Below, one piece after another: positions 1 through 64,000 of a DNA stretch of 64,000 bases. The first letter of the stretch is position 1; each line of letters opens with the position of its first letter. A model generated the notes under the pieces. The model made no database searches. It saw nothing but the letters and a program-made list of their open reading frames with translations, and was not told the DNA's origin. A program made the translations under genes and the position numbers. The DNA comes from Heloderma charlesbogerti (Eukaryota; Chordata; Lepidosauria; Squamata; Helodermatidae), in the NCBI GenBank assembly GCA_026122225.1, contig JANEZZ010002764.1, positions 868,001 through 932,000 on the forward strand, written 5' to 3'.

Positions 1-650
1 TACTGACGTTCCAGCGACAGCTGCAGGGCGATTCCGAAAGAGCTGTGATGTGCGAAGGGCTTCGCCAATCACCACCGGCTTGGCCGTGACGATCCATTTT
101 CCGTCCTTCGGGCCCCCGGGGTGAAGAGCCAATTGGATAACTGCTCGGGAGAGAGCGCGCGCGCAAGCGTGCCAGCGCCGTGTGAATGAGCAGGGGGCGG
201 TCAGTCGGAGTAAACGCGCCCACGCAGGAAAGAACTGCCTGATGCACAGGCGCGTTAGGAGGCGCGGCGAGCGAGGAGCCTCGCTTCGCTCCAGGGCGGG
301 GACGAGGGGAGAAAGGAAGGAAGCGCCTTTCTTCTTCCTCTTCCCAGGAGGCTGCCGGGGATCGGGAAGCTCCCGTTGGGCCCGGTGTAGTGAACACCAG
401 CTCGGGGTGCTCTCCGAGGACGCTCCCCGTGCCGGCTGAAGGGGTGCTGCGTTCCCATGGCGGGAGAGTGGCGCGCAAGCCTTTCCTGAGGCGGAGGCAG
501 CCGCTAGCCCTGGGAGCCCCGGCTTGGCTGCGTGCGCCTTTGTAACGGACCGCAACCCGAGGAAGATGCGCTGCGCTGCGAGCAGAATGTGATTCTTGCT
601 GAAGTTCAAAGTCGGGCTGGGCCGCACGCCCTAACCCGAGGTTGCTCGCA
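1..650. promoter_or_regulatory. CpG island, probable promoter or first-exon region
   Basis: GC-rich, CpG-dense DNA that ends abruptly in an ATT-rich microsatellite near 679. Runs of GCGC, CGCG and GGCGCG are frequent, especially at 155-330. This density is usual for a vertebrate CpG-island promoter and unusual for methylated intergenic DNA. Short open frames at 182-439 (+) and 255-458 (-) look like GC-driven chance frames and I recognise no protein in them. Transcription direction cannot be decided, and the island may continue left of the window. Confidence 0.6.
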
Positions 651-678
651 GAATGACGTTCTAATAGGCATACATTGA

Positions 679-712
679 TATTATTATTATTATTACTATT
701 ATTATTTTATTT
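679..712. repeat. (ATT)n microsatellite
   Basis: Imperfect ATT/TTA trinucleotide run at the right border of the first CpG island. Confidence 0.85.
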
Positions 713-1027
713 TCACACGGTCCAGGACCTTATAAACTAGATCAAGAGTTAACTTCTAAGAGTAGCTCTGAGTCATATTAAGTCCTCTGGGCCAGTCAGT
801 CGGGGGAGCCGTTATTTCAGACCCTCTTCCCCTGGATTTTCAATTTAATTTTTTTAAGTCTCTTCCCCATGCCCCCTTGAAGTCAGCAGAAGGAAAAACA
901 GGTTGCCAGTCCTACCCGATTAGTTACTCATCTTTCCAACCAAAAGAACAGACCCTTCCCTCTCCATGCATGTTCCTCTCCTTTAAAAATCCCACCCCCT
1001 CCGCTCCCTTCCTCAGGGCAGAGCTGC

Positions 1028-1138
1028 CTTCCCGAAACTGGAGCCCTCCAGATGTGTTGAACTGCAGCATGAACGATGCTAGTGGGAATGATGGGATTTG
1101 TAGCCCAACACATTTGGGGGGCTCCAGGTTGGGGAAGG
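1028..1138. mobile_element. small hAT-type MITE (CCTCCAGATG family)
   Basis: Palindromic short repeat: 'gagccctccagatgtg' on the left mirrors 'ggggggctccaggttgggg' on the right, with the 'gggatttgtagcccaac' signature between. This is the common amniote MITE family with CTCCAGATGTT arms. Two copies in this window (10459 and 37394) have perfect 8-bp TSDs, which supports hAT. I found no TSD for this copy. Confidence 0.6.
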
Positions 1139-1523
1139 CTGGGGTAAAGGGACCAGAAAGAAATTACCCATCCGAGCCATGAGAAAAGCACACTCTTCCT
1201 CCTCCTCCTCCAATTATCCACTCCAAACTGATTAACAAATCCACACAACACTTTCTGTAATAGGTCAAGTTGACCATCTTCACAACCCTACCAGTTTTCC
1301 TAGCTCGCCGTTGAAGGAGAAGATTAGAGGCTCCTCTTTGGGAGAGCACATGTTTTTAGTGTCCCCGACCACCACTCCCTTCTGAAATGAGACCCCTTGG
1401 GAGAGCAACTCAAGAGACAAGTGAGGCCTTGTAGGAATTTTTCTGTCTAAACATGCATAGGATTCTGCCTTTGTACTGTGCCTGGGAGGGGACTCCCTGG
1501 GGATAGCAACCTCCAGAGATGTA

Positions 1524-1610
1524 CAATGCAATCCTATGCCTTTCTACTCTGAAGTAAACCCCATTGAGTTCAGTGGGGCTTACTCCCAGGCAAGTCTGTA
1601 TAGTGTAGGC
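1524..1610. repeat. short palindromic interspersed repeat (CAATCCTATGC family)
   Basis: Contains 'gcaatcctatgcctttctac', 'gaagtaaaccccattgag' and 'ggcttactcccag'. The same motif order recurs near 18893, 28755 and 37738. The arms pair loosely (AAGTAAACCCC with GGGGCTTACT), as in short foldback DNA elements of reptile genomes. It is non-coding. Confidence 0.55.
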
Positions 1611-2044
1611 AATTTTAAGGCAATGCTAATTTCAGGCATATCAAATAGGTACAGCTAAAATCAGTGTCTGAACCAAAGTTTGCTTTTGACCTATTGCTGG
1701 CAGTAAGCTTGATCTGGGGAAAAGGGGAACAGTAGGAGAAACATTCATGCTCTATAAGGCCCATGCCCCGGACAGGTCAAAAGGACAAGTTGGGAAATTT
1801 CTATAGAACTGTACAAGTAAAAACAATGTCATTAAACATGAATAAATATGAAGAGGCAGGATTAAGAGTACAGTGTCTAAGCAGAGGTAAACAATTGCAT
1901 CACATGCTATATTCTAATGTAAACCTAAAAAAATAAAGGGAAGATACTGGGTGGGGTTGCTCGCTTGCAAGAGTAATTTCTGCTAGCAGAAATCTGTATT
2001 AGTAATGTATGCAATGTGCTTTTGTCTTGGTCACACAGTACATA

Positions 2045-2171
2045 GTGAAACTATAGAATTTGCTACCACAAGATGTAGTGATGGCCATCAATTTGGATGG
2101 CTTTAAAAGGGGGTACTTAGACAAATTCCTGGAGGAGAAGGCTATCAGTGGCTGCTAGCCCTAGCTATATG
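2045..2171 (+). mobile_element. CR1-type LINE 3' region, left part
   Basis: The stretch 'gtagtgatggccatcaattt' through 'ggaggagaaggctatcagtg' is the terminal region of a CR1-superfamily LINE. The same sequence appears in reverse complement at 53330-54010 and again at 63690. The copy is split by the transposon at 2172-2666 and resumes at 2667. It is non-coding here apart from the decayed C-terminus. Confidence 0.7.
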
Positions 2172-2666
2172 TAGGGATGTACAAAAGTTCCGCCACAGAT
2201 CACGGGGAGGCCGAATGCCAGCGCATTCGGCCCCCCGAAATTGGTGGCGGAACGGCCCGCCCCCCCGGGACGGGACTTACCTTGGGCGGATCTTCCTGGC
2301 TGCAGCGCCTCCAGTGGCAGCTCCGGTGGCGGTTTGGTGGCGGCGGCTGCGGCAGCTGGTCTTCCGACTGGCTGCCACTGCTGCCATTTCCAGGTTAAAA
2401 AAAAAAACACATGATAGGCTACGTAAATGTTTACGTAGCCTATCACGGCTGACTTCAGGGACGCAAACGGCGGCAGCTACGGCCACCATTTGCGTCCCTG
2501 CTAGCCAGCGGCCGGATGTCCGGCTGCTGGCGGAGCCAGCCGGCGGCTCCGCAGAATCACTGCGGAGCACAGCCGGCTGGCCAGGATTCCAGGGGGAGGA
2601 ACGGAGCGCCTCCCCACCCACCATCAGCATAATCCACGAAAGGTAAGTGATTTTCGTACATCCCTG
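2172..2666 (-). mobile_element. nested-palindrome hAT-like element, one-hairpin form
   Basis: Termini are TAGGGATGTAC on the left and GTACATCCCTG on the right. The 8-bp TSD gctatatg is perfect (2164-2171 and 2667-2674). The B end is left and the A end right. The core has one TGATAGGCTACGTAAA palindrome (2412-2445, 16-bp arms, 2-bp loop) and one CGCAAACGGCGG...ATTTGCG hairpin (about 2461-2496). Outward GTAAGT sites occur at both ends (2275-2285 on the minus strand, 2642-2648 on the plus strand). With 495 bp and a single major hairpin it may represent the ancestral layout. It interrupts a CR1-type LINE. Short ORFs across it are chance frames. Confidence 0.92.
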
Positions 2667-2850
2667 GCTATATGCTGCTTCCAGTATCAAAGGCAGTATG
2701 CCCGCTGCTGGGGAAACTGGGTGGGAGGGTGCTGTTCCATTCATAACCTGCTTGTGGGTTTCCAGTGGGCAGCTGGTTGGCCGCTGTGTGAACAGAATGC
2801 CGGACTAGATGGATCTTTGGTCTGAGCCAGCAGGGCTCTTAACGTTCTTT
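2667..2850 (+). mobile_element. CR1-type LINE 3' region, right part
   Basis: Continues the LINE after the insertion: 'gctatatgctgcttccagta', 'gtgtgaacagaatgccggac', 'tagatggatctttggtctga'. The same order occurs at 63690-63930. Confidence 0.7.
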
Positions 2851-3175
2851 CCCTGTGGTAACTTCTGTCAACAAACACCATGGTATCAATTTCTTTCTGT
2901 AATTGCCTTAAATACACTTGCTTGTTGTTAATATGTGTTTAAAATATAGTCTATGTGCATGCATGTATAAAGTAACTGTGTTGTGTAAAATGCCCGAGCC
3001 CTTCTCAGCATCAGAAACAACCACATCTCTATAGACCCAGACACAGACAGGACGTAGGAGCCTGTCAAAGATAAGAGGTCATTTATTTGTTATTTAGATT
3101 TATTGTCCATAAAGTCTTTCTCCGCAGTAGGATTGCTGCCTTCGCCGTGTAGCAAAACCAGCAACAACAAGCTCT
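2851..3175. other. non-coding gap
   Basis: AT-rich sequence between a LINE end and the second CpG island. I see no gene, repeat family or RNA gene. Confidence 0.5.
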
Positions 3176-3179
3176 TGTT

Positions 3180-3935
3180 AGCGGCGTAGGGGCGCAATCC
3201 AGGCAGGTTTAGACAGCAGAAAGCCCTGCGACTCCCAGCGCGGCTGGTTGGGGAGTGCTGGGAGTTGTAGGCCTTTTTTCTGTCCGCACCTGCCTAGGAT
3301 TGGCGCCCGGAAGCACGCATTTATCATGGCGCAAGCTCGCCTTCGCCTCGCTAAACCCTCCCCGCGCGCTCTCGTAACAGCTGAGGCGAAGGCGCCTCTT
3401 CACGCGCCGCGGCCGACTCCCCCGGGAGCGCGCGCACGCGCACGGAGCAATCTTCGCAAAGAGCCGCCGGCCTTCCCGCGCCTCTCCCGCCGCCCGCACC
3501 TCCCGCGGAAGGGTTGGGGCCGAGGCGCGGGCGGCGTGGCGACGACGTCCCCTGCCGGCTAAGAAGCGAAGCGCGCCCCGTCCCGAGGGGGGTCCCGCCC
3601 GCTTCGCGGTGGGGGGCTGCTTGTTTCGCCTTTGGCTTGGCAGCTGTGGACGCGGGGCTGCCAGAGACGGCCCCGCTCAACGGACAATGCCCCGCCGCTG
3701 CAAAGGGACCGGTGAGCCCACCGGTCTGGACCTCGGTTCGGAACTCATTCGAGCAGCAAGGAGCTACCGGGGAAGGACATAGAACGGCTAGGAGAAACGC
3801 CGCCAAGTGTTTTTTTAAAGGCGAGGAAAGGGCGGTCCCGGTCGCTGTCGAGGATGAGCCAACTCGTTGCCCGAGGATGGAGGAAGCACTCTTTACCTGC
3901 GCTCAGATAGCTAGCCCAAGCTGCAGGTATGCTGA
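3180..3935. promoter_or_regulatory. second CpG island, probable promoter with first exon
   Basis: CpG-dense block, strongest at 3340-3680. It includes the 'gggagtgctgggagttgtag' type of sequence often seen in vertebrate 5' UTRs. An open frame on the plus strand (3514-3939, 141 codons) runs into a plausible splice donor CAG|GTATGC near 3924-3931. Overlapping minus-strand frames (3209-3499, 3351-3806) are equally open, as expected in GC-rich DNA. I recognise no protein, so both strand and gene are undecided. Confidence 0.6.
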
Positions 3936-4043
3936 ATAAGAAATCGGATTTTAGCTGGAGACACCTCCCAAGCTTCCATCGCATCCATAGCTCTTATCTG
4001 GGTCTCCTGTTTAGTTCATTATGATGCTACCATGGTGCAACAC

Positions 4044-4760
4044 CCTGGATCTGTTTGGCTGGGGGGGGGGGGGTTACACATAGAATTCTGCGAAAGCCGC
4101 CATTAAATCAGAGACTGAATTCTTGTTCATGGACTACACCGTAAAAATAACCAGTCCGGTATCTTTGTGGCACAAAAAACTGTGGATATAATGCATATAT
4201 TGTCATGTATCCTCCTGATTTTTTTGTATGGAGTCCCCTAAATCAGTCACCAAATCACAGCTTGCATCAGTCTCCATGGTCTGCATAAAAATCATAGGTC
4301 CTATATACTCTAGCATTGCCATGGTACTGTTCCTCTTGGATTTTTGTGTTTTCTAATGACATCTTTCAAAATCTACCATTAAAGCTCAAATCTTTCTCCA
4401 CGGACTCCACATACCCAGGCCTTTGTGATGCTGCTATAAAAACATGGATTCGAGGCATTGATCCTCAGGGATTTTGAATGGAGTCCCCCCTCCCTTCTTC
4501 AAACCACCATCCCGTGAGCCTTCACATCCATGTCCATAGCAAATACCATAAGAAAGCACTTTGGCCACCATGTTGCCAAATATTTAAGACATAGATTCTC
4601 ATGGATCCTCTTGGTTTGTTTGGCTGTTTGTTTACATAGAACTCTGCCAATTTCTCAACCAAATCACAGGTTACAATTCTGTCCGTGGATTGCCTCATCA
4701 AAATCATGAATCCCATGTTTTGTGGTGGTGCTGATGCATAAGAACATGAAAATGAGGCCC
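4044..4760. repeat. decayed tandem array, about 5 units of 126-163 bp
   Basis: A recurring order is seen: 'ggatcctcttgg' plus T-rich, then 'gaattctgcca', 'aaatcacag', 'tctccatggactgca', 'aaaatcatag'. Unit starts fall near 4044, 4207, 4333, 4460 and 4607. The units are clearly related but heavily diverged. A poly-G tract (about 4062-4072) lies in the first unit. There is no open frame of note. Confidence 0.55.
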
Positions 4761-4940
4761 CTGTACGGTACCCCTATATGGTGCTGATAACATGGCTCCA
4801 AGGTACAGATCAGGGGTTCTTGTTTTTAGAATGGTTTACTTTACAAGGGCAGGACTTTACAGGATTTTACAAGGGCAGTGGCCACCTTGGTGTACAGTGA
4901 ATGCTTATGTGCTTTCATTTGGGTTAGAACCAACCCAATG

Positions 4941-4980
4941 TTGTTGTTATTATTATTACTGTTATTATTATTACATTTAT
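4941..4980. repeat. (TTA)n microsatellite beside a decayed LINE tail
   Basis: Imperfect TTA/TTAC run followed by 'tatatcctgcctttttt', which resembles the degenerate tail of L2-type LINEs seen elsewhere in the window. Confidence 0.55.
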
Positions 4981-5454
4981 ATCCTGCCTTTTTTCCTCTT
5001 GCAAGGAACCCAAGGTTGGATACATGGTCCTCCTCCTCTCCATTTTTATCCTCACAACAACCCTGTGAGGAAGGTTAGGCTAAGAGCATTTAAGTTTTTC
5101 TTGCACATTCATGATTTGTCACTCACATTTTTTTGTGGGTCCTTTATATGACGGGGTTAACCTCCAGGGCCCCTCCCATGCTTTCTTGACATTATGGCGG
5201 CATAATTCTCAATGGGGATAAGGTGATAAGAGATTTTATCATGCTTTGAAGCACAATAAATTTCCGATGAATTTGCGGAATGTGGCTTTATCACAGTATA
5301 AATTATGCATGTAGTGGCTGTATAATGAAACATATAGAACTTGCCCAGAAAGAAAAAACCTGGAAACAACCATGTGTATTGAAGGAGATCTTAATCCCAC
5401 AAGGAATATGGAAGCAGAAGCTCCAGTAAGGCTGTGGGATTTTAACTTCATGTG

Positions 5455-5525
5455 GAGAAGCTCTAAGAGTCAACTGACTGGTCCAAAGTCACCCGGTGAG
5501 GTTCATGGCTGGGTGGGGACTAGAG
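5455..5525 (-). mobile_element. tRNA-derived SINE fragment
   Basis: 'ggtccaaagtcacccggtga' and 'tggctgggtggggactagag' read as the body of a tRNA-derived SINE in reverse orientation. It is short and diverged, and no TSD was found. Confidence 0.4.
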
Positions 5526-5634
5526 ATTTATAGGGATCCGAAATGTGGATCATAGGTAAATGGAAGAAATGAAAGAACAGTGGTTTGAAATCTGGTGTTG
5601 GAGAACAGCATGCAAAATGAGCTTGGGTAGAAAG

Positions 5635-6498
5635 TAGGGATGTACGAAAGGCACTTACATTTCCGCTGATTAAGCTGATGATGGGGGGGAGGCGTCCGTC
5701 CTCCCCCGGATCTGCCGGGAGGCGCTCCTCCCCCCCGGAATCCTGGCCAGCCGGCTGTGCTCTGCAGGGATTCTGCGGAGCCGCCAGCCGGCTCCGCCAG
5801 CAGCCGGACATCCAGCCGCTGGCTAGCAGGGACGCAAATGGCGGCAGCCATAGCCGCCGCCGTTTGCGTCCCTGCAGTCAGCCGTGATAGGCTACGTAAA
5901 TGTTTACGTAGCCTATCACGGCTGATTTTTTTAAAAAAACAAACGTGGGTACGCAAATGGCGGCAGCCATGGCCGCCGCCATTTGCGTTCTTTATTTTGG
6001 CACGTCTTAGTCTATATAAACATTTACGTCTACGCTATTTGCGTTCCCCTTATTTTCGCCATCTTAGTCTACATAAATGTTTACGTAAACTAAGACATGC
6101 CAAAACAAGGAACACAAATGGCGGCGGCCATGGCCGCCGCCATTTGCATACGCGCATGGTGTTTTTTTGCTTTTTTTTTAAGTCAGCCATGATAGGCTAT
6201 GTAAACATTTACGTAGCCTATCACGGTGGTTTTTTTTAAATCTAGCCGTGATAGGCTACGTAAATCTTTATGTAGCCTCTCACGTTTTTTTGTTTTGTTT
6301 TTGTTTTTAACTGGAAATGGCGGCGGCGGCAGCCGGTCGGAAGACCAGCAGCCGCCGCTGCCGAACCGGAGCCACCGCCGCCAGGAAGATCCGCCCCAGG
6401 TAAGTCTCGTCCCGGGAGGGGGCGGAGGGGCAGACCGTTCCACCACCAATTTCATTCGGCCTCTCCGAGATCCATGGCGGAATTCTCTGACATCCCTA
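5635..6498 (+). mobile_element. nested-palindrome hAT-like element, long form
   Basis: The 8-bp TSD gtagaaag is perfect (5627-5634 and 6499-6506). The A end is TAGGGATGTACGAAAGGCAC and the B end is GAATTCTCTGACATCCCTA. The GC-rich A block (about 5660-5860) is followed by a core palindrome (5881-6224) and a further ACGTAAAT hairpin (about 6246-6284). Two ACGCAAATGGCGGC hairpins (5951-5988 and about 6114-6148) face each other across the centre. GTAAGT sites lie at both ends (GTAAGTGCC in reverse near 5652, AGGTAAGTC near 6398). No transposase frame is present. Confidence 0.95.
5881..6224. repeat. large palindrome with hairpins nested in each arm
   Basis: The outer hairpins (5881-5922 and about 6183-6224), the ATGGCGGC hairpins (5951-5988 and 6114-6148) and the CACGTCTTAGTCTA / ACTAAGACATGCC units are mirror images about a centre near 6050. 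Arms are about 170 bp with small loops and scattered mismatches. Confidence 0.85.
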
Positions 6499-6757
6499 GT
6501 AGAAAGAAGAGCTAATGAAGTAATATTGGAAAGGATGAGAACTGATGCAAAATGTGAATAAGAGGTTCTCAAGTATGCTCCAGGGGATCCTTTGAGTTTG
6601 TAGCTATAGGTGTCCATTTTTTGTCATTGCTGTACATGAATTGGTGCCTTTCTGCATGTTTAATGGTATCATCTGTAAACTATCTTGTTATTGATGGATG
6701 GGTGTTTGTGTAGTTCCTAGGTACACCTAGGGGTATGTTGCTACACTGGCATTTGTT

Positions 6758-7552
6758 TAGGGATGGCGGAGAATTCCGCCATGGATTTCAGTGAGGCTGA
6801 ATGCACTGGCTTTCAGCACCCCGAAATCCGTGGTGGAACGGCCTGCCCCCCCCATGGATCCCCCCCGGGACGAGACTTACCTGGGGCAGATGTTCCAGAT
6901 GGCGGCGGCTCCTCCGGATGGCGGCGGCTCCAGCGGTGGCTTCAGTGGCGGTGGCTGGTCTTTTGACCGGCTGCCGCGGCCGCCATTTGCAGTCTGGTCT
7001 TTGCCGTGATAGGCTACATAAGTCTTTACATAGCCTATCACGTCTGGGTAAAAAGAAAAAAACAGCGTATGCAAATGCTGGCGGCTACGGCGGCCGCCAT
7101 TTGCGTTCCTTACTTTTTGCCATTTTAGTCTACGTAAATATTTACGTAGACTATTACGGCGAAAAAAAGGGGGAACGTAAATAGCATAGTGGCCGCCATT
7201 TGCGTTCCTTATTTTTTGCCATTTTAGTCTATGTAAATATTTACGTAGACTATTACGGTGAAGAAAAAGGAGAACGCAAATAGCGTAGTGGGCGCTATTT
7301 CGTTCCTTTTTTATTCGCCGTTTTAGCCTATGTAAATATTTACATAGACTAAAATGGCGAAAAATAAGGAACGCAAATGGCGGCCACTATGCTATTTACG
7401 GAGCCGCTGCAGAGCAGAGCCAGCCATCGAGGATTCTGGTGGGAGGACCAGATCGCCTCCCCCTCGTCGAGGATTCCGGGGGGAGGGAGAGAGCGCCTCC
7501 CCCCACCATGAACAGAATCCGCAAAAAGGTAAGTGACTTTCGTACATCCCTA
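6758..7552 (-). mobile_element. nested-palindrome hAT-like element, TTTTAGTCTACGTAAA subtype
   Basis: The 8-bp TSD catttgtt is perfect (6750-6757 and 7553-7560). B end left (TAGGGATGGCGGAGAATT), A end right (AAGTGACTTTCGTACATCCCTA). The core starts with a TGATAGGCTACATAAG hairpin (about 7005-7041). It continues with TTTTAGTCTACGTAAA hairpins centred near 7137, 7240 and 7336, separated by GCAAATGGCGGC or GCGTAGTGGGCGC hairpins. The whole 7069-7400 stretch mirrors about 7240. Outward GTAAGT sites lie near 6885 (reverse) and 7529. Confidence 0.95.
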
Positions 7553-7560
7553 CATTTGTT

Positions 7561-10450
7561 TCAGCAGCTATTGTTGTATTGTCCTCTGCTGCTAGTGAAG
7601 CTATAGGGGAGGATCCAACCATGTCTAGGAAAGCGGACGCACTAGCAAGCGCTACTGACATTGCATAATCATTGGTTTCCGGTAGTGCAACATAAATAGC
7701 AAGCACCCAAACACCATTGGATCCTTCCTGTAGGATCATTAGCCCTAGCATAATAATCATTTGGGTTCATGGGATAGGGCTGCCTGAGAGTAATATGAGC
7801 TATTTATTTGAAGTATGGGACTATTGAAATGTCATACTCAGTCATTTAGAACTTGGCAAAAGATGCTTTTAGAAACAGCATTAGTCCATGTCTTAAATGT
7901 CAACATACTCTGTCTTTTGAAATGCTTCATATGTCAGAAGAAACCCAATATTCTATTATATTTGTACACTGCTTGCTTCTCTACAGTTCTAATTGCAATG
8001 TACACAGGACAGTTTAGTGGAAATCAAACTATTTCAGTCTATCTTAAGTTGCCAACCACAATTCTCACAGGGGGAACTAGATCACTGGGTTTGTGGTAAG
8101 GAAGTACTTTCAATCCTGCCCAACCCTGCCTCTTCAAGCACAAAATAGACGATAGAGGCAACGTTTTTACATTTCACATCTGTGTGTATACTTATGCAAA
8201 TGTGCACTGGCTTTACAAAATTGCAATTTCAGATTACAGAACTATTTATAGCGTGTCCCCCCCACACACACATAGGGGTCAGCTCTTAAGGGACTTCCAG
8301 GACTTTTTAATCATAGCTAGGGAGTAAAGAAACTGGATTGTCCAATATAGCCTGCTCACATTTGGGGCAAAAGTAGATATTTGCCAAGGTTCACTGCTTT
8401 GAACAAGAAATATGCAAGAACTACCATTCTCCATCTACAAAATGAGACCATATTCCGAGAGTCAAGAGAAGCAATTAAAGTATTAAACTGAATGCTTCAT
8501 AGATAGAACCAGCAACACCATCTACCCATAACAGAGTGATGGTAACACAAAAACCAATGAAAGCACTTTAAAAAGAGAGAGGTGTGAAGGGATGGTTGGT
8601 GTTTTTTTTTCCGTTTGCTTTTGCTTAATAGGGTGAATGGATTCCCTCAGTTCCATGCTATTGTTGTTCTGACTTTCCAATATTGTTTGTGGTCCACTCT
8701 GAATTCTGACAGGAACTGCAAATTTCAGAATGTCATAATAATTATTAATAATAATTTTTAAAGCAAAATATTTCCTACCATTTGCAGTCCTGTAGGATGG
8801 CTGTGTTCTTTTTAAGCTGTGAAAGAAAGAATCCCAAACACCATCCCCACTTTTTCATAATATATTGTTGTATCCAGTATTGTCCCAGCATGTAAGCCAA
8901 TGTTTGTGCAACATAGCTAACCTAATAGAAAAAAGTGGCAAATTTTACTGCTTAAATTCAGAGGCATGATAGCACAAAAATAAGGGTGATTGTTCTTCAA
9001 AACGTGCTTACTGCATGCCTTATTTTGAAGAAAATTTGCCCCTTTTTTGCTACCGTGTTGCCAAATTTCACCACTTTTCCCTGTAGCACTAGTTAAACTG
9101 TGGAGATGCTGATTTATGATAGCGCAGTGTCATTAGCGCTAGTACCAGGACAATGTTGGATACTACTAATAGAAATAATATTTTTTAAAAAATTAAAACT
9201 GTAAATAAACATATTTTTTAATTTATTTATTTTGAAAACAATATGGCAGCATTGTAGAACCATATATCCAAATATAGCTGAACTGATAATCTTTCACCAC
9301 TTTCATGGACCCATACTCAGGTTGACATACCATGGGAGGGTATTTCAGCAATTAGGGGGTGGGAAGAGCAGGAGGGAGGTTTTTAGAAATTACTGGGGGA
9401 GGGTTAGCAGGAGTTCCACAACAACCAATAGGACAAGCTTACAACTTGGCACATAATTCCAAACAGGTTGTTAGAGAAAATTACACCATACCTTATGGAT
9501 ATGAGACATTACAATTTCGGTGAATTATTTGTACATCACAAATTTTTTGTTTAATTAGATTAAAACTGTGTAAAAGGAAAACTATTTATGCAGGTAAGTC
9601 TTGTGGAAATGTAACAAAACATAGTGCCTGCTTGAGTTTCTGACTACAGAGTTTGTGGAACTGCATTTCAATCTCTTATGTCTCCTGATGCCCCAAATGA
9701 GCTGAAATCTTTAAGCATAATAATCAGTAACTTAAAGTGAGATAATTATATTGCCAAAATTGTGGAAATATTTGCATGGGTTAAACAGGTCATCTTGGTT
9801 ATGCTTGTGTGATGTTGCTGGCGTCACTGGTGTTATGAACATTAATTCAGTTCATGAACATGTCATAATATGGGAAATACATAGTTAAGGGAACAGTGAT
9901 ACTCTTAACTACATGTAGGGCTTTTAAACCTATATATTGCTCAATTTAAAGGGTTTCCTCAGTGTCCTAGATGGAAGAATATGTAAATGTCATATCATTA
10001 AGGTAGCAGGCTTATTAACTCACATTTTGCACTGTAATTGTGGACTTTGTTTCAGGTTTTCTTGCATTGGTAATCTTTCTATAGCATATCTACCCAACCT
10101 GAGGTCCACAGGCTGAAAGCAGCTCTTCTGACATATTGTGGCTTGCCTAGATAGGCCACAGAAACAGGAAGTTAATTGAGTCCCTGGTGGGCTGCCCTAT
10201 ATGGTGGTGGGCTGTGTTTGGTTTTGTGGATCACAAGTTGTACAGGCCTGGACTGCACACTTCATTTCCCAAGACACAAATATTGCACCAAACTAACATC
10301 CCCACTCCAAATGTGCATTAAAGAAAAGGGGTGGCTTTCCTCAAAAAGGAAAAGGTGGTAGGTTAATTCAAGGCTGGCAGGAAGACAGACAGACAGAACT
10401 TTAGCTATGGTATGCTCCTTGGAGACCCTTTTAATATCAAAATATGATTA
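7561..10450. other. long non-coding stretch
   Basis: AT-rich sequence with no recognisable gene, RNA gene or well-preserved repeat. Small open frames (7815-8099, 9232-9456) have no recognisable motif or supporting context. Confidence 0.5.
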
Positions 10451-10458
10451 ATTTATAA

Positions 10459-10589
10459 CAGGGGAAATTGTGGACCTTTAGATGTTGTTGGCTGCAACTC
10501 CTGTCGTCCTTGACCATTGGCTGTGTGGGCTGAGGCTGATGGGATTTGGAGCACAACGACATCTAGAGGGCCACAGTTTCCACACCCCA
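10459..10589. mobile_element. 131-bp hAT-type MITE with perfect TSD
   Basis: The 8-bp TSD atttataa is perfect (10451-10458 and 10590-10597). Terminal inverted repeats are CAGGGGAAATTGTGG and CCACAGTTTCCACACCCC. The arms carry the TTTAGATGTTGTTGG / CAACGACATCTAGAG pair. Short CAGGGG termini with an 8-bp TSD are hallmarks of non-autonomous hAT elements. Confidence 0.88.
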
Positions 10590-10942
10590 ATTTATAAGTT
10601 CAGGAGGACAATAGTATCTCCCACTGTATCTCTGCAGTATTTGGCATATTAGAGATACATACATAAATGGATGGGATAGTCAGAAAGCATAACAGTATGT
10701 GTGTACAGATATGTAGCAATAGTCCTGAAGATCTTTAAAATCTTAGATGGATATGATTTGCATGTAGAAAATACGCCACGTAAATTAGGAGTAGTTTTCA
10801 GTACACTTCAATACCAAATGCATTTGGGGAGTTTGGAGGCAAATTACTACAATTACATCACATCAAATGGTTCAGTGGACTGAAATGGTTATCTTCTGAA
10901 CTTAAGATGCCAAGATTGGACAACATGCCTGGATGCTATATA

Positions 10943-11086
10943 TATTGGGATGGGCAACTTGTGAACCGCCAGATTATGTTCAGTTGCAACCCCCCATCTG
11001 CCCTAGTCAGCATGGCAAATAGTGAGGGAAGATGGGAGTTGCTGCCCAACAACATATGGAGGGCCACAAGTTCCCCACCTCGGACA
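10943..11086. mobile_element. small hAT-type MITE (CCTCCAGATG family), diverged
   Basis: 'gggatgggcaacttgtg' on the left is mirrored by 'ggagggccacaagttcccca' on the right, with 'gatgggagttgctgcccaac' inside. Same family as 10459 and 37394, more diverged. No clear TSD. Confidence 0.6.
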
Positions 11087-11703
11087 AAAGAACAGCAAGA
11101 ATATGCCATGTAATGCATTTTAGGGTGGGTGGTCAGATTATAATTTAAAACAGCCCAAGTTAAAAATGGGTGAAAGTAGCATGCAGAGTTGATTTGTAGA
11201 AAGAGTGATATATATTTTTCCATTGGAAAGAACGTAAGCTACCTTCAGACTAAGCAATACGGCTTTGGTGATTACATTAGGTACACAGAGAAACCCTCCT
11301 AGGGCCAAATCACACTATTTTTGTTAATGTGGTGAAGTTCAGATAAGTTTTCTGTGGATTTTGACATGGTGAATCAGTTTTATGAGTATTATAATGTGTC
11401 CAGGTTATGAATGATCACATCCAAGTTCGGCTTACACTAAATACTTTCCATCACACAGCAAACTGTGGCCTGAACATAGGCCATATTATTTTTCCCAGCA
11501 AACCTCACATAAATCTGACTTTATGAGCCATTCCTTATACCATACTCAGCAGTATATTATATTTCATTGATCTGGTGCAAGAATTAAACAACAGACTGCA
11601 TCCAGAGGAGGGAGGCTATTTTCACAGATTTCCCTTTGCAGCCACAGCACAACCTCCTACAGTGTTAGGGGAGGTCCCCCAACTTTCCATAGCACGTTTG
11701 TGG
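11087..11703. other. non-coding gap
   Basis: No gene or repeat that I can name. The open frame starting at 11575 runs into the next transposon and is a chance frame. Confidence 0.5.
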
Positions 11704-11711
11704 GGTACAGG

Positions 11712-12486
11712 TAGGGATGTACAAAAGTCACTTGCCATTTCGAAGGGTGACATTCGCGGTGGGTGGGAGGCGCTCCAAAATTCTCTCCGGCCCGCTCTGC
11801 TCCGTGGAGATTCGGCGGAGCTGCCGGCCAGGGCCACCCGCAGCCGGGCATCTGGCCGCTGGGCAGCCTGCAGGGACGCAAATGGCGGCGGCCATAGCCT
11901 CCACCATTTGCGTCCCTGTATTTTGCCGTGATAGGCTACGTAAATATTTACGTAGCCTATCATAGCAAAAAACACACAAAACAGCAGATGGAAATGGCGG
12001 CAGCAACAGCGGCCGCCATTTGCGTTCCCTTTTTTTTTTGCCATTTTAGCCTACGTAAATATTTACGTAGGCTATTACAGCAAAAAAAAGGGGGGGGAAT
12101 GCAAATGGTATAGTGGCCGACATTTGCGTTCCCTTTTTTTTTTTTTGCCGTAATAGCCTACGTAAATATTTACGTAGGCTAAAATGGCAAAAAAAAGGGG
12201 AACGCAAATGGTGGCGGCCATAGCCGCCACCATTTGCGTTCCCTTAGTTAAGCCGTGATAGGCTACATAATTATTTATGTAAGCTATCACGGCTATAATG
12301 AGGAAGCGAATGGCAGACGCAGACGCCATTTGCAAGTCAGCGCAGACAGCAGCAGGTAAGTGCTCCGTTTCGCGCGCCTTTCGTGGGGGGGGCCGGGGGG
12401 CTTCGTTCTGCCATGGATTTCGGGGGCCCGAATGCACTGGCATTCGGCCTCACCGAGATCCGTGGCAGAATTCTCTGACATCCCTA
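11712..12486 (+). mobile_element. nested-palindrome hAT-like element, TTTTAGCCTACGTAAA subtype
   Basis: A end TAGGGATGTACAAAAGTCAC; B end GAATTCTCTGACATCCCTA. The flanks give an imperfect TSD (ggtacagg left, agcacagg right, 6 of 8). The core has a TGATAGGCTACGTAAA palindrome (11929-11962). A mirrored set of TTTTAGCCTACGTAAA hairpins and ACGCAAATGG hairpins follows (about 11992-12240, centre near 12114), then a TGATAGGCTACATAA hairpin (about 12250-12293). The A-end donor-like site is decayed to GCAAGT; the B-side site CAGGTAAGTG is intact near 12354. Confidence 0.9.
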
Positions 12487-13097
12487 AGCACAGGATGCTG
12501 CAGAGGACAAGGAAATAGACAAATCTCCTCCTATTCCCCCATTTTACCAGCAGGATTCCTCTACTTGATTAAAGCCTTCCACAGATGGTTTTGGAAGCAA
12601 ACTCTGGATCCAACCCAATGTGTATGTAGAAGATAAAAATTGCAAACATATATATTTCCAGAAATTTTTAAGCTGGGGGGGGGGAGAAATTTGGGGGAAA
12701 ATATACAATACTTTTTTTAAGCCCTTTTTTACAGATCTACAGTAACTTTGTTACTTTAGGAGCACAACAGGTATTATGTATAACTTGTTTTGCTCAAAAT
12801 TAAAATTAAAAACATTTAAAAGTAAATTAAATTTGTAATTATTGTCTGAATAAACTATAATTTTGAATTTTTTATACTAAACATGGTAATTTTATGAGCA
12901 GACCAAGTTATATATAAAACATTTTAGGTTCCTATATTATGTCTGACTAGAAGGAACTCCAGGAAGTAGTCTCTGAGACATCTGAGAAGCAGGAAGAGCT
13001 GGATGCAAAGGAAGACTGGTGTACAGCATCTACCTGTTTGTGAAGAATTGGTTGGGTGGAGTTTAGTGAAATCTGGTCTGGGGGTGATGAGAAACCA
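12487..13097. other. non-coding gap
   Basis: AT-rich DNA with poly-G and poly-T tracts near 12676 and 12712. No gene or identified repeat. Confidence 0.5.
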
Positions 13098-13105
13098 CCA
13101 AAAGC

Positions 13106-13597
13106 TAGGGATGTTAGAGAATTCCGCCACGGATCCCAGGGGGGCCAAATTCCAGTAAATTCGGCCCCCCGGAATCCGTGGCGGAACAGAGCAACCCGCC
13201 CCACCACCCCGCAAAAGCCCAACGAAACGGAGCCTACCTGGCTCCGAAACCATTTGCGTATGCACTCTTTTTTTTTTTTTACTCAGCCGTGATAGGCTAT
13301 GTAAACATTTACGTAGCCTATCACAGCTGACTGCAGGGACGCAAATGGCGGCAGCTATGGCCACCGCCATGTGCGGGCCCGGCCGGCCAGGATTCGGGGG
13401 TGGAGGGATGGAGTGCCTCCCCCCCCGGCCAGAATTTGGGGGGGGGAGGGACGGAGCGCCTCCCCCCCGGCCAGAATTTGGGGGGGGAGGGACGGAGCAC
13501 CTCCCCCCGGCCAGAATTTCAGGGGGGGAGGGACGGAGCGCCTCCCCCCCACCACAAATCAAATTTCGTTAAAGATAAGTGACTTTCGTACATCCCT
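13106..13597 (-). mobile_element. nested-palindrome hAT-like element, one-hairpin form without TSD
   Basis: B end left (TAGGGATGTTAGAGAATTCC), A end right (GTGACTTTCGTACATCCCT). The core has a single TGATAGGCTATGTAAA palindrome (about 13287-13328) and a CGCAAATGGCGG hairpin. The A block is a clean tandem array (see next entry). The flanks (ccaaaagc and ggttttat) do not match, so the copy is either rearranged or recombined. The A-end donor-like site is GATAAGTG. The 212-codon frame at 12924-13562 (-) is a chance frame across repeats. Confidence 0.88.
13378..13555. repeat. tandem array of about 4 x 42-bp GC-rich units in an A block
   Basis: The unit runs CGGCCAGAATTT, a G run, AGGGACGGAGCGCCT, a C run. 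Four near-identical copies follow one another. The G and C runs can pair, so each unit is itself a hairpin. Other copies carry one to three such units in the A block. Confidence 0.85.
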
Positions 13598-13755
13598 GGT
13601 TTTATTGTTGGTTTTATTGTTGGCTTTATTGTTGGCTTTTATTGTTTTTAGCATTTTTAATATTTTAACTGTTTTTATGTATTTTATTGTTGTAAGCCGC
13701 CTTGGGAGGGCTTCTGCCCTGAAAGGCAGCCAATAAATATTTTAAATATATAAAT
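13598..13755 (+). mobile_element. L2-clade LINE 3' tail
   Basis: GTTTTATTGTTGG repeats lead into 'taagccgccttgggagggct' and 'ctgaaaggcagccaataaat', ending in an AAATA-rich tail. The reverse complement of this 3' end closes the L2 fragment at 22000-22440, where RT-like protein sequence is still readable. Confidence 0.65.
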
Positions 13756-14513
13756 AAATATTTAAAGAAAGGTATAGTTTGTTATGTGAGAGAACTTACA
13801 ATTCAATAAATAGGATCTCTTATGGGGATCCTCTTTTTTAGGGAGTGGGGTGCCATATACCCCACTTCTTCCAAGTGGATCTGACTCAATGTCTACAGTG
13901 CCCGACCAAGAGGTTGTGACAAAATTAATGCACATATAACACTATAATCATACATGTTGCTATGAGGAAAGAAAAAATACCACTGTGCCAACCCTAGTCA
14001 AGGGTGGGTAACATTCCTTCCTGGCCCCATAACCCAGTGGAACAAAAATTACAGTAAGGAGGGATAGTGGGAAAGCGGGTGACAGCAATAGCCAAACCTA
14101 ATTGAGGAGCTCTTTTTTATGCCCCAGGAGCAATTATATTGAAAAATACACATTCTGAAGGAATGTGTTTTCAATTAGACAGGGTCAATCACTTGGCTAA
14201 TCAGATGGAGGTAGTTTCTGGCTGGATCCCATTTGAAAGAGTCTACATTTATTTGGGAATGGGTGATTGTTGGGGCTTTTAATTTTTTTAATTTAATTTA
14301 ATTTTTTTATTGGAGATAATAAATATGCAGAACAAGTGGTGGTGGAAGGTCTTGTCTCTGCTCCCATTACACTTGAAAACTCTATAGGTTTGTTTGCCTA
14401 ACATATGTGAACAACTAGGTACATCCACATGGCAGTTTCTGAAAGGTGACATGAATCCAGTGGACACCCGATCACTGTAGCATTTGATTTCACCTGATAT
14501 TGGTTGAATACAT
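13756..14513. other. non-coding gap
   Basis: No gene or repeat family recognised. Long frames crossing the right edge belong to the adjacent transposon. Confidence 0.5.
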
Positions 14514-14521
14514 ATACACAG

Positions 14522-15744
14522 TAGGGATGTACGAAATGTACTCACCCGTCCGTTCTGAGGCATCAGCGGGGGGGGGGGCACTCTTCCCTCCCCCCGGAAT
14601 CCTCCCCGGCCGGCTCCACTCTGCGGAGCTGCCGGCCAGGGCTGGCCGCAGCCGGAATTCTGGCCGTGGCCGGGCTGCTGCGGCCGCAAATGGTGGCCGC
14701 TACGCTGGCCGCCATTTGCGTAGGAATGTACGAAACTCACCTTTTTGCGGAATCTTTCGCAGTGGGGGGGATGGGGGGGAGGCGATCTGGTCCTCCCCCC
14801 CCCCGGAATTGATGGCCGGCTCCGCTCCGCGCCCAGGCCACAGAGCACCCAGCCAGGGCCGTCCGCAGCCGGATTTCCGGCCGCGGACGGGCTGCTGCAG
14901 ATGCAAATGGCAGCTGCCATTTGTGTCCAGCCAGGCAGCCGTGATAGGCTACGTAAGAATTTATGTAGCCTATCACGGCAACCCCCCCAAAAAAAACCTA
15001 GTGTACGCAAATGGCGGCGTACTACTATGCTATTTGCATTCCCTTTTTTCGCCGTTTTATCTTACATAAATATTTACGTAAGATAAATTGGTGAAAAATA
15101 GAGAATGCAAATGGCGGCCACCGTAGCTGCCGCCATTTGCATACGCTGGGGTTTGGGGGGGGTTAGCTGTGATAGGCTACGTAAATTCTTACATAGCCTA
15201 TGAAGGCTGCAAGGATGGCAATGGCGGAGGCAGCAGCAGCCCGGTCGCGGCCAGCCAGGAGACCAGCTGCCGCTGGAGCCACCGCCGCCGAATCCGCTGC
15301 ATCCGCCCCAACTAAGTGCCGTCCCGGGGGGATTCCGCGGGGGGGGCAGGAGGCGGTTCCACCACGGATTCCGGGGGGCCGGAATCTAAAGAATCCGGCC
15401 TCACTGGAATCTGTAGCGGAATTCTCTGACATCCCTACATTTGCGTGGCTGCCAAGCCGCGATAGGCTACATAAGTATTTACATAGCCTATCATGGCAAA
15501 AGGAAGCCACGCAAATGGCAGCCACTACAACAGACACCATTTGCGGCTGCAGCAACCCAGCAGTGGCTGGGAGACCAGCCAGAGCCGCCACCACCGGAGC
15601 CACTGCTAGAGCTGCTGCCAGGGAAGCTCCGTCCCGGGGGATTCTGCCAGGGGGGGGAGGCCGTTCCACCACGGATTCCACGGGGCCAGATTCTAAGGAA
15701 TCTGGCCTCACTGGAGTCCGTGGCGGAATTCTCTGACATCCCTA
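14522..15744 (+). mobile_element. nested-palindrome hAT-like element (outer, split by a second copy)
   Basis: The 8-bp TSD atacacag is perfect (14514-14521 and 15745-15752). A end TAGGGATGTACGAAATGTAC, B end GAATTCTCTGACATCCCTA. A second complete copy (14721-15437) sits inside. Without it and one TSD the outer element is about 498 bp, the size of the one-hairpin copies at 2172 and 13106. Its remaining hairpin is at about 15455-15497. The A-end donor-like site is GTGAGT. Confidence 0.93.
14721..15437 (+). mobile_element. nested-palindrome hAT-like element inserted in another copy
   Basis: The 8-bp TSD catttgcg is perfect (14713-14720 and 15438-15445). That target is the GCCATTTGCG arm of the outer element's own hairpin. 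The A end has one mismatch (TAGGAATG) and the B end is ACATCCCTA. Hairpins: TGATAGGCTACGTAAG (about 14938-14979), GCAAATGGCGGC (15007-15038), TTATCTTACATAAATA (about 15050-15093), GCAAATGGCGGC (15107-15140) and TGATAGGCTACGTAAA (about 15164-15206). They are mirrored about 15072. Confidence 0.95.
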
Positions 15745-15777
15745 ATACACAGGGAATTATAGGAGTGGTAGTCCATC

Positions 15778-15808
15778 TCATCTAGAGGGCTCCAGGTTGG
15801 GGAAGAGC
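15778..15808. mobile_element. fragment of CCTCCAGATG-family hAT MITE
   Basis: 'ctagagggctccaggttggg' matches one arm of the small hAT MITE family. Only the arm remains. Confidence 0.4.
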
Positions 15809-15984
15809 CTCAGGCTCTTATGGTATAAGTTCACAGCCTGTTCTTGTGAGAACAGCTGGTCTGTATAGAAGTGGTTATACAGCACAGCAGGAATTTAAGC
15901 CTTCAAAAAGGCACCTGCTTTTTCTAATTCCAAGTTATTAAATCAGTACGAAACAGAGAGCATGTGCATGAGTGCGAAGGGCAT

Positions 15985-16150
15985 TACTTGGTGGTAAGCA
16001 GCTCATTTGCAAGCCGGAGATCCCAGATTCAGTCTCCGGTTAAAAGTATCCGATGGCAGATGATGAGAAAGACCTCTGCTTGAGATTGGGGAGTGCCACA
16101 ATGTCAGGGTAGACAATACTGGGCTAGATGGATTGATGTTCCAAGTGGTT
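15985..16150 (+). mobile_element. tRNA-derived SINE fragment
   Basis: 'gatcccagattcagtctccg' resembles a decayed tRNA B box. It is followed by 'gagaaagacctctgcttgag' and 'agacaatactgggctagatg', the body of a common reptile tRNA-derived SINE. The same body recurs at 19605-19720. Confidence 0.55.
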
Positions 16151-18885
16151 GTGTTTGCACAACCACGGCTTAACATTATGAGGATGAGTGTGCAAGCCTC
16201 AAGCTTTGATGGTCCCTCCTCCTCTGGTGCAGCAGCAAGGATGAGTTCTGAAACTTTTTCTTACACATTAGACTAATTGCAGCTGGTTGTGATGTCCACA
16301 CCCAGTTGAACTGCAATTACTCTTAACTGAAGCAAGCCAGCTTCAAACTATGGTGTATGAAGGTGACTTGTTTTAGTAAATCATTGTTATGATTAACTAC
16401 AGTTTAGGGTTTCAGCATGATGCCAATTAAAAAATGGGAGCTTTCAATCTTCTCACAGCTGTGCCTGAGGAAGAAGAGGGTGTGTACAAGCCTAGGGCCT
16501 CATCCTTATAAAGCCAAACCAAACTTTATTGTTATGTGAAATGCAGCCGGTATAAAGCATTTCCATGACAAACAGAGGAAAACACAGTATTTACCTTCAG
16601 AATGGCAGAGGGTTCTTCTCCTATTCTTCCCGAACTCCATTTAACCTTTGAAGGGGCCTCTGAACCCATCTAACTCTCCTGCCTACCTCTCCTACCCATC
16701 TAACTCACTGGTGGATCCCTGACCTCTCCTCACCCCCACCCCTGGCATGCCCTTTCTTCCCAAGGTTGGAGCTCAGACATTGGGAGAGCGGGGGGGGGGG
16801 GGTGGAATCCCTGATCAGATTTCCCCCTCCAAGGTTGTAGCTCTGCCTATGGCCTTGGATTGGGGGGAGATCCCCAGTAACCTGTGGCCCCCTCAGATGC
16901 ATTCTAGGAGCCATAGGGTTGCTCTCTTAATTGTATTGCTTCTTAGTCAGCAATATAGCTATGTATGTTTTCCTTATATTTACAAAAGTAAAAGAGGAGG
17001 AGACTTTAAAAGAAAGCAAGAGGGAAAAAAGAGCTGTCTCTGAACATCAAGAAAAGAGACCTGGAATAACCCTGAGGGCAGGGAGTGCCCATGGGTCTAG
17101 AGCCCTCTCAGTCTGTTTCTTGAATAACTCACAGGTCAGGTCTACCAGTAGGCTGTGACAGCCCAGTGGAGGCTGCAGATTTTGGAATATCATTAAAAGC
17201 TGGCAAACTAAATTATGGTGCCAAAATATCTTGTGCTGTCACCCAGGTTCTAAACTCCTACTCTGGAAGAGTTTGAGGATTGCTGCAACTTAATTAGTTT
17301 GTGCTCCAGAGCTTTTTTCCCTTAAGTTCGAAAACATCTTTGGTTTCCTTTTCAGATACAAGTCAACATTTTTTTTAATAAATCCCACCTGATAAATATC
17401 CACATTATATTTTATAGCACTTAGGGCACAATCCTGTGGCTGCTGGACAGAGTCTAGGCGGCCATAGGATTTTTTGGTTTGCAAGAACCGAGGTTGGAGC
17501 CGGCTCTCTGAGCTTAGTTCCCAGACATCCAACTCCCCTCCCCTCCCCCAACACCTTGTAGGAGGCATGGTTTGTCCCCAGCTCCGTCCTCGGAAGAGCA
17601 GCGTGGAGCGGCCAAAAAGGGAGCCTTCCTGGGGGCAGGGAGGGTACTGCAGAAGCGCTGGCATGATGCTTCCTATGAGTCGTCTGGCCTCCCCTCCCCT
17701 ACTCCAAGGTGCCCCGGTTAGACTGCCGAAATTGGCCATCTAGCCACAAGTGCAGGGCGGCTGGAGCACGGAGGAGCTCCGCGCTCCACCCACCCCGCAT
17801 TGGATAGTCGGCTGCCTCCAAGTTCGGAGGCAGCCAACTATCCCCATAGGCTTACACCCTTAATTGCTATGAGAAATTGTATTTTGGTTGCTTCTAAGTA
17901 ACACATGCATAACATTTTGTTAGGCTGAATATGATTCTAGCATCTGTGTCAGACTTTATTATTCTTGCTAAGTAAAGCAGTAAAAAATAATAATAATTAA
18001 AAACCAGCCAATCCCCTGCAGGGAAACAGTATATGTTATTTCACTAATTCTGGCATATGATTTTTCATCATTTACTGCCTTCAGTGACTTTAGCTTGGCC
18101 TTGAAGGACTGTAACATAGAGCAGCTTCTGCAGATTGCTTCAGTGGATGCTTACTAAAAACCCTAGTGTAACAAATATCCCTGGAAATGCTACATTTTCT
18201 AAAGGCATTTGACTTCAGCCATTAGTCAATAGTGAAGACAGAATTAAAGCAATAGGTCAAATAGGCTGGAGATGATTTAGTTGTTTCAAGTCTAATAAAC
18301 TTTAATCTCAAAGTGATTGGCTTTAAAAGGTACATGACCCTAAGGTATACATGTGCTGGAGATCAGCAATGTGTTGCCTCTTGGCTTTTGTGTCACGGCT
18401 TCCCCAGATTCATTAACCCTGCTGATCCCTCCTGATCCACAATGAGATTATTGGTGGCTTGTAAAGTGGAGAGCAGCTGTAACCAAGTAAAGGAAAGATT
18501 AAAGTAGGGGAATGAAGGTCTGCGATCTAGCGCAATACTTATATGCTGAATGGTGCCCAAATAGATTCTACTGGAAAGAATTTACTAGAGAAAATGTACC
18601 GTGAAGATGCAACCTTTAAAACACAAACACACACATTCTGCCCTGTACACTGGAATAGTCACTTTTACACCCAAGTGTGACGCTACACTCAAAACACTGT
18701 CACAGAAGGAATGACTTTAAGAGTCTAGGACTTTACTCATGCTAAAGGAAATTCAGGAAAACAGAAGATGCACTAAATATTCTGTTGAACTAGATCCTCT
18801 TTTGTTTATATTTGCTTCAGTGGCTATGAGACATTATACTTCCAGACTGCACAAACCTCAGAGGAAAATGACACAGTAACAGTCC
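16151..18885. other. non-coding stretch with old low-copy repeats
   Basis: No gene recognised. 16150-16400 is rich in short AACCA/TGGTT motifs of a decayed foldback repeat, like 46310-46600 and 52210-52640. 17420-17870 is a moderately GC-rich island with 'ggcacaatcctgtgg' at its left and a small inverted repeat (GGCTGCCTCC...GGAGGCAGCC, about 17809-17834). Frames there (17290-17739 -, 17474-17743 +) overlap on both strands and look spurious. Confidence 0.5.
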
Positions 18886-18892
18886 AGTCCTA

Positions 18893-18967
18893 TGCATGTC
18901 CACTCAGAAGTAAGGTAGTTGAATTCAGTGAGGCTCACTCCCAGGTAAGTATGCATAGGACTGCAAC
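18893..18967. repeat. short palindromic repeat (CAATCCTATGC family)
   Basis: 'cagtcctatgcatgtccact' on the left mirrors 'aagtatgcataggactgcaa' on the right, giving arms of about 20 bp and the same internal 'gaattcagtgaggctcac' as at 1524. Confidence 0.65.
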
Positions 18968-19604
18968 CCAAATATGGTATAATCTGTATTGTAATGTACT
19001 GTAGGGTTAGCATTCTTTTTAATGAATGACACCCCCCATTTGTTTAACTCACTTGAGATATAGAAACAAATGGGAATTCAAGCTGACAGATTCTTAATGA
19101 AAAACATATTAGTTATCTGATCATTTGATCAGTTTGATTCATTTTTATTAGGTTGGGGAGGAGTTAAAAATGCAGCACTCTGGAACAGCCTGTACAGGTC
19201 ACAGAAAGTTTACAGGGAACAGGGAAGATGGAAAGAAAGAGAGCCATGAAACAGAGATATAAATGAGGTCTATAAAACTGGGGACCTTTTTTTCTCCAAT
19301 CTGTCTAAAATTTGGTGAGTCTGATGCCATTTGTTGTCATGCCATTTGAATGGAAAACGCAGACGTTACAGTCAGGAGAAATGCAGCTGGGTATCCCAGT
19401 AAAGTCAACAGGAAGCCTGTGGTTTTTAAATTGTCCCTAAAACAATTACCCTTTTTCCAATCTGTCTTAAGTTCGACTGGCCTGATTCCTTGAAGGAGTA
19501 GTAGAATACACACACAAAATCATGACATTTGGACAGACAACACCAGGAACTGCCAGCAGGAGAAATGCAGATGGGTCTCCCATTGAAGGGGTAAAGGCAA
19601 GCCT

Positions 19605-19720
19605 ACATTTGCATGCAGAAAGTGTTGGTCAGACCCTGGCATCTCCATCTAAAAAGACTGGACTGACAGCAAAGACCTCTGCCTAAGACCTGGGAAAGCC
19701 AGCAAGGCTAATCTACTCTT
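19605..19720 (+). mobile_element. tRNA-derived SINE fragment
   Basis: 'tttgcatgcagaaagtgttg', 'accctggcatctccatct' and 'gcaaagacctctgcctaaga' match the SINE body seen at 15985. The 5' tRNA part is missing. Confidence 0.55.
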
Positions 19721-21490
19721 CATTAATTGGAAGGAGGTTTTCATCTTTTCACTAAATGTTTAGAGCTAACAAACCAACTCTGTGATGGAGTGGGTGAAAA
19801 CTCAGGGCTGGCTCATTTGAGGCAGGTTCCTTCACTGAGATATGAGACACTAGCATGGCTCTTATGCTATCCTGCCTGCAATTACCTAGCCCACGTTTTC
19901 TCTCATGTCACTTCTGAAATGTCAGAATGGTGGTCAGTGACACCAGCATCAGGTTTTGTCTCAGTTACCATCACAAGAAGGTGTCACTAGTCTGGAAGCA
20001 CCCTATATTCTGCCTGTTAGAATCAGTGGGATTTCTGGGAGATTAACCTTGTGCTTAAATCACATTATTAATTTTCAATGAAGAACAGGCCTAACTTTCT
20101 CTGATTTTCCTCTCATATTTCAATATGATCAAACCCTGGGTTGTTCAGTGTAACTGATAGGCAGCAGTTTTAAGAAAAGAGTTCCTTGTTAACCTGTGGA
20201 ACTAAGTTGCCACAGAATGTTGTGGTGGACAACAGCATAAGTTGTTTTGAAAAGGATTAGATAGATGCATAAAAAGTCAATTTATATGTGGTTACTTAGC
20301 CACAATAGTAAACAGCATAATCCCCATGTTCAGGGACAGCATATATCTCCCTGCCATATACAGGGGTGTGGAAAGCACAGACATCATGCCCTGCTTTTCA
20401 CCTTCCCTATGGCAGTTGGCCAGCTGCCGTCAGAAGCCAGAATGCTAAAACTAAGCAAGCATGACCAGTGTTGTGACGCAGTCTGGGCTTTCTTCAGCAT
20501 TTCTTCATCACACCTACCAGCATTCAATAAAAAAAGAACTATCGACACCACCTCCATGGTTATTACTATTTTTTTATTTATTATATAACTATAGTGCTGA
20601 GAACATCCAACCATAACAAGAAGAAACTTCCTGTCCCAAACAACATAAATAAAACAAGGGACAATGCTTAGATGTAGCAGTAAGACATAAGGGAACACCA
20701 CGATTAGTATGTCAATCTAGGCATGACAGTGGTATTTTGTTTTTTAACTTTGTAAATTGTGCATGGTAGATTTTCATGAAACAAGAAACTATCCCGGTGT
20801 GTAAACTCTCAGTGCATACAAACATACCTCTCTGGAGTGGTGAAAAAAGTGTTCCGCTCCAGTGGGAGCTCTTTAAAAAGAAAAGTTGAAATAGTGAAAA
20901 TCTACCTGCCATGCATACTTATTGGGAGATGCTAGAATTAGTTATTTATTTATTGCATTTCTAATCCACCCAATAAGCAATGTTCCCTCAGCGGATTACA
21001 GTGTCCCATACACACTTCCTTCCATCACTGAAAAAAACCCCATCCTGTCGCCAGGGTTTGGGGGGGTGCGTGCGTGCGTGTGTGCTTAAAAGAAAGAAAA
21101 GGCAATGGATGAATGGATGGACATATATGTGTAACTTCCTAGTTGTTCATAAAGGCGGGCACACAGCCTTCCTAAAGTGTGGCAGAAAGGATCAGAGAGC
21201 ATTCAATTTGCTGTTATGAAGGTCTGAAGTATAAACTTTGAAGCCTAAAGCATGTCAAGCTCACATTGGGAATGAAGAATTGTAAAGTATAGCTGTCATC
21301 TACTTGTAAAAAGTAGCAATGTAATTTGTTTCCTGTGTCGTCATCATCATCATAGAGCACATTGCACAAATAATCTAACATTTTCCCAGTTTCATACACT
21401 AAAGAAAGTTACTCCATTTATGAATGTTATTATGAATATTACATTTACATCACGCTTTTAGGCACAAAGGCATGCATTTACTGAGTTACC
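19721..21490. other. non-coding stretch
   Basis: No gene recognised. At 20940-21000 'tattgcatttctaatccacc' followed by 'caataagcaatgttccct' resembles a decayed antisense L2-type LINE tail. A GT/GC-rich simple run lies at 21067-21085. Confidence 0.45.
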
Positions 21491-21497
21491 ATTCTGT

Positions 21498-21743
21498 GTG
21501 ATGGCCTCAACTGTGCTGGTTGGACGCTATAACAAGGTGCCCTGGGAGTGGCAGGGGTGTCCAAAATGTCCACATCAGATTGAGGATTTGGTGCATTGCC
21601 TCTTGAAATGTCCCTTGTTCAGTGGCATCAGAGTTAAAGTTATAGCTGGTATCCTAAGATCTCATGAGTTTGCTTCATATTTAGAAACAGACTGTTACCT
21701 GTTTTCTCACATCTGGATGTGGCAGATACTTATAGAGTGTTGA
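21498..21743 (+). pseudogene. LINE ORF2 C-terminal remnant with cysteine-rich box
   Basis: The 81-codon frame contains CPKCPHQIEDLVHCLLKCP, a C-x2-C-x7-H-x4-C arrangement. That is typical of the extreme C-terminus of LINE reverse-transcriptase polyproteins, where it is followed by an 'LF..IR' helix as seen here. No RT core remains nearby, so this is a truncated fossil. I cannot assign the clade. Confidence 0.55.
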
Positions 21744-21999
21744 TAGGTGCCTTATCAGCAAGAAAATCAGAACAAACTGTTGGTATGTTGGGAGAACCTA
21801 ATACCCACACTGTGCTGTGTGTGCATGTGTGTGTACACCCCCCCGCCGCTTTTTTTAGTTATTTGTACTTTTTAGTGCATACTCTTCAGCATGGCCTTTG
21901 GCTTGTATGTTAAACTAAGTTCATATGACATTTTTTCTCTTGGGAGCTCAAGGCAGCTTTCCAAGTTATATAGTCCCCACCCCTTGTTTGTTTGTTTGT

Positions 22000-22440
22000 T
22001 TATAATATTTCTTAGCCACCTTTCAGGGCAGAAGCCCTCCCAAGGCAGTGTACAACAACAAAACACATAATAAAAACCGATAAAGTCTTAAAAATGAATA
22101 ACTGTAAAAACAGCAACAACAGCAAACGTATCAGGGGAAGGCCAAAGTAAAGGAATATGTTTTCAGGGCTTTCTTAAAAGCCTGCAATGATGGGGCCTGA
22201 TGGTCCCACCAACACCCAGGCAACCACATTCTGCACCATCTGAAGTTTCCAGACCTTCTTCAAAGGCAGCCCCACATACAGCACATTATGGTAGTCCAGC
22301 CTAGATGTCACTAGTTTATGGATAACCAAGGTGAGGTCTGTCCTCAGATAGGGCCTCAGCTGGTGTACCAGCCTAAGGTGATAAAATGCAGTCCTGGACA
22401 CCACAGCCACCTGGGTTTCCCCAGGAGGATTCCCAGACAC
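22000..22440 (-). pseudogene. L2-clade LINE RT C-terminal piece and 3' tail
   Basis: Read on the minus strand, 22440-22174 encodes segments such as AFYHLRLVHQLRPYL, VTSRLDYHNVLYVGLPLKK and LQMVQNVVAWVL. These are the post-polymerase (thumb) motifs of L2-type reverse transcriptases. The sequence toward 22000 continues into the 3' UTR, with the 'gccttgggagggcttctgcc' block shared with 13598-13755. An internal deletion near 22150 removes the last codons. There is no catalytic core, so it is inactive. Confidence 0.75.
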
Positions 22441-22639
22441 ACTTGGTCATGGTCCATCCAGAGTAGTTTGTTTCCCAACCCACAGTACCTCTATCTTGTC
22501 TGGATTATGTTTCACCTATTTGTCCTCACCACGACCTTGTGAATATTGCATCCAGAGACCTGGGACCCTTAGAAGTAAGAGTCTGGATTCACACAAAGCT
22601 TGGAAGATGTAGAGCTTATTTTAGTGTTCCCTCCTTGCA

Positions 22640-22855
22640 TACAGTCACAGGCAGATTGGACCTTGCCTTGTCAGTCTAGTATAAATCCTGGGGTGGACTG
22701 TCTATACATAGCCCAGGGCATTCGGAAATTCTAGCCTGGCTCAAGGAATGGACCTTACACTGAGTTTAGGTTGAATATAACAGCTGAGTGGGGATTTGAA
22801 CCTAAGTCTCCCCACTCCTAGTCAGGCGCTCTAACCACTATACCACACTGATATT
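22640..22855 (-). mobile_element. tRNA-derived SINE
   Basis: On the minus strand the sequence starts 'cagtgtggtatagtggttag' and contains 'aggttcaaatccccactc', good A-box and B-box equivalents of a tRNA-derived pol III promoter. The body extends left. A tRNA-like head of this quality supports a real SINE. Confidence 0.65.
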
Positions 22856-22859
22856 CTGT

Positions 22860-23870
22860 GATGTATCTGTCTAATTCTGCTAACTCAGCCACAACAGTTC
22901 CCTGAAAGTATGTGAAGATTCAGTAGCCAATAAGGCTGAATTACACAGCAATCCAGTTATTATGTAATTCAAGCTGCCCTGTTGGAAGTTCTGATTTCAT
23001 ACAAGAGGATTCACTTCAGCATGGCAAGTTAATCTCACACTATCGACCCACATACATTTTGTTTCCTTTCCCTTTTCAGTCTTATCATTGTACATGCTGC
23101 AGGTGCAGTCTTGACCTTTCTTTTTTCTTTTTTTATATGGCTCCTTCGTACAAGTATGTCCAACTACAATGCCATTTATTGTAAGAACACTGGATGCATT
23201 GTAACTGTAACACCATCTGGCTATTGGTGCACCCATGATAGCCAAGCATATTCAGAAATATTCAGGTGGTTCAGGTGACACTATGTACGACTCTTGTGTA
23301 CAAATCAGTGTTCTATGTATCTGAGGTGGAGTGGGAAGTTAACACTTACTGTAGTAATCTGGTGTCAAGTCCCGATAAAAACTTCCCTTTAATGGAGATA
23401 AGATAATGCAGGCTTACAGTTCTTTGGCTAAATAGGATTAATTAGCAGGAAGCTGACTGATTAGTTTGCTGCTGACCTGTAAAACCGAATAAGAACGAGG
23501 TCACTGGAAAATAATTGAGCTATTTAGAGCTTAGGTCAAAGTCAAGTAATAGATAATGTCATTGAAAGATCAACTGATATCATACTGTTAAAGGGTAAGA
23601 AAAGATTTCTTATACTATACAAAGATTTCAGTCTTTTAAATAAAATTTTCCTTAAGCAGAATCACTTGTGCACTCCAATACAAACAACCTCAGCATCTAA
23701 TGTTCAAATATCAATGGACACAATACTTTCCCATTCATTGTGGCCAAGTTATTTGATCCTTTACCCTAACTTTGTTATATAAATCTACCTCATCTGACCC
23801 CGAGTCCTGAGATGAAGCAGAATTATGTGAATCAGGCTTCCATTGTCACATCAATTCAATATTTTTTTTA
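22860..23870. other. non-coding gap
   Basis: No gene or named repeat. The frame at 22997-23245 (-) has no recognisable motif. Confidence 0.5.
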
Positions 23871-23916
<46 letters not shown>

Positions 23917-23935
23917 TGTTGTTGCTGCTGTTATT
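23871..23935. repeat. (TTA)n microsatellite
   Basis: About 15 tandem TTA units followed by degenerate TTG/CTG triplets. The Tyr-rich and Ile-rich open frames across it (23812-24021, 23843-24073) are products of the repeat. Confidence 0.95.
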
Positions 23936-24498
23936 ATACCAGTGCCTTCAACATACATGGCACTTCACAGAGTTTCAAAGGCAGGTTCCTTCCTCCAAGT
24001 AGCTTACAACTTAAATTTTAACATCAAGGAAGGTAACAGAAGAAGAGGAGGGGAGGGAGAAAGTAGTAGATGAATGTAGGCAAATACAGTAACAGTTTTA
24101 CTTTCAGTAAAACTATGAATAAAAATACAACAACATGTATGTGTTTAGAGATGTGGGGACAGGGTTTGAGGAATAAGAAGTTAAGCCAAAGTTTTAATGG
24201 AAAAGGTGGGTTTGAGGAAGGATCTGATAACTGAGAATGCCATAAAACATAGGTGTCTATCTTGGCCATGCATAAAACCATGTGTTATTTTGTATGTTAT
24301 TATTCCCTGAAATCACTGGACATGCTTATTCACCTCTACAAGCTGTACAGCACCTATGCTAATCTCCCAGTAACCCACACATCCATCAAGGAGAATCACA
24401 GCTTGATGAAATCTGCACAGTGAGTGGAAAGACCTGCAAAGCTCCCTAGCTATCCCAGACATTTTTTATTTCTGGTGCTGCTTCACTACCTGTGTGCT
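23936..24498. other. non-coding gap
   Basis: 'agtgccttcaacatacatgg' just after the microsatellite suggests a LINE-tail-derived start, but nothing can be assigned with confidence. Confidence 0.45.
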
Positions 24499-24506
24499 AT
24501 TAAGAC

Positions 24507-25371
24507 TAGGGATGGCGGAGAATTTCTCCCCGAAACTTCGGGGGTCCGAGCGCCAACGTGTTCGGCCCCCTGAACAAGTTTCGGGGAGAAATCCTCTGCA
24601 CCCCACCCCCACCCCCCGCACCTCCCCCCGGGACGGGACTTACTTTCGCCGAATATCCCTCCCGGTGGCGGGTCCGGCCGGCGGTTCGGTGGGTGTTCGA
24701 GCAGGGCGGGAGCGGCAACCAGTCCTTCGACCGGCTGCCGCCGCCGCCATTCCAATAAAAGAAAAAAAAAAAAAACGCCCCCATGATAGGCTACGTGACG
24801 ATTAACGTAGCCTATCACGGCTAGATTTGGAAAGTCAGCCATGATAGGCTACGTTAATCATCACGTAGCCTATCACGGGTGACTTAAAAAAAAAAAAAGC
24901 GCGTATGGATAATGGCGGCCCCCATAGGGAGCCGCCATTCCCATTCCTTATTTGGTCGCTGTAGTCTACGTAATCATTTACGTAGACTACAGCGACTAAA
25001 TAAGGAACGTGAATGGCGGCTCCCTATGGGGGCCGCCATTAGCATACGCGCTTTTTTTTTTTTTTAAGTCACCCGTGATAGGCTACGTGACGATTAACGT
25101 AGCCTATCACGGCTGACTTTGCAGATCTAGCCATGATAGGCTACATTAATCGTCACGTAGCCTATCACGGGGGCGGGGTTTTTTTTAAAAAAAAAACAAT
25201 GGAGTTCGCGGCCGGGCAAGGCGGGAAGCCTCCTCCCCGGCCTGAATTTCGGCCGGGCGAGGCGGGAAGCCTCTCCCTCCCGGCCTGAACTTCGCGGGGG
25301 GAGCCACGAAGCGCCTCCCCCCCACCGCGAACAAGCTTCGACGAAAGGTAAGTGCCTTTCGTCCACCCCTA
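24507..25371 (-). mobile_element. nested-palindrome hAT-like element, most symmetric copy
   Basis: The 8-bp TSD attaagac is perfect (24499-24506 and 25372-25379). B end left (TAGGGATGGCGGAGAATT), A end right (CTTTCGTCCACCCCTA). The B block has its own inverted repeat (GAATTTCTCCCCGAAACTT against AGTTTCGGGGAGAAAT) and a GACCGGCTGC palindrome remnant. The core is the 400-bp palindrome at 24776-25175. The A block holds tandem CGGCCTGAATTTC / GGCGGGAAGCCTC units. Outward GTAAGT sites lie near 24645 (reverse) and 25347. Confidence 0.96.
24776..25175. repeat. 400-bp near-perfect palindrome holding seven smaller palindromes
   Basis: Mirror partners keep exact register: CGCCCCC at 24776-24782 pairs with GGGGGCG at 25169-25175, and both give a centre at 24975.5. 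The central GTCGCTGTAGTCTACGT hairpin (24955-24996) has the same centre. Nested inside: TGATAGGCTACGTGACG (24784-24817) with its mirror near 25130-25168; GATAGGCTACGTTAATC (about 24839-24878) with its mirror near 25072-25113; AATGGCGGCCCCCATAGG hairpins (24911-24939 and 25012-25040). The A run at 24886 and T run near 25052 also pair. Confidence 0.95.
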
Positions 25372-25473
25372 ATTAAGACATGGATATGGCCAAGCGCGCA
25401 TGAAGATGGATGACCACATTAAAATTGGAAACATTTGATTTTACACGTTTCCCAGTAGGCTGGAAGCTATGAA

Positions 25474-25907
25474 TAGGGATATATGAGAAACTCATTTCAG
25501 TTCATTTTTTATCAGGATTTAACCCAGTTCACATCTTCCATACCAAACATGAACTCTGATGCAATCTGTGGTTGAAGTCTATGTATTTTCAAGCTTCCAA
25601 TGTGATTTGTGGCTCAAAAAATGCATTTGACAGCATGTGTACATTTGAAAAATGCACATGAAAAAATGTGCACTATTGACAAATGTGCACAAGCACGCTT
25701 TAATCAATGAGAGAAGAATGCATACATTTTAAAGATGTGCACAGTTGATGCATCTGTTTTGAAAAATATACCCGAAAATATGCACAGGTTTTCATGTGAA
25801 AAGACAAAAACCAAGCTCACAATCTGATATGGACACAAGATGGAATGAGCTTCAAGGTGGAATTCGGAGAATGGCGAGGTTGAGTTTTGCTTGTACACCC
25901 AGCCCTA
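25474..25907. mobile_element. older hAT-like MITE, 434 bp
   Basis: Termini are TAGGGATATATG and CACCCAGCCCTA. The 8-bp flanks gctatgaa (25466-25473) and gccatgaa (25908-25915) match at 7 of 8. The interior is built of short mirrored TGCACAT / ATGTGCAC motifs. There is no coding capacity. It resembles 31931-32331 and probably 52860-53190. Confidence 0.7.
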
Positions 25908-26050
25908 GCCATGAAATTAGGCAGGGAGATGGCGCAAAATATGGCTGAACACAAGAGCTTATTATTAAGCCTATTCTATTGTGTTGATGATGGCAGTGAG
26001 GAACAGCACATCACCACCACCACTGCATTCTCAGGAAGGAGTTTTTCCAA

Positions 26051-26320
26051 ATGATTCAGGGCCTGAATCAATTAGGTCAACAGGAAGATAGTAAAGAACC
26101 CTTAGAGACACACTGTGATGTCTTTGCCAGACTATTTGAGGATACAGTCCACTCTGATTTGGATGCCATGATGGCATCCGTTTATTCTGGGGTGCGTCTA
26201 GACAACTGTCTTGTCCGTTTTTGTGGGATGATTTTCAGTTACTGCGGCCTGAAGATGCAGAGAGGGAGCTTGAAAGACGTGGTCTACTTCTTGCTTCCTT
26301 GACCTTCGCCCATCATGAAT
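26051..26320 (+). other. unassigned repeat-like segment
   Basis: The 83-codon frame (26051-26302) has no domain that I recognise. It sits just upstream of an L2-like block at 26380, so it may be part of the same decayed LINE. I do not assign a function. Confidence 0.3.
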
Positions 26321-26379
26321 AATTACATCTAGCGGAGGGGAGCTGACTGACTAGTTTCAGAAGATAATGAATATGTCTT

Positions 26380-26537
26380 TTCTAGGCTCAGTTTAAAGTG
26401 ATAGTTTTGACTTTTAAAGCCCTAAATGCTTTGGTACCAAGCTACCTTGCAGGACCATCTGCACCCACGTGAAGGTACAAGAACCCTGAGATCAGCCTCA
26501 TAGCCCCTGCTTTTGGGCTCACTGTTAAGTACCATCA
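26380..26537 (+). pseudogene. L2-like LINE C-terminal fragment
   Basis: 'aaagtgatagttttgacttt' and 'aaagccctaaatgctttggt' translate to a VLTFKALNAL-type segment, which characterises the end of L2-clade ORF2 proteins. 'accctgagatcagcctcata' continues the same region. It is truncated by the hAT element at 26546. Confidence 0.55.
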
Positions 26538-26545
26538 TCTTAGTG

Positions 26546-27061
26546 TAGAGATGGGGAACGTCTGGCCCTCGGGCCAATTTGGCTCATCAGGCCAGCCCAT
26601 CCAGCCCACAGAGCCTCAGGCAAGCCCTTCCCCAAAGCCCCAACCCTTGAAGGGATTCCACGAACTCCTGCTTATTGGAGATACAACAAGGATTCCCCCT
26701 AGCATGCTCTCGGCCACCCAATTGAGAAGGGAAGCAGCTTAGAGGGGAATCCCCACTGTTATCACTGATCACTTATTGGTGGTAACAATGGGAATTCCTC
26801 TTCCCACTGGCTTCACCCGCACTGCATCCTCCTCAGTGGGGGCAGGCACAGGCAGGAGCTCTCCAGCCTGTGTCTTGGTCAGGAACCCAACCTTACTGCA
26901 CACAGGTTTTCCTTGGCTGGGGGAAACCCATGCACAGTGAAGCCGGGTCCCTGGCTTCAGCTGGGGACAAAGTGACATCAACGGGCATGACCATGCCCTT
27001 GACACCTTTTGGCCTGTGGGGGTCATCTGGCCCCCCACCCCAAAGTATTTTCCCACCCCTG
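26546..27061. mobile_element. older hAT-like non-autonomous element, 516 bp
   Basis: Termini are TAGAGATGGGGAACGTCTGG and CCCACCCCTG. The flanks tcttagtg (26538-26545) and gcttagtg (27062-27069) match at 7 of 8, as an 8-bp TSD. The subterminal 'gtctggccctcgggccaat' pairs loosely with 'tcatctggccccccaccc'. Internal ORFs (26769-27140 -, 26870-27067 +) have no transposase motif. Confidence 0.72.
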
Positions 27062-27079
27062 GCTTAGTGGGTACCTGGG

Positions 27080-27220
27080 ACAGCTTCCATTGGATGACTA
27101 CATGGCCACCTGCCAGGGATGTTGCAGTTGCATCCTGCATTGTAGATCCTCCACTGAGAAGGAGGTTGGACTAAATGGCCGCCGGTGATATCCCTTCCAA
27201 CTATGTATGATTCCATAAAA
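27080..27220 (+). mobile_element. CR1 LINE 3' end, diverged
   Basis: 'tggactaaatggccgccggt' and 'cccttccaactatgtatgat' match the CR1 terminal consensus, which is better preserved at 44850-44946. Confidence 0.6.
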
Positions 27221-28100
27221 TAAGGGGTAGTGATCTAATTAAATAAAATGGTGGTGGTTTGTTCCTTAAAATAAAAAAAACAAGGTTAACTCCCCAGATT
27301 TTTACCAATCTGTTAATGCAAATATAGACATGCAGCCAAGCTGATTAATATCTCCTTAGCGATCAGTTTTCGCTTTTGACCGACTTTATTTACAAATGCA
27401 GTTTTTAGACATTTAAAAGCCATAGGAAAAAGGAAGCATTACATAAAATAAGTGGAATTACTTGTATTTCCATAAATACACCATTTTCAATTGTGAAGAT
27501 GATGCATCAGCAGAAAAAAGAAAGACCTAAGCTCAATCTGTCCTCTAGGGAACTACAACTGTATATGGCTGATGACAAATATTACATCATGCCAATACAT
27601 TTTTCATTTTTGAAATTAATAAAGCGTAAACCAGATGTCTGCAGAAGCTTACTGAATGTTGAAAATGCATTCCATCACCAACTTGCCTTTAGAGAGTATC
27701 ATTGAGGTGCTCCACATCCTTTTTTCTTCCCCCTCATAGCACAAGAGGAATGAATATATTATTTTTATGTCAAATGATACTTACAACTAATCCTCACAGT
27801 AATAATATTATTCTGTGTGACTTATTCAGTAACAGGCGGCTGTGCTCAAGAAGTGTCCTGAGCACAAGGGCGTAGTCTACTTCTGCCAAGTGAAAAATAT
27901 TTGTAAATGGATGAATTAGTAGAGCAATCACTATAGGAAAAACAAGTATGCTTATGCTAGAGAAAGGGATGACCTTCAGGTCCAAGTGATAATATTGTTT
28001 GCTTTGGCTTCACATGTATTTGATCCACAAATATTTTAAGGTGGCTTGTCTGCCCTTAAGCTACCTCACAGTTTGATTATAAAGATGTTTATATACAGGT
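27221..28100. other. non-coding gap
   Basis: AT-rich. The 70-codon frame at 27493-27705 has no motif or context. No repeats recognised. Confidence 0.5.
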
Positions 28101-28108
28101 TAGTCCAC

Positions 28109-28581
28109 CAGGGATGTCATGCGTTTGGGGGGTGGAATTTGACAAGATTTCCTAAGCTCGGCCCCCTAGGACTTTGTTTTGGTTCCCAATGCAGCGCCCG
28201 ACTTGATCTGCAATGAGTCAGGCCACTTGGCAGATTCTCTGGAAATTTTGGACATTGTTTTGGAAAAGTTCTGCATTTTGCACAAATTTCTGAGCAATTT
28301 TCTCAAATTATGGTGAAATTTGCTGAAATTATGGCCAAAGTCACATAATTTGCACACATTCAGCCATAATTTCCACAAATTTGGCCATAATCTGCACAAA
28401 TTGCTCAGAAATCCGCACAAATTGCAAAATCTTCCCAAAAACAAAAAAAATGCACAAAGAAGCTAATGGAATTTGGGGAACAGCCTCAGCTCAGTTTGCA
28501 GATGCAAACGAAGTCGTACACACTGTAGAACTCAGTAGAGCCCCAAAAGAACCAGATTTCCCAGCAAATTGGACATCCCTA
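28109..28581. mobile_element. hAT-like MITE with GGACATCCCT termini
   Basis: Termini are CAGGGATGTCATG and GGACATCCCTA. The flanks tagtccac (28101-28108) and aagtccac (28582-28589) match at 7 of 8. The interior carries short mirrored modules GCACAAATTNC / GAAATTTGTGC and GGCCATAATTT / AAATTATGGCC. The termini equal the B-end sequence of the large palindromic family, so it may be a distant relative. Confidence 0.75.
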
Positions 28582-28658
28582 AAGTCCACTGAGTTCAGTA
28601 AGATTTATTTTTTTGCTTAACTATGCTTAGGATTTTCAGTCTTAATTCCACTCAGCAA

Positions 28659-28746
28659 ATCATAGAATCATTAAATAGTAGGGTTGGAAGGGGCCTACAA
28701 GGCCATCGAGTCCAACCCACTGCTCAATGCAGGAATCCAAGTCAGA
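28659..28746 (-). mobile_element. CR1 LINE 3' end
   Basis: Reverse complement of the CR1 terminus: 'aatcatagaatcattaaata', 'gggttggaaggggcctacaa', 'ccactgctcaatgcaggaat'. It corresponds closely to 44858-44946, so the two copies belong to the same subfamily. Confidence 0.85.
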
Positions 28747-28754
28747 TGTTGCAG

Positions 28755-28835
28755 CCCACTCTTTATGCATGTTTACTTAGAAGTAAGTCTCAGTGGGATT
28801 CGTTCCAGAATAAACGCGCCTAGGATTTCAAATAC
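28755..28835. repeat. short palindromic repeat (CAATCCTATGC family)
   Basis: 'tgcatgtttacttagaagta', 'ctcagtgggattcgttccag' and 'gcgcctaggatttcaaat' keep the order of the copies at 1524 and 18893. Confidence 0.5.
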
Positions 28836-28885
28836 AATAGTGTTTGCACACTTACTTGAATGTAAGTACCATCAGTGAACTTAGT

Positions 28886-28975
28886 GCAAGGGTAGAGAAC
28901 CCATGCTGGCTGAGGGTGATGGGAGTTACAGTCCATTATCTGTAGGGCCACAGGTTCTCCACCCCTGACTTCTGA
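28886..28975. mobile_element. small hAT-type MITE (CCTCCAGATG family), shortened
   Basis: 'caagggtagagaacccatgc' on the left pairs with 'gggccacaggttctccaccc' on the right. 'gatgggagttacagtccat' is internal. No TSD seen. Confidence 0.55.
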
Positions 28976-28989
28976 GTAGAGATGTTTAG

Positions 28990-30367
28990 AATTACTCCGC
29001 AAAGGCCCAGTTCTATGAACCACAGTGCAAGCTCAGCATTTCTTAGGACTGGCTGCTAGAGTTTCCAAGAAAGGCACAACTTTTGTTCTCTCTTCCCAAG
29101 TGCTGGAATCCAGCCGCATCCCACTGCCAATAAAGAAACTGCTATTGCAGTTCATATATCCACATCTTTTGCCCTTTACTCAGCACAGCAATGTCAGAAA
29201 CTGTCGCTAATGTCATTTGGTTTAGGTCAATGAAATTTGCAGTGTTATATTCATAGGACGCCTGCCATTATATAGGTTTTCTGGGTCATACGCATTTAGT
29301 ATAATACAAATATTCACTGAACCAAAAGTGAGTGTAATGATCAGGGTAGGGGCTTCCCAGCAAGCAAGTGTAAGTCAACATACTCTATCCCACTCAGCAG
29401 GAATGGAATCTGAGTTTGCAGTAGCAAAAATTGCTGTTTACAGGGCTCACTAACACTGATCTAGAGGATGGAGCTGTGAAATTGTTCCTGTCCTACACAT
29501 ATGGGTAAACGTCATTCATTCAAACATTTTGGCTGGGAAAGTAATAAAGATGACCTCCTTACAAGGAAAATCATGGTCAGTATGATGTTGAACTAAGTGA
29601 GGTTATTAATGCAGGCCTGCTGCTCTTGATGCTTTTGTCTGCCCCATTAATTTTCATTAGTATTTCAAGAACATAGTAGATCAGAGCCATCACTGATTTC
29701 CAAAGTTACTGCTCTAAATTGAATGTTGTTGGGTGTTGTTGTTTTTTAACCAAGCCTTGGACATTTTCCCACAAACAAGCACTGGGTGGGAGGGAAATGA
29801 TCTCAGTACCATTAACAGCTTGGATAGCAAACACAGCAATCATGCAGAAATAATTCAAAATAATTCAAATGTTTCAAAATCAGGTTTAAGTCTCAAATAT
29901 CAAGGGATTGACGTAAAAGCCCAGCATATGTAACTGTGGATCTGGATCATGTGGATTTGGATTCCAGGATTTATGTTGTCTAGCTCAGTTGTTACCACTT
30001 TAATGTAGGCCTGGGATAAAGGGCATGTTTTTTGCAAAAGCTTTAGGATGCCATGAAAAACACACATCCTGTCAGCTATTGTTCATGGGCCACTGAAAAG
30101 TGGGGTAAAAGTGGTTGTCAATTCAGATTAAGGATAGTGCAGATTCATGAAGCATTCAACTCACTCTGAAACGGCTTCATGACATCCCTGATTGGCTGGG
30201 ATAACAATTACCAGGAACAAGAAAATCGGGAGGGGGGGATATGCAGAAGCAGCAGCCAGTTAGAGAATGAACAGCTAGTAAACAAGGTGAGAAAGGGGGT
30301 TCAGGGAACATGCTGGACCATAAAAAGCAGTTCTTTTGCAATTGCAACTGAAACTCAAAAGCATTTT
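28990..30367. other. non-coding stretch
   Basis: No gene or clear repeat family. Small frames (29025-29210, 29733-29933) are unsupported. Confidence 0.5.
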
Positions 30368-30375
30368 GGCACAAC

Positions 30376-31307
30376 TAGGGGTGGACGAAAGTGACTTACC
30401 TGTCGTCGAAGCTTGTTCGCGGTGGGGGGGAGGCGCTTTGCTGCTCCCCCCGCGAAGTTCAGGCCGGGGGGGGAGGCTTCCCGCCTCACCCCGGCCGAAA
30501 TTCAGGCCGGGGAGGAGGCTTCCTGCCTCGCCCGGCCGCGAACTCGAAAGTTAAAAAAAAAAAAAAACGCCCCCGTGATAGGCTATGTGACGATTAACGT
30601 AGCCTATCACAGCTAGATCTGCAAAGTCAGCCATGATAGGCTACGTTAATCGTCACGTAGCCTATCATGGGTGACTTAAAAAAAAAAAAAACGCGTACGC
30701 TAATGGCGGCCCCCATAGGGAGCCGCCATTCACGTTCCTTATTTGGTCGCTGTAGTCTACGTAAATCTTTACATAGACTACGGTGAAAATAAGGGCAACG
30801 CAAATAGTGTTGCCTTATTTTCGCCGTAGTCTACGTAAATCTTTACGTAGACTACAGCGACCAAATAAGGAACGGGAATGGCGGCTCCCTATGGGGGCCG
30901 CCATTATCCATACGCGCGTTTTTCTTTTTTTTTAAGTCACCCGTGATAGGCTACGTGACGATTTACGTAGCCTATCATGGCTGACTTTGCAAATCTAGCT
31001 GTGATAGGCTACGTGAATCGTCACGTAGCCTATCACGGGGGCGTTTTTTTTTTTTCTTTTACTGGAATGGTGGCGGCGGCAGCCGGTCGAAAGACCGGCT
31101 GCTGCTCCCACCCCGCACGAACACCCACCGAACCGCCGGCCGGACCCGCCGCCGGGAGGGACATTCGGCAAAGGTAAGTCCCATCCCGGGGTGGTGTGCG
31201 GGGGGCGGGGGGGTGCGGAGGATTTCTCCCCAAAACTTGTTCGGGGGGCTGAACACGTTGGCGCTCGGCCCCCCGAAGTTTCGGGGAGAAATTCTCCACC
31301 ATCCCTA
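30376..31307 (+). mobile_element. nested-palindrome hAT-like element, longest copy
   Basis: The 8-bp TSD ggcacaac is perfect (30368-30375 and 31308-31315). A end TAGGGGTGGACGAAAGTGAC, B end GAAATTCTCCACCATCCCTA. The A block carries two CCGGCCGAAATTCAGGCCGG units. The core (30568-31043) has two more central hairpins than the 24507 copy. The B block includes a CAGCCGGTCGAAAGACCGGC palindrome (about 31080-31100) and the AACACGTTGGCGCTCGGCC module. Outward AGGTAAGTC and CAGGTAAGTCAC sites lie at the two ends. Confidence 0.96.
30568..31043. repeat. 476-bp palindrome with nine nested hairpins
   Basis: CGCCCCC (30568-30574) mirrors GGGGGCG (31037-31043), giving a centre near 30805. The centre is an AAGGGCAAC / GTTGCCTT hairpin flanked on each side by a GTCTACGTAAATCTTTAC hairpin. 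Outside these lie the AATGGCGGC hairpins and two TGATAGGCTACGT hairpins per arm. Compared with 24776-25175 the middle has been enlarged by an inserted, itself symmetric, module. Confidence 0.92.
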
Positions 31308-31315
31308 GGCACAAC

Positions 31316-31780
31316 CCTACTGTCCCTCTATTCGCATAATCCAGCATTGTGGGAATTAGAAGTCTGTAAAAGTATGAGCCCTTATAAGTTACTGAGGGTC
31401 TTGTGTATATGGAAGACAAATAAGAGATTTGGATAAATGAAGTTCAGATAATGGATCTACAGGCATGACTGATGAGGTTGTCAAATGAATTCATTCTAAA
31501 TTTTTGAAGGTACAAAAGAGTTCTAAAGACCTGGCAATGAAGTGCATGGATCTGTAAAGACCTAATATTTCATATTTAGATCCAATCCATTTTTACCTCT
31601 TCTTCCTGCTCATACTTCCCAGTCCTTGCAAGAAAGCAAGACGTCACGGTAACAACACAGCCTGCTCTTTAGGGTAATGTGCCACAGCGCCTACAAGGAT
31701 TTCAGACTAGGCTAAGGGAGGAAGACCACTCTGACATATTGATTGTCAGTGGTATAAATCTATAGCTTCCATCATGAGAA
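31316..31780. other. non-coding gap
   Basis: No gene or recognised repeat. Confidence 0.5.
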
Positions 31781-31789
31781 TTTATAGCA

Positions 31790-31922
31790 CCCTTCCCCAA
31801 CTTGGGACCCTCCAGTTGTTTGGGACTACAACTCCCATCATTGATCACTGACCATGTTGGTGGGGGCTGATGGGAGTTGAAATCCAAAACAACTGGATGG
31901 CACCAGGTTGGGACAGGCTGAT
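31790..31922. mobile_element. small hAT-type MITE (CCTCCAGATG family)
   Basis: 'ccttccccaacttgggaccc' on the left mirrors 'ggcaccaggttgggacaggc' on the right. Internally 'gggactacaactcccatca' faces 'tgatgggagttgaaatcc', so most of the element is a single hairpin. Confidence 0.7.
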
Positions 31923-31930
31923 ACATAGAA

Positions 31931-32331
31931 TAGAGATGTACGAGAATTTCATTTCAGTTTGCAAATCACTCGGAAATGCCCCTTTCACAACCCTGAATGC
32001 AAACAAGAGCTCATGTCCTCTGAAAATGTTCACAAATTCCCAAACTTGTGTTTGCATTTGAAAACTATGCACTTTTAAAAATCCACACTTAAAAATGTGC
32101 ATTTTTTTAAAGTACGCTTTTTTTGATGCACCTTTAAAAATTTGTATTTTTACAAATTTTGTAGTCTTTAGTCAATGGAAGAAAAGTGTGCACTTTTGAA
32201 AAATGCACACTTTTCATGTTCAAATTGTGCACTTTTCCCATTCGAATGAACCAAAATTACAAGTCACAAATGAGAATGGGTGTGAGCTGAACCAAGCTGT
32301 GAAATGAACTTCAGAGAACTTGGACATCCCT
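31931..32331. mobile_element. older hAT-like repeat, ends inferred
   Basis: Putative termini are TAGAGATGTACGAGAATTTC and TTGGACATCCCT. The interior is TGCACTTTT / AAAAGTGTGCAC mirrored motifs like those at 25474-25907. The flanks do not show a TSD, so the borders are approximate. Confidence 0.5.
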
Positions 32332-34066
32332 GGTCCTCCCATGCCTGCTGTAGAATAGGTTGGGTGTACTTTGCATGGTTCCCCTTCATGGATCACTGCC
32401 TTGTTGTGGCGAAGGGGCTTGCATAACTCAGTGAAGCCATAAGCTATGCCATGCAGGGCCACCCAAGATGGACAGATCATGGCAGAGAGTTCTGACAAAA
32501 TGTGGTCCACTGGAGAAGGAAATGGCAACCCACTCCAGGATTCTTGCCAAGAAAACCCCATGGAGCGTATCACAAGGCTAAAAGAGATGACACCAGAAGA
32601 TGAGCCCCTCAGGTCGGAAGGTGTCCAATATACTACTGGGGAAGAGCAGAGGGAATTTCCAAATAGCGCCAGAAAGAGTGAAGCGGCTGGGCCAAAGCCG
32701 AAAGGATACTCAGCTGTGGATGTGTCTGGTGGTGAAAAGAAAGTCCGATGCTGTAAAGAACAATATTGTTTAGGAACCTGGAATGTAAGATCAATGAATC
32801 AAGTTAAGCTGGAGGTGATCAAACATGAGATGGCAAGACTGAACATCGACATCTTGGGAATCAGTGAACTAAAATGGACAAGCGTGGGCGATTTTAATTC
32901 AGGTGACCATCATATCTACTACTGTGGGCAAGAATCCCTTAGAAGACATGGAGTAGCACTCATAGTCAACAAAAGGGTGGGAAAAGCAGTACTGGGTACA
33001 ATCTCAAAAATGATAGAATGATCTCAGTACGAATCCAAGGCAAACCATTCAACATCACAGTAATTCAAGGCTATGCCCCAACCACTGATGCTGAAGAAGC
33101 TGAGGTTGATCGGTTCTATGAAGACCTACAACACCTTCTAGAACTAACACCAAAAAAAGATGTCCTCTTCATCATAGGGGATTGGAATGCTAAAGTAGGA
33201 AGTCAAGAAATCACTGGGGTAACAAGCAAGCATGGCCTTGGTGTACAAAATGAAGCAGGACAAAGGCTAATCGAGTTTTGCCAAGAGAACATGCTGATCA
33301 TAGCAAACACTCTTTTCCAACAGCACAAGAGGCGACTCTACACATGGACATCACCAGATGGTCAATATCGAAATCAGATGGATTATGTCCTTTGCAGCCA
33401 AAGATGGAGAAGCTCTATACAGTCAGTAAAAACAAGACCTGGAGCCGACTGTGGCTCAGATCATGAGCTTCTTCTTGCAAAATTTTGGCTGAAATTGAAG
33501 AACGTAGGGAAAACCACTAAACCATTCAGGTATGACCTAAATCATAGCCCTTATGAATATACAGTGGAGGTGGTGAATAGGTTTAAGGGATTAGACCTGA
33601 TAGACAGAGTGCCTGAGGAACTATGGACGGAGGTCTGTAACATTGTTCAGGAGGCAGCAACTCAATCCATCCCAAAGAAAAAGAAATGCAAGAAAGCAAA
33701 GCGGCTGTCTGATGAGGCTTTACAAGTAGCTGAGGAAAGAAGGGAAGCGAAAAGCAAGGGAGAAAGGGGAAGATATACCCAACTGAATGCAGAGTTCCAG
33801 AGAATAGCAAGGAGAGACAAGAAGGCCTTCTTAAATGAACAATGCAAAGAAATCGAAGAAAACAGTAGAATGCGAAAGACCAGAGATCTCTTCAAGAAAA
33901 TCGGAGATATCAAGGGAACATTTTGTGCAAAGGTGGGCATGATAAAGGACAAAGAAGGCAGGGACCTAACCGAAGCAGATGAGATTAAAAAGAGGTGGAA
34001 AGAATACATAGAAGAACTATACAGGAAAGATCTTAATATCCCTGATAGCCATGATAGTGCGGTCAC

Positions 34067-34984
34067 TAGGGATGGACGAAAGGGACTTACCTCGTCCCGC
34101 AGCTTGCTTCGCGGTGGGGGGGAGGCGCTTCGGTTCTCCCCCCGAAATTCAGGCCGGGGGGGAGGCACCCCATCCCTCGCCGCTGAAATTCAGGCCGGGG
34201 AGGAGCGCCCCGTCTCCCCGGCCGCGAAAAAAAAGTAAAGTAAAAAAAACCAAAAACACACCCGTGATAGGCTACTACGTAACGATTTATGTAGCCTATC
34301 ACGGCTAGATTTCCAAAGTCAGCCGTGATAGGCTACGTAAAACGTCACGTAGCCTATCGCGGGTGACTTTGAAGAAAAAAGGGGGAAAAAGCGCGTACTC
34401 AAATGGCGGCGGCCCATGAGCACCGCCATTTGCGTTCCTTAGTTTGGCACGTCTAGTCTACGTAAAGATTTACGTAGACTACGGTGAAAATAAGGGAATG
34501 CTATTTGCGTTGCCCTTATTTTCGCCGTAGTCTACATAAATCTTTACGTAGACTAGACGTGCCAAACTAAGGAACGCAAATGGCGGCGCCCATGGGCCGC
34601 CGCCATTTGCATATGTGCTTTTTTTTTTCAAAGTCACCCGTGATAGGCTATGTGACGATTTACGTAGCCTATCACAGCTGACTTTGGAAATCTAGCCGTG
34701 ATAGGCTACGTAAATCGTTACGTAGCCTATCACGGGTGTGGGTGTGGTTTTTTTTTTACTTTTTTATTTTGCAATGGCAGCAGCGGCAGCCGGTCAGAAG
34801 ACCGGCCACCACCCCCGCTGAAACGCCGCCAGGACCCGCCGCCGAGAGGGACATTCGCACGAGGTAAGTCCCATCTGGGGGGGGGCGGGTGGCCGGCAGA
34901 GAATTTCACCAACAATTTTGGGGGGACGAATGCGTTGGCATTCGGCCTCCTGGAGATTCGTGGAGAAATTCTCCGCCATCCCTA
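34067..34984 (+). mobile_element. nested-palindrome hAT-like element inside BovB
   Basis: The 8-bp TSD gcggtcac is perfect (34059-34066 and 34985-34992) and lies in the BovB ORF, so the empty site is known. A end TAGGGATGGACGAAAGGGAC, B end GAAATTCTCCGCCATCCCTA. The A block has two CCGAAATTCAGGCCGGGG units. The B block has GGTCAGAAGACCGGCC. AGGTAAGTC near 34862 and GTAAGTCCC in reverse near 34084 point outward. Length 918 bp. Confidence 0.97.
34258..34739. repeat. about 482-bp nested palindrome core
   Basis: ACACCC (34258-34263) mirrors GGGTGT (34734-34739), centre near 34499-34504. In order there are two TGATAGGCTACGTAA-type hairpins, an AAATGGCGGCGGCCCATG hairpin, a TAGTCTACGTAAAGATT hairpin and a central AAGGGAATG / TTGCCCTT hairpin, then the same set in reverse. 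The outer flanks AGATTTCCAAAGTCAGC and GCTGACTTTGGAAATCT also pair, so symmetry extends through the spacers. Confidence 0.9.
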
Positions 34985-36547
34985 GCGGTCACTGAACTTG
35001 CTGATAGCCATGATAGTGCAGTCACTGAACTTGTGCCGGACATCCTAGAGAGTGAAGTCAAGTGGGCCTTAGGAAGCATTACTAACAACAAAGCTAGCAG
35101 AGATGACAGTATTCCAGCTGAGCTATTTAAGATCCTAAAAGATGATGCTGTTAAAGTGCTGCACTCAATATGCCAACAAATTTGGAACACTCAACAATGG
35201 CCACAAGACTGGAAAAGGTCAGTTTACATTCCAATTCCAAAGAAGGGCAATGCCAAAGAGTGTTCAAACTACTGTACAATTGCACTCATTTCACATGCCA
35301 GCAAGGTTTTGCTCAAAATCCTACAAGCTGAGCTTCAGCAGTATGTGAACCGAGAACTACTGGAAGTACAAGCTGGGTTTTGAAGAGGCAGAGGAACTAG
35401 AGATCAAATCGCTGCATCATGGAGAAAGCAAGAGAATTCCAGAAAAACGTCTATTTCTGCTTCATTGACTACGCTAAAGCCTTTGATTGTGTGGATCACA
35501 ACAAACTCTGGCAAATTCTGAAAGAGATGGGAGTACCAGACTACCTTACCTGTCTCCTGAGAAACCTGTACGAGGGTCAAGATGCAACAGTAAGAACCGG
35601 ACATGGAACAACTGATTGGTTCAAAATTGGGAAAGGAGTATGACAAGGCTGTATATTGTCGCCCTGCAGAGTACATCATGAGAAACGCTGGGTTGGATGA
35701 ATCACAGGTCGGAATTAAGATTGCCGGGAGAATTATCAAGAACTTCAGATACGCAGACGATACCACCCTAATGGCAGAAAGCGAAGAGGATCTAAAGAGC
35801 CTCTTGTTAAGAGTGAAAGTGGAGAGTGCAAAAGCTGATTTGAAACTCAACATTAAAAAAAACTAAAATCATGGCATCTGGCCCCATCACTTCCTGGCCT
35901 ATAGAAGGGGAAGAAATGGAAAGAGTGACAGATTTTATTTTCTTGGGCTCCAAGATCACCGCAGACAGTGACTGTAGCCATGAAATTAAAAGATGCTTGC
36001 TCCTTGGGAGGAAAGCTATGGCAAACCTAGACAGCGTAGTAAGAAGCAGAGACATCACCTTGCCGACAAAGGTTCGTATAATCAAAGCTATGGTTTTCCC
36101 AGTAGTAACGTATGGCTGTGAGAGCTGGACTATAAGGAAGGCTGAGCGCCGAATAATCGATGCTTTCGAACTGTGGTGCTGGAGAAGACTCTTACGAGTC
36201 CCCTGGACTGCAAGGAGGTCACTCAAATCAGTCAATCCTAAAGGAAATCAACCCTAAATGCTCATTGGAAGGACAGATACTGAAGCTGAAGCTCAAATAT
36301 TTTGGCCACCTAATGCAAAGAGAAAACTCCCTGGAAAAGACCCTGATGCTGGGAAAGATTGAAGGCAAAAGGAGAAGGGGACGGCAGAAGATGAGATGGC
36401 TAGATAGCATAACTGATGCAATGAATATGGACTTGAGCACACTCCGGGAGAGAGCGGAGGACAGGAAGGCCTGGCGTGCTATGGTCCATGGGGTCATGAA
36501 GAGTCGGACACGACTGAATGACTGAACAACAACAACTTTGCATGGTT

Positions 36548-37385
36548 AGAATTAGTAGCCAGGGTGACTTTGAGGGTGTGGAACCAAGTTCCATTTGGAG
36601 GAAAGATGCAAGTGATATCAAAAGCAAGCAGATATTATTAGCTGATTAATCAGCAGGGAGGTATGAAGAGCCAGAGGTAGGAAAAGGAAGGCTGTGACAT
36701 GAATTGCATGAAAGCACTTAATGTACTAAATTGTTATAGTTTAACTAACAACCACTGGCTGCTGGCTAGGAATGATGGGAGTTATAGTCCAACACAGATG
36801 GAAGGCATCGGGTTGGGGTAGGCTTCTCTAAGATATAGGGCTTTGGGCCAAACTGCATTTCATAGTTCATTTCTTGAAACCAGGCATTTGGGTTTTTTTC
36901 CATTTCAAAGTCAGGCAAGAGGCATTCCCTCCCATGTTTTAAAGGAGGTTGTCATGACTTACACTTCTTTCCAAACATTTTAATTGACTGATTTTGTAAA
37001 CTGTTGCTTAATGAATTCAAATGGAAGAAACAGTTAAAACGAATTTGAAAAGTTGTTATGGGGCATGAAAAAAAAAAAAGAACACTTGCTACCCTCTTTG
37101 ATCTTTCTCATGAAAAGTGTAACCCACTTTACATTTATTGACCATGCCAGGCCCCAACTGCTAAACTGAATAATAGTTCCATATGTGTGACAATTAAAAG
37201 CATGTTTTAAAAGGTTTCGTTTTGCTTTTTAAACCATATTCTCAAAGCCTTATTTGAAAGAAACTCTGATTTGTACTTGTTAATATCATGGGAGCTCATT
37301 TATTAACATACATATTGCCTCACGTATTTGAATCTGCTTTGGAAAATTTGCATGTGCTTGGATGAACAAGTCTGGGTCCTGATCC
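36548..37385. other. non-coding gap with a MITE fragment
   Basis: At 36765-36826 'ggaatgatgggagttatagt' and 'catcgggttggggtaggctt' are part of a CCTCCAGATG-family hAT MITE. The rest is unassigned. Confidence 0.45.
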
Positions 37386-37393
37386 CCTTACAC

Positions 37394-37531
37394 CAGGGGT
37401 AGACAACTTGTAGCCCTCCAGATGTTGTGGGACTGCAAGACCCATCATGCCTAGCTAACATAGCCAATTATGACAGAAGATGGGAATTGTAGTCCAACAA
37501 CATCTGGAGGGCCACCAGTTGCCCAGCCCTG
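37394..37531. mobile_element. 138-bp hAT-type MITE with perfect TSD
   Basis: The 8-bp TSD ccttacac is perfect (37386-37393 and 37532-37539). Terminal inverted repeats are CAGGGGTAGACAACTTGTAG and CACCAGTTGCCCAGCCCTG. The arms CCCTCCAGATGTTGTGGG and CAACATCTGGAGGG pair. Together with 10459-10589 it fixes the family as hAT. Confidence 0.92.
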
Positions 37532-37539
37532 CCTTACAC

Positions 37540-40285
37540 ATTAAGTGGAAGGAAGTTGCACTGGAATCAATGGGGAAATTAAATATAAAGGCATACAATG
37601 GGGCTGTTAGCATGAGCTATTCAAACTGCATCGCTACTGCTAATCCATTTCTTTTCTTACTTAAATTTACTGCCATTTCTTAACATTCATTAATCTCATT
37701 TTCAGAAAAGAGATACTTCCATTTTAGCAATAGTTTTGACACAATCCTTTGTACATTTTCTGAGAGTAAGCCCCATTGAACCATTTGGGTTTGATTCTGA
37801 GTAAATGTGCACAGATTTGCAATGAAAACCTTTCTTTAAATTTTCCATTAAAAATAATAATAATTGTTTGGAAGTTAGGCAAGGGGAATTCCTGCACCCT
37901 AATATGTATATAGTACATCTTTATAGTATACTGTAGCCTGTGTGTTTGCACCTGCCTCTTGTGGTCCGCAGTCATCCCAGGTTATGTTCACATCATGATT
38001 TTATCATTTTGTATCTTTAATACTCTTTCAGCATCTCTACTGTTCTGATGAAGGGCTAGGTTTACGTAGCGCACATGATCAATTCTCATTTTCGTTTGGT
38101 ACATACTGGCATCCAGAAATGTAATGTGCAAATTGGCAGCCCATAAAAAAATAGCAACGATTGCCTTGACTATGGGTGCATTTTTTCAATCCATCCCAAT
38201 CATGACAATTGCTTCTGACCATAGCTGGGAACCAGTGGTTCATACATTACAATTCCCCACATGACTGTATTCCCAGAAACGGCCATGACCGCTCACATCA
38301 TTAAACACTATATTGTACCAACCAGCCCTGAGAGTTGAGGAAGAAACCAAACATGTAAGCAAAAAGTGAACATTACAGGAATGGGATCTGCTCTTATCTT
38401 GTCCAGAAAGTATGGTGGCTTTCAGGGTAGGAAGGCAGCATAGCCCAGAGGAATTCTGGGATGTCCCCACATGACTCACTGACCATAATCGTGCTAAATG
38501 GAGAAAAAACCTGTACGGATGTATTCTTGTTCTTAAAACATGTGTAATCAGTACAGAAATGAACTGAACATTTATGGACAGGTTCTGTTTACACAAGTAC
38601 AGGATGCTATTTCCTCATCTCCATATGAATGACAGATCCAGGAAGGTGATTCTTTATAGGTCTGAGTAGGTATGAGATCAGGATCTTTTCCCAGTTTGGT
38701 CAGCTAATTCTGCATCTAATGAAGAGATTAGAGGACTGTTCTAACATTCTGACATGATTATGTTAAAAATTTCTCAAACATTTGACACTATTGGTAAGAA
38801 AATAGAGCATGTTTGGAAGCCAGGTTGGAAGAGGTAACTTGCTTGGGTAACCTGTTTTTTTTCTATGTCTACTTATTATGTCAAGTGGCTGTTAAAGACA
38901 TAACTACAGAGACCAGTTCAAAAGCTAGCAACTTCATGGCATACTCAGAGTCATGGGCAATAACTTGCTGGTTGTGTTCTATGCTGGTAGGCTTTTAGAA
39001 AGAAACATGGCTTGTTAAGTTGATGGGAGAACTCAGGCATACAATCTGCTGTGCAAGCAAGGCTTTCCACCCATTAATTTCAATATCAGGGACAATTTCA
39101 TCAATGCATTCCTATCCGCAGGCAGATAGAACATTGGATCAGACCCAATAAGAGGATTATTTAAGAGACAATGGAAATCACCACTGAATAGCTCTCTAAG
39201 CTGCAACATATTCCTAACCGGGTGATTATTACAAGAAGACTTAATGTTAGTGACATAGAGCCCAATTTGTCTCTATGTAAAGACCAAAAAACCAGGCGAT
39301 TGCTATTCTCCCTGGATGTTGTTACCTTCTCAGTAGTTCGACTGTCACTTTGTGTTCAATGAATTTAGAATGTTCTACCTACTCTTCCTGCATTTGGATA
39401 TTTTTAGACAAATGTTAGCTTTAGTGAGCAATGTATTTATGCCAGACAAATATTAGCACATACTAATGATGTTTCATCATTGTGATCCATCAAAAAAATA
39501 TGGAAGCACATCTTTGCTTTTGGGAACTGAACCGCTTTTCCGATACTATTTTTTTCTGCTTGGCATTGCTGCTTTGAACGGAGGAGAAAAGAGAAGAGGA
39601 TCATAGAGAAGCCTGAGACCATGTAAGTGGTCTGACAAGTGTCCTCCTGACTATGTAAGTAGCATAATTGGTTACTTCCTTCCCTTTTCTCCTCAGTGCA
39701 ACTATGTTTGAAAGTGAAATCTCAGACTCATCTGTGAACTCAATCCCTCCCTCAGCAGGTCATTCTACAACTTAGCCACCATAACCAAAAAGGCCTCAAC
39801 TCTTGTACCTACCTGCCAAACGTGATGGTGTAGCAACACCATCAAAACTAGGCAAAGTTCTCTGGCAAGTTCAGGAGCTGATTCCTATGGTATGATAGTC
39901 CCAGGCTGTTTAGGGCTGTAAAGTACAGTAAAGGGCACTATCTCATACTTTGGACATGCTTGTGGTGTGTTTGCCACAAAGGTGGTCTTCATCATCTTAA
40001 AGTATCCAAATGAACCAAACTGCCTTATACATACTCTCCGGATAATGGACAGCTTCAGTTCATTCCCTGCCTTATGTACAGTACTACACACAGACAACTC
40101 GGCTGTGACACCAGTATTAAGTGTTAATTTGGAAGAGCCAAATAGATCTTCCCTAATTGTCTTTAATCAGCCTCCAGCTCTCTATGAATTTGCAGGAGCA
40201 CAGCAGTTATAATCATAATACTAAATACTGATGTAGTGTATTTCAAGTGTTCAAAGCAATGAACATACATGATGTCAGTATCTCT
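37540..40285. other. non-coding stretch
   Basis: A CAATCCTATGC-family fragment lies near 37738-37815 ('gagagtaagccccattgaac'). 39730-39960 ('aggcctcaactcttgtacct', 'ccaggctgtttagggctgta') resembles decayed LINE 3' sequence in antisense. No host gene is recognised. Confidence 0.45.
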
Positions 40286-40289
40286 AAAA

Positions 40290-40440
40290 ACAGGGGATTA
40301 TTATTGTTATTGTTCCCTTGTTACATACGGGGGTGAGCCAAGGCCGAGTGAATACAAACCCCAACAGGTTTGTCGCATGGGTGGGATTTGAACCTGGACT
40401 TTCTGGATCATAATTCAACTCTTAGATCTAGATTATACAT
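40290..40440 (-). mobile_element. possible MIR/tRNA-SINE-like fragment
   Basis: 'gggtgggatttgaacctgga' reads on the minus strand as a B-box-like 'ggttcaaatccc'. Upstream sequence has the spacing of a tRNA-derived SINE body. Strongly diverged. Confidence 0.35.
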
Positions 40441-40489
40441 TATAAAATCTATATTATATAATTGTGAGCAAGAGGCTGAAGGTCAGTCA

Positions 40490-41054
40490 AGCAGAGGTGA
40501 TGAAACCAAGGCCTACAACAACAAGAAGAGAAGAGTAGTAGTTGGAGACTCCTTCCTGCGTGGGATCGAAACCGAAGTATGTCGTGAAGACCTGTGGACT
40601 CACCAGGTATGCTGTCTCCTGGGAGGACAGATTAGAGACATGACTGAAGGATTGCATGCACTCATAAAGCCCACTGACAGGTATCCCTTTCTTCTCATCC
40701 ATGTGGGAACAAATGCTACTGCCAAGCGGAACTATGAAGAAATCACACCAGACTTTGAAGTTTGGGGAAGGAAATTCAAGAACTTTGTGGCCCAGATAGT
40801 TTTCTCATCCATCCTTCCAGTAGTTAGAAGAGGGATAGAAAGGGAAAGAAAAATACTCCGGGTGAATGACTGGCTATGAAGGTGGTGCCAACGAGAGAGA
40901 TTTGGATTCTGGGATCATGGGCTATACTTCCTGGAAGATGTTGGCAAGGGATGGGTTGCACCTCACAAGGGCTGGGAAGAATGTGTTTGGCCACAGCATG
41001 AAGAACTTTATCAGGAGGGCTTTAAACAGAATGCTACGGGGAAGGGAGATGTAA
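40490..41054 (+). pseudogene. CR1 ORF1, SGNH/esterase-like domain
   Basis: The frame shows VVVGDSFLRGIETEV (GDS nucleophile motif), then LLIHVGTNATAK (GTN motif), then DGLHLTRAGKNVFG (the DxxH motif). These are blocks I, III and V of the SGNH-hydrolase (esterase) domain found in CR1 ORF1 proteins. The N-terminal part is missing. A stop at 40877-40879 separates the first two blocks from the last. Inactive. Confidence 0.85.
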
Positions 41055-41070
41055 AGTTGGGGGTAACAAT

Positions 41071-41896
41071 TAGGGGTGCACGAAAGTCACTTACCTGGTC
41101 TCGCAGCTTTTCGCGGTGGGGGGGAGGCACTTTGCTGCTCTCCCCGCGAAGTTCAGGCCGGGGGGGGAGGCTTCCCGCCTCGCCCGGCCGAAATTCAGGC
41201 CGGGGAGGAGGCGCCTCACCTCGCCCAGCCGCGAAATAAAAAGTTTTTAAAAAACGCCCCCGTGATAGGCTACGTGACGATTAACGTAGCCTATCACAGC
41301 TAGATCTGCAAAGTCACGTAGCCTATCGTCACGTAGCCTATCACGGGTGACTTTAAAAAAAAAAAACGCATACGCAAATGGCGGCCCCCATAGGGAGCCG
41401 CCATTCGCGTTCCTTATTTGGTCGCTGTAGTCTATGTAAATCTTTACATAGACTACGGCGACCAAATAAGGAACGTGAATGGCGGCTCCCTATGGGGGCC
41501 GCCATTAGCCGTACGCGCTTTTTTTTTTTTTTTAAGTCACCCGTGATAGGCTACGTGACGATTTACGTAGCCTATCACGGCTGACTTTGCAGATCTAGCC
41601 GTGATAGGCTACATTAATCATCACGTAGCCTATCATGGGGGTGTTTTGTTTTTTTTTCTTTTATTGGAATGGCGGCGGCGGCAGCTGGTCAAAAGACCAG
41701 CTGCCGCTCCCACCCCTGACGAAGACCCGACGAACCGCCGGCCGGACCCGCCGCCGGGAGGGACATTCGGGAAAGGTAAGTCCTGTCCCGGGGGGCGGGG
41801 GGTGCAGAGAATTTCTCCCCGAAACTTCTTCGAGGAGCCGAACACGTTGGCGCTCGGCCCCCTGAAGTTTCGGGGAGAAATTCTCCACCATCCCTA
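41071..41896 (+). mobile_element. nested-palindrome hAT-like element in CR1
   Basis: The 8-bp TSD gtaacaat is perfect (41063-41070 and 41897-41904). A end TAGGGGTGCACGAAAGTCAC, B end GAAATTCTCCACCATCCCTA. The core palindrome runs from CGCCCCC (41255) to GGGGGTG (41643). The left arm has lost about 16 bp in its second hairpin (about 41312-41345), which breaks the symmetry seen at 24776-25175. Outward GGTAAGT sites are intact at both ends (near 41091 and 41775). Confidence 0.96.
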
Positions 41897-41904
41897 GTAA
41901 CAAT

Positions 41905-44830
41905 GGATGAAGGCTCATGCACCACAACGGCGAGAACAGCTCTAATAGCACCCAATAATAGTCTTCACAAACATGTAGGAAGAAAGCCAGACCATGAAGC
42001 ACATGGTCTTTGATGTCTATATACTAATGCCCAGAGTATGGACAAAAAAACAGAATGAACTTGAACTCTTAATACAGGAGGGAAATTATGACTTGATGGG
42101 ATGACTGTCATAACTGGAATACAGCATTTGAAGGATATAACTTGTTGAAAAAGAACAGGAGGAACAGAAGGGGAGGTGGGGTTGCACTATATGCAAAAAA
42201 TACATATCTCTGCACAGAAATACAGGAGGATGAGCTTGGAACCCCCATCAAGAGCATCTGGGTTAAAATAAATTCAGCAAAGAATAAAAGGAACCTGGTG
42301 GTTGGAGTCTACTACCGGCCACCCAATCAAGGAGAAGACGAGGATGAAACTTTTGAAAAGCAAATAGCCAATGTTTTAAGGAAGCATGATGTAGTAGTAA
42401 TGGGGGACTTCAATTTCCCCAATATTTGTTGGGAGACAAATTCTGCAAAACATGGCCCCTCCAGGAAATTCCTGACATGTGTGGCGGATAACTTCCTCCT
42501 ACAGAAAGTAGAGGAAGGAACTAGAGGATCGGCTATCCTTGACTTGATCCTAACCAACAGAGATGACTTAGTGGATCAAGTAGCAGTTACAGGAACTCTG
42601 GGGGAAAGCGACCATGTTGTACTTGAGTTCTTGGTTCTAAGGCAAGCAAAAGCCGAGTGTAGTCAAACACGTACCCTGGATTTTAGGAAAGCTGATTTTA
42701 ATAAACTCAGAACAACGATCAGTAAGGTCCCATGGCAAGTGACTCTAACGAGAAAAGGAGTGCAAGATGGGTGGGAATTTTTAAAAAAGGAAATTCTCAA
42801 GGCACAATTACAAACAATTCCAACAAGAAAAAAAAGGTGAAAGGCAACAGAAAAAGCCAATGTGGCTTCACAAAAAGTTTAGAGATGACCTGAAAACAAA
42901 AACAAGACACATACAGGAAGTGGAAAGAAGGCCAAGCAACAAAGGAAGAGTACAGGCAGGTAGCACAGAATGGCAGGGATGGCATCAGAAAGGCTAAAGC
43001 TGAGAACGAGCTGATGGATTAGTTAGCGATGGATGCTAAAAGCAACAAAAAAGCTGTCTTCAGCTACATGCATAGTAAAAGACAGAGGAAAGAAATGTTG
43101 GTTCAGCTATTCAATAAGGATGGCAAATCCAATATGGATTTATCAAGAACAAATCCTGCCAGACGAATCTGATCTCATTTTTTGATCAAGTAACCTCCCT
43201 TGTGGACTGTGGGAATGCTGTAGACATAATATACCTCGACTTCAGCAAAGCTTTCAACAAAGTTCCCCATGATATCTTGATGAGCAAACTAGCTCAAAGT
43301 GGGCTAGATGAAACAACAATCAGGTGGATCCACAATTGGCTATAGAATCAGATTCAAAGAGTGCTTCTCAGTGGGATCTTCTCAAACTGGGGAGAAGTAA
43401 CAAGCGGGGTACCGCAGGGCTCAGTCCTGGGCCCAGTGCTCTTCAACATTTTTATTAATGACTTGGAGGAGGAGGTGCAGGGAATGCTGATCAAAATTGG
43501 GAGGGGTAGCTAATACTTTGGAAGACAGAAACAAAATTCAAGGTGATCTTGATAGGCAGGAGGGCTGGGCAGAAAACAACAGAATGAAATTTAATAGGGA
43601 TAAATGCCAAGTTCTGCACTAGGTAAAAGTAACCAAATGCATAGTTACAAGATGGGGGATACTTGGCTCAGCAACACTACAAGCAAGAAGGATCTTGGAA
43701 TTGTTGTCGATCACAAGCTGAATATAAGCCAACGATGTGATGTGGCTGCAAAAAAGGCCAATGCTATTTTGGGCTGCATTCATAGAAGCATCGCTTCCAA
43801 ATCCCGGGAAGTACTAGTTCCCCTCTACTCAGCACTGCTTAGGCCTCATCTGGAGTACTGTGTCCAGTTTAGGGATGTACAAAAGTCACTTACCTTTTCG
43901 CAGCTTGCCTTCGCGGTGGGGGGGAGGCGCTTCGCTTTCCCCCCCGAAGTTCTGGCGAAGAGGGGGAGGCTTCTCGCCTCACCCGGCCGAAATTCAGGCC
44001 GGGGGGGAGGCTTCCCGCCTCGCCCGGCCGAAATTCAGGCCGGGGAGAAGCGCCCCGTCTCCCCAGCCGCAAAACAAAAAGTAAAAAAAATAGACCCCGT
44101 GATAGGCTACGTGACGATTTAATTAGCCTATCACGGCTGACTTTGTAAATCTAGCTATGATAGGCTACGTAAATCGTTACGTAGCCTATGCACGGGTGTT
44201 GTTGTTTTTTTTTACTTTACTTTTTTTTTTTTTTTGCAATGGCGGCGGCAGCCAGTCAGGAGACTGGCCGCCACCCCCGCCCGCGACGAACCGCCACCGA
44301 ATCGCCACTGGGACCCGCCGCCGGGAGGGACATTCGCCAAAGGTAAGTCCCATCCCGGGGGGGCGGAGAATTTCACCGCCAATTTTGGGGGGCCGAATGC
44401 GTTGGCGCTCGGCCCCCCGAAGATTCGGGGAGAAATTCTCCGCCATCCCTAGTCCAGTTCTGGGTGCCACACTTTAAGACGGATGCAGACAAACTGGAAA
44501 GGGTTCAGAGGAGGGCAACAAAGATGATCAGGAAACAAAGCCCTGTGAAGAGAGACTGAAAGAACTGGGCATGTTTAGCCTTGAGAAGAGAAGACTGGGG
44601 GGAGATAGGATAGCACTCTTCAAGTACTTGAAAGGTTGTCACAGAGAGGAAGGCCAGGATTTCTTCTCGATCATCCCAGAGTGCAGGACACAGAACAATG
44701 GGCTCAAGTGGCAGGAAGCCAGATTCTGGCTGATCATCAGGAGAAACCTCCTGACTGTTAGAGCAATATGACAGTGGGACCAATTACCTACGGAGGTGGT
44801 GGGCTCTCCCACACTGGAGGCGTTCAAGAC
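41905..44830 (+). pseudogene. CR1 ORF2 (endonuclease and reverse transcriptase), broken
   Basis: The endonuclease part is clear from GGGVALYAKNTYL (about 42175) through VVGVYYRPPN, VVMGDFNFPNICWE (about 42394) and LGESDHVVLEF (about 42598). The RT resumes near 43130 with YLDFSKAFNKVPHDI (about 43233) and [20 protein letters not shown] (about 43405). The catalytic Asp-Asp box is not visible where expected (about 43484-43500) and seems deleted. The C-terminal YSALLRPHLEYCVQF is cut by the second transposon at 43869 and resumes at 44460 with KLERVQRRATKMI. Several stops and frameshifts are present. Confidence 0.88.
43870..44451 (+). mobile_element. nested-palindrome hAT-like element, core-deleted copy in CR1
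   Basis: The 8-bp TSD gtccagtt is perfect (43862-43869 and 44452-44459). A end TAGGGATGTACAAAAGTCAC, B end GAAATTCTCCGCCATCCCTA. Only the two outermost hairpins remain (about 44098-44138 and 44155-44196). The whole middle of the large palindrome is gone, and the spacer CTGACTTTGTAAATCTAGC joins them directly. The A block has three GGCCGAAATTCAGGCCGG-type units. The total is 582 bp. Loss of a palindrome centre is the usual outcome of hairpin-mediated slippage or excision. Confidence 0.95.
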
Positions 44831-45152
44831 AAGGCTGGACAGCCATCTGTCAGGGATGCTCTGACTTGGATTCCTGCATTGAGCAGGGGGTCAGACTCGA
44901 TGGCCTTGTAGGCCCCTTCCAACCCTACTATTCCATGATTCTATATTAAAGATGCTTTTTCAAAAGCATGCTTACTCTGGCCACTTTTATTTTGAAAGGA
45001 AAACAGTTGTGTGGAGTTCCAGTCTGGATTGCGCTCCCGAATATGATTGGACTCTGTGCCAAAAATCCTCCCCCAGCTGCTATTTGTTCCCTAATGTGCC
45101 ATTTAGGGTAAACAGCACCTTCAGGGATAAAATAATAGCTGAGACATTTCAG

Positions 45153-45901
45153 TAGGGATGTATGAAAGTCACTTAACTTGAACGAAATTTGATTCACGGT
45201 GGGGGGGAGGCGCTCCGTGCCTCCCCCCGAAATTCTGGCCAGGGGGGAGGCGCTCCGTCCCTCCACCCCCAAATCCTGGCCAGCCAGGCCGCAAATGGCA
45301 ACGGCCATAGCCACCACCGTTTGCGTCCCTGCAGTCAGCTGTGATAGGCTACGTAAATGTTTACGTAGCCTATCACGGCTGAATAAAAAAAACCAAAAAA
45401 AACACCGTGCGTACGCAAATGTCTACGCTATTTGCATTCCCCTTATTTTCGCCGTAATCTACATAAACGTTTACATAGACTAGATGTGCCAAAATAAGGA
45501 ATGCAAATGGCGGCGCCCATGGGCGCCGCCATTTGCGTACGCGCGGTGGTTTGTTTGTTTTTTTACTCAGCCGTGATAGGCTACGTAAACATTTACGTAG
45601 CCTATCACGGTATTTTTTAAAAAATCTAGCCGTGATAGGCTACGTAAATCTTTACGTAGCCTATCACGTTTTTTTGGTGTTGTTGTTTTTTACTGGAAAT
45701 GGCAGCAGCAGCAGCCGATTGGAAGACTGGCAGCCGCCGCACTGCCGCCGGAGCCACTGCTGCCAGGAGGATTCGCCCAAGGTAAGTCCCGTCCCAGGAG
45801 GGGGGCGGGGGGGCAGACCGTTTTGCCACCAATTTCGGGGGGCCAAATGCGCTGGCATTCGGCCTCCCCGAGATTCGTGGCAAAATTCTCTGACATCCCT
45901 A
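45153..45901 (+). mobile_element. nested-palindrome hAT-like element
   Basis: The 8-bp TSD catttcag is perfect (45145-45152 and 45902-45909). A end TAGGGATGTATGAAAGTCAC, B end AAATTCTCTGACATCCCTA. Hairpins: TGATAGGCTACGTAAA (about 45335-45382), a partly deleted AAATGTCTACGC unit (about 45416), AATCTACATAAACGTTTACA (about 45455), CAAATGGCGGCGCCCATG (about 45504-45538) and two further TGATAGGCTACGTAAA hairpins (about 45568-45610 and 45628-45668). The right arm is complete, the left arm truncated. The A-end donor-like site is decayed (TTAAGTGAC); the B-side AGGTAAGTC is intact near 45780. Confidence 0.95.
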
Positions 45902-45909
45902 CATTTCAG

Positions 45910-47232
45910 CAGGAAACCGGCACAGGAGCACAATCTGAATAGAGGCCCACGGGGCTGCTTTTCCTTCAAAATAGACGTGGGCAGCTTGTGCACTGAAAGA
46001 GGGCTACGGGAAATACACCAAATTTGAATAATGGGAAAATAAAGGTAACCAAGGTCAAGGTTAGAGGGATAGTTAATAAAGAGCAGATATAATGGGCATT
46101 ATCTAGTGTTGGCGATCTGTACTTTGTGGAAGTACTTGCTAGCACAACCCATGAAGCTAACCAGAACGATCACTTCTGGAATGGGACAAGTCAGCAGAGC
46201 TCCCTTCCATGAACTCCGCTGACTTGTCTCATTCTGGAAGAGATAGTTTTGACTAATTTCCAGTTGCATTAGCCAGCACTAGCTTCCCATTCCACTAGCT
46301 AGCATTCCTGCTAGTGTAGTGGCAGCACTGGATACTGCTCAGTGCTTAGCACTAACTGTGGTTTGTTGTCTCAGCCACGGTTTGGTTCAGATCCCAAAAC
46401 TGTAAAAATATGGTTTAGCTCGCTGGGCTAAACTCAGCCCCCAGGAGACAGTGATGAGGTCTGCTTATCACTCCACAAGCAGTGGTTTATGAAGTGCACA
46501 TTTCCACATTTAACACAAAATTATGGTTCATGGAAACAATAGTTTGCAAACCCACTTCAAACTATGGTTTTACATCTTGATTATAGCCAGTTCTTAACCA
46601 TATTTTAGGCATTCAGATATAACACAGTGTGCCGCAAAGGAGCGTCTGCAGTTTAGAGGAAATAACAGATCAGGAAGGGAGTGGGTTAAGCATCCCTCCT
46701 CAGTGTTGCTTTTCTGATCAAAAGTGGAGCTACCTGCGGTGGCTTTCAAGGGCCAATAAAAACATCACAGAATCCAGTCATGGATCTCCTGTGTCACATG
46801 TAGTTTGGTCCTCAATCGTGATTAAAGAAAACAAACCAAGGTGAAATGTTATATCTGCACAGGATCACAAAGTAAAGGTTGTTAGACTGAATGCAAGTGT
46901 GCCAGACATTCACTTAGGGAGATTCGCATCTTTGCTATACCAGGAGTAGTATGCTCAAACATCAATCTTGAGACAAATTCTTCCAGTATTTAAATGTTGG
47001 GCACAACAGATTACAAACTGCTGGTTTCATAGAACTCTGGACCTGATATCATTTTTTTTTTCTGAAAAGGAACAGCTTTCATTCTTTGTACTCTGCTACA
47101 TAAAAATGCTGGGGATGTTTAAGCAAGCAAGGAAGTTCAACCAAGTATTTCCTTCCTAAAAATAGGCAGACAGTTTCCAGCATGAGATTGAGGAGCATGG
47201 GAGGGGATTAATTTTTTTTGCATTTACAGCTC
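45910..47232. other. non-coding gap with AAACCATGGTT-type repeat
   Basis: 46310-46600 contains several 'ctgtggtttg', 'atggtttagc', 'actatggttt' motifs in both orientations, a decayed foldback repeat like 52210-52640. No gene recognised. Confidence 0.45.
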
Positions 47233-47240
47233 ATTCATCA

Positions 47241-48079
47241 TAGGGATGTATGAAAGTCACTTACCGTTTCACGGATCTGCTTCGCGGTGGGGGGGAGGTG
47301 CTCCGTCCCTCCCCCCGGAATCCTTGACGGGGGGAGGCGCTCCATCCCTTCCCCCAGAGTCTTGCCCGGCCCTCTCCGTTGGGATTCCGCAGAGCCGCCG
47401 GCCAGCTCCGCCCGCAGCTGGACATCCAGCCGCTGGGCAGCAAGGACGCGAATGGCAGCAGCCATAGCCGCCGCCATTTGTATTTAACTGTGATAGGCTA
47501 CGTAAATATTTACGTAGCCTATCACAGCAAAGTAAAAAAAAAACACGTACGCAAATGACGGCGGCTACAGCGGCCGCCATTTGCATTCCTTTTTTTCGCC
47601 ATTTTAGCCTACGTAAATATTTACGTAAGCTATTACGGCGAAAAAAAGGGGGGAATGTAAATAGCGTAGTGGGCGCTATTTGCGTTCCCCCCTTTTTTCG
47701 CCGTAATAGCTTACGTAAATATTTACGTAGGCTAAAACGGCGAAAAAAAGGAACGCAAATGGCCGCCGTAGCCACCGCCATTTGCGTATGTGGTTGTTTT
47801 ATCTTGCCGTGATAGGCTATGTAAGTATATACACAGCCTATCACGTCTATGAAGAGGACGTGAGTGGCGGCCGCGGAGGCGGCCGCTATTTGCTAGTCGT
47901 CATGGACGGCAACAGGTAAGTGCTCCATTTCACGCACGTGTAGTGGGTTGGGGGATCCGTTCTGGGCCCATTTCACAGGGTGGTGATGGGGAGGCTTCGT
48001 TCCACCATGGTTTTCAGGGGGCCGAATGCACTGGCATTCAGCCTCACGGAGATCCATGGCGGAATTCTCCACCATCCCT
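47241..48079 (+). mobile_element. nested-palindrome hAT-like element, TTTTAGCCTACGTAAA subtype
   Basis: The 8-bp TSD attcatca is perfect (47233-47240 and 48080-48087). A end TAGGGATGTATGAAAGTCAC, B end GAATTCTCCACCATCCCT. The core is a 240-bp palindrome (47548-47787, centre near 47670) with two TACGTAAATATTTACGTA hairpins and the central ATAGCGTAGTGGGCGCTAT hairpin. It is flanked by TGATAGGCTACGTAAA (about 47490-47528) and TGATAGGCTATGTAAG (about 47808-47846) hairpins. Intact GTAAGT sites lie at both ends (GGTAAGTGA in reverse near 47261, AGGTAAGTG near 47916). Confidence 0.95.
47548..47787. repeat. 240-bp nested palindrome core
   Basis: ACGCAAATGACGGCGGC (47548) mirrors GCCACCGCCATTTGCGT near 47785. 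The centre ATAGCG...CGCTAT is near 47670. Each arm has one full small palindrome. The same design occurs at about 11992-12240 and 7069-7400. Confidence 0.9.
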
Positions 48080-48087
48080 ATTCATCA

Positions 48088-49149
48088 TATTAAGACCAAC
48101 AGGTTAAGATTTTCTTTTAATGAACTCTGATCAATGACTCAACAAACAGTTATTTTTCACAACATATATCACCCAGATACTGCAGAGCAATCTGCTCTTT
48201 TGTGTAGGATTTCCCTCTCTTCACTCACATAATCTATGAGGGATTTCCAAGCTATTTTGTTCACCTGTATGAAGACCATATGCCCAAATCCCTTATTATT
48301 GCTTCTCCCTCCCACCGCTGCCCCATCTTCCTCTGTCCATTATGCTTAAGGCCTTTCATTCTGCTTTAATGGACAGTATCTTGACACTCATTAAACCACA
48401 TCATGCCATTTCCCCCCAAAGTGCACATATGCACATAAGGAAACTGCTTCCACAATCTGGAGGACATAACACATAAATCAGTGAGCTATCCCACAAGGGT
48501 TGCTACAACAAAAGTTGTGGAGCCATATGTCTTATGTCACTTGGAGCTGTGAAAAGGAGCTTTATAGCAGAAGTTAATATGCTTTAAAAATAGTTTGGAA
48601 AATAGCATAGAAAGAATTATGACCAAGGCAGAACCAATATGGTACGTTCCAGATTAAATTCAACACATTTTCGTCTGCTGGAGTTCAATGGAAAGAAGCT
48701 GTACACATGCGCAACATTTCCATTGAAATTCTAGATATAATATTAGTTAAAATATCCAATTGGTGTTTTAATTCTCTTGTTATGCTTTGTGTATGTATTT
48801 AATATGCGGGAGGGGCTAAGCTGAGCACTGCATTTACATGTCGGTCCAAACGGAAGGCAAAAGTTTTTGTTTTTTGTTTTTGTTTAGGTTTTTTGTTTTG
48901 GTTTGATAGGGGTGTTTTTTGGCACTTTTTATGGTAGGTGGACACAAATTGGATTATTTGAGTTTTCTTTTTCTTTTGTTTTTGTTATTTTCAATTTTTG
49001 TTCATATTTTGGAATAATTTAAAAAAATTTCTCAGTTTCTACGTAACAAGAATTATTTTGATGAAGTCTGAAATGGTTAGTCCTAAATGTAAATTTAGGA
49101 TGTATTTGTTATACCAATTATGGTATATAAATTTAGTCACTGTTTGTAA
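48088..49149. other. non-coding gap, possibly LINE 5' flank
   Basis: T-rich and (T/G)-rich sequence between about 48860 and 49010 leads into the L1/Tx1-like ORF. It could be its untranslated leader but carries no recognisable signal. Confidence 0.4.
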
Positions 49150-49200
49150 CTCTAGAAGGATGTGTTTGGGTGGAGGGGCAAACAATTTGCTTTTGTTTTT

Positions 49201-51480
49201 TCAATGTTTAATGTGCCTTCATGGAATGTCAAAGGGCTGCGAAATGTAAACAAACAGAAAAGAGTTCTTACCAAGTTAAAAGAGTTTGATGTTGCCATGG
49301 CCTTCTTACAAGAAACTCACTTGATGACTGCAGATCGGCAGATGTTGCAAAAGGATTGGGTTGGGGAGGCCTATGTCACAGACACTTCAACATGGTGTAG
49401 AGGGGTGGTGATTTTAATTCATAAGCAACTTTCCACCTCAGTTCAACAGGTGATTTTTGATACTGAGGGGTATTTTTTTATCTTGGTAGGAAGGTAAACG
49501 GGCAAATTAATTGTTATGATCAATGTATATGGGCCAAATATTGATTCTCCGGCTATGTTTCATGATTGTTTTGCTAAACTGGTTGATATTATCTATAATT
49601 ATCTGATTGTGGGTGGGGACTTTAACGAGGTCTCAGTAGGGGTGGATGAAAGTCACTTACCTGTCGTCGAAGGCCGTTCGTGGTGGGGGGGAGCGCTTCG
49701 CTGCTCCCCCCGCGAAGTTCAGGCCGGGGGGAGGAGGCTTCCCGCCTCGCCCGGCTGAAATTCAGGCCAGGGAGGAGGCTTCCCGCCTCACCCGGCCGAA
49801 ATTCAGGCCGGGGAGGAGGCGCGTCGCCTCGCCCGGCCGCGAACGCAAAAGTAAAAAAAAAAAAAAAAAACGCCCCCTGATAGGCTACGTGACGATTCAC
49901 GTAGCCTATCACGGCTAGATCTGCAAAGTCAGCCGTGATAGGCTACGTGAATCGTCACGTAGCCTATCACAGGTGACTTTAAAAAAAAAAAGCGCTATTT
50001 GCGTTGCCCTTATTTTCGCCATAGTCTACGTAAACATTTACGTAGACGACAGCCACCAAATAAGGAACGGGAATGGCGGCCCCTATGGGGGCCGCCATTA
50101 TCCGTACACACTTTTTTTTTTTTTTTTTTAAAGTCACCCGGGATAGGCTACATGACGATTCACGTAGCCTATCACAGCTGACTTGGCAAATCTAGCCGTG
50201 ATAGGCTACGTGAATCGTCACGTAGCCTATCAGGGGACGTGTTTTTTTTTTTCTTTGATTGCAATGGCGGGGGCGGCAGCCGGTCAAAAGACCGGCTGCT
50301 GCTCCCGCCCTGCTCAAACACCGGACGAACCGCCAGCCGGACCCGCCGCCGGGAGGGACATTCAGGGAAGGTAAGTCCCGTCCCGGGGGGGGCGGGGGGG
50401 TGCGGAGGATTTCTCACCGAAACTTGTTCGGGGGGCCGAACGCGTTGGCGCTCGGCCCCCCGAAGTTTCGGGGAGAAATTCTCCACCATCCCTAGGTCTC
50501 AGATCCTCTGTTAGATAGGAGTACACCTCCTCCTAAGACTCAATTTGCAGAGAGACTTATATGATGGAATATGGTTTAATCGATGCTTGGAGAATTTTCT
50601 GTCCTGCAGACAGAGAGTATACTTTTATTTCACCAGTTCACCATAATTGCTTTAGATTAGACTATTTTTTTATTTCTACAACTTTAGTAGGTCAAATCAA
50701 AGACTGCAAGATTGATACATTGGTAGTGTCAAATCATACTCCGGTATGTTTGGAACTGCAATTTCGGAATTTCCTAGGGCCCCCGGTCTTTGGCGTTTTA
50801 ATATTTCACTTCTTAATGATGAGAAGTTTAAAACCCAGATGTTAGCTGAACTACTAATACTAATGAGGGCACAGCAGGTTCATGCACCATTGAATGGGAG
50901 GCTAGTAATGCTTTTATAAGGGGCAGAATTATTTCTTATGCTTCCCATCAAAAAAAGCTTTAAAAAAACTCCACAGACACATTGAAGCTGAAATTTCTCA
51001 TAACTCAGTTTGCCACATCCCCTATAGCACAACTTTGTCAAGAGCTACAGAATACTAAGTGTGAGTTGAATAATATCCTCTTACAACAGGTGGAATTTGC
51101 TCTGACATGTCTACGACAGAAATATTGGGGAAATGGTGAATGTTCTAGTAAGACCTTGCACATCATCTTAAACAGCACCAACATCAAAATGTTATTTCAG
51201 CTATTAAAGATGAGAGTGGTAAAGTATATACTTCTCCTACAGACATAAACTCACAATTTTTAAAGTTTTATGTTGATCTGTATAGTACCAGTAATATCCA
51301 TGCAAGATATGGATGTTTTTTTTCTCAGATTCATCTTCCATGTTTAGATTCTTCACAATAACAGCTCCTTTTAGCTCCCCTGTGTTGTTTAGAGGAAATC
51401 ATGAATGCAATAATTAAAATGAATACTTGGAAATCACCCGGACCGGATGGATTCCCAAACATTTCTTAGCTTTTTAGCCC
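49201..51480 (+). pseudogene. L1/Tx1-like ORF2 endonuclease and RT N-terminus, broken
   Basis: Readable motifs: SWNVKGLRNVNKQKRVLTKL (about 49219), FLQETHLM (about 49306), CRGVVILIHK, INVYGPN (about 49519), LIVGGDFNEVS (about 49604), and after the insertion RLDYFFIS (about 50656) and VVSNHTPVCLEL (about 50722). Further on KMNTWKSPGPDGF (about 51417) marks the RT entry motif. Breaks are an in-frame TAA at 49495-49497, the 858-bp insertion, and frameshifts near 50770 and 51100. The SxHxP endonuclease motif resembles L1/Tx1 rather than CR1. Confidence 0.78.
49637..50494 (+). mobile_element. nested-palindrome hAT-like element in an L1/Tx1-like LINE
   Basis: The 8-bp TSD ggtctcag is perfect (49629-49636 and 50495-50502). 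A end TAGGGGTGGATGAAAGTCAC, B end GAAATTCTCCACCATCCCTA. The A block has three GGCCGAAATTCAGGCCGG-type units (about 49711-49812). The core starts at CGCCCCC (49871) and lacks the left AATGGCGGC hairpin, so the left arm is shorter than the right. Hairpins are intact at about 49877-49913, 49932-49972, 50023-50047, 50072-50099, 50135-50175 and 50196-50233. Outward GGTAAGT sites are intact at both ends. Confidence 0.96.
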
Positions 51481-51550
51481 CAAAGTTGTATCACCTCTAT
51501 AACCATATTTTTGAAGTGGGCTCCCTTTCTTCATCGTTAAATGGATTTAG

Positions 51551-52855
51551 CCACTTAGTTCAATATACGTACTAGAATTACAGCAGTAATTTCAAACTTC
51601 AAGAAAGCCACCTTGCCCTAGACACAACTATAGTGCTTGCTTGCATGCATCTGATTTGCATCACATCCATGGATTTACATTAGGGTAGACACAATGTAAA
51701 TCCAAGAAATTCTTCCGCACCACTTCTCAGCCATACTGCATCAGTGGATACGGCCGCATTCAAGCTTTCACAATACTAGAGTGCACCCCTGCTTTCCATT
51801 CACCAAACCTAATGACATTTCAGATATAAAATGACCTAGTATTTCCCTTTCACAGCATTTCATATTGACGTTTTAGAAAATAACTCCCCTCACCTTTTTA
51901 TAGAATCTTCATTGTCCTGTAATATAGTTGAGTTGAATTCTTGAAATATTAAAGATAAACACTTATCTTTACTTAGATAAACACTTTTAACACTTTAAAA
52001 CAGACAAAATCCAGGCTAAGACTTTGCTGGATGTGTCACATGTACATCTGTAACTGTGGTGTGACCAGATGACTAAAGGCAAAAATTTAAACAGTTACTT
52101 TTGTTTAGGGGGATTCTATCCAAGTCCCGGAGCAAGGATAAAAACATCTGTAGTTACAGGTATCATGCGGCTTCACTGATTATCAGTTTAGTTGCTAACT
52201 AGCCTGGAGTCCAGAGTCACTGGGACTGTGCCCTGGACTGTAACACCAATCAACACCCTGCTCACTCTGGCATGCTTCCACTAACTTTAATGGGGTTGTC
52301 TGTCTCGGTTTAAATTCCCATGCAAATCATGGTTTGAAGACCAGGAATGTGATGCTGGATCACACCCTCTTCCCTCCCCTCCGTCACATGTCTTCCATCC
52401 TCCCTACCATAGCTTGCTGTGGAATCTTAGTTTAACAACATTTCCACACTGGGGCTAATTATGGCCAGACCACAAAATCATGAGGTCTGGCCATATCCTC
52501 AAAAATTATGTTTGGAAACCATGGTTTGAAGGAGCAGGGTTACAAACCATAGTTTCAGGCAATGCAAATTTGCTCTAGCCAGAGTTAACCCCAGTGCAAA
52601 TGTAATGTTAAACTATGTTTACCACAACCCATGGAGGGAAGACGGGAATTATGAGAATAAAAAGGGTCTATCCCATCCACATCCCACTTCCCACAGTGGC
52701 CAACCAGAAGGCCACAAGCAGGAAATGAAGTCAATAGCACACACCTGCTCATGTTTAGATGAGTGTGAGGATTCTGCCCATCCCATTATAGGATTCACCA
52801 ATCCACAGCAGCCAGAAGAACTTCAGGTTCAAAAACCCATATATTTCCATTTCTG
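51551..52855. other. non-coding gap with AAACCATGGTT-type repeat
   Basis: 52210-52640 shows repeated 'aatcatggtttgaa', 'accatggtttgaag', 'aaaccatagtttc' motifs in both orientations, a decayed foldback repeat. 51570-52200 is unassigned. Confidence 0.45.
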
Positions 52856-52859
52856 GAGT

Positions 52860-53190
52860 CATTCTACAGAATAGAAAAAATGCATCCAATAAAATGCATA
52901 CATTTCAAGAGCATGCAAATAAAAATGGGTATATTTCAATAATGCATACAAACACAGTGGATGAATACAAAATGCATACAAAAATGTGCACATTTTAAAA
53001 AATAACATGTGCACATGCATGCGCGTGCACGCACATACACAAGAAGAAGAAAGGCCATATAGGTATTTTTCCAGTAAAACACAGAGAGAGAGATATCTGC
53101 ATGGAACCAGCATGAAATGGACTGGAGGTGTGGGGGGGGGGAGAAGAACTCCATGGAATTGGACTTTACAGATCTGCCCATCCCTGCTTG
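52860..53190. mobile_element. decayed hAT-like repeat, right end visible
   Basis: The right terminus 'gatctgcccatccctg' matches hAT MITE ends in this window. The interior has AATGCATACA and GTGCACATTTT motifs like 25474-25907. The left end and TSD were not found. Confidence 0.4.
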
Positions 53191-53256
53191 TGTTCCCTGC
53201 TGGTATTCAGAAGCATACTGTCTCTGATATATCTGTATCCATCTATCTACATAAAT

Positions 53257-53330
53257 ATATACACAGGATAGATAGATGATATAGACAGATAGATGGATGG
53301 ATGGATGGATAGATAGATAGATAGATAGCC
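53257..53330. repeat. (GATA)n / (GATG)n microsatellite
   Basis: Tandem GATA and GATG tetranucleotides, adjoining the start of the antisense CR1-type LINE copy. Confidence 0.95.
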
Positions 53331-54010
53331 ATCATGATTAGAAGCCATTGATAGCCTTATCCTCCTTACATGTGTCTAATCTGCTTTTTAAAAGGTAAAG
53401 GTGTCCCCAGCCAGTCGTGTCCAACTCTAGGGTGTGGTGCTCATCTCCATTTCTAAGCCGAAGAGCCAGCGCTGTCTGAAGACACTTCCATGGTCATGTG
53501 GCCGGCATGACCGAACACCGAGGTGCATGGAACACTATTACCTTTCCCGCCGAGGCGGTACCTATTTATCTACTTGCAATTTCTTGCTTTTGAACTGCTA
53601 GGTTGGCAGGAGCTGGGACTGAAGATGGGAGCTCACTCTGTCACATGGCACTCAGGTCTCGAACTGCTGTCCTGCTGACTTTCCGGTCTGCAGTTCAGCG
53701 TCTTAACTACTAAACCACCGCGGCCCCTATAATCCACTTTTAAGGCCATCTAAAGTGGTGGCCATCACTACACCTTGCAGATTCCATTAACTATGCACTG
53801 TGTCAAGAAGTACTTTCTCTTGCCTACCCTGAATCCCCCACCATTCAGCTTCGTTGGATGACCCCGGGCGCTAGTGCTCATTTTATACACCTATATCCTA
53901 TTCCCCCGTACTCAGCTTTTCCTAAACTAAAAAGGCTCAGATGTTGTCACCTTTTCTCACAGCACATTCCCAGTCTCCAAACCCTATTTCGTGTTCTGAT
54001 CCATAACAAT
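53331..54010 (-). mobile_element. CR1-type LINE 3' region, split by a Sauria SINE
   Basis: Reverse complement of the sequence at 2045-2850: 'gccattgatagccttatcct', 'ggtggccatcactacacctt', 'gtgtcaagaagtactttctc'. On the minus strand 'ggtgggggattcagggtagg' and 'gaaagtacttcttgacacag' still encode the end of a CR1-type ORF2. The SINE sits at 53392-53729. Confidence 0.78.
53392..53729 (-). mobile_element. Sauria SINE (tRNA-derived, BovB-related tail)
   Basis: Diagnostic blocks in antisense order: 'aggtaaaggtgtccccagcc', 'gtcgtgtccaactctagggt', 'ggtcatgtggccggcatgac', 'gaactgctaggttggcagga', then the tRNA-like head 'ctactaaaccaccgcggccc' reversed. Flanks taatctgctttttaa (53378-53392) and taatccacttttaa (53730-53743) form a diverged TSD. 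This SINE family is specific to squamates and is probably mobilised by BovB, which is also present at 32381. Confidence 0.9.
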
Positions 54011-54815
54011 CTCCATTGTTGAGAGGAGGCAGGAGGCAGGCCCATGACTGCTTAAGCCAGCTTCATGCTGGAATAAGGTCAGCACCTTGGACAGGAACAA
54101 GGGTGCTGGGTCAGAGAGCAAGAGTTTCAGGACCAAGGGCAGCAACAATCCTGCAGTCGGGTCTGGAGGATCAAGACAGAAGCTCCACCTTCCAAGTGCT
54201 GCAACATTCCTGTTAAAGGGCCAGTGTCCTTTGGTACAGCTGTAGGCTCCTTCTAGATGGTGGGAGTTGAGGCTGCAGGGACATGGTCAGTGGAGAGTCT
54301 GATGGGTTTTCATGGTACCTCATTCCTCTGAGTCTATAGGGAAAAGCACATTCTTGAGGTTCAGTCACTTGGCAGTGAATCTAGTGCTGGTGGGTCTATT
54401 CAGGATGGGACTGCCTCCTTCTCAGAGCTAGTACTGCTCAGGGTCCTGGTCCATGACAATTTATGGAGCAGGAAATGTGACATCTGAATTGAGCCAATGA
54501 GTTGTGGATTCAAGCCTAAGGCTACAGAGCTCAGCATACTTACTTGTAATTCCTGCTGAAGTTAATAAGGGAGTGTTTTGATTGGGCTGTTAAAAGGGAT
54601 GCTCCCAGACTTTCCCTTGTCCAGAAAGTGTGTCCTTCCACACCTAATTATGCATGCATGTGTGTGCCATGAAGTGTGGCAAGATCGGAAGTCACCCTCC
54701 TAGGCATACAGAAAGCTTCAACTGGAGGTATGGTAGGATGATATCTTAGGACCAATCAAAATATCACAATATGTGGGTAAGCATTTTGGTTGATCCTAAT
54801 AATGGTATTATACTA
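54011..54815. other. non-coding gap
   Basis: No gene or repeat family that I recognise. The frame at 54016-54216 is unsupported. Confidence 0.5.
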
Positions 54816-55252
54816 CTGGGATGGGTGAATCTGTCAATATCAGTTTTGCTCAGACATTTTCTCATGTTCCCATCTGTAAGTTCATTTCAGCTGATTTCAA
54901 GATCAACTTGTGAATTCAGCACAAAAAAAAGTCTGCATGAATATTAGTTCTCATTTTTCCTAATATATACATTGTTGTACACATTTTTCCTATTGCATTT
55001 TTGCAAGTGATTTCCCCCTAATATAATGCATGTTCATGTATACTTACCCCCAATATACCTATTTTTCTCTGTACTTTTCCTTAATGAGTGCATTTGTATG
55101 TGCATTTTTTGAGTTGCAAATTGCATTGAAAAACCTGAAAAGTGCAGATTTCAGTGTATAAGTGCATTCTAGTTTTTGTATTGGTTCAGGCGATCAAAAC
55201 TGGGTAAGTTCATTTAAAAATGTGGACCAAACTGATTCCTCCCTGATCCCTA
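54816..55252. mobile_element. older hAT-like repeat, ends inferred
   Basis: Putative ends are CTGGGATGGGTGAATC and GATTCCTCCCTGATCCCT, which pair imperfectly. The interior has repeated 'gtgcattttt' / 'cacatttttcc' motifs. The flanks give no convincing TSD. Confidence 0.45.
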
Positions 55253-56368
55253 TGTTCTGTGGCTTTTGGATTTTTTTCTAATGGACCAACATTTCTACAT
55301 ACATTTTTTTTTTTTTTTTTGTGAACTAGAGTTGTAATAAACAAACAGAACATGTAAAATCTACCCCTTGTCTCTCATTTCTCTACTTAAAAGATCACAC
55401 ATTTAACTAACTATAAACTTAATTCAGTATAAGTTGCTTAGCAATAGCTACACTTTTTCTTCTTAAGGGCTTTTGATTTTAAAATATTATGACTGTTGTC
55501 AGATCACAAAGAGGCATTTTCTGTAATACATTTAATGCTTTCCTTAGTTTACACTTCTTCTCTTTCCTGATTTTACTCAATAGTATATTAGCCTTGTAAC
55601 TGTGTTTGTAGTAAAGCAAAGAAGAAAACAGAACAGGAGTTTTAAAAAGAGCAAAAGGAAATAAGAATTGGCATCAGGGTGGGAGGATGTACTCAGAAAT
55701 TTTTGCTCTCCCTCCTTCCTCGAAGCAGTCAAGAAATGGAAACCAGTTTTGTTCACACAGGTGCTAATTTTGTTTTCTATATGCCATTTGTTCCTTTGCT
55801 GCCAAGTTAGCCAGTTGTACCAACCAGAATTGAATTTTCTGGTTGTGCTTACAGTTTCAAGCCCCCAAGTACTGCTTGAAAGTGCTGTTCCTATCATAGC
55901 ACTATCCTTAGTATGAAAGTTGGTTATGCTTCTGTTTTTGCCCAGATAACCCAATTTTGGCCTTCAAAATGAGAATATGTGAAGTAAACTATGACCCAGT
56001 TCAGATGTACATGTCTAAGTCAAAAAATGAATGAGACTTATGCCCATGTGTGTAATCCCTACCTTCCTCAGCCCTACACAATAAACCAGGAAATCTTCAA
56101 TTGACCATAATTTCCTGTTACATCAGAACCAGGAAACCATGGTTACCAGGCCTGGAAAAAGACAGGATCTTAAGGCATGTGTAACAGGGCCTGGGGGCAA
56201 TGGCATGTCAAAGCTCCCCCCCTCATTTTCCATGGCTTCCATAGGTGAGACAATAAACAGTCTTTCAATGCCATTAAGCGTTATTCTGTCTTAATTAATT
56301 GAAGATGAAACCCCAAAGTTATACAGTCTTAATCCATTATACAAAAGGAATTAACTCATCTATTTTAT
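55253..56368. other. non-coding gap
   Basis: A poly-T run lies near 55303. No gene or repeat recognised. Frames at 55577-55954 (-) and 55668-55916 (+) overlap on opposite strands and show no motif. Confidence 0.5.
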
Positions 56369-56540
56369 TATTTTATTTTATTTATTTCATTTCTATACCG
56401 CCCAATAGCCGAAGCTCTCTGGGCGGTTCACAAAAACTAAAACCAAACAACACACAATAAAACAGTTTAAAAAATATAGAACATTAAAACCACAATATAA
56501 CAATACAACCACAATAAAACCTAGCAGCAGTACAGGAGTT
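56369..56540 (-). mobile_element. LINE (L2/CR1-type) 3' tail, antisense
   Basis: 'tttctataccgcccaatagc' and 'cgaagctctctgggcggttc' followed by 'aaaaccaaacaacacacaat' is the reverse complement of a very common reptile LINE 3' UTR that ends in ATAAATAAAT. It starts with the TTATTTTATTTATTTC tail as expected for a minus-strand insertion. Confidence 0.65.
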
Positions 56541-58440
56541 TAAAATACAGATTTAAAACAGCAAAGATAAAAAATCTTTTTATCTTTTACCCCAATCTAG
56601 GTAAATATAAAGGCAAGTATAAAGGCAAATGTATAAACATTTACCCCAGGTATGATTTTTCATCTCACAGCCTGGGAGTTAAGGTTAAGTATAATCACCT
56701 GAAGGAAATAACTCCCTAGGAGAGGTAGGCTGACCGACTAACGTCCTTTGTTAAGTTTCTTTCTCTGCCAGCTATTTCTGTTTTGTTTTTTTAGTGGAAG
56801 CTGGCCTCCAAGGAGGGCATCATGTTCATTGTGGAGACAAGTGCACCTGCCTTGCCTTAGAGGATTCCACCTGCCAGTCATACTTAGGTGCAGCTGGGTC
56901 ATCTTCCTCATCCCCACTAACCATCTTCTGTGGTCCCTGGTGGGACAAGGCTCCACTGCAGTGGCAGTTCATAGGATCTGGAAGGCTGGAATCCAGCCCC
57001 CAATTCTTCTCCTTCTCCCTTGTTTCTTCCATCTGTGTTCTCCTTGTCCATCTGTCTCGATCTTACTTGTCTACTGTACTTGGTGTCCTTCATCTTTTCT
57101 GCCTTTCCTACTCATTTCTCTCGTCTGCCAACTTCTCCTGCCCTTTAAGCCTCCCTGCTCTTGTCTCCTGCCCTCCCTCCCTGGAAAGCCACCAACCAAG
57201 CTGATCTGCAGTCCAAGTTCCAGGTTGACTTGGGGGTCTCAAGAGTATTCCATTGACTTCCACAACAGCCGCTGGAGCCTGCTGCCAGTGCAAGAGCAGC
57301 CTCACATCAGAAGCAGGAGCTGACCAGACACCACCAGGACCCTCTCATAGGTGACACAATGTTTGACATTGGTACACGATCCTGGCTTGCTCTGATCACA
57401 ATTGTGAACCACAATTTCCTGGTTCAAACACAGTGGGAAGCTATGGATAACTGAAGGATTAATCAGTGTGCCAAGAAGGACGAACGGAAAGGGTAGTGTC
57501 CACAGGCACAAAGCTCATTCGTACTGCAGCTTATTAAGCCAAATATGTACATCTAAATCAAGCCTATAAATACAGTAAAAAACAAACAAACCCTAATATA
57601 TTTCATATCCTCCATCCAAATGGACCCATCATCTTGAACTGCTCTGTGGCAAGTGTGTGCTTTCCATGTTATCTTGTAATTTAGTTATTTTTACTGGGCA
57701 CTAGTTCAGATTCCGAAGCCATGTAGACAGTGACCGCATCCATGACTCAGTGCTGCTAATACATCTTCATTTTTTAAAAAATCATAAAATAGCTGGCTTG
57801 CAAATACTAAAACATGGCATGAATAATATGTAATTTGTTATGAACAAACCATGTAAACAGGATTTAGTTAGCCTGACTGGATACTTCTATGTCAGATTGG
57901 GAGGGAATGTAATTTTGTTGCTTTTTTGGTCAAAGGAGTCTTTTTTTTTTCCTCCAAAAGTCACATGGCACAGCAGGTGGCTGTTTTACAGAAAGACATC
58001 TGCTAGGGGAACAACAGCAACACTAATTGAAGTTGGATCTGTATTTATACACCCAAATAGTTTGAGTAGTTAGGTTGCCTATGCTCCCTTGCAGGGAGAG
58101 AGAGTGAGCACACACCAGGGTACCCGTTAAAAGAGGAATGGCAGAAATTCTGCTCAGCAAGGGCTTATTAGTTTGGAGGGAGGGGTTAAATGGTACAAAT
58201 GCTTGCAAATCGCAAATGTGAAAATAAAAATCAGGCCATCCCTTGTGGATTTGGGGGCTCCAGTGCATTCAAAGAGCAACCCCCTGCCATACTGACCAGG
58301 ACTTCCCCATTCAGTTGAATGGGGAGACAGTGCTATTCATCCATCCCTTTGTATGTCCACAGAGCTGCTCCCTCCATTCAAAGACGACCCTTGTGCATCT
58401 TGAAAGAGGTAGCCTTGGCCAGATCCAGATTTCCCTGTGC
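56541..58440. other. non-coding stretch
   Basis: 56748-57323 has long overlapping open frames in three registers, but they are rich in Ser, Pro, Leu and Cys from a CT-rich tract. I see no exon-like organisation. Nothing else recognised. Confidence 0.5.
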
Positions 58441-58455
58441 ACAAAGGCTCCCCCC

Positions 58456-58486
58456 CCAACACACACACACACACACACTCACACTT
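58456..58486. repeat. (AC)n microsatellite
   Basis: CA/AC dinucleotide run after a short poly-C tract. Confidence 0.9.
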
Positions 58487-58772
58487 CATTTAAACCATGA
58501 ACCATCAATGCCCACCAACATTGCCAGGGTGGCTTGCAAACAAAATGAACAAACAATATTACAAACACACACACATCTGAAACGATAACAAGAATAACAG
58601 TATAGCAGCATGCAGTGGGGACAACCTACTCCAATTAAAAAAAAAATGCAGCAGCTTACAAGAGTTTAAAAAGTTAGGCAGAGCAATCCTTCCTGGAGGG
58701 GAGAGCAATGGTGGAAGTCCTGCCAGCTTGCAGTGTCTAGAACAGGAGGTGCGGGTGGATTTTGAACCGGCA

Positions 58773-58774
58773 TT

Positions 58775-58812
<38 letters not shown>
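58773..58812. repeat. (AC)n microsatellite
   Basis: Second, longer pure CA run. Open frames across it contain poly-(Cys-Val) and are artefacts. Confidence 0.95.
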
Positions 58813-58813
<1 letters not shown>

Positions 58814-59555
58814 TTCCCCTCCCCTTGAAACTAATGGGAGAGAATTCAGTTCTCCAGCTCCAGAGCTAGAGTAGTTAGAGAATCTGTTTGCAGGCATATT
58901 GGGGGAACAAGAGGGCCTCGAGGATCCACGGCCTCTGTGGCAACCCCCACCCCACCCCCACCTGAACATTTCATTCTGGCTCCTACCACCTGCAAAATAT
59001 CACGGGTAGGTCAGCCATGATGGTGGAGATTTCTGTTCCCACCCTCAGGAGGCCTCCACGCATGCAGAGAGATGCTAAGAGCATCTATGCCTCCCCACCC
59101 CCCAGCAGCTTTCCCCAGCAGCTTAGGACTGCTCCGCAAAAGATTGTAAAGCCTTTCAGCAAAGTGAAAGAGAAAGCCCTCGTGCACAGAAAGTCCTCAT
59201 GCACAGGGGTATCTGGATCCGGGCAAGTCTGCATATTTTGGGATGTACACATTTGTAATCCGCAAGCGATGAACTATGGATGGGATGTTTGAAAAGAAGT
59301 AGCATCTCATGAGGCATGCATGATATGCAAGGGTCAGTGGCCTCAGCTGGGTCCCCCACAAACCTGAGCAGATAAAGCAGGCATCTGCATTCAGGGTGTC
59401 ATTTCATATAATCCGGTAAGACAGAAATGGGCACCCTGCAGAGGCCGCATCCGTCAAGCTGCTGCCACCGCCAACTTTAAGCTCACCACTCAGTAGAGTG
59501 GCAGGCTGGCTGAAGCACAATTGTGTCTCTCCCTGCACTACTGTGTCTCTCCTGT
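58813..59555. other. non-coding gap
   Basis: No gene or repeat that I can name. Confidence 0.5.
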
Positions 59556-59559
59556 CCCA

Positions 59560-59880
59560 ATCTCCCATTCAGCCTGTCCGCACTCTGCGGTCATCAAGAA
59601 AGGCCCTACTCACTTGCCTGCCACCAAGGGCAGTTAGACTGGTGAGTACAAGGGAGAGGGCCTTTGCAGTGGAAACAGGTTCCACCCAGGATTCGTCAGG
59701 CCCTCTCTCTTCAGGTCTCCAGGATGGCTCTGAAGACCCACTTGTTTTCATTGGTTTTTTATTGCTGTTATCTGTTTTTATAGTGTATTTTATAGCATAT
59801 TTCTATTTGCATACTTTGGTTTTTGTTTTTATCTCATATGTGGCCTTGAGAGGGTTCTACCCTTAAATAACCGTCCTTCA
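59560..59880 (+). pseudogene. L2-clade LINE ORF2 C-terminus and 3' UTR
   Basis: The frame reads RTLRSSRKALLTCLPPRAVR, then TRERAFAVETGST. This is the 'LRSS...RERAFSV..P.LWN' region that ends L2-type ORF2 proteins. 'gctctgaagacccacttgtt' encodes the LKTHLF-type end, but out of frame. The 3' UTR 'tatgtggccttgagagggtt' follows. Truncated and frameshifted. Confidence 0.65.
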
Positions 59881-60011
59881 CACAGTCCATCCAACAGCTA
59901 TTTGGCAGGCTGTGCGGAGCACAATTTCAATGAGAAGAACAGTGTACAGAAAGAGCCATCTCTGCGCACCTTCCTCCCCCCGCCTTCTCCCCAAATCATG
60001 CACCCCCACCC

Positions 60012-60067
60012 CTGCTCAGCTGATTGGCACTGGGAAAAGCTGTTCCCTGTGCCAATTAGCTGGGTGG
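60012..60067. repeat. hairpin in a GC-rich repeat
   Basis: 'cagctgattggcac' (60017-60030) pairs with 'gtgccaattagctg' (60049-60062), with flanking CCCCACC / GGTGGGG adding to the stem. The loop holds the smaller GGGAAAAGCTGTTCCC. No known family. Confidence 0.6.
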
Positions 60068-60239
60068 GGCAGGCAGGAGGAGATCTCAGTGTACAGAAGG
60101 GGTGCTGCACCTCTCTCGGCCCAAGGGCCAGATTCCAGATTCAGAGATGCTCTCTCACAGGGCCAAACGTAAAAGTGGCCGGGGCCAAAATACTGGCACA
60201 TTGTAGCTTAAAGCCTTAGGAGAGACATTTCAACCTTTT

Positions 60240-60990
60240 AGAATGGGGAGACTGCTCAAAAGGCAGAAACCTCCAAATGATCGGTGGTCCAGGGAAAGGG
60301 AATTGGGCCCAGAGAAGGGGGTGTGGCCATCTGGGGTACCCTGGAAGGCTGGATTGGGACCCCAGGCCTCCCGGATTGGAGCCCCAAGCCTGAGACTCTG
60401 CACCCCTGGTGTACCAGGAGGAGAGGCTTAAACACACTGAGCTGGGAGGGGAAGAGTAGGAAAGTGTGTGTGTGTCTGCCCTTGTATATCTGTGTCTGTC
60501 TGCATATGCATGCACTTGGGCAGCCCCCAAACCACCTCCCATTCCGCCATGCAGTCCTCAGGGCCAAAAAGGTTGCCCATTGCGCATTCACCAGGCAATA
60601 ACCTTTCCCGCTGCTGCTGCTTTGGTCATTAATGGAGGCTGACAGTGGACATCCTAGGAGCAAATTGTGCTGATGAGCCCAAGGCCATGTTTCCATGACA
60701 ACAGAAGGAGAAGCTAAGGAAGGAACATGAATTTGTTTAAAGGAATCAGCTTTGCTGTGCTTTGGTCCATGTAGGGCTCCACGAGGGAGTGTACCAGACC
60801 AGTAAAAGTCGCTTCACAGAACTTCCTGCTGCTGCCTTTGTATATCTGTATACAGATCTACACCCCTTGTATATCTAGGGTGGGGATTGGAGTGAACATC
60901 ATCTGACTGGCAGGGGCTGCTCAACCAATAAGAAAGGCTTCCCCCCTCCCCCCTTCCTCCTTTCCCCTGAAAGTCCAGATGCACCTGCAT
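60240..60990. other. non-coding gap
   Basis: Overlapping frames on both strands (60216-60696) carry no recognisable domain. A GT-rich simple stretch lies at 60464-60480. Confidence 0.5.
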
Positions 60991-61610
60991 TTCAGGAGCA
61001 AGCCTCGCTGAGCACAGTGGGAGTCACTTCTGAGTAGACACAAATATGCTTGTGCTGGGAAAGAGGGGAGGGAGAACACAACAAATGGAAATCAAGCCCC
61101 CATTTTAATCCTCAGGATCTCTATAACTAAGGGTCAAAGTAGTTTCTACCTACTGCAATAAAACAAAGGAGAATCAGAGCTTTACCGCACTTAGGGAATT
61201 GGGCTTTAAACTGTGCCATGTCAATTGAGGGGGATCTCTGTAAGTTCTGATGTGGGCATTCAGAGGCAAGCCTCATTCAGCACAATGGGACTTACTTCCA
61301 AGGAGACACACATATGCTTGTGCTGGGAAAGAGGGGAGGGAGAACACAAAGATGGAAACCAGCCCCCATTTTAACCCACCAGATCTCTATAAGAAGGGTT
61401 GAGGTAATTTCTTCCTAAGGCAATAAACCAAACAAAGGAGAACTGGAGCCTTGAGATCATGTTTTACCACACTTAGGGAATTGGGCTTTAAACTGTGCCA
61501 TGTCAACTGAGGGGATATCTGTAAGTTCTGATGATATGGGCATTCAGAGGGGAAGCCTCATTCAGCATAATGGGAGTTACTTCTGAGGGGACACTACTGG
61601 GTTTGTGCAG
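60991..61610. repeat. tandem array, two full units and a partial third (266-284 bp)
   Basis: 'gcttgtgctgggaaagaggg', 'cccccattttaa', 'gatctctata', 'cacttagggaattgggcttt' and 'aaactgtgccatgtcaa' occur in the same order twice. Unit starts are near 60991, 61257 and 61541. The third is cut after 'gggagttacttctgagggga'. Each unit starts with an 'aagcctcattcagcacaatg' block that resembles the CAATCCTATGC palindromic repeat. No coding frame. Confidence 0.85.
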
Positions 61611-62405
61611 GGACAGAAAACATCCCTTGACCAGGGTCACCGTGAAAGGCACACCCCTGGGAAGGGCTAGCATCCCTGAGGTCAGTGCGGGGGTTGGGAC
61701 ACACAACAACTATACCAGGGAGAATCCAACTTGAGGAAAAGAATCGGACTTGAAGCAGTCTCAGGAAGTCCATTTTTTTTTTTTTTTGCGATAAGCTCCA
61801 GGGTGGCTGCTGGATAGCTACAACGTCATGTATCCCTAATGACCTCTACACACAGCCAGTTCAGAGTAAATCACTGGTGGAAACAGGCCCCAAGTTAGTG
61901 GTTGGATCTTTATGCTAAATGTAGCCTCCATGTTCACAGGAATTAAAGTGCCCTCACAGAAATGTGGCCTGAGAAAAACTGAGTATTTAAATTCTATGGA
62001 AATGGAATGTTCTAGTTCTAGAAAGAAAGAAAAAAAGGACCACAGAAGGAGCGGATTCTCTATGGTTCAACTGAAAGAAGAAATGAATCCAGAAGGACTG
62101 CTATGTACTGTAAATCCAGTGCATTTCAAGTCATACAGTCACTTCCTTAGGGAATTTTTCTATTGCATTACAAGAACAAATCTTTCTCAAATAATAAACA
62201 GTTTGATTGATAGCATGACATCTTTGAATTCCTTTCTGCTTTCGCTAGAGACAACTGATTGGTGCATCCCTTCTGTTTGTCTTTCTACGGCTGCCAATAT
62301 TTAAAATAAAATATTCTGGGATGCGGGTGGGGCCCAGAGGCAGGGCCTGAAGGCAGAAACTAGCAGAACCCACAGCAGCAGACCCCTCAGAAACCTCTCC
62401 ATTCA
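61611..62405. other. non-coding gap
   Basis: A poly-T run near 61773-61787 and an unsupported frame at 61912-62304. No gene recognised. Confidence 0.5.
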
Positions 62406-62410
62406 TCTAA

Positions 62411-62546
62411 GGCAGCTTTCCCCAACCAAGTATGCTCCAGATGTTTTGGACTTCAATTCCCATCAGCCCCAACCAGCATGCAACCAATAAGATAAGGAAT
62501 TCTGGGACTTGTAGTCCAAAATATCTGGAGGGCACCAGGTTGGGTT
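62411..62546. mobile_element. small hAT-type MITE (CCTCCAGATG family)
   Basis: 'ctttccccaaccaagtatgc' pairs with 'gcaccaggttgggttgaa'. 'tgctccagatgttttggact' pairs with 'agtccaaaatatctggaggg'. TSD not clear. Confidence 0.7.
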
Positions 62547-62749
62547 GAACTAAAATGTATAGCCATTGTGTGTACTGACATTTCCCCTGCCACCAAGCAA
62601 CACCATCCATATAGATCAGGCCACTACAGATCAACACAATTTGGATTGAACTACAATTGTATCACAAGCACAAATCAAGAATTAAAAGTGCAGGCAGAGT
62701 AGGTAATTCACGCAGGTGAGCACAGCCACAGGTTACACCAGGATGTAGT

Positions 62750-62855
62750 CAGCCTGGTGCCCTCCAGATGTTTTGGACTACAACTTCCGCCAGCCCCAGC
62801 CAGCATGGCCAATTGTTAGGAATTATGGGATATCTGGAGGGCACCAGGTTTCCTT
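62750..62855. mobile_element. small hAT-type MITE (CCTCCAGATG family)
   Basis: 'cctggtgccctccagatgtt' pairs with 'atatctggagggcaccaggt'. The central part is shortened relative to 62411-62546. Confidence 0.7.
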
Positions 62856-62969
62856 CCCCTCAGTTACATGTTATACCCATATAACACCCTCATATGCAGC
62901 ATAATATTGAGAAGAAATTAAGCACTGAGAAGATACTTCTCCATTTTATAGATGGAAAACACAGAGGCG

Positions 62970-63307
62970 AGAAGCCAGGTTCGGAAGATCAATGGGGAAA
63001 AGAAGCCACCGTGGCTTCCTTTCCCTGCCCTGCACATGCCACTCACATGCCTGCCATTTCCCTAGCCGTGGATTGTTGTGTCGTCCGAACCCGGGGAGGT
63101 TTGTGGCCAAGGCAGCTTCCAACCCATAGCTTTGCAACCCATAGCTTGTTGTAGGGTTATGGGGTGGTTTGGAAGCCACCCCACCACACACCTCACCGGG
63201 TTCGGATGACACAACAAACCACACCATGCCTCAGGTAATTAGGGAAATGCACGGGATGGGGAAAAGAAGCCAAGGTGGCTTCTTCTGATGATCATCCGAA
63301 CCTGGCC
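62970..63307. repeat. foldback repeat with two inverted arm pairs
   Basis: Outer arms: 'agccaggttcggaagatca' near 62970 against 'gatcatccgaacctggc' ending near 63307, plus GAAGCCACCGTGGCTTC near 63000 against GAAGCCAAGGTGGCTTC near 63267. Inner arms: 'gttgtgtcgtccgaacccgg' (about 63075) against 'ccgggttcggatgacacaac' (about 63197). It looks like a non-autonomous foldback DNA element. No TSD established. Confidence 0.65.
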
Positions 63308-63689
63308 AGTGACTCAGACCCATCCCAATACCAATATGAATCTACAGCAGAGGGCATGGCAGAGATATTTACATAGGTAATGTTATAAAGCAGAGAGGAT
63401 ACATGTAGTGGACAAATCAGAAACCTAGTCCCTCACCATACACTCAATAGTGGCAGGCTTGCCTTGTGCAGGAGGCAGCATGGTGGCAGAGAAAGTGTCC
63501 TGGCTGAGCTGCTGACACTGCCGGTAAAAGGAGAGCACAAACCCTGCCATGGCTCTCATCGCATAAGGCATGCCACTACATCATGGCCTGCTAGCCGCCT
63601 TCAGTCCCAAGGCCACATCCCCCAAAGCTGGACACTTGGGGTCCTGAGGAAGGGAGAACAGGCATGCCTGGCTAGCCAGGCATGGGGCT

Positions 63690-63930
63690 TAGAATGCTTG
63701 TCAAGGCTATCAGTGGCCACTAGTCTTGATGGCTATGTGCTACCTCCAGTACCAGAGGCAGTGAGCCTATGTACACCACTTGCTGAGGAACATGGCTGGG
63801 AGGGCACTGTTGCATTCATGCCCTGCTTGTGAGTTCCCACTGGTTGGCCTCTGTGTGAACAGAATGCTGGACTAGATGGACCCTTGGTCTGATCCAGCAT
63901 GGCTCTGCTTATGTTCTTATGTTCTTGTGT
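63690..63930 (+). mobile_element. CR1-type LINE 3' end
   Basis: 'caaggctatcagtggccact', 'gtgtgaacagaatgctggac', 'ggacccttggtctgatccag' and the ending 'cttatgttcttatgttcttg' match 2045-2850. This copy keeps the terminal TTATGTTC repeat. Confidence 0.75.
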
Positions 63931-64000
63931 GCTCACAGCTGCCCCTCCTTGCCAAGCTGATGTCCCTGCTAGGCCAGTGCCCACTACACATGAAATGGAA

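What the first reader, a model, noticed from the sequence alone, without database searches (positions are those of the whole stretch)
24507..25371. A hAT-like transposon whose core is a palindrome made of palindromes
Seen directly: the core (24776-25175) is a 400-bp inverted repeat in exact register about 24975.5, and each arm holds three complete smaller palindromes, with a seventh at the centre. Spacers and A/T runs are mirrored too. Copies at 30376, 34067, 5635, 6758, 11712 and 47241 share the design with different hairpin numbers. Established: 8-bp TSD with (C/T)AGGG termini fits hAT, whose MITEs are normally simple. Inference: this two-level symmetry is a distinct element architecture that may have grown by palindrome doubling. 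I do not know of a described family like it, but I could not search.
Basis: partly seen in the sequence, partly recalled or inferred. Interest (0 to 1): 0.93.

Follow-up and report, generated by a model that had tools for sequence, protein, structure and literature searches.

The report
Jumping gene with nested hairpin core
A lizard-like genome carries a family of small jumping DNA pieces whose middle is a large mirror-image repeat built from smaller mirror-image repeats, and differences between copies suggest that the mirror halves were copied from one another.

Summary
The core 24776-25175 matches its own reverse complement at 178 of 200 positions about 24975.5 (mean 50.9, sd 6.8 over 62,000 axes) and holds seven smaller hairpins. 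It is one of 15 related elements in the window (17.5% of it); 12 have perfect 8-bp target duplications, and one lies inside another. At 3 of 4 LINE-hosted sites tested, joining the flanks restores an open LINE frame. So this is a non-autonomous, hAT-like family; no transposase was seen.

The nesting is more than tandem duplication: asymmetric marks inside hairpins are mirrored in 23 of 23 pairs that the mirror model predicts, although among all 35 neighbouring pairs 10 fit direct repetition better. Arms changed together: 20 of 186 columns differ identically in both arms of E9 against four relatives (1.7 expected). Copies form a structural series in which the right arm became a mirror of the left. 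Best reading: fold-back template switching built and repaired the symmetry in source elements (inferred). Dfam, Repbase and the host genome could not be searched, so novelty is provisional: a new variant of a known kind.

The parts
24499..24506 (.). left copy of the 8-bp target duplication ATTAAGAC
24507..25371 (+). element E7, whole
   Evidence: ends TAGGG...CCCTA with perfect 8-bp duplication
24515..24599 (+). 5' subterminal hairpin (arms 24515-24538 and 24576-24599)
24762..24775 (+). A-run at the outer edge of the left arm
24776..25175 (+). palindromic core, axis 24975.5
   Evidence: 178 of 200 positions symmetric; fold z -39
24781..24820 (+). A hairpin 1 (left arm, outer)
24839..24878 (+). 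A hairpin 2 (left arm, inner), inverted relative to hairpin 1
24911..24939 (+). B hairpin, left arm
24956..24995 (+). central A0 hairpin, on the axis
25012..25040 (+). B hairpin, right arm
25073..25112 (+). A hairpin 3 (right arm, inner)
25131..25170 (+). A hairpin 4 (right arm, outer)
25179..25186 (+). T-run mirroring part of the left A-run
25209..25294 (+). GC-rich 41-bp tandem units of the 3' tail
25372..25379 (.). right copy of the target duplication ATTAAGAC
2172..2666 (+). E1, short member, duplication GCTATATG; strand set by its left-end sequence, not by the orientation pattern
5635..6498 (-). E2, asymmetric grade (A-A left, A-B right), duplication GTAGAAAG
6758..7552 (+). E3, with direct 99-bp repeats, duplication CATTTGTT
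11712..12486 (-). E4, B-A-B-A'-b-A'-B-A-B grade, duplication 6 of 8
13106..13597 (+). E5, internally deleted, no target duplication found
14522..15744 (-). E6 outer element (498 bp without the nested one), duplication ATACACAG
14721..15437 (-). E6 inner element, 717 bp, duplication CATTTGCG, inside a B hairpin of the outer one
30376..31307 (-). E8, two central A0 hairpins, duplication GGCACAAC
34067..34984 (-). E9, two central A0 hairpins, inside a BovB-type LINE, duplication GCGGTCAC
41071..41896 (-). E10, one central A0 hairpin, duplication GTAACAAT
43870..44451 (-). E11, internally deleted, inside a CR1-type LINE, duplication GTCCAGTT
45153..45901 (-). E12, asymmetric grade, duplication CATTTCAG
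47241..48080 (-). E13, same grade as E4, duplication ATTCATCA with one-base offset
49637..50494 (-). E14, one central A0 hairpin, right B lost, inside a LINE reading frame, duplication GGTCTCAG

Best explanation
E7 is a non-autonomous hAT-like DNA transposon moved by a transposase made elsewhere (transposase inferred; insertion products shown). Its interior is an array of two alternating hairpin types, A (about 40 bp, GATAGGCTACGT...ACGTAGCCTATC) and B (about 30-46 bp, AAATGGCGGC...GCCGCCATTT), arranged as a mirror image (shown). The symmetry was built and at times restored in the source elements by copying one side of a folded repeat onto the other: fold-back template switching during replication or gap repair, or an equivalent arm-to-arm conversion (inferred). 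The copying touched single hairpin halves and whole arms. After insertion the copies decayed independently (arms of E7, E8, E10 and E14 do not group by element).
For: Transposon: 12 of 15 elements have perfect 8-bp duplications. T at position 2 or A at position 7 of the duplication in 13 of 24 places (6.6 expected, P 0.005; the consensus was recalled and the test chosen after seeing the sites). Joined flanks give an open LINE frame across the site at E9, E11 and E14, not at E10. Inverted, not tandem: within-arm A pairs of the E7 subfamily are closer inverted in 10 of 10, cross-axis partners in 9 of 9, the two central hairpins of E4, E8, E9, E13 in 4 of 4, and outer-versus-inner pairs across the axis are closer direct in 9 of 9, as the mirror model predicts. 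Arm copying: E9's two arms form a clade (100/99) and share the same change in 20 of 186 columns (11 more differ in one arm only; 1.7 shared expected). The outer half of the central hairpin reads GGCA(C/T)GTC(T)TAG in both arms of E2 and E9, and GGCACATCTAG in E12's left arm, but GGTC(or G)GC(T/C)GT in both arms of E7, E8 and E10 and in E14's left arm, nearer to the inner half TTTTC(G/A)CC(G/A). One stem position is paired in 47 of 49 A hairpins with three symmetric states (G 35, T 8, C 4; 28.2 expected). Series: the right side is A-B in E1, E2, E5, E12 (junction marker) and E4, E13, but repeats the left A-spacer-A block mirrored in E7, E8, E9, E10, E14. Template switching makes and repairs stems elsewhere (PMC8794818, abstract and Discussion read; PMC8604942, abstract).
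Against: No transposase or autonomous partner seen. Arms of one element do not cluster within E7, E8, E10, E14 (1 of 7 inner branches strongly supported). E4 and E13 arms show no clear homogenisation (L-R 23.4% and 15.1%, L-L 19.4%, R-R 16.0%). Permuting whole hairpin halves gave a mean of 797 and a maximum of 860 paired cells in 5000 shuffles against 833 observed, so that test is not extreme. Over all 35 neighbouring A pairs, 20 are closer inverted, 10 direct, 5 tied, and E3 holds direct copies (42 v 34). The gain in pairing at the central hairpin is modest: halves agree at 12 and 13 of 22 in E9 and 14 in E2, against 16 and 18 in E8 and 15 in E14 (the E12 and second E2 hairpins were out of register or deleted there and are not counted). 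A mirrored outer T-run of 7 or more is present in E7, E8, E9 and E14 but not E10. Direction of change rests on parsimony over few copies of one window.
Confidence: 0.66

Rival explanations
1. Selection keeps the hairpins: the folded DNA or RNA is needed for movement or expression, and paired changes are ordinary compensatory mutations.
For: Stems of outer A and B hairpins differ less at non-CpG sites (3.5% and 2.0%) than the 5' end (5.5%), tail (6.7%) and core spacers and runs (10.0%) among E7, E8, E10, E14. One stem position has three symmetric states.
Against: The central hairpin differs most (13.0%, though alignment gaps there may inflate it). Mirrored spacers and runs outside stems and identical multi-base blocks in both arms are not explained by pairing within one hairpin. 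Internally deleted copies E1, E5 and E11 have target-site evidence of movement in 2 of 3 cases, though the deletions may postdate it.
Confidence: 0.15
2. One ancestral inverted duplication made the core once; everything since is point mutation, deletion and tandem duplication.
For: Arms of E7, E8, E10, E14 do not group by element; L-L is closer than L-R for E4; E3 has direct repeats.
Against: E9 arms share 20 of 186 changes; asymmetric layout of E2 and E12 against mirrored layout of the E7 group.
Confidence: 0.12
3. Tandem duplication of a palindromic monomer: alternating palindromes in tandem look symmetric about every centre.
For: Tandem Repeats Finder reports 57-, 59-, 99-, 102- and 115-bp periods in some copies; E3 pair is direct.
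Against: Asymmetric marks are mirrored in 23 of 23 predicted pairs and direct in 9 of 9 where the mirror model predicts direct.
Confidence: 0.04
4. It is an ordinary hAT MITE family already in Dfam or Repbase for some squamate, with the nesting unnoticed or noted there.
For: At 15 copies in 64 kb a repeat library for the species would be likely to hold it (inference).
Against: None found in the listings of ten searches, but no repeat library was searched.
Confidence: 0.4
5. Fold-back artefact of sequencing or assembly.
For: Long inverted repeats can be made by fold-back reads (recalled).
Against: The design recurs with different mutations in separate insertions with their own duplications.
Confidence: 0.01

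Closest known systems
Non-autonomous hAT elements, e.g. the MITE Mar of Drosophila (PMC3517528, passages read)
   Same: 8-bp target duplications, short imperfect terminal repeats (Mar: CAG(G/A)GGTAGGC), no coding capacity
   Different: Mar's paper has 0 occurrences of 'palindrom' or 'secondary structure' and a Buster-type target consensus nnnTAnnn; here central TA is 0 of 12 and the interior is a hierarchy of hairpins
Foldback-type elements: Galileo (PMC4168063, abstract), Tm1 (PMC3169594, passages)
   Same: Inverted repeats that vary in length and inner repeat number between copies
   Different: There the variable inverted repeats are terminal and lengthen by inner tandem repeats or added sequence, in the P and Mutator superfamilies; here the inverted repeat is internal and made of hairpins mirrored about an axis
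Template-switch creation and repair of stems (PMC8794818, abstract and Discussion; PMC8604942, abstract)
   Same: Reverse-complement copying gives paired multi-base changes on both sides of a stem
   Different: Described for RNA genes and yeast coding DNA; here it would act inside a transposon, at nested levels, on arms of 20 to about 200 nt (the largest pattern in the Discussion of PMC8794818 was up to 59 bp and failed quality control)
Stowaway MITEs (PMC1925063, passages)
   Same: Palindromic MITEs; the paper notes that central deletion of a large palindrome would give nested palindromes of decreasing size
   Different: That is a thought experiment on size series across copies, not palindromes within palindromes in one element; the one-hairpin centre of E7, E10, E14 may be such a central deletion of the E8/E9 type
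Coral CMITEs (PMC2872659, abstract)
   Same: Internal region more conserved than the ends between families
   Different: piggyBac-related; its abstract mentions no palindromes

Membership tests
hAT superfamily (non-autonomous) | 8-bp target site duplication | tested here: met
   12 of 15 elements perfect, one more with a one-base offset, one 6 of 8, one none; 3 of 4 LINE sites restored
hAT superfamily (non-autonomous) | Short terminal inverted repeats with (C/T)A(A/G)NG-type ends (recalled consensus) | tested here: met
   TAGGG or CAGGG at both ends of the 11 family elements, with 10 to 13 of the first 15 bases agreeing between ends; the nested element has one decayed end, TAGGA
hAT superfamily, Ac-type | Target preference nTnnnnAn (recalled) | tested here: inconclusive
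   13 of 24 against 6.6 expected, P 0.005, 12 sites only
hAT superfamily, Buster-type | Target preference nnnTAnnn (PMC3517528) | tested here: not met
   0 of 12
hAT superfamily | Moved by an hAT transposase | not testable with these tools
   No autonomous copy identified; of ten stretches scanned in Pfam, four gave endonuclease domains (two of them below the curated cut-off) and six nothing; the host genome search did not complete
MITE | Short, non-coding, many copies | tested here: met
   492 to 932 bp, 15 copies in 64 kb; only one element-derived open frame was searched for relatives, 224 candidates, none significant
Foldback elements | Long inverted repeats reaching the element's ends | tested here: not met
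   In E7 the symmetric match is 178 of the inner 200 but only 62 of the next 200 positions out, near the background of 51; ungapped test only

The most novel reading that the evidence does not exclude
A self-symmetrising transposon: a hAT-like family whose new subfamilies arise when fold-back copying doubles or overwrites an arm, so that the palindrome grows in hierarchical steps (half-hairpin, hairpin pair, arm, core), with asymmetric intermediates such as E2 and E12 still in the genome.
Probability: 0.35. Interest if true: 0.75.

Novelty: new variant of a known kind. Interest (0 to 1): 0.57.

Why it matters
How palindromic transposons get and keep their symmetry is little tested. This family offers many copies in different structural grades, including asymmetric ones, so that arm copying could be tested by tree and by breakpoint in a single genome. 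If confirmed it would also be a natural record of template switching over tens to hundreds of bases in a vertebrate germ line.

Tried and rejected
Chance symmetry: rejected. Simple tandem origin: rejected for the E7 group and for the centres of E4 and E13, kept for E3. Buster-type hAT: rejected on target sites. A hairpins outside the elements: none of the 49 found by pattern in the window. Viral and prokaryotic collections: exact-pattern scans for the A hairpin found nothing (the tool warns that the window's own genome may be left out); the 5' end pattern hit one viral contig, where BLAST of all elements gave only the same 18-20 bases, taken as chance. RNA families at gathering threshold and tRNAs (bacterial code): none. 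An open frame lying mostly in E2 was used to look for the family among predicted proteins: 224 candidates, none significant. The BovB-type frame was searched to place the host: only the best 120 of 7998 matches are listed; the best is filed under a bacterium on a 2.3-kb contig (probably contamination), the next named ones are squamates (Varanus, Zootoca, Podarcis, Pogona, Anolis) and cattle; this fits a squamate but does not name the host. E1 and E5 were considered as simple ancestors and read instead as internal deletions. The permutation of whole hairpin halves was not informative. My own E12 and second E2 centres were out of register or deleted and were dropped from the pairing comparison.

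Full report
What is there. The element 24507-25371 (E7 here) has the ends TAGGGATGG... and ...CCACCCCTA and lies between two copies of ATTAAGAC. Its core is symmetric about 24975.5: 178 of 200 positions match without gaps, against a mean of 50.9 (sd 6.8) over the 62,000 axes tested in the window. The core holds seven hairpins: A, A, B in the left arm, a central A variant (A0), then B, A, A. Spacers and most of the A/T runs are mirrored as well. Folded as DNA the core has z -39 (100 shuffles); the whole element folded as RNA has z -49 (20 shuffles). Such scores are expected of any long palindrome and say nothing on function.

The family. BLAST of E7 against the window gave 15 intervals. They resolve into 14 separate elements, one of which (14522-15744) contains a second complete element (14721-15437, duplication CATTTGCG) inside a B hairpin. 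So there are 15 elements, covering 11,214 bases or 17.5% of the window. Twelve have perfect 8-bp duplications; E13 has one if an end base is lost, E4 matches at 6 of 8, E5 has none. All 49 A hairpins found by pattern (at least 17 of 24 stem positions) lie inside these elements; five shuffled windows gave none.

Insertions are real. E9 lies in a BovB-type LINE, E10 and E11 in a CR1-type LINE, and E14 in a third LINE reading frame. The names BovB and CR1 are recalled from sequence features; one search agrees for BovB, and of ten stretches scanned in Pfam four gave endonuclease domains, two of them just below the curated cut-off, and six gave nothing. Joining the flanks with one copy of the duplication gives an open LINE frame across the site at E9, E11 and E14; at E10 all three frames are broken and the test says nothing.

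Which superfamily. The 8-bp duplications and TAGGG-type ends fit hAT. T at position 2 or A at position 7 is found in 13 of 24 places (6.6 expected, P 0.005), the Ac-type preference as I recall it; the central TA of Buster elements is found in 0 of 12 (Buster consensus from PMC3517528, passages). No transposase was available, so I file it as hAT-like and non-autonomous.

Nesting tested. If the array were a tandem repeat of two palindromes, long-range symmetry would follow of itself. I therefore compared hairpins in direct and inverted orientation, using the asymmetric bases inside them. In the E7 subfamily the two A hairpins of one arm are closer inverted in 10 of 10 pairs; partners across the axis are closer inverted in 9 of 9; outer-versus-inner pairs across the axis are closer direct in 9 of 9; the two central hairpins of E4, E8, E9 and E13 are closer inverted in 4 of 4. 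These are the pairs that the mirror model predicts. Over all 35 neighbouring pairs of the window the tally is 20 inverted, 10 direct, 5 tied, and E3 shows a true direct repeat (42 v 34). So E7 has three levels of mirror symmetry: half-hairpin, hairpin pair, arm.

Copying between arms. Left and right arms of E7, E8, E9, E10 and E14 were aligned, with E11's single arm; the tree used the ten paired arms. E9's two arms form a clade with support 100/99. In 20 of 186 comparable columns (210 columns kept) both E9 arms differ in the same way from the other four elements; in 11 only one arm differs; independence predicts about 1.7 shared ones. Within E7, E8, E10 and E14 the arms do not group by element, so the symmetry was set in source elements and has decayed since. 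The clearest block is the outer half of the central hairpin: GGCA(C/T)GTC(T)TAG in both arms of E2 and E9, GGCACATCTAG in the left arm of E12, but GGTCGC(T/C)GTAG in both arms of E7, E8 and E10 (one A for G in E7's right arm) and GGTGGCTGTCG in the left arm of E14. The inner half begins TTTTC(G/A)CC in E2, E8, E9, E12 and E14. By parsimony the second state is derived, and it resembles the inner half more; the gain in pairing is modest (12 and 13 of 22 in E9, 14 in E2; 16 and 18 in E8, 15 in E14). At single hairpins, one stem position shows three symmetric states (G 35, T 8, C 4) and is paired in 47 of 49 (28.2 expected), and E6's inner element has TATCTTAC in both halves of its central hairpin. 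A permutation of whole halves was not extreme (833 observed; mean 797, maximum 860 of 5000), because the two halves of many hairpins differ systematically. E4 and E13 arms give no clear sign of homogenisation.

A structural series. E4 and E13 read B-A-B-A'-b-A'-B-A-B. E2 and E12 have A-A on the left but A-B on the right. E8 and E9 have A-A on both sides and two central hairpins; E7, E10 and E14 have one central hairpin, and E14 has lost its right B. The right A-B junction (at most two mismatches) is found in E1, E2, E5 and E12 and in none of E7, E8, E9, E10, E11 and E14. The left spacer mark GGCTAGAT (exact in E2, E7, E9, E10, E12, E14) appears mirrored on the right exactly in E7, E9 and E14 and with one change in E8 and E10. 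A mirrored outer T-run of at least seven is present in E7, E8, E9 and E14, not in E10. The simplest order is that the outer right part of the E7 group was overwritten or extended by a mirrored copy of the left, up to the A-run. E1 and E5 look like internal deletions.

Mechanism. Reverse-complement copying by template switching can create stems and correct both sides of a stem (PMC8794818, abstract and Discussion read; arm homogenisation in PMC8604942, abstract). It explains mirrored multi-base blocks and the asymmetric grade. Whether it happened in replication or in repair after excision is not shown, and the arm lengths needed here exceed those in that Discussion (largest pattern up to 59 bp, which failed quality control). 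Selection on structure is the main rival: among E7, E8, E10 and E14 the outer A and B stems differ less at non-CpG sites (3.5% and 2.0%) than the 5' end (5.5%), tail (6.7%) and core spacers (10.0%), while the central hairpin differs most (13.0%). Both may act.

Novelty. The listings of ten full-text searches showed hAT MITEs, foldback elements with long terminal repeats and template-switch papers, but no nested-palindrome hAT family; several listings were capped and I read only seven papers in part. No repeat library was at hand, and the host genome could not be searched (11 unanswered tries, last). I file it, provisionally, as a new variant of a known kind.

Noticed in passing
window 37394-37531: A 138-bp element with CAGGG ends and a perfect 8-bp duplication CCTTACAC: a different, simple hAT-like MITE.
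   Followed up: no
window 32443-36525: A BovB-type LINE hosting E9; right after the insertion the target region is repeated in frame (DSHDSAVTEL).
   Followed up: partly
window 40352-44700: A CR1-type LINE stretch that has received two members of this family, E10 and E11.
   Followed up: partly
window 14721-15437: One family member inserted into a B hairpin of another.
   Followed up: yes
window 28109-28581: CAGGGATG/TAGGGATG ends with a one-mismatch 8-bp duplication; may be chance.
   Followed up: no
window 13383-13550, 25209-25294, 43962-44045, 49685-49839: GC-rich units of about 41 bp in the 3' tails vary from about two to four copies between elements.
   Followed up: no
B hairpins of E7, E8, E10, E14: CpG sites in B hairpins differ in only 3 of 48 pairwise comparisons, against 21-33% in the other segments; small sample.
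   Followed up: no
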